A DNA stretch of 43,208 nucleotides from a virus, in the IMG/VR virus record IMGVR_UViG_3300025162_000083, positions 1 to 43,208 of that record; one strand, given 5' to 3'. Every line of letters begins with the position of its first letter. Positions within the stretch are counted from its first letter, which is position 1. The notes under the pieces were generated by a model. It was given only the letters and a program-made list of their open reading frames with translations. It was not told the origin of the DNA and searched no databases. The translations under genes were made by a program, and so were the position numbers. Positions 1-43,208 of the stretch are shown one piece after another.

Positions 1-127
1 CCGCACGTCCCAGATACACGCCGGGGGGTTCGTGGTGTCGATGAACACCGGCTCGATGGTGACGGTCTCGCGCTCGCAGCCCTCGTAGGTCCGGGCCGTG
101 CTGTTGTATGCCAGCACCGTGGCGGAG
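1..127. repeat. Terminal direct repeat, left copy (circular assembly overlap)
   Basis: These 127 bases are identical to 43082-43208. The reading frame of the tail gene 42500-43081/1-246 continues without a break across the join. This is what an assembler leaves when a circular (or circularly permuted) molecule is cut at an arbitrary point. The length of 127 matches a common maximum k-mer, so the repeat is more likely an assembly overlap than a biological terminal repeat. Confidence 0.95.
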
Positions 128-246
128 TAGGAACTCGACTCGTGCAGAAGCTGGTACAGGAACTCAGCGGCCGTGACCGTGCCGTCCTTGTCCACCGTGA
201 TCCTGCGGCTTTCGATCTTCTCATTCAGAACAGGCGATACCGCCAT
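1..246 (-). CDS. Distal tail protein, N-terminal part (gene continues at 43081-42500)
   Basis: This is the 5' end of a 275-residue protein whose rest lies at 42500-43081 once the circle is closed. The ATG at 246 follows GGGAG about 8 bases upstream, and the frame is open through position 1 into the right end of the window. The N-terminus begins MAVSPVLNEKIESRR and is followed by a conserved-looking stretch VDKDGTVTAAEFLY. It sits directly after the tape measure gene (13-base gap), where siphoviruses encode distal tail proteins. I recognise no named domain. The tail role is inferred from position only. Confidence 0.75.
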   Translation of the reverse strand, partial: MAVSPVLNEKIESRRITVDKDGTVTAAEFLYQLLHESSSYSATVLAYNSTARTYEGCERETVTIEPVFIDTTNPPACIWDVR

Positions 247-258
247 AGGATGCTCCCG

Positions 259-2241
259 CTATGCAAACGCCGAGTCGGGCTTGTTGCGAACGAGGTCCAC
301 CAGCAGCTTGGTGTTCTTCTGCGTGGCTTCCGTGGCCTTGGCCGTCCGCTCCGGGGCCGTGCCGCCCACCAGCCCCTGCAAGGCGTTGGCGTTGAACGTG
401 CCGGCGGCGGTGACATTCTTGCCCTTGCCGAAGGCCAACTCGTCGCCCATGCCCTCCATGCCCTTCTTGAGCCAATCGAGGCCCTTGCGCTGCTTGCCGG
501 GGGGCTCGGGCGCGTTGGCTTCGGCCATCGCCGCGGCGAGGTCGGCCTTGGCCTTCTTCACTTCCTCTTCGTTGGCCGCGACCTTCAAGTCGTGCGCCGC
601 CTTGATCGCCGCCTGCTGTGCGAGCCCCTCTTTGAGGATGTTGGCTTCGGCGTCCTTGTGGACCTGTTCGGCGCCCTTGTCCATCTTGGCCTTCATCAGG
701 TCGGCCTCGCGCAGGGCGGCGGCGCGGGCGGTTTCGGTGTTCTCGAACTCCGGGGCCGCCTTCAGCCGGGACTCCTGGACCTTCTTGTCCCGCTGCTCGG
801 GGGTAAGGCTGGTGTCCAGGGCGATTTCGATCTCGCGGCCGATCATCTTGGCGGTGGTGCCCAGGTCCTCGAAGAACCCCGTGGTATGCGCCAGCGCCTT
901 GTCCCACAGCGAAGCGCCCCAGTTGATCGCCTTGCTGATCGCCAGAACGCCGTCGTTGACCAAGAGAAGCAGGCCGTGCCATGCCTGGGAGAACGTGATC
1001 TTCAGCCCCGTCCAGAAGCTGCTCCAGAGGTTGTCCAATCCGTCGATGCCCGCGATCCACTCGGCCTTCAGCAGCAGCCACAGCACCTTTGCCGCCGCCG
1101 CGAGATCGCCCTTGGCCAGCGCCTTGCCGATGGCCCCGAACGCGGCCTTGCATTCGTTGGCCAGGGACGTGAACCCCTCGCCGATCCACTGGAGAACGGC
1201 GTCGATGGCCCCGGACGCCTTCAGGATGAACGCGGCCAGGGCGACGAACGCGGTAATGACCAAGCCTACCGGCGACAGCACGAACCCGAGGACGGCCACC
1301 AGCCCGCTCAGGACCGAATGAATGATGCCGACCACCGAGATCAGCACCCCGATCCCCTTGGCGGCGTAGATGAACAACGTGCCGATGGCGACCAGGGCCG
1401 CGCCGGCGGCGATAATGCCGGCCGCCACCTTGAACACGGTGACGATCAACTCCTGATTGGCCTCGATCCAGGCCCGCGCCCGCTGGGCAACGTCCAGGAT
1501 GTACCCGGCCACCTTCATCAGGACGGGGGCCAACGCCGCGCCGATCGTCGCGTAGACCTTCTTCAGGACCACCCAGACCGTCTGCATGGCCCGTTCCAGG
1601 TCGTGCGCGGCCTGGGCGTCGGTGGAACTCATGGTCAGCCCCAGTGCGTCGGCGGCCTGCATGAGTTCGTCGATCCCGGCGGCACCCTTTTCCATCATGG
1701 GCAGGAGCATGGCCCCGCTGCGGCCGAAGATGGACATCGCGGCGGCGGCCCGCTCGGTCGGGTTCTTGATCTTGCTGATCCGGTCGGCGACGGCCTTGAA
1801 CTGCTGCTCGGGATTGAGGCCCTTGATGTCGGCGAAGGTCAGGCCCAGGTTGGACAACTCGTCGCAGGTGGACTTGCCCGACGTGGCTGCCTCGCCCATC
1901 ATCTTCTGCATCTTGAAGAGGGCCTTCTCGAAGTCTTCCACCGACAGGCCCGACATTTGGGCGGCGTAGGAGAGTTGGGACAGGCTCTCGACGCTGATCC
2001 CCGTCCGCTCCGACATGAGCGCCAGCGCGGAACCGGATTCGGCGAATGCCTTGGCCGCGCCGAGCATGGGGGCAATCAGCGCCGCACCGACGCCCACCAG
2101 CTTCATGCCCGACTCGCGGACGCCCGCGCCGAAGGCCGAGAGCTTGGCCTTGGCCTTCTTGAGGCCCGATACGAGCTTGCTGTCGTCAGCGAACAACTCG
2201 ACGAACGCACGGCCTGCCTTGATTGCGCCGGATGTACTCAT
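259..2241 (-). CDS. Phage tail tape measure protein
   Basis: A 660-residue tail length tape measure protein. It lies inside the growing tail tube, sets its length, and is ejected ahead of the DNA. The N-terminus has the usual form: a short basic segment, then KLVGVGAALIAPMLGAAKAF. Residues about 40-60 and 270-360 are long hydrophobic stretches, and the C-terminal third (about 480-590) is Ala/Lys/Glu-rich and probably coiled coil. By the rule of about 0.15 nm per residue, the length suggests a tail of roughly 100 nm (inference). It follows the tail tube and chaperone genes and precedes the distal tail gene, the normal siphovirus order. The start at 2241 has GAGGGAGA upstream. Confidence 0.9.
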   Translation of the reverse strand: MSTSGAIKAGRAFVELFADDSKLVSGLKKAKAKLSAFGAGVRESGMKLVGVGAALIAPMLGAAKAFAESGSALALMSERTGISVESLSQLSYAAQMSGLSVEDFEKALFKMQKMMGEAATSGKSTCDELSNLGLTFADIKGLNPEQQFKAVADRISKIKNPTERAAAAMSIFGRSGAMLLPMMEKGAAGIDELMQAADALGLTMSSTDAQAAHDLERAMQTVWVVLKKVYATIGAALAPVLMKVAGYILDVAQRARAWIEANQELIVTVFKVAAGIIAAGAALVAIGTLFIYAAKGIGVLISVVGIIHSVLSGLVAVLGFVLSPVGLVITAFVALAAFILKASGAIDAVLQWIGEGFTSLANECKAAFGAIGKALAKGDLAAAAKVLWLLLKAEWIAGIDGLDNLWSSFWTGLKITFSQAWHGLLLLVNDGVLAISKAINWGASLWDKALAHTTGFFEDLGTTAKMIGREIEIALDTSLTPEQRDKKVQESRLKAAPEFENTETARAAALREADLMKAKMDKGAEQVHKDAEANILKEGLAQQAAIKAAHDLKVAANEEEVKKAKADLAAAMAEANAPEPPGKQRKGLDWLKKGMEGMGDELAFGKGKNVTAAGTFNANALQGLVGGTAPERTAKATEATQKNTKLLVDLVRNKPDSAFA

Positions 2242-2330
2242 GGCCTATGACATCTCCCTCTTTGCGTTATCCGATTGCATCTGGAGTCGAGCCCACCGAG
2301 AATGCGTCCACTGACCACGGGAGACGGCGA

Positions 2331-2588
2331 ATGGATCAGGTTCTTTGCCCCAAATGCGGGAAGCCCATGTCGTCCGGGTTCATCCACGCGCCGTCTGGCA
2401 TTCAGTGGCGCGAGCCCGGGCAGAAGCCAGGGCTTTGGAATCCAATCTGGCGAGCCATGTCCAACACCCGGTCGATGGCCGGAAAGCTGTTCGGGCGGAA
2501 TTACCGCGAAAACGTCGCGTGGCACTGCGCCGACTGCCAAATGCTGCTCGTGGACCATTCGTGTAGCCTCCCGTCCAAGCGGGCCTAA
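2331..2588 (+). CDS. Small zinc-ribbon protein (DUF6487-like), plus-strand moron
   Basis: An 85-residue protein with CPKCGKPM at residues 5-12 and a second pair CADC near residue 67, giving a two-CxxC zinc ribbon. The spacing and the phrase GFIHAPSGIQW resemble the PF20097/DUF6487 family of small bacterial proteins of unknown function (family match from memory). The ATG at 2331 follows GGGAGA at a good distance. It is one of only two plus-strand genes in the genome and sits between two minus-strand tail genes, facing them. This is the usual sign of a later-acquired cargo gene expressed separately. Its function is unknown. Confidence 0.6.
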   Translation: MDQVLCPKCGKPMSSGFIHAPSGIQWREPGQKPGLWNPIWRAMSNTRSMAGKLFGRNYRENVAWHCADCQMLLVDHSCSLPSKRA

Positions 2589-2597
2589 CGCCGGTCG

Positions 2598-3212
2598 CTA
2601 CGCGACCGAGTTGTACAGCACGCCCAGCGACAGGGTTCCCGCCGTCGTCGTCCCATTGGAAGCCACGACCTTGGCGATCGCGCCGCCGGCCAGCGGATTG
2701 GTGGCCAATCCCGTCCACCAGGACCATGCCTCGCCTGCGGGCAGGGACTTGGCCAGGACGCTCGCCCCGGTCGAACGGAAGTCCGCGAAGGCCGTCTGCG
2801 TGGACTCGATGCCGATCATCAGCACGTCATTGCCGGCGAACGCCGTGATGATCGGAACCTGCTTGGAGACCACGACGGCCGTGGCCAAGGCAGGGAGAGC
2901 ATCCCCCTCGGCGGCTGGCGAGTTGTCGAACGTAATCGCCGTGGCCGTGGCGCCGTCCACCGTGACGCCCCGCCGGCACATAGGCACGTCGTCTACGGTC
3001 CAGTGAACGTCAATCACGTCGTTCTGCACAAGGCCGTGCCCCTCGACCAGGCCGTCCACGCCGCCGGAGGACACCGCACCCGCGATGCCGGCCGGAAGCG
3101 GGACCACCTGGCTGATCTGGCCCTCGGCCGACCGCTCCACCGATGAAAGGAACGAAAGCCCGCCGACCTGGAGGCTGCTGCTGATCTTCGCCGTCTGCAT
3201 GATGTCCGTCAT
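2598..3212 (-). CDS. Putative phage tail protein, unknown family
   Basis: A 204-residue protein between the tail assembly chaperones and the tape measure gene. It is rich in Gly, Ala, Val, Ser and Thr, with alternating hydrophobic residues suggesting a beta-sheet structure, and has no membrane segment or catalytic motif that I can see. The ATG at 3212 has AGGAG about 8 bases upstream. Its gene order suggests a minor tail or decoration protein, but no named family is recognised. Confidence 0.65.
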   Translation of the reverse strand: MTDIMQTAKISSSLQVGGLSFLSSVERSAEGQISQVVPLPAGIAGAVSSGGVDGLVEGHGLVQNDVIDVHWTVDDVPMCRRGVTVDGATATAITFDNSPAAEGDALPALATAVVVSKQVPIITAFAGNDVLMIGIESTQTAFADFRSTGASVLAKSLPAGEAWSWWTGLATNPLAGGAIAKVVASNGTTTAGTLSLGVLYNSVA

Positions 3213-3227
3213 AAGGGTCTCCTGAAG

Positions 3228-3467
3228 CTATGGGTTGGGTTTGTATGCCTTGAACATCTCGCGTAAGTCGCCAATCGTCTCTTCGTTGACCTCGATGGCC
3301 CCTGCCCGGTGCTTGTGCTTCACCATCGGGTTGAACTCGTCGGGCATAAACGGCTGCGGCCGGCGCTTCGGGTCGCGGTTGGCGTTGGCGATCATCGCCG
3401 CCAGCCAGGACGTATGCTGCCAGGACTCCTGCCGCCGGGCCTCGACCATCAGCAGCAACTCCCGCAT
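3228..3467 (-). CDS. Tail assembly chaperone, downstream frame (gpT-like)
   Basis: The distal half of a split tail assembly chaperone. The stretch LTMRELLLMVEARR is followed by a Trp/His segment and then ANRDPKRRPQPFMP, which is typical of gpT-type sequences. The first ATG in frame is at 3467, only 2 bases after the stop of the upstream chaperone gene. The same frame stays open and chaperone-like further upstream (YQVAGIVGVNPGPL), which argues that it is made mostly as a -1 frameshift fusion to the upstream gene. The fused product would bind the tape measure protein during tail assembly. A separate start at 3467 would yield 79 residues. Confidence 0.75.
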   Translation of the reverse strand: MRELLLMVEARRQESWQHTSWLAAMIANANRDPKRRPQPFMPDEFNPMVKHKHRAGAIEVNEETIGDLREMFKAYKPNP

Positions 3468-3469
3468 CG

Positions 3470-3985
3470 TCAGGGGGCCGGGGTTGACTCCGACGATCCC
3501 GGCGACTTGGTAGAGAAGATGCCAGAGCCCAGCAGCATCGTGTCGAACTCCTGGTCGCTCTTCTTCATCGCCGCCTCGATCGCCCGGTCGATCTCCGGGC
3601 TGTCCATCCTGAGCCCGGCGGCCGCCAGCACCTTGCTCTCCAGGGCCTTGATCCTGCTCAGGGCCTTCTGAAGGACCGGCCGGCGGCGGCTCGGGAAAAA
3701 ATCGACCAGTTCCTCCAGGAACGCCGTGGTCGCCAGGTCAATCACGTCCCCGGCCATCGAACGGCCGAAGTCGGCGTCCGACACGCTCTTGGCGTCTGCC
3801 TCGGGCTTGCACAGGCAGAACAGCACGTCGCACAGCAGGATCGGGTCCGAGACCAGGCGGTCGATCAACTTGCCGTTGACCACCTCCAACAGGTCCACCT
3901 CCACCAGCGACTTGACGCGCTTGATGGCGTCCACGTTGATGGCGATGGTCCAGGTCCGGTTGGCGCTGTCAGCAAACGTCTTCAT
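3470..3985 (-). CDS. Tail assembly chaperone, upstream frame (gpG-like)
   Basis: A 171-residue protein starting MKTFADSANRTWTIAINVDA, the usual opening of tail assembly chaperones in planctomycete and proteobacterial siphophages. It follows the tail tube gene and precedes the gpT-like frame. Its last 20 residues or so are Ser/Pro-rich and overlap the open -1 frame. Just before the stop is a GCCCCCTGA run, where a proline tRNA on CCC could slip back one base. With gpT it would chaperone tape-measure assembly and be absent from the virion. The start at 3985 follows AAAGGCG. Confidence 0.8.
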   Translation of the reverse strand: MKTFADSANRTWTIAINVDAIKRVKSLVEVDLLEVVNGKLIDRLVSDPILLCDVLFCLCKPEADAKSVSDADFGRSMAGDVIDLATTAFLEELVDFFPSRRRPVLQKALSRIKALESKVLAAAGLRMDSPEIDRAIEAAMKKSDQEFDTMLLGSGIFSTKSPGSSESTPAP

Positions 3986-3999
3986 GGGTCGCCTTTCTG

Positions 4000-4416
4000 T
4001 TACGCGCCGCCGATCCAGGACGTGAACTCCGCCAGCTTCGCGGTGACGCTGTAGTGGATGGCCTCTTCCAGGCCCTCATTGCGGGTGAAGTTCGTGACGG
4101 AGAATTTGCCCGAAGGCCCTTCGCCGCCCTCGGAGGCCGCCGCCGTCAACACGGACAGCGCGACCGTGGTGCTGTTGAGGAACGCCGACTTGATCGCGGC
4201 GAACCCGGCGTCGCCGGGCTTGTGCTGCATCTGGAACTCGGCCGTGCATTCGCGGAGCGTCGGGGCCGTGGCCCGCCAGCCGCTGTTGGCGCGCGTCGTG
4301 ATGTCGGCCTCGCCCGCCTGCATGGTCAAGGTCACGTCCTTGACGTTGGACAACTCCGACGCGCCGAGCATGATCTTGGCCTTCATGCCCAGGACATACG
4401 TTACGGGATCTGGCAT
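4000..4416 (-). CDS. Phage major tail tube protein
   Basis: A 138-residue protein with the length and beta-rich composition of a tail tube (major tail) subunit. The segment SELSNVKDVTLTMQAGEADI followed by TTRANSGWRA is typical of this family in planctomycete phages. The ATG at 4416 has AGGAG 8 bases upstream. It lies between the tail completion genes and the tail assembly chaperones, exactly where the tube gene is expected. Subunits would polymerise around the tape measure protein to form the non-contractile tube. Confidence 0.8.
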   Translation of the reverse strand: MPDPVTYVLGMKAKIMLGASELSNVKDVTLTMQAGEADITTRANSGWRATAPTLRECTAEFQMQHKPGDAGFAAIKSAFLNSTTVALSVLTAAASEGGEGPSGKFSVTNFTRNEGLEEAIHYSVTAKLAEFTSWIGGA

Positions 4417-4427
4417 TTTCGCATCTC

Positions 4428-4907
4428 CTACTTGATGGATTTTGCCCACAGTGCGGGCAGTTGTTTCTCGGAACTCTGTAGCGCGGGGACCATGAAGGGC
4501 CTCCGCGCGACCTTGTGCTTCGGGTCGGCGCCCTTTTCCAGGATCTCGGGGATCGTCAGCGAGCGCGTGCGGTTGGACGCCGGGCCGATGATGACGCTCC
4601 TGGCCAAGGCGTCGTAGGCGAACAGGATGTACTTCAGGCCAGCGAAGCCGGACTTGACGGGCTCCTGGCCCGCGGCCTTGCGTTTCTTGTTCCGCGCCCG
4701 GCGGACGGCGGCCACGTGGGAATGCGGGGGCGAACCGGCCGACGAGGGGCCGGGGGACTCCTTGATGCTCGAACGGGCCGTGCGCCGGACCTCCGCGCCG
4801 AACCGCGACAGCGCCCGGGCCGTGGCCTGGTCCATCGCCTTGGCGACCTTCTTGTCGTCGAAGAACAGCAGCTTCATCCGCCCGCCGATGGAATTCTCGG
4901 CCATCAT
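4428..4907 (-). CDS. Neck / tail completion protein (HK97 gp10-like)
   Basis: A 159-residue basic protein. An N-terminal helix region (AKAMDQATARALSRFGAEVR) is followed by SIKESPGPSSAGSPPHSH, a pattern typical of HK97 gp10-like minor tail/neck proteins, and a C-terminal RRPFMVPAL. Two adjacent ATGs (4907 and 4904) follow a GAGGGG. The one at 4907 overlaps the preceding stop as ATGA, while the one at 4904 has better spacing, so either may be used. Its position between two other completion genes and the tail tube supports a role at the head-tail interface. Confidence 0.7.
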   Translation of the reverse strand: MMAENSIGGRMKLLFFDDKKVAKAMDQATARALSRFGAEVRRTARSSIKESPGPSSAGSPPHSHVAAVRRARNKKRKAAGQEPVKSGFAGLKYILFAYDALARSVIIGPASNRTRSLTIPEILEKGADPKHKVARRPFMVPALQSSEKQLPALWAKSIK

Positions 4908-5344
4908 GCACCCCTCTCGAACAGGCGGAAGGTCATCGTCAGGACGCCCGTGAAGACCTGCATCGTGGCCAGGTGATCGACCGAGTACACCGGATCGTTC
5001 GCCACGGCGACGCACACGGCGTCGGCCACGCCGATCTTGAGCGCCCGCAGCCGCCAGTGATCGACGATCTCCTGCACCAGGCCCATCATGGCATCGACCT
5101 GGGCGTCGTCCACGGTGTCCAGGTGCTTCTGTACCGTCACATCGACCAGGTAGTCGGTTTGGAAGGTGGCCCGGTCCAGCAGTTCGCTTTGCAGGGCCTT
5201 GGGCACGACGGTCACTGTCGTCGTCGCCAGGTCCTTCAGTTCGTGCCGGGGGACGTACATCCGCTGCGCCTGGAGGGTCTGGCTCCAGAGCGTCCGGCCC
5301 AGGTCGGCGACTACGGCATCCGCAATGTCGATGATTCGCGCCAT
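4904..5344 (-). CDS. Tail terminator / minor tail protein (gpU/gpZ-like position)
   Basis: A 146-residue protein beginning MARIIDIADAVVADL, a typical opening of minor tail or tail completion proteins. It is followed by a beta-strand-rich region (TVTVVPKALQ) and a C-terminal segment ending in TMTFRLFERGA. It overlaps the genes on both sides by a few bases, so translation is probably coupled. The place in the head-to-tail gene order fits a tail terminator that caps the tube. The exact family is not certain. Confidence 0.65.
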   Translation of the reverse strand: MARIIDIADAVVADLGRTLWSQTLQAQRMYVPRHELKDLATTTVTVVPKALQSELLDRATFQTDYLVDVTVQKHLDTVDDAQVDAMMGLVQEIVDHWRLRALKIGVADAVCVAVANDPVYSVDHLATMQVFTGVLTMTFRLFERGA

Positions 5345-5580
5345 CAGCCAAGCATCTCCGTCAGCGTCTGGAACTCAGGGGTGGCCTTGAACTCGTTGAC
5401 GATCTCCAGGGCGTCGTCGGGCTGGCTCTGGAGCAGACCCCGGAACGCCGCCATTGCATCCAGAAGCTGCTGGAGGACCAGGCCCTGGCTCATGGCCGCC
5501 ATCTCCTGCGGCGTCCACGGATTGCCGTCAGACTTCTGGAGGATGCCTTGCGCGGCGGCGATCTTGTCCTGAACGCTCAT
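5344..5580 (-). CDS. Small hypothetical phage protein
   Basis: A 78-residue, mostly helical, acidic protein (MSVQDKIAAAQGILQKSDGN at its start). The ATG at 5580 overlaps the stop of the upstream gene as ATGA, so it is translated by coupling. No Cys, no membrane segment and no motif are seen. It lies inside the head-tail operon and is probably an accessory assembly protein, but nothing more specific can be supported. Confidence 0.65.
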   Translation of the reverse strand: MSVQDKIAAAQGILQKSDGNPWTPQEMAAMSQGLVLQQLLDAMAAFRGLLQSQPDDALEIVNEFKATPEFQTLTEMLG

Positions 5581-6695
5581 GACAGGCTCCTGGCGAAGCC
5601 GTAGGCCCGGCTGCAATCGACGCCGAGGGCCACGATCTCGCGCCGAAGGGGATACACCTTGCCGTAGGTGCCGAACGACGACATCATGCCGGACCAGAGG
5701 GTGATCGTCGGGGCGCTCATCGTGAAGATGGGCACATTGATCGTCGCCACGGTCAGAGTCAGCGTGCCGTAGTTGACCAGGGCGCTGGTGGCGGTGCCAT
5801 TGAGCACCCACCGGTGCGCGGGACCGCCGCCGGTGATCGTACCGTAGTTCAGCAGGGCCGAGCCTGCGCCGAAGGTGATCGGGTTGTCGGCGGCCGAGGC
5901 ATGTTGTGAAAGCGTGACGCCCGCCGGGATCGCCACCGTCTTGCCGGCCGCGATCGTCAGCCCGCCGGCGGGCGCGACCATGCTGGAGCCGAGGATGCCG
6001 TCCTGGTTGAACGTCATCGTACTGGCCGGGTTGCCGGTGTAGCTGAAGGCCCAGCCGGTCGTGTCGGCCGTGCCGTTGAACACCACGACCAAGCCGTTCA
6101 TGCCGCTGCCGAAGGTCTTGGCCCCGCTCGTGCCCGCCGGGAAGGCCCCGCCGAACGTCCAGCTTGAGGCCCCCGAGCCGGAACTGGCGCCGATCGTGAA
6201 CGTGCCCGACGGGACGAAGTTGTTGACCGTGACGCCGACGCCGTTGTTCTCGATGGTCCCGCCGGAGAAAGTCAACGTATCCAGGATTTGGGAGACGGCA
6301 TTCAGCCGGAGGGTGCCGTTGCTGACGTTGACGGTGCAAGTCGCGGGGAACGCCGACGCGACATTGACCATGACGTTGCCGTTCACAACCAGATTCGGCG
6401 GCGCGCTGGAGCCGCTATTGATGATGACGCCACTGGAGGACGACGTGAAGGTCCATGTGGCCCCGGCGGCGTAGGCCATCGTCTTATTGGCGCTGACGGT
6501 CAGCATCGAGCCGGCGTTGTTCAGCGTCAGCGACGACACATTGGTCAGGTTGTGATTGACGGTGATAGCGGCATCCGCCTCGTCCGGGAACTTGTTGCGG
6601 GCCGCCTGCGTTCCGCCGTCATTCCAGGGAGAGGCCGCATTGCCCGAGGGCACCTGCCAGTCGCCGTTCCTGTATGTGTTCCACATGGTCGGCAT
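5577..6695 (-). CDS. Beta-repeat virion protein (possible surface/adhesion protein)
   Basis: A 372-residue protein almost entirely of short Thr/Ser/Asn/Gly/Val strands with repeated turns such as LTFSGGTIENNGVGVTVNNF. This is the composition of right-handed beta-helix or autotransporter-like passenger folds. The first 20 residues (MPTMWNTYRNGDWQVPSGNA) form an aromatic N-terminal cap, and the last 40 residues change to a charged segment that may anchor it. The ATG at 6695 follows GGGAG. Its place among head-tail joining genes rather than at the tail tip is unusual for a receptor-binding protein. A capsid or neck fibre is one possibility (inference). Confidence 0.65.
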   Translation of the reverse strand: MPTMWNTYRNGDWQVPSGNAASPWNDGGTQAARNKFPDEADAAITVNHNLTNVSSLTLNNAGSMLTVSANKTMAYAAGATWTFTSSSSGVIINSGSSAPPNLVVNGNVMVNVASAFPATCTVNVSNGTLRLNAVSQILDTLTFSGGTIENNGVGVTVNNFVPSGTFTIGASSGSGASSWTFGGAFPAGTSGAKTFGSGMNGLVVVFNGTADTTGWAFSYTGNPASTMTFNQDGILGSSMVAPAGGLTIAAGKTVAIPAGVTLSQHASAADNPITFGAGSALLNYGTITGGGPAHRWVLNGTATSALVNYGTLTLTVATINVPIFTMSAPTITLWSGMMSSFGTYGKVYPLRREIVALGVDCSRAYGFARSLS

Positions 6696-6707
6696 GACGA
6701 ACTCCCG

Positions 6708-7085
6708 CTACGTGAAGACCCTGTAGGCGACCCCCTCGCCATTGACGCCGGACTTGACGCAGAGCTTGTTGGCGTCGTCGATCCAGACGATCAGCCCCTC
6801 AAAGTTGGAGGGCATGATCGGGATGGCGCCTTTGGTCGCCAGTGCCTGGCCCGCCGACTCGCCCACGAAACACGGCTTGGTGTTCTGGGGAATGCCGTTG
6901 GCGTCGATGATCGGGCCGATCCAGACGAACCTACAAGGGGTGGACGTGGCCACCAGCGGCTCGGGTGTTGCGGCAGCAGCGGGCTTTTTCACGTCGCCCG
7001 TGAAGCTGGATGCCGCGGGGGCCACCGACAGCGCGCCGGCGGCCGAGACCTCGACACTCGCGGATTGAAGCCATTTCCGTGCCAT
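6708..7085 (-). CDS. Hypothetical virion-region protein
   Basis: A 125-residue protein with an Ala/Ser-rich N-terminal half (MARKWLQSASVEVSAAGALS) and a compact C-terminal half containing PLVATSTPCRFVWIGP and GLIVWIDDANKL. The C-terminal half looks like a small beta domain. It follows the 39-residue membrane peptide and precedes the beta-repeat protein in the head-tail operon. I do not recognise the family. Its neighbours suggest a minor structural protein. Confidence 0.6.
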   Translation of the reverse strand: MARKWLQSASVEVSAAGALSVAPAASSFTGDVKKPAAAATPEPLVATSTPCRFVWIGPIIDANGIPQNTKPCFVGESAGQALATKGAIPIMPSNFEGLIVWIDDANKLCVKSGVNGEGVAYRVFT

Positions 7086-7086
7086 A

Positions 7087-7206
7087 TCAACCTCCCATGC
7101 CCGGCGCGAGGAACCGCCAGGCCGCGCCGATGGCCAGTACCGCCGTCGGGCCGACGAGCAGCCAGATCGCCAGCGGCCAGCGAAGTCGTGTAATGTCGCC
7201 GTGCAT
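7087..7206 (-). CDS. 39-residue single-pass membrane peptide
   Basis: A very short gene: ATG at 7206, TGA at 7087-7089. GAGGA sits about 7 bases upstream, formed by the last codons of the preceding gene. The peptide begins MHGDITRLR, then has one clear membrane segment WPLAIWLLVGPTAVLAIGAA and a short tail WRFLAPGMGG. Tight packing between two genes with a good ribosome binding site argues that it is real. It could be a small holin-like or membrane-active protein, but the position in the head-tail operon does not prove a lysis role. Confidence 0.55.
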   Translation of the reverse strand: MHGDITRLRWPLAIWLLVGPTAVLAIGAAWRFLAPGMGG

Positions 7207-7208
7207 TG

Positions 7209-7586
7209 CTATTCCTCTGCCACCTGCTTGGTATGAATCCTCAGCGCCTTGCGGTACGGGTCGCTATACCGCCACGCCGGCGCGTCGCCCGGCGCCAGGA
7301 CCGCGTACACGAACACCTTGCCGCCGGAGGGCTCGCGGATCTGATCGCCCTCCTGCGGCAGCGTCGCTGCGCCGCCCAGCACGAGGTCCGCGGCCAGAAT
7401 CAGGAAGTCCCGGCTCTCGAACTCCGCCTGGACCGCCGTCTCCGTGTCGATAGTGAAGACCGTGCGGCCAATCGTGGCGGCGACATCCACGCGATTCGCG
7501 CCCCGGCAGTACGTGACCGTCCGCGACAGGTGCTTCCGCCGCTGATCGGCCAGGAACGCTGAGGCGGTTTCCAGAAGGTCGCCCAC
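7209..7586 (-). CDS. Head-tail joining / head completion protein
   Basis: A 125-residue protein starting at a GTG (7586) that has GGAG 7 bases upstream, directly after the decoration protein stop. It opens with MGDLLETASAFLADQRRKHL. The remainder is beta-rich, with a central LAADLVLGGAATLPQEGDQI and a terminal segment YRKALRIHTK. This is the pattern of short gpFII-type head-tail connector proteins in lambda-like gene orders. It would close the portal and receive the tail. The role is assigned by order and general sequence character. Confidence 0.65.
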   Translation of the reverse strand: MGDLLETASAFLADQRRKHLSRTVTYCRGANRVDVAATIGRTVFTIDTETAVQAEFESRDFLILAADLVLGGAATLPQEGDQIREPSGGKVFVYAVLAPGDAPAWRYSDPYRKALRIHTKQVAEE

Positions 7587-7598
7587 GGGACGCTCCGG

Positions 7599-8279
7599 TT
7601 ACACGTGGCTCAGAGTCGCGCCGACGTTCCACGCCAGACGCCAGACGAAGCCGGCGCCACTGATCCCGCCGACGAGCAACAGGGTGTCGCCCACGTCATT
7701 GAAGGTCAGCGTGTTGTTCGTTCCGTCAACGTGGGGGTCCGCGACGGTCACGACGCAATCGCCGCCGTCCGTCTTCATGGACAGCAGAAGCTGCTGGCCG
7801 ATGAAGGTGGGAACAGCCAGGGTCCGCGTCTCGGCACCGGCCGTCACCAACTCGACCTTGCCGCTGGCCGTCACGGGGATGGCCAGACCATTGCCGGGGT
7901 CGGCGATGTTGGCCGAGACGGGGTTCGTGGCCGCCGCTGCCATCGAGTCGAGGTTGACCCGGACGGTCGCGTCGGCGTCGGCGGCAGCCGCAACGACCTT
8001 GCCCAACTGCTTGTTGCCGGTCGAAGTGGCCGTGGCGACGCTGTTGGTCGCGTCCCAATAGACCGTCGCGCCCGCCGCCAGGGCGCTGCCGCCAGCGGTG
8101 GACTTCGGGAAGTCGAAGATGCCCTCGATGGCCAGGCTCCCCAGCACATTGGCAGCGATGGGGGTGCGGGCCACGCCGATCAGATCGCCCTGGACCACCA
8201 CCTGCCCGGCCGCAACAGCCGAACCGGGGGTGTAGTCGATCGCGCCGTCGTCCTGAACGTACTGTGCGTAATTCGCCAT
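7599..8279 (-). CDS. Capsid decoration protein (DUF2190 family)
   Basis: A 226-residue protein. The first 110 residues match the DUF2190 pattern: MANYAQYVQDDGAIDYTPGS, then GQVVVQGDLIGVARTPIAAN, and GATVYWDATNSV. Family members are small beta-barrel proteins that decorate capsids. The C-terminal half (about 120-226) is an extra beta-rich domain with SGKVELVTAGAETRTL and NTLTFNDVGDTLLLVG, perhaps displayed on the capsid surface. It comes directly after the capsid gene, the usual place. The start at 8279 has AGGAG about 9 bases upstream. Confidence 0.8.
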   Translation of the reverse strand: MANYAQYVQDDGAIDYTPGSAVAAGQVVVQGDLIGVARTPIAANVLGSLAIEGIFDFPKSTAGGSALAAGATVYWDATNSVATATSTGNKQLGKVVAAAADADATVRVNLDSMAAAATNPVSANIADPGNGLAIPVTASGKVELVTAGAETRTLAVPTFIGQQLLLSMKTDGGDCVVTVADPHVDGTNNTLTFNDVGDTLLLVGGISGAGFVWRLAWNVGATLSHV

Positions 8280-8330
8280 GATGATGGTCTCCTATGCCCA
8301 GCCTCAAAGGGCGGGCAATTTGGCTGTTGG

Positions 8331-10379
8331 TTATGCCTCGCCCTTGCTCTTGACCGCGGCGCGGGGGTCCTGCAACGAAACACCGAAATCGTGATACCCG
8401 CGCATCTGAATCCCGAGCGTTCCGAACTCCGCCGCGGCTGTCTCGATGACTGGGGCCTCTTGGCCATTGAGGAACGCCACCTCGATCACCGCCAGGTCCA
8501 TCGGGTCGGCCAGCAGGTAGAACGCCTTGGACGAATAGCCCGTGTACTTCGTGTTCGACAGGTAGCGGCTGACCAGCGGGGCATACTGGCCGCTGTGCGG
8601 GTTGGCGGTCGGATACTTCGTGCTGGCCGTCGTGTCGCGGATCTCGGTGGCGGTGTAAAGCTGCTTGCCCAGCGCCGACAGGGCCGTGGGCAGCAGGAGC
8701 GTCTTGGGCGCCACGGCAATCGGCTTGCCGTCGGTGTCCACCTGATCCATGAACGCCTGCTCCACGGCCGTCAGCCCGTCGATCGACAGGTTCGTCGTCG
8801 CGCCCGACAGGTAATTCTTGTTGCCGGTGGTGAAGAACGCGGCGTTGTTCATGAACACGGTCCAGAACACGTCGTTGATCTTGAGGCCGCTGCCGCGCCC
8901 GAGCTTCTGCGGGACCGTGCTGATCGCGTTCATGTCGTCGTTGATCAGGTCGCGGCGGTCGATGCCCAGCATCAAGCCGTAGGTGTCGGCCTTGTTCGTG
9001 TACGTCTCATTCCCCAGCGTCCCGTGCTTCAGTTGCCCGCCCGGCGCGACCGGCTGGTACTGGTCTGTGCCCGTAAGCCTGAAGCTCGTCACGGCCTTAA
9101 AATCGCGGACTGAACGGACCGCACAGACTTGCCGCCACACTTTTTCGACGCTGAAGAATCCCTGGAGCAGGTACTTGTTGGCGATGTTGGACAGGATGCC
9201 GCCGATGTCCATCGTCGTGCCGCCCTCGGCCTTGACGAACGCGAACCGCAGCACATCTTCCGTGACCTTGGTGCCGCGCCCGGTGTACCCGTTGGCGTAG
9301 GCGGCCTCGATAATCAACTCGCCCAGGCCCAGCCCTTCGCGGGAGCGCTTGCTCGCGGCCTCCAGCACCTTCTCGTCGTACATCTTGACGATCTCGCCGT
9401 TGTCGGGGCTCGACAGCACGGCGGCGGCCTCCAGGACATCCGCATTCAGCGGGGCCTGGCTGCGCGAATGCACATCCGGGGCCTTGGGGCGCTCGGCCCG
9501 CAAGACCTCGCACTCGGCCTGGATCGGCTGCCAGCCCTCAGCGATGGCCTTGGCCTCGATTGTGCCGTGCCTGCCGCCGCAGAGCTTGCGGATGGCGTCG
9601 CATCGGTTCACTTCCAGGACCGCCTCGGCGCGGATCTCGACGGCCGACTTCTCCGGCTTGGCCGTGGACACCGGCGCCACCGGCGGCTTGGCCTTCTCCG
9701 CGTCGAACTGCGCCTGGAGCGTGGTCTTCTGCTCGTCGCTCACGGTCAAGGGGTCGTGCCCGTGGGCGGTAAGCCACTTCTCAAACTCTGTCATGGTCAT
9801 ATCTCCTGCGGCCGCAGCCGCTAGTTGTGCCGACGCGCTGGCGTCCGCGCCGATGCTGACAAAAGAACCCTCGCGCAGCGTGCCGGCCCGAACCACGTAG
9901 AGGGGACCGGCGAACTCGCGACCGTTGACGGTGACACTCTGGCCCTTGTCGATGGCCTCGACCTTTTCGACGCTGGTGCCGTTGCTGACTGGCCATCGGA
10001 ACCCGTTGCGCCCGTGCGCGACGACCATCCCGGCCGGGCTCGCCGGGTCTTCGGCGTTGCCGGTGACAACCCCCTCGACGCGCACCCCCGCGGCGTCGAT
10101 CTGGACGCGCGTGGACTGGCCGACGATCTGGGAGCGGTCGTGATTCAGCAGGACGGCGATGGGCTCGGCGGCTTTGAGCCCGCCCAGGTCCATCACCACC
10201 GGCCGGCCCCAGCCCAACTGCATCACGCCGCCCGAGTAGAGCATCATCGAGAACGTGGGCTGCCGGGCGGGCTGGCCGTCCGAGGCGGTCAACTGCAATT
10301 CGGCCGTGCCGGTGAGCGAAAGCTCGCTCCGCTGGGCGGCCGCCTGGAGGCTACGCCGCGTTTTTCTGTTTGGCCGCAT
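8331..10379 (-). CDS. Prohead protease / major capsid protein fusion
   Basis: A 682-residue protein combining two functions normally on separate genes. Residues about 1-200 resemble a prohead protease: AVLLNHDRSQIVGQ is the typical Asn-His region, and LREGSFVSIGAD is the typical Ser region. A linker of about 170 residues follows, then a Mu gpT/HK97-type major capsid domain (from about residue 375) with DFKAVTSFRLTGTDQYQP and DRRDLINDDMNAI. The ATG at 10379 is chosen because GAGGAGA lies just upstream; it overlaps the portal gene by 29 bases. The protease would cleave itself free during capsid maturation. Such fusions are known in some phages. Confidence 0.85.
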   Translation of the reverse strand: MRPNRKTRRSLQAAAQRSELSLTGTAELQLTASDGQPARQPTFSMMLYSGGVMQLGWGRPVVMDLGGLKAAEPIAVLLNHDRSQIVGQSTRVQIDAAGVRVEGVVTGNAEDPASPAGMVVAHGRNGFRWPVSNGTSVEKVEAIDKGQSVTVNGREFAGPLYVVRAGTLREGSFVSIGADASASAQLAAAAAGDMTMTEFEKWLTAHGHDPLTVSDEQKTTLQAQFDAEKAKPPVAPVSTAKPEKSAVEIRAEAVLEVNRCDAIRKLCGGRHGTIEAKAIAEGWQPIQAECEVLRAERPKAPDVHSRSQAPLNADVLEAAAVLSSPDNGEIVKMYDEKVLEAASKRSREGLGLGELIIEAAYANGYTGRGTKVTEDVLRFAFVKAEGGTTMDIGGILSNIANKYLLQGFFSVEKVWRQVCAVRSVRDFKAVTSFRLTGTDQYQPVAPGGQLKHGTLGNETYTNKADTYGLMLGIDRRDLINDDMNAISTVPQKLGRGSGLKINDVFWTVFMNNAAFFTTGNKNYLSGATTNLSIDGLTAVEQAFMDQVDTDGKPIAVAPKTLLLPTALSALGKQLYTATEIRDTTASTKYPTANPHSGQYAPLVSRYLSNTKYTGYSSKAFYLLADPMDLAVIEVAFLNGQEAPVIETAAAEFGTLGIQMRGYHDFGVSLQDPRAAVKSKGEA

Positions 10380-11823
10380 TGGGCTTCTCCTCATTTCGCG
10401 GAACGGGCGGGGCCTCTTCGGGCTGAGCGACGGTGGGCATGGTCTGGGCCTGCGTGAGCCCCAACTCCTTGGCGAGGGCGACTTCCTTGGCCCGCTGGCG
10501 AAGCTCCGTCTCCCAATCCTTGCCCTGCTTGGCGTACTCGGCCGACAGCGTGGTCGTGTTGGAAGAGAGGCGCGTGGACGCGGCGTTGGCCAGGTCAATC
10601 GGGTTGCCCACGTCACGGCCGTCCCACATCCACTGGTGCGGCAACTCTTCGATACCGTTCAATTCCGGGTAGACCGTGGCGGCCTCGGCCATCCAAGCGT
10701 CGAGGATGCGGTCCAGGATGACGGCCTCGCAGTGCGTCTGATCGACCCGCAGGGAGCGGTAGTAGGTCTGATGGTCCAACTGCCCCGACGCGAAGTTGTA
10801 ACTCGACGAATCGCAGGCGGCGACGTTGAACGGAAGGTTAAGGCAGCGCGCGATCTCCCCAAGGATTTCGCGCTTGAACATCGCGTATGTCGTCGCCGGC
10901 TGCTCGGCCTTGATCTGGTACGGCTCCCAGCCCTCGGGGGCGAAGACGGCCATGTTCCGCTCGAAGTCCATCACGGCCCCGTTGGGCACCTCGGCGGCGG
11001 CTTCGCCCGCCGGGGTCGTGGTCTTCATCACCAGCGCCTGGTCGGCGGCGATCTCGGCCGCGCCGAGCACCGCCAGCGTGAACCGCCGGAGCTGCGCGAA
11101 GAGGGGCAAGGCGGGCATGATGTCGGGCAGGCCCCGCGACTGGCCGGGACGGTCCACGCGATACCAGTGCAGGACCGATTCGGCGGGATACGGGTCAAAG
11201 AGCATCTGCCCGGTCGAAAGCATCGCGCCGGGGTGCATCCGCAGGACGTGGTAGGTGATTGGGTTCCCGTAGGAATCGAATACGATCCCATCGACCTGCT
11301 GCGGCGTCGGCAGGAACAGGTTGGGCGTCGCCACCTGGTCGGCCTCGATCAGCCGCAGGTCCAGCTTGACCGGGCTGGCGAGCTTCGGGTTCGTGGTGAG
11401 GATCGCGAATGCCTCCCCATCCTGCGCGCGTGCCATCCGCATCGTGCGGAGCTTGGCGCCCAGGTCCACGGCCCTGGCCCAGGCGGTGAATGCCTTCTCG
11501 ACCACCCCATTGATGCTGTTGTCGTCTTCCCCGTCGCCCAGCAGAGATTGCAGGCGCGGGCCGGTGCCGATGACGTCGTTGGCGAGCGTCAGCACGATGC
11601 CCCGCGCGTAGGAGTTGTTGGCGACCTCGTAGCGCGAACGCATCCGCAAGGTGCGCCGGACGGCAGGCTGCTGGGCGGCATCGGCGCTCATCGCGTCGGC
11701 GTTGGCCCAATGCTTGTAGGATTCGGGGGTGTTGCGGGCGGCATCGTAAAACGCGCGGATCATCCGGGGCGTGAGGGGGGCGGCCTGCTGCTTCGCGCCG
11801 AAGAGTCTGCGAAGGATGCCCAT
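10351..11823 (-). CDS. Phage portal protein (lambda gpB family)
   Basis: A 490-residue lambda-type portal. It shows the standard path: YDAARNTPESYKHW near the N-terminus, RSRYEVANNSYARGIV, NDVIGTGPRLQ, RMARAQDGEAF, and QTYYRSLRVDQTHCEAVILD near residue 375. The dodecameric portal sits at one capsid vertex, is the docking site for terminase, and later joins the tail. The start at 11823 directly follows the stop of the small upstream gene. It is followed by the overlapping capsid fusion gene. Length and order are normal. Confidence 0.92.
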   Translation of the reverse strand: MGILRRLFGAKQQAAPLTPRMIRAFYDAARNTPESYKHWANADAMSADAAQQPAVRRTLRMRSRYEVANNSYARGIVLTLANDVIGTGPRLQSLLGDGEDDNSINGVVEKAFTAWARAVDLGAKLRTMRMARAQDGEAFAILTTNPKLASPVKLDLRLIEADQVATPNLFLPTPQQVDGIVFDSYGNPITYHVLRMHPGAMLSTGQMLFDPYPAESVLHWYRVDRPGQSRGLPDIMPALPLFAQLRRFTLAVLGAAEIAADQALVMKTTTPAGEAAAEVPNGAVMDFERNMAVFAPEGWEPYQIKAEQPATTYAMFKREILGEIARCLNLPFNVAACDSSSYNFASGQLDHQTYYRSLRVDQTHCEAVILDRILDAWMAEAATVYPELNGIEELPHQWMWDGRDVGNPIDLANAASTRLSSNTTTLSAEYAKQGKDWETELRQRAKEVALAKELGLTQAQTMPTVAQPEEAPPVPRNEEKPNAAKQKNAA

Positions 11824-12021
11824 TTAGACGGGGCTCCCGTGCGTGATCTTCGACCACAACAGCCCGCGCCCGGGCTTCTTCACCGCATCCTTGCCGGAGA
11901 GGTACTTGTCGGCCGCGATCTGCTCGCCCAGCGGATGCTGCTGGACGCTCGTGCCGTCGCCGGAGGCAGACGCCGGCCCGGAGGCGTTTTCGCGGATCGT
12001 GTTGTCGAGGTCTTCCGCCAT
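11824..12021 (-). CDS. Small hypothetical head protein upstream of portal
   Basis: A 65-residue protein beginning MAEDLDNTIRENASGPASAS and ending KPGRGLLWSKITHGSPV. The ATG at 12021 has a GAGAG upstream; in-frame ATGs further upstream are possible but have no better signal. It sits between the large terminase block and the portal, like the small head-tail joining (gpW-type) genes of lambda-like phages, but the sequence does not show a gpW motif to me. The function is unknown. Confidence 0.6.
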   Translation of the reverse strand: MAEDLDNTIRENASGPASASGDGTSVQQHPLGEQIAADKYLSGKDAVKKPGRGLLWSKITHGSPV

Positions 12022-12059
12022 CGGTAGCTCTCGCATCCGACAACCAGCCGCGCGAGCCA

Positions 12060-12108
12060 ATAGAAAAAGGCCGTGCGAGGATGCGGCCCCGCATGGCCTT
12101 GGTTCTAT
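12060..12108 (-). terminator. Rho-independent terminator or attenuator before the portal operon
   Basis: An 11-bp stem (12067-12077 with 12090-12100, one G-U pair) has a further 6-bp outer stem ATAGAA/TTCTAT. On the minus strand the inner stem is followed by TTTTTCTATT, the classic terminator form. It lies after the PEP-CTERM gene and only 39 bases before the start of the portal operon. Late transcription must therefore read through it, or start in the short gap. Confidence 0.65.
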
Positions 12109-12254
12109 GGCTTCGCCCCGGTGATCAAGCCGGTGCGTCGCGCGTTCTGGTTGTCTATGCCAAATCTACCTTACACACAGCGAACTGCAAGCGGATTTCG
12201 GGCAGAGGCGACAGATCATTACACCGGTAGACGTTTGGCGACTGCGCAAGCAAA

Positions 12255-12279
12255 CGGGCGGCCCGGAAAGAGCCGCCCG
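12255..12279 (-). terminator. Terminator of the PEP-CTERM gene
   Basis: A perfect 8-bp stem, CGGGCGGC/GCCGCCCG with a 9-base loop, followed on the minus strand by TTTG. It lies 41 bases downstream of the PEP-CTERM stop codon. This is the normal place for an intrinsic terminator, although its T-run is short. Confidence 0.6.
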
Positions 12280-12319
12280 CGTGAGTCTTCGTCGTCGCCT
12301 CTGGTATGGTGAGGTGTGT

Positions 12320-13432
12320 CTACTTCCGCCGACGGCGGATCATCGCCATCCCGCCAAGGGCCAGCAGCGACATGGTGGCGGGCTCGGGGACAACGGCCAC
12401 CCATGCCTCCTGGGTCCCATTGTGTATTCCAGCACCAACGATTACGCTACCGTCTGACGACACATCGTATGGCCAAAGCTGCCACCCATCCAAGTTCAGA
12501 CCTTTGCTTTCCAAAAGCAACTTCAGGTCCTGCATTCCCTCCGAAGCATCCCAAATGAAACCACCTTCACCACCCCAGGCCCCCTCCCCGAAGCCGACTA
12601 TCACCGAACCATCTGCCGAGACCCCGGTCGCGTGGCCTTCGCCACCGAGTTCGACCGAACCCGTCTCCTTGGTCCAGCGGAACGGTCGCCGTCCATACCC
12701 GTACAAATTGGTTGGGAAGTAGGCATACCCGACGATCGTTGTACCGTCCGCTGACATCTTCACCGGATTCGTGCCGTTGTTACTCCCTCCTATAGGATCG
12801 CCAATCGCAATCGCTCCAGTTCCACCAGTCCAGACAAACCCACCGCCCGTTCTGAAGACTCCCGTAACGACAGCCCCATCTGAAGAACAGCTAGCGGCGC
12901 TGAACGTATTCGAGCCCAGTGTCTGTACGCCTGTGGCAGCCGTCCAACGTGTAGCTTCTGTGCCAAACGACGATGTTCCATAGCCGACAATGACTGAGCC
13001 GTCTGCACTGCTTCCTCTAGCCCATCCGGCAAAATCACCGCCCGACAAGTCCCCAAGCCCCTTCATTCCTTCGCTACTGGTCCATCGGAAGCCTTCGTAG
13101 CCCTGGCTCGTATATGCCATTCCGACTATGACTGCACCATTGCCAGAAGCACCAAGCGCGTAGTTGTTGCGAGAGCCATTCTGAAGATCGCCAAGGGACG
13201 TGATCGTGCCCTTTCGATCCCATGCGACTGCCTGCGTAGGTCCATTACTGTCACTGCGCCCCACGATGACCGACCCGTCGGCAGAGATTGCATATGCGAC
13301 GCTGTCATTATTGCCCGGCAGAAAACCGAGAGGCTTGAAACTTGCCTGTGCCAAAGCGGCCGTGGTGGTGCCGAAGGACATGAACAGGACGGTCAAAGCC
13401 AGACGGATCATACGCGTGCGCACGTCGAACAT
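12320..13432 (-). CDS. PEP-CTERM exported protein with HAF repeats (cargo gene)
   Basis: A 370-residue secreted protein. Residues 1-30 are a signal peptide (basic start, then LALTVLFMSFGTTTAALAQA). The body consists of about six HAF-type repeats built on SADGSVIVG and a following F/W-RWT, GM-LGDL pattern. Residues about 348-370 are a PEP-CTERM sorting signal, VPEPATMSLLALGGMAMIRR, recognised by host exosortase systems for export to the cell surface or matrix. It has its own promoter and terminators, a lower GC look than its neighbours, and interrupts the head operon. This marks it as a moron: a lysogenic conversion gene that would be shown on the lysogen's surface. Its target or ligand is unknown. 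The ATG at 13432 has GAGGAG in the leader. Confidence 0.85.
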   Translation of the reverse strand: MFDVRTRMIRLALTVLFMSFGTTTAALAQASFKPLGFLPGNNDSVAYAISADGSVIVGRSDSNGPTQAVAWDRKGTITSLGDLQNGSRNNYALGASGNGAVIVGMAYTSQGYEGFRWTSSEGMKGLGDLSGGDFAGWARGSSADGSVIVGYGTSSFGTEATRWTAATGVQTLGSNTFSAASCSSDGAVVTGVFRTGGGFVWTGGTGAIAIGDPIGGSNNGTNPVKMSADGTTIVGYAYFPTNLYGYGRRPFRWTKETGSVELGGEGHATGVSADGSVIVGFGEGAWGGEGGFIWDASEGMQDLKLLLESKGLNLDGWQLWPYDVSSDGSVIVGAGIHNGTQEAWVAVVPEPATMSLLALGGMAMIRRRRK

Positions 13433-13575
13433 GGAGGGGGCTCCTCAGGTTGAAGATCGGAACGTAGTCAGCTTGGCCGTGCGGCCTTGGGGAAAGTGCG
13501 AGTGAGCGGGAACGCACAGACCCCCGACTTGACCTTACCCGCCGCTTACCCAAAGCGGGAGTCGGAGCAGACAAT

Positions 13576-13603
13576 ATATTACCGCGCATCCCCGATCCAT
13601 CAA
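13576..13603 (-). promoter_or_regulatory. Candidate sigma-70-type promoter for the PEP-CTERM gene
   Basis: On the minus strand TTGATG (13603-13598) and TAATAT (13581-13576) are separated by 16 bases, in an AT-rich patch within a GC-rich genome. The implied leader is about 135 bases and contains two inverted repeats, including GGCCG-CA-CGGCC. Base matches only, with no expression evidence. Confidence 0.4.
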
Positions 13604-13683
13604 TAGGAAAACTCCACAAATATCACCACCAGCAGGCAGTTAGGGCGAACACCTGACCCCAGCCAATCCGCGAAGCACGCCGC

Positions 13684-13881
13684 CTACGCTCCCGCCCTCT
13701 CCCACGTCGTCATCCGCTTGCCGCAGTTTCGGCACTCGCGGCGACGGGCAATCCGGCCTCCCCGCGCAGGGCGGGTATAGATTACGTGGAAGTGCTTGCA
13801 GCCGCACCAGCGGCACTCAAGGCCAACGTCGGCTGGAGGCTGACCGGTCGGGGGTTCCTGGATGTTCGTTCCATTGGCCAT
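13684..13881 (-). CDS. NrdR-like zinc-ribbon protein
   Basis: A 65-residue protein carrying CRWCGC near residue 24 and CRNCGKRMTTWE near the C-terminus, with RGGRIARRREC between. This is the pattern of the N-terminal zinc ribbon of NrdR, but without NrdR's ATP-cone domain. Such small zinc ribbons are common phage transcription or packaging accessories. The ATG at 13881 has AGGAG upstream, formed by the last codons of the terminase. It is the last gene before the PEP-CTERM cargo. Confidence 0.7.
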   Translation of the reverse strand: MANGTNIQEPPTGQPPADVGLECRWCGCKHFHVIYTRPARGGRIARRRECRNCGKRMTTWERAGA

Positions 13882-13884
13882 GAG

Positions 13885-15951
13885 CTATCTCCTGATTAGG
13901 TCCGCCTGGGTGTACTTCTTCCGCGCCCGACGCGCCGGCTGCTCGTGCCCCGGTAGCAGGATGCCCTCCATCGAGGCCGCAACCGCACAGCCGGCCAGGC
14001 AATCCAGCCAGTGGTTGTCGGGCTTGCTGGGCAACTGCGTCCATTCGTGAACGGTTCGGCCGTGACCCTGCGTCGTCGTCCAGGTCTCGCTCGCGGCGAC
14101 GTGCTGGGCGAAGAGTTCGTGATCGCGCCCCTGCCCGAAGATCGTCAGGCTGCCGGGCTCCCCGGCCGCCGTGAAGAGGGCGTTGTGGACCGTCGTCTTC
14201 CAGTAGTTCACGTCCGACGCCACGTGCGGGAACTCCGCCGTCTGGCGCACGCTTGGGATGTACCAGTGGTGGCCCATCGTCTCGCCGGGCCGGCGCGAGT
14301 AGCTGCTCATCGGCTTCGAGCCTGCCCGGATGCCGATGCCCTTGCATAGCATCATGGCCGACCCGCCGGCCTTGTGCTTGACGGCCGCCACGATGCCGGG
14401 CTTGTAGCCCATATCCACCAGCAAGCGGTCGATCCGCATCAAGCCCCCGCCCCGGCGGAAGTCCGTCGCCAGGTACGCCGAGACCAGCTTTTCCAGCCCC
14501 GCCTGAATGGCGCCGTCGGGCCCAACGCCGGGGAAGGTCCGCCCCAACGTCCTGCGGGCGCCGTCCAGCGCGAACATCCGATCCGACTGCTCGGGGAACG
14601 TCCCGTAATCGACCACGAATCCCGTGAAGTCCTCCTGCCAGCCGCACACGGCGTAGTAGAGCAGCCGGTTGTGAACGTCCGCGAACATCGTCAGCTTCGT
14701 GCAGGCCAGGGGCACCTCGCGGCAGGCCCGGCCGTTGGACTTGTCGCAGACCATCGGCACCGTGAGGACTTCGCTCCGCAGTTCCGCCGACTTCATGGGC
14801 TCGTTCTGGTACTCGGCCCAGAAAGCCCGCTCGTTGTCCAGCTTCAGGTTCATCGCGTGCTGGATCGCGGAGAGTTCGCCCCGCGACGCCAGATACCGCG
14901 CCGGCCAAGCCACCATCGACCCGGCGTCCATCTCTTCCCGGCGGGCCAAGTAGAACTCGGTGGCCTCGTGCCCGTCGCCGTCGGCGCGCAGCGATTCATC
15001 GCGGATGCGGGCATACTCGGCCCAGAGTTTCTCGCTGGAGGGGAAGCTGTAGACCAGCTTGGTCCGCTCCCCGTGCCAGGACGGGTTCTTTTGACGGTCC
15101 AGAAGCTGGTCGGCAAGGTCGCCGCCCTGGATCACCGTGCAAGGGATGATGATGGCCGTCCGCTGGCCCGGCCCGGCGAGGCCCTTGGTCGCCCCGTTGA
15201 TGATCGACAGGCGCTCGGCGGTCTGTAGGAGCGAGTGGGCCGACTGGTCGGTCTGCGGGTCGTCGCACACCACCAGCGTCGGGCGGACTTGGCTGCCGTC
15301 GGCGCGAACGTGCAACGCGCCGCGGATGTTGCCCGTGATGCCCGACACGCGGATAATCGACCCGCTGCACCGGCTGCCGGGGATCGTCGGCATGACGAGT
15401 TCATCCACGCCCCAGCCGATCCGCGTGAGGACGCCGTAGTACCGCTGGCCCGTACAGCGCCGCGCCTCGCCCTCCAGACAGCGGATGGGGTAGATGGCCT
15501 CGGGGTAGTCTTCCAGCAGCAGGTCGTTGCCGATCAGGTGGCTCTTGATGTTCGCCAGCATGGAAAGGGCGGAATCCTGGGCGCTGGCGATCAGGAACAC
15601 GAACTCGTGCTGCCCGGACAGGACCGCCCACAGCACGGCCACGAGGCACAGGGTCGTCTTGCCGCTGCCGCGCGGCATGGCCACGGCCAGCGTCTCGTGA
15701 TACCGCACGACGCGCTCGATCTTGGCAATGACGCGGAGGTGGTCCTGGGACCATGCCAGCGTGAACAGGTGGGCGAAGTAGGTCTCGCAGAAGAACTTGA
15801 AGTCCCGATCCGCCCGGGTGCGCCGCTTGGCATCCTTCATCGACGGCCGCGGCGCGATGTCCTGCCCGGAGAGCGTGATGGCGGAGGACCGGGCGCGGGC
15901 GCGCTCCTTCGCCTCGCGGTACAACTCCGGCTTGGACGGTCTGCGCATCAT
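13885..15951 (-). CDS. terL: Terminase large subunit
   Basis: A 688-residue packaging ATPase/nuclease of the GpA-like group. Walker A is MPRGSGKTT at residues 92-100, and Walker B is TLVVCDDPQTD at about 225-235. The nuclease half includes LTMFADVHNRLLYY, LLVDMGYKPGIV, and SKPDNHWLDCLAGCAVAAS near the end, which is typical of this family. It cuts phage DNA and pumps it through the portal. The ATG at 15951 overlaps the stop of the ParB-like gene as ATGA, so the two are translationally coupled. Confidence 0.93.
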   Translation of the reverse strand: MMRRPSKPELYREAKERARARSSAITLSGQDIAPRPSMKDAKRRTRADRDFKFFCETYFAHLFTLAWSQDHLRVIAKIERVVRYHETLAVAMPRGSGKTTLCLVAVLWAVLSGQHEFVFLIASAQDSALSMLANIKSHLIGNDLLLEDYPEAIYPIRCLEGEARRCTGQRYYGVLTRIGWGVDELVMPTIPGSRCSGSIIRVSGITGNIRGALHVRADGSQVRPTLVVCDDPQTDQSAHSLLQTAERLSIINGATKGLAGPGQRTAIIIPCTVIQGGDLADQLLDRQKNPSWHGERTKLVYSFPSSEKLWAEYARIRDESLRADGDGHEATEFYLARREEMDAGSMVAWPARYLASRGELSAIQHAMNLKLDNERAFWAEYQNEPMKSAELRSEVLTVPMVCDKSNGRACREVPLACTKLTMFADVHNRLLYYAVCGWQEDFTGFVVDYGTFPEQSDRMFALDGARRTLGRTFPGVGPDGAIQAGLEKLVSAYLATDFRRGGGLMRIDRLLVDMGYKPGIVAAVKHKAGGSAMMLCKGIGIRAGSKPMSSYSRRPGETMGHHWYIPSVRQTAEFPHVASDVNYWKTTVHNALFTAAGEPGSLTIFGQGRDHELFAQHVAASETWTTTQGHGRTVHEWTQLPSKPDNHWLDCLAGCAVAASMEGILLPGHEQPARRARKKYTQADLIRR

Positions 15952-16706
15952 GCCGATGCCTTCTTCGCCTTGGACGCCGGGCGCGGGATCTCTTCGAGGT
16001 GCTTCTCCGCCAGGTCCAGCAGCAGGCCGAAGGCCGTGGCCGTGTTCTTGACCCCGGCTTGGGCCTTGGCGATGGTCAGGGCGTCGAGCATCCGGTCATA
16101 ATCAGCCCGGCGGTTGACCCAGGTGGCGTCGCCCATGGTCTGCTCCATCACCTTGTCAAAGAGCTTCTCCGCCCGCTCGACCTCTTCCGGCAGGAAGCAG
16201 ACGGAGACCACGCGGTACTCTAGGTGGCTCTCCGACAGGGGATCGAGGTTCGGCGGGTTCATCCGGCCCAGCACTACGTCGTCCAGGCCGGAATACTCCT
16301 TCAGGGCCACGTCGTTGATCTCGTCGTACAGCTCGCGGAGGATCGCCATGTCGTCCTGTCCGGCGATGGCGTTGTGGCTGAGTTGGATGGCCACCTGTTG
16401 GGCGTGGGTCAACTCCTGGTCGGTGTAGAGGACGGGGATATCGGTGAGCCCGGCGTCCTGGGCTGCCTTCACGCGATGGTTGCCGGAGAGAATCTTGTAC
16501 CGGTCGCCCTGCTTGATGGCGAAGGGAACGCTGGTCAGGCAGCCGTCGCGCCGGATGTTCTCCACCAACTGGCGATACTGCTCCGCCCGCATGAACCGGG
16601 CGTTCTTCTCCAGGAAGTCGCACTGCGCGATCGGCACGACCGCCATGCGGACGCTCGTGGGCGCGAGCTTGGCATTTACTGCTTCGAGTGATTGGCTATC
16701 CACCAT
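15948..16706 (-). CDS. ParB-like nuclease-domain protein
   Basis: A 252-residue protein with a ParB/sulfiredoxin N-terminal domain: VPIAQCDFLEKNARFM, then ILSGNHRVKAAQDAGLTDIP (the conserved GxHR box, about residues 70-90) and LSHNAIAGQDD. The C-terminal half is helical. The start at 16706 follows GGAAGG and overlaps the upstream gene by 31 bases. ParB-like proteins of this type sit beside terminase and DNA modification genes in many phages, where they may bind or nick DNA or act on nucleotides. Here the neighbours are a methyltransferase/Mom-like fusion and the terminase. Confidence 0.8.
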   Translation of the reverse strand: MVDSQSLEAVNAKLAPTSVRMAVVPIAQCDFLEKNARFMRAEQYRQLVENIRRDGCLTSVPFAIKQGDRYKILSGNHRVKAAQDAGLTDIPVLYTDQELTHAQQVAIQLSHNAIAGQDDMAILRELYDEINDVALKEYSGLDDVVLGRMNPPNLDPLSESHLEYRVVSVCFLPEEVERAEKLFDKVMEQTMGDATWVNRRADYDRMLDALTIAKAQAGVKNTATAFGLLLDLAEKHLEEIPRPASKAKKASA

Positions 16707-17962
16707 TGGAATCCTTCCGCCAGGCTCCAGCGCCCAGCCTGCCCCAAGTAGTTGACCTTGCCCTCTCCGCGGCTGTGGACATCGAACAGGCCGCGATACT
16801 TCATGCTGGCCGGCTTGTCGGTGAACGCCGTGGTCCCGATGATCTTGATCCGCGCGCAAAGCCACTGCTCAAGATCGGCCTGGACCTCCTTGCTCGCCAG
16901 GCACGCCAGGATCAGCTTGCTGAGCCGTTTGTGCGGGCTGGGGCGGACGGCGAAGTCGGCCATGAGGTAGACATCGCAGGGCAAAGGGCCCCTCGGCTGA
17001 CTGACGCCGAACGCGCCCACCAGCCGGCCGTCCGACAGGATGGCATAGCACCGCTCGGGGACCACGGGCATGATCTTCGGATTCAGGTACATGCTGCGGA
17101 TCGCGTTCATCACCTTGCCCTCGATCCGCACGACCTGCGGCGGAACGATCACTTCGTCATTCCGCGGGGGCCAGGGGTTGACGCCCAGCGTCTGCCGGGC
17201 CGTCGCCAAGCGGGGCGGGGCCTGGTCGCAGTACATGAACACGGGCTTCGACGCCATCGAGGTCTGCACGGTGGCGACGTGCTGATGGCCCAGCGCGGGC
17301 TGCTCGACATCGGAAGAGATCATCCAGTGCCGGAAGGACCGCACCGTCTGGCTGAACCGCTCGAAGTCTTCGGGGCTGAAAAGCTGGTAGCTCGGGCGCG
17401 GCCAGTCGAACACCGCGTCGAGCTTCTTGAACAGGTGCTCGTACCCGCCCTTGTACGTCGGCGGAAAGCTGATGCAGACGGAATCCCTATCGGCGGCGCC
17501 GAGGAACTCGCGGCAGTCGCCGGCGGTGTAGCTGGCGATCTTGAACCCCGCCAGGGCCTTGGTGACGCGCTGGACCGTCTTGGCGTGAAGTGCCGGCCAG
17601 CGGCGGGCGTATTCCTCGCGCATCCGCCGGGCGTAGGCGTTGTCGCCCCCGACCTTGAGCATCTCACCTGTCAGCAGCAGCGTGGCGATTGTTGGCGGGC
17701 CGGGGTCCAGGTAGGGTTCGAGCCAGTGAAGGTCGGGCGCCTTGACTACGTAGCGATGCCGGGTGTTCGCCAGGTGCCAGCCCAGGGCGCACGAGTAGAT
17801 GGACACGTCGTTGCTGTGGATCGCCCCGACGCCACAGCGGGCCAGGATGCGTTCGACGGTGAAGTTGCCGCAACAGGCAACGTAGACGCTCAGGCCCTTC
17901 CAGGAGCCCGCCGCCGTCTCCAGCACCGCTCGCATGTACCTGTTGATCGAACCGATGAACAT
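16676..17962 (-). CDS. Adenine methyltransferase-like / Mom-like acyltransferase fusion (anti-restriction)
   Basis: A 428-residue two-domain protein. Residues 25-45 (VYVACCGNFTVERIL) resemble a SAM-binding loop followed by IHSNDVSIYS. At 164-174 ISFPPTYKGGY stands where adenine methylases have DPPY. Residues about 275-400 (RLVGAFGVSQP, DVYLMADFAV, RLSKLILACLASKEVQ, TTAFTDKPASMKYRG) look like the GNAT-fold domain of phage Mu Mom-type DNA modification proteins. The protein matches what databases call putative antirestriction adenine methyltransferase. The likely role is to modify adenines in phage DNA to resist host restriction. The start at 17962 is chosen for the GGAGG/GGAAG upstream. Chemistry is not provable from sequence. 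Confidence 0.7.
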   Translation of the reverse strand: MFIGSINRYMRAVLETAAGSWKGLSVYVACCGNFTVERILARCGVGAIHSNDVSIYSCALGWHLANTRHRYVVKAPDLHWLEPYLDPGPPTIATLLLTGEMLKVGGDNAYARRMREEYARRWPALHAKTVQRVTKALAGFKIASYTAGDCREFLGAADRDSVCISFPPTYKGGYEHLFKKLDAVFDWPRPSYQLFSPEDFERFSQTVRSFRHWMISSDVEQPALGHQHVATVQTSMASKPVFMYCDQAPPRLATARQTLGVNPWPPRNDEVIVPPQVVRIEGKVMNAIRSMYLNPKIMPVVPERCYAILSDGRLVGAFGVSQPRGPLPCDVYLMADFAVRPSPHKRLSKLILACLASKEVQADLEQWLCARIKIIGTTAFTDKPASMKYRGLFDVHSRGEGKVNYLGQAGRWSLAEGFQWWIANHSKQ

Positions 17963-18056
17963 ATCCGCTTCCGTGCCTCCTACAGCGCCGCCCTGGCCGT
18001 GAGCCAGGTCCTGTCGCCTGGAGGGCGACCGTGCCCAGACACCGGCGGCGCGAAAC

Positions 18057-18485
18057 TCAAAACAGCCCTGGCGGTCCAACCGCCGGCGCGGGGGCCGGCC
18101 GCTCCAGGTGGACCACCTCCGCCTGCCACAACGCGGCCAACCGCTCCGCGATGACCTTCCGGTGGCACACGTTCACGTCCCGGCAGCCGCACAGCAGCAC
18201 CACCGGACGGCCGGAGGCGGTCAGTTCCCGCAGGCGCTTCTCGCCCGCGTCGAAGTCGGCGATCTGAATCTCCGCGAACGTGCCTTTGTAGTTCACGTTC
18301 CCGAAGGCTTTCAGCCAGATGTAGCCGTCGCCCATCCGCTCCCGCAGGGCGGAGGTATTGAAGGCCGGCGCCCACCGGGTCCGGGGGACCATCCGCACGT
18401 CCACGAGGACGGCGCCCAGTTCACGGACGGCCTTTTCCAGGTCGTCGGGCTTCCAACCGCTGTAGCCGATCGTGTAAATCGTCAT
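18057..18485 (-). CDS. DUF488 family protein
   Basis: A 142-residue protein beginning MTIYTIGYSGWKPDDLEKAV, the signature opening of DUF488, followed by VLVDVRMVPRTRWAPAFN and RPVVLLCGCRDVNVCHRKVI. The family is widespread, includes a conserved Cys-rich CxxxxxCHR motif, and has no settled biochemical role. The ATG at 18485 has AGGAG 8 bases upstream. An alternative ATG at 18542 would overlap the preceding stop as ATGA and add 19 residues. It is encoded just before the methyltransferase/Mom-like gene, so it may serve the DNA modification module (inference). Confidence 0.85.
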   Translation of the reverse strand: MTIYTIGYSGWKPDDLEKAVRELGAVLVDVRMVPRTRWAPAFNTSALRERMGDGYIWLKAFGNVNYKGTFAEIQIADFDAGEKRLRELTASGRPVVLLCGCRDVNVCHRKVIAERLAALWQAEVVHLERPAPAPAVGPPGLF

Positions 18486-18538
18486 CGCCCGCTCCTTCTC
18501 GGCGTTGCGCCGGTCGATGTCCCAATCGGAGGATTTGC

Positions 18539-19027
18539 TCATGGTGTCGCCCCTTCCCCGGCCGTTGCCATAAGTTCTTCGATCCGCTGGACCGCAAGGC
18601 GGGCGTGTTCCCGCAGGGGATACGCTTCGCTGGTCAGGCCCAGGGGCAGAAGATGCTCCCCGATGGCCGCCAGTTCTTCCGACGCTTCGCTGCCGGCGCT
18701 GTCGGCGTCCGAAAGGCGGGTAGGCCGGTAGAGGCCCGTGAGGCGATTGATCTCCCGCTGGACGTCCAGGGCCTTGGCAAGGTTGCCACCTTCACCGACG
18801 CGGATGCACCGGGAATACAGGTCATTCAGCCGCGTCATCGCCGTACCGAGAAGCTCATCCCGGTTGTACTCCGAGGCCAGGGTGAGCCGCTTGCGGGCCT
18901 CCGCGATGACGGCCTTGACCTCGGCGGGGTCCACATTGAGCTTGGCGATGCAGGCGGTTTCGAGGTCGGCGCCCACCAGGCCGCTGACCATCCACAAAAG
19001 CACCCGTTCGATGGCTGAATCATTCAT
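18539..19027 (-). CDS. Putative small terminase subunit
   Basis: A 162-residue helical protein starting MNDSAIERVLLWMVSGLVGA. The middle segment ALDVQREINRLTGLYRPTRL resembles DNA-packaging or small-terminase proteins seen before large terminase genes. Its N-terminal helices could form the DNA-binding part. A GTG at 19033 is an alternative start. It is separated from the large terminase by the modification genes, which is an unusual split. The assignment rests on position and weak similarity. Confidence 0.45.
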   Translation of the reverse strand: MNDSAIERVLLWMVSGLVGADLETACIAKLNVDPAEVKAVIAEARKRLTLASEYNRDELLGTAMTRLNDLYSRCIRVGEGGNLAKALDVQREINRLTGLYRPTRLSDADSAGSEASEELAAIGEHLLPLGLTSEAYPLREHARLAVQRIEELMATAGEGATP

Positions 19028-19071
19028 CGTCACGGGTGCATTAGAACAGCTTATAGCTTCTCTGTCAAGTA

Positions 19072-19707
19072 TTAGCTTTGGCAGTCTGTGAGCTTGAACT
19101 GCTTGCGCCACTGGACCAAGGCCCGGTGGTATTGCGAATGAACCGCCAGGACGTTCTTGCCTTGAAGGGCCGCAATCTGGGGGATGCTCTTGCCCTGGAG
19201 CACCAGCCGCATCAGGTCCGCGGCTTGCGGGTTGTGACCCTGAAGCCACGTGAGCATTGAGGAGATGTCCTCGCTTGCGTCCCGCTGCTCGATTTCCCGG
19301 CTGTCATCGCTGACCAGTGCGGAGGCCAAGCTGAACTTGCCTTCCCCGCCTTCATGGATGAACGTGGGCTTCTTCATCTTGCCGGCCATCGCGGCCTTGT
19401 AGTTCTTCTTCTTCAGGACGGCCATTTCATCCCGGCCCCGCGAAAGCGCCCAGCGGATATGGACGTTCGCGAACCCGGAGAAGTCGGCTGCCTTCGTGAT
19501 GTCGTACTGCGTGGCGGCATTGACGAGGCCCAGGTTGGCATAGCCTTCCAGGTCGTCCTGGTCGAAGTTGCAGCCCCAGCGGAAGAACGCCGACTTGGCC
19601 ATCCGCTTGGCCATCGGGAGGTTGTCCTCGATTGCCTGCTGGAAGTTGAACGATGCGGCGGGAACTTGAGATTCAACGGCGACTGCGGTAGCTTGTGCAA
19701 GGGTCAT
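19072..19707 (-). CDS. Phage sigma factor (sigma-70 region 2 type)
   Basis: A 211-residue protein with a sigma-70 region 2 at residues 28-95: DNLPMAKRMAKSAFFRW, then DQDDLEGYANLGLVNAATQY and DFSGFANVHIRWALSRGRDE. The C-terminal portion (about 165-205) looks like a region 4 helix-turn-helix with KSIPQIAALQGKNVLAVHSQ and YHRALVQWRKQF. It is the first gene of the late block, so it probably directs host RNA polymerase to late phage promoters. The chosen ATG at 19707 has AAAGGTG upstream; its leader is highly structured. Confidence 0.8.
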   Translation of the reverse strand: MTLAQATAVAVESQVPAASFNFQQAIEDNLPMAKRMAKSAFFRWGCNFDQDDLEGYANLGLVNAATQYDITKAADFSGFANVHIRWALSRGRDEMAVLKKKNYKAAMAGKMKKPTFIHEGGEGKFSLASALVSDDSREIEQRDASEDISSMLTWLQGHNPQAADLMRLVLQGKSIPQIAALQGKNVLAVHSQYHRALVQWRKQFKLTDCQS

Positions 19708-19733
19708 GGAAAGCGCACCTTTCTGTGATCCAG

Positions 19734-19793
19734 GCCGGCGTGGTGTTACTAGCACCGCGTCGGCCACTTGTTTTCCGGCCCGGACCATCCGGG
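19734..19793 (-). promoter_or_regulatory. Structured leader of the sigma gene (two hairpins)
   Basis: One hairpin pairs 19734-19745 with 19753-19764: 12 bp, two of them G-U, with a 7-base loop. A second pairs CCCGGA (19079+700, i.e. 19779-19784) with TCCGGG (19788-19793) around a 3-base loop. Both lie between the sigma gene start and its probable promoter. Neither is followed by a T-run, so they are more likely regulatory or mRNA-stabilising than terminators. Confidence 0.5.
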
Positions 19794-20103
19794 TCAGACA
19801 AAGCCTGTTTCGTTTTCAACTTGCTGCCCGTAAGCCTCTACGCTTCCGGTACTTATGTGCTTCCTGATGATTTAAGTATATGATGGAACACGACTTATGA
19901 CACCAAATAGCGGCCGCCACGAAAGAATAATTCATCGCTCTAAGCGTATAGAAGTGATTGCATTACAGCGACTTGCGGAATCAATGTACGCGAATTCCTA
20001 CGATTTTACTCGCGTGTTTGCGGCGTAACGTCCGCTAGGGCCACGATTTCCGTAGCTTGCCAGAGCGGCTACCAGGGCTGGGCGGCCGCGTGGGTGCGGC
20101 AGG

Positions 20104-20145
20104 AATGGCGGGAATGTCAGGTTTCTGCAAGGGTAGAGCCCCAGG
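20104..20145 (+). repeat. Degenerate copy of part of the DUF927 gene
   Basis: These 42 bases match the minus strand of 24059-24100 at 38 of 42 positions with no gaps. In one frame it still reads RECQVSARVEPQ, compared with RECQVSPGVDPQ in the intact gene. It is either a gene fragment left by an earlier helicase gene or a mobile repeat unit. Confidence 0.7.
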
Positions 20146-20150
20146 CAATG

Positions 20151-20254
20151 TTGACGCCTCCCTCAGAAGTCGTTTTGAGCCGCTAGGGCACGTGAATTCG
20201 TCGGGGAATTCGCATGTGCGCGCCCGCGATACTGACTTCTGAGGGAAGCGTCAA
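20151..20254. repeat. Large inverted repeat with 21-bp arms
   Basis: Arms 20151-20171 and 20234-20254 are inverted copies that differ at one base (core TCCCTCAGAAGTC / GACTTCTGAGGGA). The 62-base centre has two GAATTC sites and a partial inner palindrome (GCACGTGAATTC, GAATTCGCATGTGC). Possible roles are a replication or transcription structure or the ends of a tiny mobile element. No transposase is present. Confidence 0.75.
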
Positions 20255-20395
20255 TGTTGGCAAGGATCGCGTCGGAACTTCATAGCTGGCGGCAGATTCA
20301 AGTCTTGTCGCCGCCGCATTGATCACCGTATGATGGAGCCGTTGGCCGGCCCCACCGGGGAGACCTTCGCCAGACTGGACCAAAGGAGAACGTCG

Positions 20396-21616
20396 ATGCC
20401 TGACCAGTTCAAACACTATTGGCCGCTGACAGAGGAGGAGAAGACGGAAGTCTGGGAGACTGGCGTCATCGTCCTCGACACGAATGTCTACCTGCACATC
20501 TATCGCTTTCCCCCTAAGGAGCGGGATCGACTGCTCCAGATACTCGGATCCCCAAAAGTCCAGAATCGGCTCTGGGTTCCCCACCAGGTGGCGGAGGAAT
20601 TCTACCGCAATCGCCTGACAGTGATCGGCGAGCAAATAACAGCGGCAAAGAAACTTCTCGGCTCATCAGACAAGGTGATGACCGACTTCTTCGCATCCCT
20701 GGATGACACAATCCGCAAGCACCACCCACTGATCGACAGGGACGACTGGAAAGAATCCCTCGGAGCCACCATCGCAGCCCTCAAGACCAAGTATGAGGCT
20801 GCCAAGGCACTGTACCCCGTGTCAATGAACGAAGACCCCTTCCTAGAGCGCGTGCGAACCGTAATGGGTGGTCGGATTGGCGCACCCATGCCAGACGAAG
20901 AGATGAAAGCAATCCGAGAGGAAGCCAAGGAACGATTCGCCAAGGGCATTCCACCTGGATATGAGGACGCCAAGAAGGATGGCGATCGAGCGATGGGTGA
21001 CCTGATCCTGTGGAAACAGGCGCTCAAGGAGATGGAGAAGCGGAAAGCACACCTTGTCCTGGTCGTGGATGACCGGAAAGAGGACTGGTGGCTCAAGAAA
21101 CAAGGGGCACTTCTTGGTCCGCGCCCGGAACTGCGGAAGGAGTATCGTGAAAAGACCGGCAAGGACGTTGATTTCGCCACATCCGAGCGGTTCTTTGAGT
21201 GGGCAACCGTGTATCTGAACCTTGAATCCGCAGAAGCATTCCAGGAAGCGTTGGCGGAGGTGATGTCCCAGACAAATCTGTCGCGCGCGCTGAAGCTACA
21301 TTCAGGATGGAAAGGGTACAACCTCGATCAACTGGGTTCTGATGTCCCCATTTCTCCTGCAAAAGACGACATCGCCACCTCAGAAACACCCGACCAGATG
21401 GCCGAGTGGTTTCTTGAAAATTACGAAGATCCATCCAACAGTGTCCCCTATGAGTCCGCCGAAGGCGGTTATCAATACATGAATGGTGGACCGTATTATG
21501 CTGCCGAGGTTCTCCGCGAGAACTTCCCGGATGCAGACGAGGCGTCAATCCAGAAGGCTGCTGCTGCGGTCAGCGAAGAAGGCGGTCCCGACTGGGTCCG
21601 CAGAGAAGATTATTAG
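20396..21616 (+). CDS. PIN-like nuclease domain protein (PIN_8/DUF4935-like)
   Basis: A 406-residue protein whose first 290 or so residues match the large PIN_8 (DUF4935-like) family. GVIVLDTNVYLHIYRFP supplies the first acidic residue of a PIN active site, and WVPHQVAEEFYRNRL the next conserved helix. AMGDLILWKQALKEM and LVLVVDDRKEDWW carry the later acidic residues. PIN domains are usually metal-dependent RNases. The C-terminal 100 residues are acidic and unassigned. The ATG at 20396 has AGGAG 7 bases upstream. It is on the opposite strand from nearly everything else and lies next to attP, the usual spot for prophage cargo such as abortive-infection genes. A defence role is inference. Confidence 0.8.
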   Translation: MPDQFKHYWPLTEEEKTEVWETGVIVLDTNVYLHIYRFPPKERDRLLQILGSPKVQNRLWVPHQVAEEFYRNRLTVIGEQITAAKKLLGSSDKVMTDFFASLDDTIRKHHPLIDRDDWKESLGATIAALKTKYEAAKALYPVSMNEDPFLERVRTVMGGRIGAPMPDEEMKAIREEAKERFAKGIPPGYEDAKKDGDRAMGDLILWKQALKEMEKRKAHLVLVVDDRKEDWWLKKQGALLGPRPELRKEYREKTGKDVDFATSERFFEWATVYLNLESAEAFQEALAEVMSQTNLSRALKLHSGWKGYNLDQLGSDVPISPAKDDIATSETPDQMAEWFLENYEDPSNSVPYESAEGGYQYMNGGPYYAAEVLRENFPDADEASIQKAAAAVSEEGGPDWVRREDY

Positions 21617-21943
21617 CTAATTCCGAGGGGACACGACATGCTGAAGGGCACAAGGTCAAGAGCCAGATTCCGGCCGAGGCATCCGTGAGACATGGTCGAC
21701 GCTACGCGGGCTGTCTTTCGCGAAAGAAAGATTAGTTTGGAGGGGAAGGTTTCCCCGTGAGGTGTTTCGCCTCTCGGGTCGGGCGGAGGACCCACGCTCT
21801 CTCACACCGGCCGACGCGCTCGCGCCCTTTGCGCCGGGGCGCGTCACTCGCCTCGCCACGCTCACCGCTCGCGCTCGATGAGCATGAATGTGCGTCACAC
21901 GCCCGCAAGGCCACCCAGCGTGTCCTGCATGGCTCAGGGGCGA
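21617..21943. other. Non-coding gap between PIN-like gene and integrase, with palindromes
   Basis: No convincing gene is seen in these 327 bases. Three compact structures are present: a 14-bp perfect palindrome TCTTTCGCGAAAGA (21714-21727), a hairpin GGGGAA-GGT-TTCCCC (21742-21756), and a hairpin GAGGTG-TTT-CGCCTC (21759-21773). From about 21780 the sequence becomes very GC-rich with GCGCGC-like runs. It ends at the integrase stop codon. It could hold a small structured RNA or recombination arm sites. Confidence 0.5.
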
Positions 21944-23665
21944 TCATTGCTGGCCGCCCTCCACCTTGGCCGATGCCTTCACCATTGCCACGATGCCCGC
22001 CTTGAGGGCGTCCGGCAGGGACGGCCAAGCGTCCATGATCGCGACCAGATCGGCGGACATGGGCTCGGGCGATTCAGGACGGTTGTTGCCAGGTTGTGGT
22101 GACTGCGCGCTCATTGGCGCGCTATTCGGGCCATCGCAAGATTGCGTAAGTTCTTGCTGTGTTGCTGCTTGGTTGGTGAGCGTCTCCGGTCTTCTAAACC
22201 GCAGGTTTCGGGTTCGAGCCCCGACGGGCGCAGTCGTGACGGATAGTGCCGGTTGTTGACAAGTGCCGACAGGTGCAAGGAGTTGCAGCGTTTCCGATTG
22301 GCCGGCGTCAAGAGGAACATCTTGCCGGTTGATGACAGGTTTTGCCATGCCGTGAGCCTTGCGCGCTCTGTCTGGCGCTATACCACTTCCGGGCCTTCCG
22401 TCATAGGTTCCTGTCGCCTTGGCTTCTTGCTGGTCCGGCGTGTCCTTCATCGGTTCCAAGTTGGGCAAGGCGTCGAGGGCCTTGGTATGGTCCGCAATCT
22501 GGACGTGAGCGTATCGGCCCAAGGTCAGCATCGGGCTACTGTGCCGGGCCAAGTCCTGCGCCACCTTCACCGACGCCCCACTCTGCACCAAGCGGCTGAT
22601 GAACGTATGGCGTAAGGCGTGGAAGTCACAGAACTGCCCTGCCGCATCTTCGTAAGCCAGGAAGTGACTTTCCGCCCGCTCTGCCTTGTCCTTCTCGTTC
22701 GCTCCTTCGCCAATCCAGGACTGCCGGGCTGCGTCGAGATCCGCGCGCATCAGCATGACGGGCTTCTCCGGCATGGCGAAAACCACTTGGCCCGCCGCCT
22801 TGCCGTCCAGCCAGGGCGCCAGCAGGTCCGCTAGGTCGGGCCGAATCGGCTGCACATCCTTCCGCCGGTGCTTGCTGTATCCCGCCTCAATCGTGATCGT
22901 CGGCGGGTCGGCGTCCAGGTCGAAGGACTCGGACGTAAGGCTACCAATCTCTGATGCCCGGAAGCCGGTTCCCACGGCCACGCGGTAGAGCATGGCCCGA
23001 TCGACCCCGGCCATGCCCAGCACCGTCGGCCCGGCTTGGGCCGTCTGAATCAGTCGGGTTATCTCATCATCCGTCATGGCCCGGCGATCATGGCGACGGT
23101 CCAACTTGACGTTGAAGCCCTTGAGCCCTACCAACGAATCTGCCCGCGCGCGATGGTCCGTCCAGAGCCAGCGTGAGAATTGCTTTATGGCCCGCAGGTG
23201 GTGATTCACCGTCTGGAGGCTCTTGGTTTGCTTGCTGTTCTTGCTCTTGACCTGATCGCGGACGGCCGCAAGAGCGGCCTGTACCGCCGACGGGACTAGC
23301 TGGCTGATCCGCTCGGCCTTGGCGAGCTTCAGGATCACCAAGACCCGCCCGCGAACCTGGGCGGCCTGCTTCGCGCTTACGCCTTTGCCCACCAGCACGG
23401 CGTAGAAGTCCGCCATGTGTCCCCCCACCAGCAGGCCCGCGGCGTCCTTCTCGACCATCGGCCTGAGTTCCTCGACAGCGAAGCGGTCGGCCTGGGGGTC
23501 GATCAAGCCGCTGCGGCGCTGGAAGGCGTCAGTTTCCAGTTTGTCGGCCAGGGACTTCGTTGCCTTGTGATCGGTGCATCCGGTGACGACCTTCCGCACG
23601 CGCGGCCGGACGTAGTATGCGATCATCCACTTGCCTGTTGTCTTGTTCTTGAAGATGCTCGCCAC
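21944..23665 (-). CDS. int: Tyrosine recombinase integrase
   Basis: A 573-residue phage integrase. Catalytic residues are all present: R236 (GTGFRASEI), K265 (GYSKHRRKD), H349 and R352 (HALRHTF), H375 (LARHSS), and nucleophile Y385 (LGRYAHV). Residues about 80-170 form the core-binding domain. Beyond the catalytic domain is a long tail (about 410-573). Within it, residues 478-493 (APVGARTRNLRFRRP) are encoded by the tRNA-like attP core on the opposite strand. It catalyses integration into and excision from a host tRNA-Arg gene. The start at 23665 lies 3 bases after the XRE gene. Confidence 0.93.
   Translation of the reverse strand: MASIFKNKTTGKWMIAYYVRPRVRKVVTGCTDHKATKSLADKLETDAFQRRSGLIDPQADRFAVEELRPMVEKDAAGLLVGGHMADFYAVLVGKGVSAKQAAQVRGRVLVILKLAKAERISQLVPSAVQAALAAVRDQVKSKNSKQTKSLQTVNHHLRAIKQFSRWLWTDHRARADSLVGLKGFNVKLDRRHDRRAMTDDEITRLIQTAQAGPTVLGMAGVDRAMLYRVAVGTGFRASEIGSLTSESFDLDADPPTITIEAGYSKHRRKDVQPIRPDLADLLAPWLDGKAAGQVVFAMPEKPVMLMRADLDAARQSWIGEGANEKDKAERAESHFLAYEDAAGQFCDFHALRHTFISRLVQSGASVKVAQDLARHSSPMLTLGRYAHVQIADHTKALDALPNLEPMKDTPDQQEAKATGTYDGRPGSGIAPDRARKAHGMAKPVINRQDVPLDAGQSETLQLLAPVGTCQQPALSVTTAPVGARTRNLRFRRPETLTNQAATQQELTQSCDGPNSAPMSAQSPQPGNNRPESPEPMSADLVAIMDAWPSLPDALKAGIVAMVKASAKVEGGQQ
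22187..22232 (+). other. attP core: 3' part of tRNA-Arg(TCT)
   Basis: The plus strand reads as the 3' half of a tRNA: an anticodon stem-loop with loop CTTCTAA (anticodon TCT), a T-arm TCGGG-TTCGAGC-CCCGA with perfect pairing, and an acceptor 3' strand CGGGCGC followed by discriminator A. The matching 5' acceptor strand GCGCCCG is absent upstream, so this is not a complete tRNA gene. It is what a phage carries to rebuild the host tRNA on integration. It lies inside the integrase coding sequence. Confidence 0.8.
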
Positions 23666-23668
23666 GCT

Positions 23669-23887
23669 TCACCTGCCCTTTCCGGTAGGCTTCATGGGCG
23701 TCAGTTCCAGGCCCAGAGCCGTTGCTAACTTCGCGGCCGTGTCCATCGTCGCGCTGCGTTTATAGTTCACGAAGGTTGAGATCACGGCCTGGGTCACGCC
23801 AGACAGCTTCGCCAAGCGATACCGCGATATTCCCGCGTTGAGAATCGCCTGCCGCAATTGTTCCTGAATGTCCATTTTGGCCTTCAT
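23669..23887 (-). CDS. XRE-family helix-turn-helix regulator
   Basis: A 72-residue DNA-binding protein. The helix-turn-helix is SRYRLAKLSGVTQAVISTFV followed by DTAAKLATALGLEL, the Cro/CI type. It starts MKAKMDIQEQL; the second ATG at 23875 has AAGG upstream and may be the true start. It is immediately upstream of the integrase and probably co-transcribed with it. It may act as the lysogeny repressor or an integrase regulator, but at this size it has no oligomerisation or cleavage domain. Confidence 0.85.
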   Translation of the reverse strand: MKAKMDIQEQLRQAILNAGISRYRLAKLSGVTQAVISTFVNYKRSATMDTAAKLATALGLELTPMKPTGKGR

Positions 23888-23942
23888 CCTGCGTAAGTGT
23901 AACGATGCCCAGCCTACTTAGCGACATAATAGCACCTCGTTT

Positions 23943-26195
23943 TTATGTTTTTTGTCCATCCGTCGCCAACCGCGCGGCCTCGGCCTCCGCCTGTTCACGC
24001 GGCAGATTGCCGTCGAATTCCAAGATGCCTGCCCGTTCATCGATCTCAACTTGCTGATCCTGGGGGTCTACCCCTGGAGAAACCTGACATTCCCGACATT
24101 TTGCCCCTGAAGCCTCCGCCGCGCTGTCAGGAATGTCAGGAATGTCGGGTTTTTGAGGGACCATGACCCCGGCTACGAGTTGGAGAATCTGCCTCGTGCG
24201 TCCTTCCAGCACCCTCCTGACCGTCAGAGTCTCCCTGCTGTCGTCTTTGACCAACAAGGCGCGTTCGTGCAACCGCTTCCGTAGCGTCTGGGCCGTGATC
24301 CCCAGACCATCGGCGCTGCTCGCCACCATCGCCTGTGCCGAACGATAGCTGGCCTCTGGGTCCAGATACACTGTGTCGCCTTCAACCCAGCCGACACGAT
24401 CCCCTTGGAACTGCCAGTCATTTTGCGCGTATGAGCCGTGGCCGACGGTCTTCAACCGCCAGCCCCATGCTTCCGGCATATCCTGGGGGCAGCCGCCATC
24501 CGGCCCGGCGATGTGGGCATGTCCGCTGGCAAGGGCGCTAAGCAGAAGTTCGATGAACCGCCGTGTTGGTTCACTGGCCTTGTGAAACGCTTCCTGTTTA
24601 GCGGCCACTCGGCCAAGGGCAAGCCAGCCACGGCGCCAAAGGGCGTCGGCCTGGGCTGCGTCCATCACTCCGGCCTCTTGGGCAAAATCGAGGAAGTATT
24701 TCAGGCCAATGGCGAGACTGGCAACAACGCCTGGCGTGCGTCGATGCAGACCCGAGATGGTCGCCTGCTGGCGAAGTTCACTGATTTGCGCCGGCAAGGT
24801 CGTCCGCACTTGGTCGTATCTCCCGGCAAGCCACTGGATAAAACCGGCCATCGCCACAGCGTAGAGGCCCGCCGCCGCGTCGGACTGGCAGGCCGTGAGC
24901 TTCGGCACGTCGATGTCGCCCTCGTTGATCTCGATGATGAACATCCGCGCCCGCAAGCTATGGCCACGGGGCACGTCCTCACCCGTCGAGACGATCATAC
25001 CGCGTGGGGGCTTGGGCGGGCGCAGTGAACCGTCAGGGCGCATCCGCTGGCGAGAGTTGTTGTTGCCTTGGTGACGTATGATCCGGTCGGCCTTCTGATG
25101 CCACCGCTGAACCTCGTGTGGCGGGCCGGCGGGGGCAAAGTCGTCGATCACCAAGATGGCGTCTTTGGCAGTGAACGCATAGCCTTCGAGCGCGTTCTCC
25201 GTGCTGTGCCAACTTGCCGGCAGATTCCTCCCGTCAAGGCCAAGTCCAAAATGCTGGTTCATAAGCGCGCCTTCCTCACTCTTAAAGACGCCGGTGGTTC
25301 CTTCCAAATGCAACGTGAAATCGCACTGACCCATCGCTGCGCGAAATGGACCGATGAACGTCGGAACTGAAACCACATCCGGAGCAAGGTCCAGCCGTCG
25401 CAGGGTTGCGGCGATGGAGTCCTTGAGCTTTTGGCCTTGTGACGGGTCAGGCAGTCGATACAAGGACAGGCCATCGCCGAGGTCCACAGTAACGTTCGCC
25501 AGCGTCCCGCCCTCACCGATGCCGCCGCCGTTGTGGAGGTAGACCCATTGGCCATCGACCTTTCGCCAGCCCATGTGCGTGTAGACGGTCAACTGCTTGC
25601 GTTCGCCACTAAGAATCTGGATCGCAACGCGGGCATGGTCCCTGACCGTGGAGCCGGCATACACGATTGCCTTGGAGCCAAGATGTTCGATGGCCCAATT
25701 CAGGCTTGCGAAAGATGACGCTGGTATGGTGAACCGCTGGACGCTCTCGCCGATCACCGCCTCGATCTCCAACGAGTTCTGTCTCTCGGCGCCGTCGTCG
25801 CGCAGCACGTCGGCGACGACGCGAGCGTCGAAGTTCGTCAGCGGTGTTAGAACATCCCCGCTTTCCGATCTCTTGATGCGGTAGAGGCCGTCCTTCGCCC
25901 GCACATAGGGAACAAATCCCTGTTCCGGCTGCCCCGTGTCGCCCTTTTCGCTTTGCGCGGCCGGCGGCGAGGCTATCGCAGCCGCAATGCGGTCCAGTTC
26001 CTCAGCCGCCTGCTTGCGATACTTGGCAATCCCTTTCTTCCCCTTGCACATCGCCGTGATGAACTTCGCACGTTGGTCTGCCCGGTTGATGTCGAACTTG
26101 TGCGTGTAGACCACCTTCTCGCCCAACTTGGCGGTGAGGATGGTCTGCCCTCGCATGGAAGATTTGTACTCAAATGTCAGTGCCGTATCACCCAT
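23943..26195 (-). CDS. DUF927-type replicative helicase-like ATPase
   Basis: A 750-residue protein of the phage DUF927 group. A degenerate P-loop HLEGTTGVFKSEEGAL lies near residue 297 (Phe replaces the usual final Gly before Lys-Ser). A Walker B-like AILVIDDFAP is near 350, followed by RGMIVSTGEDVPRGHSLRAR. These proteins sit next to primases in phages and are thought to unwind DNA at replication. The ATG at 26195 overlaps the primase stop by 8 bases. The C-terminal linker (about 680-720) contains PDIPDIPD and CRECQVSPG, encoded by a 21-bp inverted repeat. Confidence 0.75.
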   Translation of the reverse strand: MGDTALTFEYKSSMRGQTILTAKLGEKVVYTHKFDINRADQRAKFITAMCKGKKGIAKYRKQAAEELDRIAAAIASPPAAQSEKGDTGQPEQGFVPYVRAKDGLYRIKRSESGDVLTPLTNFDARVVADVLRDDGAERQNSLEIEAVIGESVQRFTIPASSFASLNWAIEHLGSKAIVYAGSTVRDHARVAIQILSGERKQLTVYTHMGWRKVDGQWVYLHNGGGIGEGGTLANVTVDLGDGLSLYRLPDPSQGQKLKDSIAATLRRLDLAPDVVSVPTFIGPFRAAMGQCDFTLHLEGTTGVFKSEEGALMNQHFGLGLDGRNLPASWHSTENALEGYAFTAKDAILVIDDFAPAGPPHEVQRWHQKADRIIRHQGNNNSRQRMRPDGSLRPPKPPRGMIVSTGEDVPRGHSLRARMFIIEINEGDIDVPKLTACQSDAAAGLYAVAMAGFIQWLAGRYDQVRTTLPAQISELRQQATISGLHRRTPGVVASLAIGLKYFLDFAQEAGVMDAAQADALWRRGWLALGRVAAKQEAFHKASEPTRRFIELLLSALASGHAHIAGPDGGCPQDMPEAWGWRLKTVGHGSYAQNDWQFQGDRVGWVEGDTVYLDPEASYRSAQAMVASSADGLGITAQTLRKRLHERALLVKDDSRETLTVRRVLEGRTRQILQLVAGVMVPQKPDIPDIPDSAAEASGAKCRECQVSPGVDPQDQQVEIDERAGILEFDGNLPREQAEAEAARLATDGQKT
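24080..24152. repeat. Inverted repeat inside the DUF927 gene
   Basis: Arms 24080-24100 and 24132-24152 pair at 20 of 21 positions (one wobble, one mismatch) around a 31-base loop. The arms are themselves made of a short tandem unit, GGAATGTCAGG / GGAATGTCGGG. A copy of one arm occurs at 20104-20124. In mRNA this would form a long hairpin just before the end of the helicase gene. Confidence 0.75.
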
Positions 26196-27078
26196 GATGC
26201 ACCCGCCTTCCGCTGGGCTGAATCCGTTCGCTACGAACCACCAGCCGTCGCGCGGGCGTGGCCTCGACAACGGCCATGATGTCGTTGCGCCCGGCTCCGG
26301 TGCGTTTCCAATCGCGGACATCCTTGATGCCGTCAGGAGGCGCGATCACCCGAATCGACGGGCAGTACGGCGCCAGCGCCACGGCCAGCGACTCCGCCCC
26401 GCGCTGGCCGGCCCCATGAGAGTCCACGTCGGAGACGATAACGACCTCACCGACCCTGCGGGCTCGCACCATGTCAACGAGTAGCCGCACTCCGCCAGAG
26501 CAACTTGGCCTGCCGACCGCATCGAAGCTCATGTCCAAGAGAGATGCTGTGTCCGTCGGGCCTTCAGCGATGAACAGCATCTCCGAGAAAATCAGGCCGT
26601 CCGGGACGAACAGCCCTTCCCGGCCACCTGTAACCGACCACTTGTGGCCGGTCCAAGAGCGCAACCTTATGCCGACAATCTGATGCCCGCGTTTCATGGG
26701 GAACGCCCAGGCATTGCTGTCGCTCGACCAGCCGACTTCCAACCGAGTCAGGCTGTCGGTGGATAGCCCCAGGCCCTTGGCAAATTCGCCCAACCTTGCG
26801 GGGTCTGCGGCGGCGGCGAAGTCTGCCGCCAGCCGGCCGCAATTCACGGACGGCATCTCCGGCTCGGCGAACACGATTCTTCGCACACGAGCCCTCGGCG
26901 GGAGATCCCGCTCTCTAAGCCGATGCAGCCAGCCGCCGTTCTTGGTCTTCTGGACAGCGCCATCGGAAACCCGCATACAGACACAGACCGAACCGTCGGG
27001 CGAAACGCCGCACCAACGGAACTTCTCGCACACCGGACACGGATTCCGCCGAGACACCCGAAGCATTTTCTCGGTCAT
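26188..27078 (-). CDS. TOPRIM primase
   Basis: A 296-residue DnaG-type primase. The N-terminal zinc motif is CPVC (residues 14-17) with C23 and CVC (32-34). The TOPRIM domain has LFIAEGPTDTASLLDM (catalytic Glu near 172) and VVIVSDVDSHGAGQRGAESL (acidic DxD near 217-219). It makes RNA primers for phage replication and would work with the DUF927 protein encoded next. Its ATG at 27078 overlaps the upstream stop as ATGA. Confidence 0.9.
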   Translation of the reverse strand: MTEKMLRVSRRNPCPVCEKFRWCGVSPDGSVCVCMRVSDGAVQKTKNGGWLHRLRERDLPPRARVRRIVFAEPEMPSVNCGRLAADFAAAADPARLGEFAKGLGLSTDSLTRLEVGWSSDSNAWAFPMKRGHQIVGIRLRSWTGHKWSVTGGREGLFVPDGLIFSEMLFIAEGPTDTASLLDMSFDAVGRPSCSGGVRLLVDMVRARRVGEVVIVSDVDSHGAGQRGAESLAVALAPYCPSIRVIAPPDGIKDVRDWKRTGAGRNDIMAVVEATPARRLVVRSERIQPSGRRVHHG

Positions 27079-27311
27079 GCCCGCACCTGATCGGCCTGGG
27101 CCGCCAGCTTAGCAACGTGGGCCTCAATGTCTTTGAGCCGCCACCGGATCGTCTTGGACGCGAGGGTCAGTGGCGCGGGGATGTTCCCCATGGCGCTCAT
27201 TCGCCAAACGCTTCGCGGATGAATCTTGAGCATCGCCGCCACGTCCTTGACGGTCAGCAGTTGGCAGGCTTGCCCGCAAGCACAAGCGGTGACGAGAGGT
27301 TTCTCAACCAT
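27075..27311 (-). CDS. Helix-turn-helix protein (excisionase/HTH_17-like)
   Basis: A 78-residue protein with LLTVKDVAAMLKIHPRSVWR at residues 18-37 and a wing-like ASKTIRWRLKDIEAHVAKL, the MerR/excisionase-type fold. It overlaps the neighbouring HTH gene by 8 bases and the primase by 4, so all are translated together. It may be an excisionase (Xis) or a replication regulator. Confidence 0.75.
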   Translation of the reverse strand: MVEKPLVTACACGQACQLLTVKDVAAMLKIHPRSVWRMSAMGNIPAPLTLASKTIRWRLKDIEAHVAKLAAQADQVRA

Positions 27312-27522
27312 GTGCCACCTCCTGGGCGTTCACCAAGATGTCGCTGGCGTCACGATGCCTAAGCAGCCAACTGGCCCTTTCCACATCCTCTGCGGTCCAA
27401 AGAAAGGCGCCGCCCGGCGTCTTGCCGGGTGGGGTGAGCCGGCCATCCCAGACGGCCCTTGCCAACCGGCTGGGATTGAGTCCCAACAATTTTGCAACTT
27501 CGCGTGTGCTTCGATATCCCAT
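27304..27522 (-). CDS. Small MerR-like DNA-binding protein
   Basis: A 72-residue protein beginning MGYRSTREVAKLLGLNPSRL followed by GGAFLWTAEDVERASWLL, a MerR-type helix-turn-helix and wing. The ATG at 27522 has AGGAG 8 bases upstream. It heads the replication block, directly downstream of an inverted repeat that could be an operator. A regulator or recombination directionality factor is likely. Confidence 0.7.
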   Translation of the reverse strand: MGYRSTREVAKLLGLNPSRLARAVWDGRLTPPGKTPGGAFLWTAEDVERASWLLRHRDASDILVNAQEVAHG

Positions 27523-27546
27523 TGCATTGCTCCTGATATTGCCGTT

Positions 27547-27564
27547 GCGGATTTACGCATCCGC
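27547..27564. promoter_or_regulatory. Inverted repeat, possible operator
   Basis: GCGGAT and ATCCGC separated by 6 bases, 25 bases before the start of the first replication gene, with a GTATAC palindrome beside it. The dyad spacing suits a dimeric repressor. No confident -35/-10 pair could be placed around it. Confidence 0.4.
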
Positions 27565-27680
27565 GTATACCAAGGGCCGGCGTATTCAGAGAATCTGCGA
27601 AACACGCCTAGGGACAATCTAGAAGTGGGGACACAACAAGAGGTTCGGCCACCAGAAGATTCCGGCAGCTTATTCAAACG

Positions 27681-28355
27681 TTAGTGAATATCTGAATGAG
27701 GATCGAAGGCTTCAACATCGTGGCGGCCGTCATCCTGTTTCTTCAGAAAGCCAGTAATCTGCGCTTGGCTGCACAGGCGGAGGTATTTTCGCATCGGATC
27801 TTTGCCGAAAACGGCTTCCATCGTTCGGCTCACGGTTGGCTGAGACCAACCCAAGGTCTTTACTAGCGACTCCTGAGACATTGGCTCCCAGTTGGGTTCG
27901 TCAGTGTCGCAGCGATGGTGGGCAACAAGGGCTGACGTCAAGAGCACTCGGTTGTTGGCTGCCGAGACCTTCGGCTTCTTGGTGCTGCCCTTCTTCTTCG
28001 CCGTATGCTTGACGGGGGGACGTAGCCCATTGGCCCGCTCCCGGTTCACCGCCCATCTGTCAAGCGTCTCCAGCGGAATCCGCACCCGTCCAATATCGTC
28101 TCGTTGGCCGCAGATTACGTAGGCTCGCGTGTCTGCGGGCTTGTCGCCGTAGATGAACTCCACGTCTTCGAGACAAGCGTCTCCACAGCCGGGGCATTCA
28201 ACTTCGTCGGCTGGCGCAGCTTCCTCCAATAGCCCGGTGCGCAGGGCTTCGTCGAAATCCTCTTTGGGCCAGGCGGCGATGTCTTCACGGCTGAAGACGG
28301 CTTCACCGTTGGCGTCAAGAGCCTTCAGGATCAGATTGAGTACACTTGGAGACAT
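27681..28355 (-). CDS. Zinc-ribbon / winged-helix protein, probable regulator
   Basis: A 224-residue protein with CPGCGDAC near residue 53 followed by a second Cys region, a Lys-rich linker (HTAKKKGSTKKPK), and a C-terminal helix-turn-helix-like MSQESLVKTLGWSQPTVSRT. The ATG at 28355 overlaps the end of the preceding gene by 41 bases; an ATG at 28406 is an alternative. It is the last gene of the defence-type operon and may regulate it or the replication genes. I do not recognise the family. Confidence 0.6.
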   Translation of the reverse strand: MSPSVLNLILKALDANGEAVFSREDIAAWPKEDFDEALRTGLLEEAAPADEVECPGCGDACLEDVEFIYGDKPADTRAYVICGQRDDIGRVRIPLETLDRWAVNRERANGLRPPVKHTAKKKGSTKKPKVSAANNRVLLTSALVAHHRCDTDEPNWEPMSQESLVKTLGWSQPTVSRTMEAVFGKDPMRKYLRLCSQAQITGFLKKQDDGRHDVEAFDPHSDIH

Positions 28356-29595
28356 CGATTTCCCATAGGCGGAGATACTTCCGGGCGATTTCCTCTTTCG
28401 GCTCATATTTCAGGCTGCACGAGTTGGGATACGAGACACGGGCGGTGATCGTCTGCTTGCCGCTGGGCGTGTCTGCCGCAAAGACGAAGTTGATTACCGC
28501 CTGCGTCACGTTGACAACATCGAGCGACAGCCTGGGGTCTTTGCCGTCCGGCTCTCCGGCGCCCTGGCCGGGAGTCCTGAATACCTGGTCCATCAAGTCG
28601 AATACGAGCCTCGGGTTCTTCCTTGTGTTGGCCTCCAAGGTGATGCGCCGGTTCTGTCGGTCGCCCATGAGAGACAGTCGCAACCCGCTGACACGAACAG
28701 CCTGTATCCCATCCGCCGGATCGAACTTGAACTCGCGCTTGGTCTTCAAGATGTTCAGTTCGTATTCGACACCGCGCTCCGGGGGAGTGCCCAGGTCTTC
28801 GGTCCCAAGCACGGCCCGGCCCCAAAGCGTCTGAAGTTCCGCCACCGTGTCCTTGTCGCCCTTCACGAAAATGTCGAGGGACCCCGTGGCATTGGAATGC
28901 ACGAAGATAACCTCGAAGACTGGCTTGAAATCGCGGGGGACGACACTAGTGTCGCCCCATTCTAGATTGACATCATCGTAATTGCGGACGTAGCCAAACC
29001 AGTAGAGCCTGTCGCCCCTCTCAAAATGACCGACCTCGCACCCAAAGCCGCGACCTTCCTTGTTCTGGTAGTACGATTGAAGATCGTCTTCAAGGCGTTT
29101 CCGACCTTCCTCCAGTTTCTTGGCGGCATCATCATCCTTGGACTTGGCGTGTTCAACCGCGGGCACTCCACTCCGCTTTCGCCAGCTCCTTCCCGGCAGC
29201 TTATCTGCCTTGTTGAACCGCCGCGCTACATCGAGTATCGATTTCTGGCCGGGCTCCGCTGGGTGGTCAAGAAACACGCGAAGAATCTTGTTGTGAAGAC
29301 CGCTGACGGCCTTCAATGCCTCGCCGAGATCGAACTTACGGAACTTTCCCTCATCGATCAGCGCACGAATACCGCCTTCCGTGGCCAGTTCGTTAACCTG
29401 CTGGAAATCTCGGTTGATCTGGCCATGCACTTCGTCGGGCGCCCTCCGGATCGCCTTGAACAGCGACTCTATCCCGTCTCTACCCATTCCCTCCCATTCA
29501 ACGCCCGGGTCCCAGCCGATTCTCACGAAGTACTCTTTGAGAATCCCACTCGCTGCAAGCGTCAGAAACTTCTTCAACTCATACTGACCAGCCAT
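28315..29595 (-). CDS. Unknown protein associated with the BREX-like operon
   Basis: A 426-residue soluble protein of unknown family. The N-terminal 170 residues are helical (MAGQYELKKFLTLAASGILK at the start). The rest is beta-rich, with RGDRLYWFGYVRNYDDVNLE and ITLEANTRKNPRLVFDLMDQ. No nuclease, ATPase or membrane motif is seen. GGAG lies 8 bases before the ATG at 29595. It follows the helicase after a 151-base gap, which is larger than the other gaps in the cluster, so it may have its own promoter. It could be a system-specific recognition or effector subunit (inference). Confidence 0.65.
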   Translation of the reverse strand: MAGQYELKKFLTLAASGILKEYFVRIGWDPGVEWEGMGRDGIESLFKAIRRAPDEVHGQINRDFQQVNELATEGGIRALIDEGKFRKFDLGEALKAVSGLHNKILRVFLDHPAEPGQKSILDVARRFNKADKLPGRSWRKRSGVPAVEHAKSKDDDAAKKLEEGRKRLEDDLQSYYQNKEGRGFGCEVGHFERGDRLYWFGYVRNYDDVNLEWGDTSVVPRDFKPVFEVIFVHSNATGSLDIFVKGDKDTVAELQTLWGRAVLGTEDLGTPPERGVEYELNILKTKREFKFDPADGIQAVRVSGLRLSLMGDRQNRRITLEANTRKNPRLVFDLMDQVFRTPGQGAGEPDGKDPRLSLDVVNVTQAVINFVFAADTPSGKQTITARVSYPNSCSLKYEPKEEIARKYLRLWEIDVSKCTQSDPEGS

Positions 29596-29746
29596 GATTT
29601 AGCTCCGGACTTCCAGGCCAAGAAATCACCGGCCACTTACACGGTAGTTCCAACTTCCATGCCGCTCAAATGATAGTCAGGTTGCTTCCAAACCGTGCTA
29701 CCCGCAGTTCCTGTCCCGGTAGTTGGCGTTCCGATAGTTGTGGTCG
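29596..29746. other. Gap between helicase and unknown gene, with Asn-codon-rich stretch
   Basis: No gene is seen. On the minus strand, from 29750 down to about 29701, one frame reads NNDHNYRNANYRDRNCG before a stop. The run of AAC/TAC codons is like the repeats of diversity-generating retroelements, but the stretch is only 17 codons and no reverse transcriptase is present. The ribosome binding site of the 426-residue gene is at its left end. Confidence 0.35.
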
Positions 29747-32566
29747 TTATTTGGCGATCACGGCCACGCCTGTCAGACGGCCTCGCACGGTTTGTGCCCC
29801 TGTCAGGCCGGTCCTGAACTGTGCTTCCGCATCGGCAATCGCATTCTCCACTCTCTGCCGAACGGAGGGTACGTCGGCGGGCGCGTGCTGATCCGACGAA
29901 GGCGCCCGCGCATCCGCCAGCGCATCAACGTCCTTCTTCGGGCTTCGGACTTGCCAGGAACCTTCGCTGCCGAATTGCACGGACTCGTATTTCCGGTGAC
30001 ACGTCCCATCCTCCATGCTCGCTTCCAGGACATATCGCACGGACAAGGATGCAGTGGCTTCGCCCGTTTTGAGGACAGTCACGTCGCCCGGCCAGGAGGC
30101 CCGCTGGAAATGAGCGACAACAGCATCCACCAGCGGATGTCCGATGCCCATGAAGTCGGCGCTCTTGCGCCTCATAGCGATATCGCGGCGGAAGCAGGCC
30201 GTATCGTACCGGGCTGCCACGTTGCGATAGCCCCGAAGCGCCTGCGGCGTCTCGATACGGTAGAAGTCGCCTTCGGGAATGAACGTGCCCCCAAGTCGCA
30301 GGATGCCCGTTTCCACAAACGTCTTGAGGTCTTGCAGCGTCAGTTCGCCCTGGAGCTTCCGGTAGTATTCCAGGTTGAAGGCCGTCAAGTCCTGGGCAAG
30401 CGATTGGAGGGCTTGGCTGGCCACAGCCGCAGTCTGCATCATCTGGGCAAGTTCTTCGGCGGTGCGCCGGTAGTCCCGGTCCAGGATCGCTTTTCGGTAA
30501 AGCTCCTGATAGTTGGGCGCAGAGCCAATAAACCCAAGGATTTCGCCACGGAAGTCCTCCGCCACCGAACCCGTCACCGGATCAACCTTGCCGATGGTAC
30601 GGGCAATGTCCAGGAGCTTCTCTTCCAGCAGGTCGTAAATCCGTTGCTCGATTGTGTCTTCCGCGATCAGGTTATAGACCTGCACCGTGTCCTGCTGGCC
30701 GTAGCGGTGAATGCGGCCGATGCGCTGCTCAACCGCCATCGGATTCCAGGGCAGGTCATAGTTGAAAAGCACGCGGCACACCTGAAGGTTGATGCCTTCG
30801 CCGCCTGCCGACGTGCTGACGAGAAACCTCGCCCCGTCCGGCTCCCAGAACCGCTCGACCGCCGCGATCTTGTCATCCAAGGGGCCGCCTTTGACAGTGG
30901 CAATGTTGTCCTGGCCATACAGCCTGGCTAGTTCCTCGCGCAGGAACTCCAACGTCTCGCGGTACTGCGTGAAGATCACGAACCGCTCGTCCGAGTTTCC
31001 GGCCCGGACCTGCTCGATCGCGCGGACCAGGGTGTCGAACTTGCGGTCGGTCCCGTCGGGCACGATCCGCAGCAACTCCCGGACGGTTTCCGACTCGTTG
31101 GGGATAGTCGTGTCGGCCATGATTACGTCGTCAGCATCCTCATCGCCGTCCAGTGCCCAGGCCGTGATTTCGCCGTTGACCTTCTTCACCAGACGTTGCT
31201 TCATCTGGGCGATGTAAGCGTCAGCTTCCGCCCAATGCGATTCCCTGGCGGGAACGCCGAGTATCTGCGAGGCCAATGCCCGCATCTCATCTTGAAGCTC
31301 GACAATCTTCCTGGGCAACGATTCGTCAGACGATCCCTGCCCCCGCTTGACCTCCACCGAAATCTGCTGGCGGATGAGCAGCACCAGCAGTCGCCGCCGC
31401 AACGCCTGTCGGATCGCTCGCGGGCTGCTGGACATGATCTTCTGGAATGCGGTCATTACGAAGCCGACCGCCCGCTGGCCGGAGGTGGTGCGGCCCTGGC
31501 CCACGCCCGCGACGCCGTAACCTTCGCGCAGGTACTCCGTCAAACGGTCATAAAAGGCTCGCTCCCGCGCCGCCAGTTGGAACCGTTCCGAGAATACCTG
31601 GCGTCGCATGAAGATGGGCGTGCCGTCCGCGTAGGTCACTTCGCGTTTGATCCGGCGGATCATGACGCGGTTTAGCAGGCCCCGGTGGTCCAACATCGCC
31701 TCCGGCGAGTCGAAAAGCTGGTCGTCCAGCAGTTGAATGAGCGACCAGAATTGAAACGCATCGCCTTGGTGCGGCGTCGCCGACAAGAACAGAAGGTCGC
31801 GTGTATGCCCGCGAATGGCCTCGGCCAACCGGAAGTTCTGTGTCGTATCGACCTTCTTGCCGTATCGTTTCCGGGTGAGGTGATGGGCCTCGTCGATGAC
31901 CACCAAATCCCAGTTCGGCCCGCCCAGGAGCCGCTCCATCCGTCTGGGCTGCTTGGCCGTGTCGATCGAAGCGATGACTCGATGGTGGGTTTCCCAGGCG
32001 ATGCCGCTGTCCAGGAAGTCGATGCCCAGGACATCGAAATGCAGGCGGAAGCACTCCCTCAACTCCCTTTGCCAGTTCTTCACAAGCCCTGCCGGGCAGA
32101 TGATAAGCACGCGCTGCGCCAGGTTGCGGGTGACGAGTTCGCGGATGACCATTCCCGTCTCAATGGTCTTGCCCAGGCCAACATCATCGGCAATGAGCAA
32201 TCGCCGTCTTTCGGCGGCAACAACGTCACGCGTCAGGAGAATCTGGTGCGGAAGGAGGTCCGTCCGGCTATTGGACAACTCCCCGCCGCTGTTGTGGAGT
32301 GGAAACTGCATCGCCAGTTGTTTCAGCAGGAAATCGGCTGGCCGATCATACGGGCCGGTGGCGAGCCGCTGCCACATGTCGGGCACAACAGCCAACCGGT
32401 CAGCCGGGAAGGTCACAAGCCGCCGGCCGCCAGCGTCGTCGAAGGCGACATCGACTTCCTGTCGCCCGCCGGAGGCGCGAACACGCACCACCTCGCCGCT
32501 GCCAAGGTCTTCCCTTTCGGCGACGCGGACCCACTGGCCCACCGAGATGTCGGGCAAAGCCGTCAT
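29747..32566 (-). CDS. SNF2/RapA-type helicase of the BREX-like system (BrxHII/DrmD-like)
   Basis: A 939-residue superfamily 2 translocase. Residues 104-140 hold LLPHQILLTRDVV and the P-loop DDVGLGKTIETG (128-139). DEAH is at 225-228 (VVIDEAHHL) and SATPH at 262-266. The second lobe has FVIFTQYRETLEFL, LVSTSAGGEGINLQ, and QRIGRIHRYGQ. This is the HepA/RapA group that includes BrxHII of BREX and DrmD of DISARM. The ATG at 32566 overlaps the preceding stop as ATGA. The C-terminal 250 residues are an added domain. It likely moves along or remodels invading DNA together with the methylase. Confidence 0.88.
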   Translation of the reverse strand: MTALPDISVGQWVRVAEREDLGSGEVVRVRASGGRQEVDVAFDDAGGRRLVTFPADRLAVVPDMWQRLATGPYDRPADFLLKQLAMQFPLHNSGGELSNSRTDLLPHQILLTRDVVAAERRRLLIADDVGLGKTIETGMVIRELVTRNLAQRVLIICPAGLVKNWQRELRECFRLHFDVLGIDFLDSGIAWETHHRVIASIDTAKQPRRMERLLGGPNWDLVVIDEAHHLTRKRYGKKVDTTQNFRLAEAIRGHTRDLLFLSATPHQGDAFQFWSLIQLLDDQLFDSPEAMLDHRGLLNRVMIRRIKREVTYADGTPIFMRRQVFSERFQLAARERAFYDRLTEYLREGYGVAGVGQGRTTSGQRAVGFVMTAFQKIMSSSPRAIRQALRRRLLVLLIRQQISVEVKRGQGSSDESLPRKIVELQDEMRALASQILGVPARESHWAEADAYIAQMKQRLVKKVNGEITAWALDGDEDADDVIMADTTIPNESETVRELLRIVPDGTDRKFDTLVRAIEQVRAGNSDERFVIFTQYRETLEFLREELARLYGQDNIATVKGGPLDDKIAAVERFWEPDGARFLVSTSAGGEGINLQVCRVLFNYDLPWNPMAVEQRIGRIHRYGQQDTVQVYNLIAEDTIEQRIYDLLEEKLLDIARTIGKVDPVTGSVAEDFRGEILGFIGSAPNYQELYRKAILDRDYRRTAEELAQMMQTAAVASQALQSLAQDLTAFNLEYYRKLQGELTLQDLKTFVETGILRLGGTFIPEGDFYRIETPQALRGYRNVAARYDTACFRRDIAMRRKSADFMGIGHPLVDAVVAHFQRASWPGDVTVLKTGEATASLSVRYVLEASMEDGTCHRKYESVQFGSEGSWQVRSPKKDVDALADARAPSSDQHAPADVPSVRQRVENAIADAEAQFRTGLTGAQTVRGRLTGVAVIAK

Positions 32567-33006
32567 TGGCTGCTTAGGTGGAACTCCATCGGATAGAAAG
32601 CGTTTCCGCTGGCGTCTTTTTCCTGTCGGGGATGGTTGAAGATCAGGTGAATGGGAAGCGAGGCGCCTCGGTAATTCACCATCAGGTCCGCGCCACGGAC
32701 GATCTCGCCACCGAAGACGACCTGGATGTCCAGAAGAAGCCGATTCCCAAGATCGCTGGCCGCCTTGTTCAATTGGGAACGAATCTCTATGGCGACCTCC
32801 CTGTCCCTGGGCTTGGCGGCGAACAAGACCTCCTCCAAACCTACGACCTGCCATCTAGAGAACCTGGGGAACGGCAAGCGACCTTCTTCGTCGATCTCCC
32901 GCAGGAAGTCCAGGATGCCGACGACGTTCTCTGGAGGCACAGGCACGAAGCCATTAGGCTTGTGCGGCTGCATATTCGACAATTCCATCAACTTGTATCC
33001 GGGCAT
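32563..33006 (-). CDS. Small unknown subunit in the BREX-like operon
   Basis: A 147-residue protein between the methylase and helicase genes. Its N-terminus is MPGYKLMELSNMQPHKPNGF, and a conserved-looking C-terminal half includes NRLLLDIQVVFGGEIVRGAD and SLPIHLIFNHPRQEK. GAGGTG lies 6 bases before the ATG at 33006, and the stop is coupled to the helicase start. Such tight packing suggests a dedicated partner of one of them. No known BREX small subunit (BrxA, BrxB, BrxF) is recognisable in it. Confidence 0.65.
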   Translation of the reverse strand: MPGYKLMELSNMQPHKPNGFVPVPPENVVGILDFLREIDEEGRLPFPRFSRWQVVGLEEVLFAAKPRDREVAIEIRSQLNKAASDLGNRLLLDIQVVFGGEIVRGADLMVNYRGASLPIHLIFNHPRQEKDASGNAFYPMEFHLSSQ

Positions 33007-33016
33007 GGCGTCACCT

Positions 33017-36000
33017 CTATCCGTAGAGCGGCGTGACCTCGATGAATTTCAGTATCTTTTCACAAGCCGGGGCGAAGTTCGACTGCTTATGACGCAGGTA
33101 CTCGCAAGCGGCACGAATCTGAGGCGTCAGGCCGCGGAATCGCTCCATCCACGGTCGCAGGTTCTCTCCGCCGTCCACCAGGGCAATCAGGAAATGCACG
33201 TAGTCGATAAACGGCATCTTCCCGGCCTCGCCTGGCACCGCTTCTTCCATGCCCGGCAAGGTTGACTGCGGCTTGCTGCCCTGCTCGTCCAGCCGTTCCT
33301 GAATCTCACTGAACCGCTCGGCGGGCGACTTGATCTTGAAAGACCGCCCGCGGCCCATCCTGCCTTTGATGATAAGGCCCGCCGCTGTGAGTTCGTCCGC
33401 TTCGATCACGCCGCGAGTGTACTTGTTGAGTTCATCGCTCTTGATATCGGATGTATTTGCAGCCAAGCAGACCAAGTACACGTAGCTCACAGGGTCAATG
33501 TCGGCCAGTTCGCCGGGCAACGGCTGCTCGGCGCCAACAAGCTGGTCTACCTCCATGCGAATCGCTTCCAGCGCCGCGTGGAGCGGAACGTTCTGACCTT
33601 CGTGGTCGAGGACGCACCCATAGTGACGGCTGTAGAGTTCAAGACACTTGCCAATGAGGATGATGTTCACGTCGGCGGGAGGCAACGGCTGGTTCCCGTA
33701 CCGGCCACCTTGGATCGTCTCAATCTCTTGCCGCGCCCGCCGGCGGACCTCCTGCCGGATACCCGCCCAACTCCGCGGCTCCAAGGCCGCGTCACTTCGC
33801 TTCCGGCAGACGTGGATCAGGTCGTAGGAAATGGCCTGGTTATCCAGAAGATGAAGCGACGCCTCCCGCTCGGCGTGAATCGGATACACCGCCTCGCAAT
33901 GGAAGCCTGCCTGGAATATCACGTCGAGCAGACTTTCCCATGTTTCATTTTCCTTATGGTGAAACGTAAAGACCAACACACCGTCGTCGCGCAACACGGT
34001 CCCACTGGCTTTGAAGACTTCCTGCAACGCCTGCTGAAAATCGCCCCCGGAAAGTCCCCGTGTGCGGTTCTCGATGATCTCTTCGGCCTTGGGAGTATAC
34101 TCTGGCGCGAATTCTGGATGGTCGCCTTGGAGAGCAAGGCGCAACCACACGTAGAAGAAGTCGGACAGTTCGGCGTAGTTGACGTTGTCAGCATATGGAG
34201 GGTCAGTTATCACGAAGTCTGCCACTTCCACATCTAGCTTTCTGGAATCACCCTGACGCAGGTCCGCAAGTTCGGGCTTCACAAATGATTCCGATGTATG
34301 GACTCGCTTGACCCACTGCGTTTCTGCGTCCCATTTGGTGTCCCAAGGGTCACTGGCAAAGCTGACCCCTTCCAGCACCATTTGCATTCGGTTACGGAAA
34401 GTGTTGTTGCCCGAAATGACGCCCCACACGCTCTGCTCGCAAACGTCTACCTTCGGAGTGAAATCGTGGCGGCGAAGGACGCCACCGGGTGCCGTACCTC
34501 CCGGGGTGCTCCTACTGGAGATCTGCCAAGTGAAGAGATTGTTGGCCTCTGTGGTCATCATGAAGGCTCCCAGCAGAAACTCACGAAGCGTCGGGTCGCG
34601 TTCTTGCATGATTGATTTCAAGAGGCTCGATAGAGCGACCAACTGCCTCGGGTTGAACATCTGGTGCCAGCAATGGTAATGGTGTGCAAGAAGACCCGAT
34701 TTGGTCTTTTCGCCAAGAGGAATCTCGCTCTTGGGATAGGGTAATTGCCCCTTTTGCTGTTCCCATGTCTGGGATACACGGGTATAGAGATCAAGGTCGG
34801 CGGGAGCGATTCGCTTGAAGAACTTGCCGCCAGTCTTGGCAATCAGACAGCGGTGTCCACCCATCAGCGACGCTTGTGCTGCCGATGTATTGTTCGCACC
34901 CGGAGAAGCGCCGAGATTCGACGAGTAAGCGTCATCTTCTTCCGGCCCATCACCGCCGCCTTTGTCGCAGGACTTGCAGTAGCCATGAATCGCATACATG
35001 GACATCGGGAGAAGATGGTCTTCCGGCAGGGAACGGACGGAGTTGATGATCGCATCCTTCTTGCCGCAGTGCGGGCAGACGAACTTCCCGCTTTCGGGAG
35101 TGTTGCCCTTGGCCGGCTCGTATTCGTGCTTGCACGCCGGGCAGGCCGCACTATCTGGGACAGTGCCGCGATATTGCCAGACGGCCTGGCAGTGCGGGCA
35201 AAGGAGCACGCTGAGCGGAACTTTCTTGCGGCTGGACTTCGTAGAAGAAAGCCGCGGCTTGACCGACTGATCGCACCAGGGGCAAATTACCGGTTCTTTC
35301 GTCGCGAAGGCCCATCGCTTGTTACCGCGGCCAACGCCGGCCCCGTCGGTATTGTTAACGACGGTCAGGGATTGATCGGCGATGAGGCTGGCCGGATCGA
35401 TCTCCCAATCGAAGGTCTTTGAGCACTTGGGGCAGGCGGCATCTTGGTAGTAGCGGATGGATGGCTGCTTCGCGGCAACGAGGTAGTCGCCGAAGAGCAG
35501 GACTTGCTTGCGACAGGTTGGGTCGGTGCAGATGGCCGACTTGACCCAGAAGGCGTACATGATGTCGGCGTCGATGTTCCCGCAACAAGGGCAGGTGGTC
35601 TTGTAGAGGTCCAGAAGCGCCTGCTTGAGCGGCTTGCCGGACCAGGGAACGGCGCGGCCGGCCAAGTCGTCGAAGGATTGCTTGATCGCGGCGATGTCGA
35701 CTGGGGTCGTCTCGGCCTTGACGATGAACCAGGCAACGGGATTGAGGTCGATGCCAATGACTTTGCAGCCGAGGCGCAGAGCTTCGACAACGGTGGTTCC
35801 GCCACCCATGAATGGGTCGAGGACGACTTTGTCGTTGGTATCCGCGTCGCAGGTGTGATCCCGGTAGAACTCCTCCATGATGACTTCCGCGCCGCTCTTG
35901 GTGGGGTTGCCGTCTTTATCGACCGGCAGCGGTTTGAGGCAACCCAGAAGGATGGCGCGGAAGACACACGACGCCCGGCGGGCGAACCACTTGTGCATCT

Positions 36001-36106
36001 GGTAGATTGGCTTGAAGGAGTTGCGCTCCGGCACCGCCAGGCGGTTGATATCCACGATGGGGAACGAGTCTTCAATGGCCCACTTCTTGGGTCTGTCAGC
36101 CGCCAT
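33017..36106 (-). CDS. DUF1156 adenine-specific DNA methylase with zinc ribbons (PglXI-like)
   Basis: A 1029-residue methylase of the COG1743 type. Residues about 8-56 form the DUF1156 domain (KKWAIEDSFPIVDINRL, then FKPIYQMHKWFARRASCVFR). SAM motif I is VVLDPFMGGGTTVVEAL at 95-110. Residues about 170-370 hold some eight Cys pairs (CPCC, CPKC, CPWC, CPHC, CPAC, CKSC), enough for about four zinc ribbons. The catalytic motif is DFVITDPPYADNVNY near 635. Databases label such proteins anti-phage-defence, and this is the methylase type of BREX type III. It would mark self DNA as N6-methyladenine. The ATG at 36106 has AGGAG 10 bases upstream. Confidence 0.9.
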   Translation of the reverse strand: MAADRPKKWAIEDSFPIVDINRLAVPERNSFKPIYQMHKWFARRASCVFRAILLGCLKPLPVDKDGNPTKSGAEVIMEEFYRDHTCDADTNDKVVLDPFMGGGTTVVEALRLGCKVIGIDLNPVAWFIVKAETTPVDIAAIKQSFDDLAGRAVPWSGKPLKQALLDLYKTTCPCCGNIDADIMYAFWVKSAICTDPTCRKQVLLFGDYLVAAKQPSIRYYQDAACPKCSKTFDWEIDPASLIADQSLTVVNNTDGAGVGRGNKRWAFATKEPVICPWCDQSVKPRLSSTKSSRKKVPLSVLLCPHCQAVWQYRGTVPDSAACPACKHEYEPAKGNTPESGKFVCPHCGKKDAIINSVRSLPEDHLLPMSMYAIHGYCKSCDKGGGDGPEEDDAYSSNLGASPGANNTSAAQASLMGGHRCLIAKTGGKFFKRIAPADLDLYTRVSQTWEQQKGQLPYPKSEIPLGEKTKSGLLAHHYHCWHQMFNPRQLVALSSLLKSIMQERDPTLREFLLGAFMMTTEANNLFTWQISSRSTPGGTAPGGVLRRHDFTPKVDVCEQSVWGVISGNNTFRNRMQMVLEGVSFASDPWDTKWDAETQWVKRVHTSESFVKPELADLRQGDSRKLDVEVADFVITDPPYADNVNYAELSDFFYVWLRLALQGDHPEFAPEYTPKAEEIIENRTRGLSGGDFQQALQEVFKASGTVLRDDGVLVFTFHHKENETWESLLDVIFQAGFHCEAVYPIHAEREASLHLLDNQAISYDLIHVCRKRSDAALEPRSWAGIRQEVRRRARQEIETIQGGRYGNQPLPPADVNIILIGKCLELYSRHYGCVLDHEGQNVPLHAALEAIRMEVDQLVGAEQPLPGELADIDPVSYVYLVCLAANTSDIKSDELNKYTRGVIEADELTAAGLIIKGRMGRGRSFKIKSPAERFSEIQERLDEQGSKPQSTLPGMEEAVPGEAGKMPFIDYVHFLIALVDGGENLRPWMERFRGLTPQIRAACEYLRHKQSNFAPACEKILKFIEVTPLYG

Positions 36107-36124
36107 GCGCGATGCACTCCTTGC

Positions 36125-37117
36125 TCATGTAGTGGCCTCTATGACCAACCAGGGAACAAGCATCTCCATGAGGGACATCCCGCCGTGCTTGTAGAGCTTG
36201 CGGGCGGCTTCGCCTCGCGGATGCGTCTGGACACGGCCACGGATCATAGCCACGCCGCGGTCGCTCACCGTCGCCACGCCCCGATGCGGCGGCGGATTTG
36301 GTTTTTCGGACAGGCGGGCGAACCGTTCGCCGCCGAAGTAAGCCGACAGGGGCAATATCGCCGCGTTGTCCCACTGAAACGAGCAGCCAGAACCGAGGTA
36401 GACGTAGCCGTGGTCGCTAGTGACGAGAATCCGCCGGCCCGGAGCGTCCTGGACGATAGTCTGTACGCTATTCTGCCAGGCTGTCATCATCATGTTGTGC
36501 AGGTTCTCAAACAACTCCGGGAACTTGGCGTCGCGTTCCTTGTAGCGGTAGTCGGGGAAGGCCGACCAGATCAGAATGGCCTGGGCCGACGAGTCGAGCG
36601 TGGTCCTCTGGTTGACCTCGTTTAGATAGTGGCAAGATACCCCCTGTGACCGCAAGGCGGCGCAGCTCGGAAGCTGGGACGGACCGATGGCCCCGACCCC
36701 CATACGGGAAGCGACGAAGTCCACGGTTTCGCTGGGCGTGGCAGCTACCGACCAGCCTTCCTTAGCCACGCGCAGGCCGGACTGCGCCGCCAGATGTTTG
36801 AGCAGCGGAAATTCCCGCAAGGACAGACCATCGAAGACGACGGCAGCGCATCGCTGGCCTGCGGTCAGGAACCGCTTGATATCGCGGTCGGCGGGGACCG
36901 GTTGCAGAAGCTCGTCGTATGTCCGACCGGCCGCGGCGCAGATGACCTCCTCGATTTCATTGACTGTCTGTTCACCAGCCTGAAGGTACTGGCCTGGCGG
37001 CATATCGCGGTAATTGCCATCGGACCAGACATCATCCAGCAGCCAACGGGCGAGCCACGGAAGCCTGGGGCCGGTCTGCGTAAGTTTCTCCAGGATGTTG
37101 GGCGTCACCGCTCCCAT
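36125..37117 (-). CDS. pglZ: PglZ-domain protein, short form
   Basis: A 330-residue alkaline-phosphatase-superfamily protein. The N-terminal acidic site is AAVVFDGLSLREFPLL (Asp near 96). The metal site is ILVTSDHGYVY (Asp-His near 235-236). The C-terminal signature is KHGGMSLMEMLVPWLV (310-325), which is diagnostic of PglZ. It is much shorter than the 650-900 residues usual in BREX and seems to be mainly the catalytic core. The ATG at 37117 has AGGAG 6 bases upstream and lies 3 bases after the ATPase stop. PglZ is the hallmark of BREX systems, although its substrate is not settled. Confidence 0.88.
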   Translation of the reverse strand: MGAVTPNILEKLTQTGPRLPWLARWLLDDVWSDGNYRDMPPGQYLQAGEQTVNEIEEVICAAAGRTYDELLQPVPADRDIKRFLTAGQRCAAVVFDGLSLREFPLLKHLAAQSGLRVAKEGWSVAATPSETVDFVASRMGVGAIGPSQLPSCAALRSQGVSCHYLNEVNQRTTLDSSAQAILIWSAFPDYRYKERDAKFPELFENLHNMMMTAWQNSVQTIVQDAPGRRILVTSDHGYVYLGSGCSFQWDNAAILPLSAYFGGERFARLSEKPNPPPHRGVATVSDRGVAMIRGRVQTHPRGEAARKLYKHGGMSLMEMLVPWLVIEATT

Positions 37118-37120
37118 AGC

Positions 37121-39946
37121 CTACTCCTGTCGGCTCGCACGGATAATCTCCAGCCGTGCCGAGTATTGAGCGCCCCGGAAGTCGGGCAGTTGCTCGCAGA
37201 ACTGCTCGATCTGGGGCTTGGTCATATCGCCTCGTTTCGAGATCGTCACCTCGAACATGATCGTCCCAAGCCCAGAGAGTCCCCCGCGCAAACCGGCGGA
37301 AAGCGTTGAAAGCTCGACTTCCTGCTCCGTCTGGAAAAGCTGGAAGCGAATGCCCGTGATCCTGACCCCTTCGATCTGGGCCAGGCGTGAGGCGATCTCC
37401 TGGCGCAGGGCGCCCTTGGACGGCTTGGGTGGGATGGCGACTTGCTCCGATGGTCCGGCCGCAACCGTGATGCTGACGGCGTTGCTTATGATGCTGCCTG
37501 CGGCTGCGGTGATTTGGGCCTGGCCATCGGTCTGGGCAACAAGATCGCCGGAGATCGAAACGGATACGGAGGGCGAGTTGCTCGACTGCCAAGCCACATT
37601 GACGTTTGGGATGGCCCGCCCTTTCGCGTCAAAACCAGTGACGGTCAACTGGCGGGTATCGGCAGCATACAGGCACAACGGGCCGGCCGGCAGCACTTCA
37701 AGCCGATCAAGGTCCGCCGGAGGCGTCGGGGGCTGCGGCTGAGGGGGCCGTGAAGGTTCTGGTGGAGCGTTTTCAACGGGATCCCCGACGCGGGCGTCCA
37801 TCAGTTCCGACTCCGACAGCGCCGGGTCTCCGCCGGAATAGTTCCCTGCGGCGTGGTAGATGCCAATCCTGCGGGCCTTGCAAAGTTCACGGATCGCTTT
37901 CGTCACGCTCTGGGCGGCCGTGGGTACGGGGAAGGTCAGCGTCTCCCGGTATTCCTTGTCCACTTCCCGGACCAGCTTGCCTTTGACCTGATCCAGCCGC
38001 GCAGCCATGTGCTCCTGAAAAACCTGCGTATAGAAGAATTGCTGGCTAAGGCAGCCCACAACTTGTTCCTTTGTCACCGCGTTGCCAAGGTTTTCCGGCT
38101 CCGCCCGGTCTGCCGCCGCAGACCCACCGTAGGCATCAAAATGGATGTACTGAAGGCCGGCCTTCTTGATCGTGTCGGCAATGTGTCTGCGGTCTTCCCG
38201 GCCGATCCGGTCATATTCATCCCGCCGGTTGTTATCGCCAGCCCGCTCGGCATGGTCTCGCAGTTCCTTTGCTGCCAAGCATCGCTGCCCCCACTTTGTC
38301 AGGTCCGCATTGCCGTCCAGGCTGAAATCCCTGGCCTTGGGTTCCAGCAGAAGCACCTGATTGCGAACGGACAAGCCGTGATAAAGTTCATGCCGCTCAT
38401 CGGGCGTCAACTGACGAGGTGCAAGCGCGATGCGAAGGCGTTCCTTCCGCATTCCCTCCAAAGCAGCCTTCGTGTCCTCCGGGCTGGAAAACACGACAGC
38501 GGTTTCAGTTTCGCTGAAAACCTCGGCTGTCCAAGTCGTCCGAAGCATGGCCTTGGATTTTGAGCCGTCCGGATCGATAGTCAAACTGCGGAATTCCACC
38601 TTGGCATCCGCGTTCTCTTCCATGTCGAAGAAGAAGCGGCCGTCGGCGGTGTGAAAGTGGGATGCGTACTTTCGGAAAGCGAGGAGCGTCTGCTCGAAGT
38701 CGTTGATGTCGGCACCGGGAAGCATGACGTGCCGGATCAACTCTTCCCGGTTTGCCCCGCGGTGTTTGCCGGCGAGTGTATAGAGGATCGTGGCGGCGGC
38801 GATGCGATCACTCAGCGGGTACTTCGCCAGCTCGTCCACGTTCGTCTTGGCGCTGTTGATAAGGTCTCCGCCCGGATCGAGGTCTTGGAGGCGCGTAGCC
38901 GTCTCAAGGTCGCGAATCGTAGCGTGGCCCGCGGTAATAATGTCCTCTGTCTGGTGCGTCGTTCGGACGAGGTTGGCCAGGAATCCTAGCGAGCCCCGGA
39001 TGTTCTGGAAGGTACCGCGTTGCGGCATGTCCTCTAAGATCAGCGTCAGGAGTTCGGGGTGGAATGGGTAGCTCTCCTGCATCCTGCTGCGGAAGCCTTC
39101 GGAGTCAAACGCGGGAATAAATCGACGCCACGTGTTGAGCAGGCTGTCGATTGTGCCCGCCACCGTGGCATGGTTGATCGCGAGAAAGTTTTGGAAAAGC
39201 CGATGCAGGACGACTCGGGCCTTGTCCGCAGGCGTTGACCGGGCGAACTGGACGCGGACGTTAGGAACGCGAATCAGTGTTGATCCAGGTTCTTGGCCGG
39301 CGTCGTAGATGCTGGCGAAGATCGTCACCTGGGGGGAGCGGTTGCCCAACTCGGACAGCATTTGCAGAAAAGCAATGTTCTGCCGCCTCAGCGCATCATC
39401 GGAGATCATCCGAATGCCTTGTTCCAACTCGTCCAGGATCAGGATCAGATGACGATCACCGATGGCTTCCAACACCTGCTTGTCGTCGGGGTATATGTCG
39501 TACTTCCCCCGAACAGTCATCTGCGCCTGCATAAAAACGAACTCCCACACGCGCAGGATGGGGCTGTCCGTGTACTTGTGCGCCACCACAGCGGTGTCGG
39601 CGGGCAGGCTGAGCGAAAGCCCGTGTTGCGAAAGCCACTGGCATCCCTCGGCGGGATGCTTCAGCAGGTGGTACATCAACACCAGCATGTGCGACTTGCC
39701 GCTGCCCTTTAGACCCTCAAAGAGAAACAGGGCCGAAGTGTCTGTTCGGCGCGAGAACCGGTCGTTAAGCCGCTCGACGACTCGCTTGATATCCGCCGTG
39801 GGATAAGTCAGATTGAGGAAGGCATCGGGCTTGGATTCGAGTTTCCGGTGTCTGCGGTCGTCCAGATTGCGAAGGTCGATGATGCCTTCGATCCCATCGT
39901 CGGTAAGAACCTCCGGGCGAGGCGTCAGATGTTGCGAATAGCTCAT
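37121..39946 (-). CDS. DUF499/BrxC-like ATPase with an embedded Ig-like domain
   Basis: A 941-residue P-loop ATPase that heads the defence operon. It opens MSYSQHLTPRPEVLTDDGIE, the DUF499-like start. Walker A is GLKGSGKSHM (78-87) and Walker B LILILDELEQGIR (167-179). Next comes IFASIYDAGQEPGSTLIRVP, a sensor region. Residues about 690-745 are a Pro-rich linker (PEPSRPPQPQPPTPPADLDR). Residues about 745-835 form a bacterial Ig-like (Big_2) domain with QLTVTGFDAKGRAIPNVNVA, then VAWQSSNSP. The C-terminal 100 residues resume an ordinary fold. The ATG at 39946 has GGGAG 9 bases upstream. It fills the BrxC/PglY role of BREX. An Ig-like domain in a cytosolic ATPase is unusual. Confidence 0.8.
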   Translation of the reverse strand: MSYSQHLTPRPEVLTDDGIEGIIDLRNLDDRRHRKLESKPDAFLNLTYPTADIKRVVERLNDRFSRRTDTSALFLFEGLKGSGKSHMLVLMYHLLKHPAEGCQWLSQHGLSLSLPADTAVVAHKYTDSPILRVWEFVFMQAQMTVRGKYDIYPDDKQVLEAIGDRHLILILDELEQGIRMISDDALRRQNIAFLQMLSELGNRSPQVTIFASIYDAGQEPGSTLIRVPNVRVQFARSTPADKARVVLHRLFQNFLAINHATVAGTIDSLLNTWRRFIPAFDSEGFRSRMQESYPFHPELLTLILEDMPQRGTFQNIRGSLGFLANLVRTTHQTEDIITAGHATIRDLETATRLQDLDPGGDLINSAKTNVDELAKYPLSDRIAAATILYTLAGKHRGANREELIRHVMLPGADINDFEQTLLAFRKYASHFHTADGRFFFDMEENADAKVEFRSLTIDPDGSKSKAMLRTTWTAEVFSETETAVVFSSPEDTKAALEGMRKERLRIALAPRQLTPDERHELYHGLSVRNQVLLLEPKARDFSLDGNADLTKWGQRCLAAKELRDHAERAGDNNRRDEYDRIGREDRRHIADTIKKAGLQYIHFDAYGGSAAADRAEPENLGNAVTKEQVVGCLSQQFFYTQVFQEHMAARLDQVKGKLVREVDKEYRETLTFPVPTAAQSVTKAIRELCKARRIGIYHAAGNYSGGDPALSESELMDARVGDPVENAPPEPSRPPQPQPPTPPADLDRLEVLPAGPLCLYAADTRQLTVTGFDAKGRAIPNVNVAWQSSNSPSVSVSISGDLVAQTDGQAQITAAAGSIISNAVSITVAAGPSEQVAIPPKPSKGALRQEIASRLAQIEGVRITGIRFQLFQTEQEVELSTLSAGLRGGLSGLGTIMFEVTISKRGDMTKPQIEQFCEQLPDFRGAQYSARLEIIRASRQE

Positions 39947-40203
39947 TCTCGAAGCTCCCAGTCCGGCAAGGATCAGTGAGGCGGCCACGCTCGCCGTCGT
40001 CGCTCGCAACGTGTCCAGCGGGCCTGCGTGCGGCAGCCCCGACAACACGTCTTAACAGCTTTTTCCGGCCAAGACTGCATCTGGCTTGGCCCCGCAACGC
40101 CTTAGAGTGGGTTGACCGCGGGAATGTACCAGCAATCGCCCCCGATTTCCAGTGACTAACTCTCGGCCACCTTGCCGCTGCCCTCAGCAGAGGTCACAGC
40201 GGC

Positions 40204-40437
40204 TCATGGCCTAGCGGACTTGATGAACTCCGCCGCCCAGCGCCGGGAGACGGCCTGGATGCCGTCGGCGGAGCGGAGCCAGGCCCAGAGGTTCTTGTAG
40301 GTGTGCCGCCGGCGCTGGCCGCTGGGATCGATGACCCAGCCCCAGGCGGATCGCCGCACGATGACGCTGAACCTGCGCGCCCCGTCCTCCACGGCGACGT
40401 AAACGTTGTACCTGGGCCGATGGAACCGCAGGATCAT
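40204..40437 (-). CDS. Small basic protein at the end of the tail operon
   Basis: A 77-residue basic, Trp/Arg-rich protein: [20 protein letters not shown] at the start and [20 protein letters not shown] near the end. The ATG at 40437 overlaps the tail fibre stop as ATGA, so it is coupled to it. Its position after the fibre suggests a fibre assembly chaperone or a minor protein. No family is recognised. It is the last gene of the late operon. Confidence 0.65.
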
Positions 40438-42497
40438 AGTTTCATAATGAAGCAGAGTTCGTAGTACGGCGGCTCGTGGTTCGCGGCGTTGTGCGTCAGC
40501 GAGCCGGAATGGGACTGCGGCCCGAAGTTGTCCGTCGTGTTGGTCGAGAACTCGCTGTTTCCGCAGCTTGTCGGCTGGTTGACGGACGTGACGTTGTTCG
40601 TGATTCCGTGCGCGTGGGCCGCGTGATCGTCGATCGTGTGGGCGTTGTGCCCGTGGGTCGCGTTGCCGCCGGTGCCGCCCGCGTTGCCCCCCGTGGCCTT
40701 GATGAACTTGCCGCGCAGGTCCGGGGTGCCGTTGGTGCCGTCGCAGATCGCCCACCCGTCCGGCGCGGACGCGCCCCCTTGGCGATTCCACATGATGATG
40801 CCCCCGGCAGGCGTTGCCGCGGGAGGCGCCCACTTCACGCCGTCCGAGAGCGAACTGTCGCTGGTCAAGACCTGGCCGTCGGCCGTGGGCACGGCCGTCT
40901 TGCTCCAGAAGCTGACACCACCCTGCGTCACGCCGACGACCAGCGCGCCCTTCGCAGGCGAGTAGTCGGCCGGAGCCGGGGCCACGTCATCGTGGTAGAG
41001 CGGGGCCAGCAGCCCGTGCAGGGGCGGGCGCCAGATCGCCCCGGGCGCGTTGGGCGACCACGCCAGGAAGTCATTGAGGGCACCGCCGGCGGGAAGCTGG
41101 GCATCCTGCCCCGGCGGGCCTTGAATGCCCTGCGGACCTTGTTGCCCCGGCGGTCCCTGAATCCCTTGCTGGCCGGGCTGACCTGGCTGGCCTGGAATGC
41201 CCTGCTGTCCAGGCGGTCCCTGCTGCCCCGGCGCGCCTTGCTGACCAGGCGGCCCCTGCTGGCCTGGAGCGCCCTGCTGGCCGGGCGGACCTTGGGCTCC
41301 GTTCTGGCCGGGAAGCCCCTGAATGCCTTGCGGACCTTGCTGGCCGGGGGCGCCGTCGGCACCGTTCTGGCCTGGGGCGCCTGGAGCGCCGTTCTGGCCC
41401 GGGACGCCCTGGATGCCCTGCGGCCCCGCGCCGCCAGCGGGTCCAGCCGGGCCTTGTGGACCTGGAGGGCCGGGCGGAAGGTTCTGCCAGGACGGGAGCC
41501 CCGTGACAACATCGACCATCAACACCGTGCCACCGGCGCCGACGTTCAACACTTCCCACAGGCCAGCGTCGTAGTAGATCAGGTCGCCGGGGGCGGGAAT
41601 GACCTGATGATCCACGTCGCGATGCTCGTCGCCGAAGATGTCGTGCGGCTCGATCTGGATGTAGGGAATGCCGAAGTCGGGCGAGACGATGACGCCGCTG
41701 CCATCGCCCAGCGGCATGTACGCCACAACGCCCGACAGCCAGCACGGGATCGGGTTCTCGGATGCCCGCTCGCCCGCCAGCGGCGACGTGATGTAGAGCG
41801 TCAGCGACTTGCCGGTGTCGAGGTTCCCGCCGTCCTGGTCGCACGGGTTGCCCGTGATCGTGTTGTTCTTGATTGCGTCGGGGTCTTGCGGGTCGGGGAT
41901 GTACGACGCCATCGCGTAGCGAACCCCGCCACCGTCAGGACCAAGCTGCACGATGCCCCAGACCTTGGTCGCCTCGCCGAGCGAATAGTGGAGGTCATCG
42001 CTCTCGGGCGGAAGCCAGAGGATCTTCGCCGCGCCGCCGCCGGCCTTCAGGACGGTCTGGTCGGCATCCTTGATGTCGGCCGACTGCTCCTTGCCCGTGA
42101 GGGATTCGATCTGTGCCGGAGTCACGCCGTCGGCGATGGCCCAGCCCAGCTTGTCCGGCTTGATCGGCTCGGTCGTGATGGCGAACAGGCCCCGGTGCTT
42201 GGCCTTGTCGGGCACGGCCGCATCCATCACCACCTGGTTCTTGAACGCCAGGTCATTGTCGGCCTGGACCCACACGGGCGATTCCAGCCCCACGACGGAG
42301 AATCGCTCCCAATCCACGTCGCTCGTATTGCGGACGCGGATCATGCCCGTCTGCTTGGTGCCGGGGACCGTGACGGCGCCCGACGTGCCGCCCGTGGCGC
42401 GACGTTTGTAGTCCGCCAGGGCGTCCATCAAGGCGTTCCACGTCGCCGCCGGGATCACCAGCGGGTCGCCCGAACTGACTTTGCCATCCTGAGCCAT
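40434..42497 (-). CDS. Tail fibre with collagen-like repeats and tail collar domain
   Basis: A 687-residue tail fibre. Residues 1-335 are the virion-attached part. Residues about 339-465 are an uninterrupted Gly-X-Y collagen-like rod rich in PGQQG and PQG triplets, which forms a trimeric stalk. After an intermediate domain, the end (about 565-687) is a tail collar: [20 protein letters not shown], then [20 protein letters not shown] and [19 protein letters not shown], whose histidines bind metal in such tips. It would contact the host surface. The ATG at 42497 lies 2 bases after the distal tail gene stop. Confidence 0.88.
41103..41482 (-). repeat. Collagen-like Gly-X-Y coding repeats in the tail fibre
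   Basis: About 125 codons of Gly-X-Y, with recurring units such as [13 protein letters not shown] and GIQGPPGQ. The 18-base DNA units are near-identical, so this region is prone to length change by recombination. It is a coding repeat, not a CRISPR array: the spacing is strictly in threes and in frame. Confidence 0.9.
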
Positions 42498-42499
42498 CG

Positions 42500-43208
42500 C
42501 TAAATCCCCAGCGCCGAGAAGGCCGCCGTGTCGTACACCACCTCGACGTAGGCGCAGACCGGGGTCTTCGTCAGGCCGTTGTTGACCGCATCATCCTCGA
42601 ACCGCACCCACAGGTACTCCCAGCCCTTCTTGTCGATCCCCTGGATCGGCCCGATGACGATGCCCGTCTTATTCGGGCTGGCCGCGAACTTGTAGGTCAG
42701 TTCCCACTCGTTGTCGCCCGTTCGCTGGCCGGAGGCGCCCAGGAACAGCACCTCGCCGGGGGCAAAGCCCTTGAAGCCGTCAGAGTTGACCTTCCCCGTC
42801 AGGCTATAGATCGCGGCCTGGTTCAACTGCGCGTTCTTGCGCTTGTGCGTCTCGGACCAGGAATACACGGGCACGGTGATATCGATGCCCTCGACGGTGA
42901 TCGTGCCGCCCGACGAACTGACGCCGATGGCGCCCTTGTTGTCGATCACGCCGGGGCCGGCGGGGTCGGCGACCTTCAGACGGGTGGACTTGCTGTACTT
43001 GACGTGCTGCGTGCCCCCCGTCGTATCGAACGAGACGACCGAGCCGTCCACCTCGGGCGTGCTCTGCTTGGAGTACGTCACCCGCACGTCCCAGATACAC
43101 GCCGGGGGGTTCGTGGTGTCGATGAACACCGGCTCGATGGTGACGGTCTCGCGCTCGCAGCCCTCGTAGGTCCGGGCCGTGCTGTTGTATGCCAGCACCG
43201 TGGCGGAG
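42500..43208 (-). CDS. Distal tail protein, C-terminal part (begins at 246 across the join)
   Basis: The main part of a 275-residue protein; its first 43 residues come from 1-246 after circular closure, and bases 43082-43208 duplicate 1-127. The region is beta-rich, with [20 protein letters not shown], then [20 protein letters not shown], and a C-terminal [17 protein letters not shown]. It lies between the tape measure gene and the tail fibre, where a distal tail protein or fibre adaptor is expected. No named family is recognised. Confidence 0.75.
43082..43208. repeat. Terminal direct repeat, right copy
   Basis: Identical over 127 bases to positions 1-127. Removing one copy gives a closed circle of 43,081 bp with an intact tail gene across the join. 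Confidence 0.95.

Follow-up and report, generated by a model that had tools for sequence, protein, structure and literature searches.

A PEP-CTERM protein gene as variable cargo between the terminase and portal genes of related phages

Why does a phage carry, among its head genes, a gene for a protein with a PEP-CTERM sorting tail: is it cargo with a use, a passenger, a late or virion protein, or an artefact? The window, i.e. the whole stretch of DNA analysed, is the 43,208-base IMG/VR virus record IMGVR_UViG_3300025162_000083 (positions 1-43,208). Its tape-measure and tail-fibre genes together with an integrase gene suggest that the virus is probably a tailed, temperate phage, and the integrase makes plausible the lysogeny supposed in an initial annotation of this DNA. 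The gene in question lies on the same strand as its neighbours, with the terminase large subunit (TerL) and Zn-ribbon genes on one side and a small ORF and the portal gene on the other, agreeing with the placement described in that annotation. The features of the locus, with the integrase, are:

21944..23665, minus strand: tyrosine integrase (PF00589, E 2.4e-18; PHROG integrase)
13885..15951, minus strand: terminase large subunit, TerL (profile match)
13684..13881, minus strand: small Zn-ribbon gene, NrdR N-terminal-like, adjoining TerL in relatives; left border of the slot
13576..13603, minus strand: promoter-like site (-35 TTGATG 13603..13598, 16-base spacer, -10 TAATAT 13581..13576)
13433..13569, minus strand: 5' leader with the GCTCCGAC motif (13568..13561), a motif common to phage cargo and chromosomal PEP-CTERM genes
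12320..13432, minus strand: cargo gene for a PEP-CTERM/HAF-repeat protein (370 aa, ATG start)
12250..12280, minus strand: GC-rich terminator-like hairpin 3' of the stop codon, with a poor U tract
12030..12157, minus strand: conserved structured RNA at the 3' slot edge, between the cargo gene and the portal operon and containing a hairpin at 12093..12074
11824..12060, minus strand: small conserved ORF preceding the portal gene; right border of the slot
10351..11823, minus strand: portal protein, lambda family (profile match)
8331..10616, minus strand: capsid/protease (profile match)

The small ORF probably has its true start at an ATG further in, since the listed TTG falls within the RNA element. 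Elsewhere in the window, helicase, methyltransferase and ATPase genes lie between the tail-fibre and replication genes (29747-40048, minus strand); PADLOC matches there to HmaA (E 5e-103), HmaB (E 1e-42) and HmaC (E 2e-11), with a weak PglZ match at 36125-37117, make this region a possible phage-borne defence system. A PIN_8 domain protein with a weak HEPN-like C-terminal match is encoded at 20330-21616 on the plus strand, opposite to its neighbours.

The HAF repeats and PEP-CTERM tail first recognized from the sequence alone in the cargo protein are confirmed by profile searches. PF07589 (PEP-CTERM) matches residues 348-369 with 27.6 bits against a cut-off of 20.7, TIGR02595 is also above its cut-off, and the HAF repeat model TIGR02913 matches three stretches (E 2.3e-14, 53.1 bits against a cut-off of 22.65). 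The proposed signal peptide fits by hydropathy alone: the N-terminus has a hydrophobic segment ending in ...TAALAQ (19-residue hydropathy 1.49, with 1.39 at the C-terminus and 0.88 in the middle), and the interior has no segment as hydrophobic. A single-sequence AlphaFold2 model of the protein was poor (pLDDT 38.6) and was discarded. In the class of G001, a metagenome-assembled genome (MAG) discussed below, 119 of 298 genomes encode a relative of the protein, the best being 43% identical; among viral contigs relatives were found in its own population only, and among annotated phages none were found.

The gene has a GC content of 0.58 and a GC3 of 0.61, while GC3 is 0.87-0.92 in the TerL, portal, capsid and tape-measure genes. 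So sharp a difference from the neighbours could mean that a host gene had been joined to the phage contig by misassembly, or that host DNA contaminates the record. We consider this hardly credible, since a second contig, IMGVR_UViG_3300009502_001540, covers window positions 8815-19823 at 99.97% and so spans the locus (though it may be from the same population), and since seven other viral contigs have a PEP-CTERM gene before the portal gene.

These seven related contigs, which answer the suggestion of the initial annotation that other phages be searched for PEP-CTERM genes here, came from portal-protein searches that returned 80 viral and 21 genome loci (the nearest of the genome loci belonging to planctomycete MAGs), with more obtained by using the portals of relatives as queries. 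We define the slot as the interval from the Zn-ribbon or TerL gene to the small gene preceding the portal gene; in relatives its length varies between roughly 50 bp and 7 kb (about 50-7060 bp). It holds a PEP-CTERM gene in the window and in L007 (the same contig as L104), L105, L118, L120 and L136; in L008 and L010 such a gene lies immediately before the portal gene, and the contig ends within it. A PF07589 search of the entire records of 99 viral portal relatives, with one matching whole MAG left out of the count, gave matches above cut-off in the slot, or immediately ahead of the portal gene, in seven records (L008, L010, L104, L105, L118, L120 and L136) and outside it in two. The slots make up 6.1% of the searched bases, and seven of nine by chance would have P 1e-7, a value to be taken as a guide only, given the kinship of the records and the selection of half of them for large slots. 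L118, L120 and L136 score weakly, with PF07589 over the cut-off in the genome search and under it in the single-protein scan; TIGR02595 is above cut-off in all three. The two matches outside the slot are in the records of L024 (53393-53458) and L048 (4670-4735).

Other relatives have other genes in the slot, or none. The cargo gene is absent or replaced in close relatives, and most relatives with intact head genes lack it. On the portal tree the PEP-CTERM state requires seven changes and is unclustered (130 of 500 shuffles as low); the window sits on a long branch of this tree and its placement is unsure. L104, L105, L106 and L108 have very similar portals and differing slots. Defence models match the slots of L083 (GajA, E 9e-165; GajB, E 2e-148), L091 (AbiEi and AbiEii), L109 (AbiU-like), L122 (AbiJ, partial), L159 (a kinase, PD-T4-6-like, partial) and L028 (Fic, PDC-S24); the remaining slots have occupants without a match, and many are empty or have a tRNA gene alone. 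The site is thus a variable cargo slot in which PEP-CTERM genes recur and turn over. That it is shared with defence genes is no more than suggestive, and circumstantial as regards superinfection exclusion.

Two further observations concern slot contents. (i) L083:5737-9007 is a complete Gabija pair on a related phage contig inside a planctomycete MAG. (ii) A tRNA gene directly precedes the small gene and portal gene in L112 (962-1033), L029 (1238-1309) and L118 (2239-2330), and in many relatives the tRNA at the slot edge is assigned to Met by ARAGORN.

The slot PEP-CTERM proteins have little in common beyond their tails. Most pairs align over the last ~22 residues only; those aligning further are L008/L010, L105/L120 and L105/L136. 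Their other regions include beta-propeller-like repeats (L007, L118 and L136), an FGE-sulfatase domain (L105 and L120), a dockerin domain (L010) and a caspase-like region (L136, and L105 by similarity). The caspase-like PEP-CTERM cargo (L105:2800-4632 and L136:1614-3479) is an unexpected combination for a secreted protein.

PEP-CTERM genes appear in a wider set of viral contigs too. Searching viral contigs with a DNA pattern for the tail gave at least 119 matching stretches; in the 80 loci listed (L220-L299), 76 matches pass a simple test for a PEP-CTERM-like protein end, though chance probably accounts for a few. One family accounts for 27 of these PEP-CTERM-like proteins. In a limited search, 15 of 75 loci had a terminase-, portal-, primase- or antiterminator-type neighbour, such proteins being among the neighbours in L225, L251 and L253; host DNA may be present in some of these contigs.

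The initial annotation had given the gene its own promoter-like sequence and two terminators, and these fared unevenly. A generic promoter scan with a 9-of-12 threshold found no site for the cargo gene, the hexamers of the window being weak, but an equivalent site scores 9-11 of 12 in L105, L118, L120 and L136. The window and these four share an upstream layout: a TTGACR-like hexamer separated by 16 bases from TANNAT, followed by a leader that starts GCTC(C/A)G(A/C)C. A regular expression for promoter and leader had five matches across the collected loci, each of them ahead of PEP-CTERM cargo. In L007 the equivalent position has a good promoter but no leader motif. Both hairpins proposed as terminators (12280..12250 and 12093..12074) are there, and the first is also found in L007, L105, L008 and L010, but its U tract is poor and the second is part of the larger conserved RNA. 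Leader folding was no better than in shuffles (z -0.19), so we claim no structured leader.

In every slot seen to hold one, the PEP-CTERM gene runs in the direction of the portal gene, and thus of the late genes, so expression by late read-through is possible. From this, and from the position of the gene within the head-gene cluster on the same strand, it might be supposed that the protein is a late product with a role in assembly or egress, or that it is virion-associated. We regard such a role as improbable: the protein has a signal-peptide-like N-terminus and a membrane-sorting tail and no PHROG match, the gene is dispensed with by most relatives whose head genes are intact, and its type of promoter and leader also precedes chromosomal PEP-CTERM genes.

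Those chromosomal cases led us to drop an earlier view of the leader as a phage-specific feature. A 17-base form of the promoter-leader pattern had three matches in the 298 genomes of G001's class, and the reversed control had none; two matches lie directly upstream of PEP-CTERM ORFs and the third precedes masked sequence. Nothing was found around the two by tblastn with phage head proteins. Over 151 nt the phage leader of L120 and the leader of chromosomal L363 are 77% identical, and their proteins are 46% identical. A stricter leader pattern had no match in 397 genomes, which says nothing of absence, since its spacing was off by one base and L363 would have escaped it. Since about one chance match is expected in 298 genomes by our estimate, and since the motif was absent from all 20 sampled PEP-CTERM genes of G001, the chromosomal link depends on two clear cases. 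The L120/L363 pair and the genome matches suggest that some phages carry complete host-type units, and we infer from these sequence similarities, with good support, that entire host transcription units were probably captured.

The RNA element at the 3' border of the slot (12030-12157) folds at -70.6 kcal/mol (z -6.9). In an alignment of 39 sequences (the window and 38 relatives), 93.6% of cells pair, against 40-45% with partners slid, and 17 of 35 pairs have changed on both sides. A covariance model also finds the RNA in L229, L101 and L247, which are outside the model. An Rfam search of the leader and the RNA element gave nothing beyond tRNA genes and one chance-level match. Just upstream of the RNA there is in most cases a promoter-like site (mean score 7.0, against 5.0 in shuffled sequence); our guess is that the element may restart late-gene transcription beyond the slot.

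Neither the window record nor any of 11 other viral records yielded an exosortase, so the cargo protein would depend on a host enzyme, as the initial annotation had foreseen. Three MAGs that hold related portals (G001, G002 and G003) have two exosortases each; a host without exosortase, which would have spoken against display, is thus not what these genomes show. The host is probably a planctomycete, judging from the related portals in planctomycete MAG contigs and from the relatives of the cargo protein; this MAG-based assignment runs via related portals and not the window's own, and phage contigs can be mis-binned.

G001 has 86 PEP-CTERM matches, so that random capture of host DNA would often yield such a gene. 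Perhaps, then, a tolerant slot gains and loses host transcription units that help neither phage nor host. The high turnover on the portal tree accords with this, as do the closest cellular relatives, which at ~43% identity point to no single favoured gene. We nevertheless judge neutral carriage, though a real rival, the less likely reading, because eight viral records, the window among them, have such units with long open reading frames and conserved tails, five units have the common leader motif, defence systems occupy the same slot, and PEP-CTERM ORFs lie near terminase genes in other viral contigs as well.

We prefer, with a probability of roughly 0.6, to read the cargo gene as a moron with host-type signals, its product presumably displayed by the host exosortase in a case of lysogenic conversion, and the benefit to the prophage most likely being a changed host surface. 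The claim that it is independent cargo holds up well: the composition is foreign, the presence between phage genes is sporadic (the marks of a moron), and promoter and leader are common to other cargo. As to the promoter and terminator of its own that a moron would have, these are sites predicted from sequence, the window promoter being under the generic threshold. In the proposed course of events, a self-contained unit of host origin (promoter, leader, PEP-CTERM ORF and terminator) would enter the slot before the portal operon and be transcribed by host RNA polymerase from its host-type promoter. Export of the protein would follow the Sec route; the host exosortase would then act on its PEP-CTERM tail, and its repeat-rich ectodomain would end up at the surface or in the matrix. 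The altered surface might benefit the prophage through protection against other phages or through effects on adhesion or matrix; expression in the lysogen, display and benefit are all presumed here, and the receptor blocking first proposed is one possibility. What the initial annotation observed is thus confirmed, and its interpretation partly supported.

A broader reading can be put forward more tentatively, and we would sooner doubt than accept it: that phages of several lineages use the host exosortase as an interchangeable display system, and that the fixed slot takes up complete host PEP-CTERM units and keeps leader and tail while swapping ectodomains, giving a surface-level prophage defence beside intracellular ones such as Gabija.

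Many environmental bacteria have surfaces and matrices shaped by PEP-CTERM/exosortase proteins. Were phages to supply them, lysogeny would directly alter surface and biofilm traits, in planctomycetes and others; by way of the slot a resident virus may re-dress or protect its host. A hotspot where defence genes and surface proteins occur together hints at a connection that can be tested, and the slot is a simple place to seek new phage-borne defence genes. In the open-access papers searched we found no description of phage PEP-CTERM genes, nor any of this slot position before the portal gene.

Cargo and defence hotspots of phages and prophages likewise keep one position while the genes in it change, Gabija and abortive-infection genes being among these; here surface-sorted proteins are part of the repertoire. 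The proposed placement of a phage gene product on the host cell surface has a parallel in Ltp of Streptococcus thermophilus phage TP-J34, a superinfection-exclusion surface lipoprotein encoded in the lysogeny module, for which exclusion has been tested (PMC3952083); the present protein has instead a PEP-CTERM tag and a gene among the head genes, and is known from sequence. The LPXTG surface proteins SasX/SesI of staphylococcal phiSPbeta-like prophages (PMC5088179) are also prophage-encoded, with a signal peptide (a putative one in our case) and a C-terminal sorting tag, and need a host sorting enzyme. Theirs is the sortase/LPXTG system of Gram-positives, with essentially one protein, whereas here exosortase/PEP-CTERM would serve many ectodomains in one slot. 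The chromosomal PEP-CTERM/exosortase system (Haft et al. 2006, PMC1569441; the word 'phage' is absent from its text) resembles the phage case in the PEP motif, helix and basic cluster at the C-terminus and in the diversity of the proteins otherwise; its signal peptides and its single-gene operons with a long upstream region have predicted counterparts here. The difference is that here the gene lies in a phage cargo slot without an exosortase.
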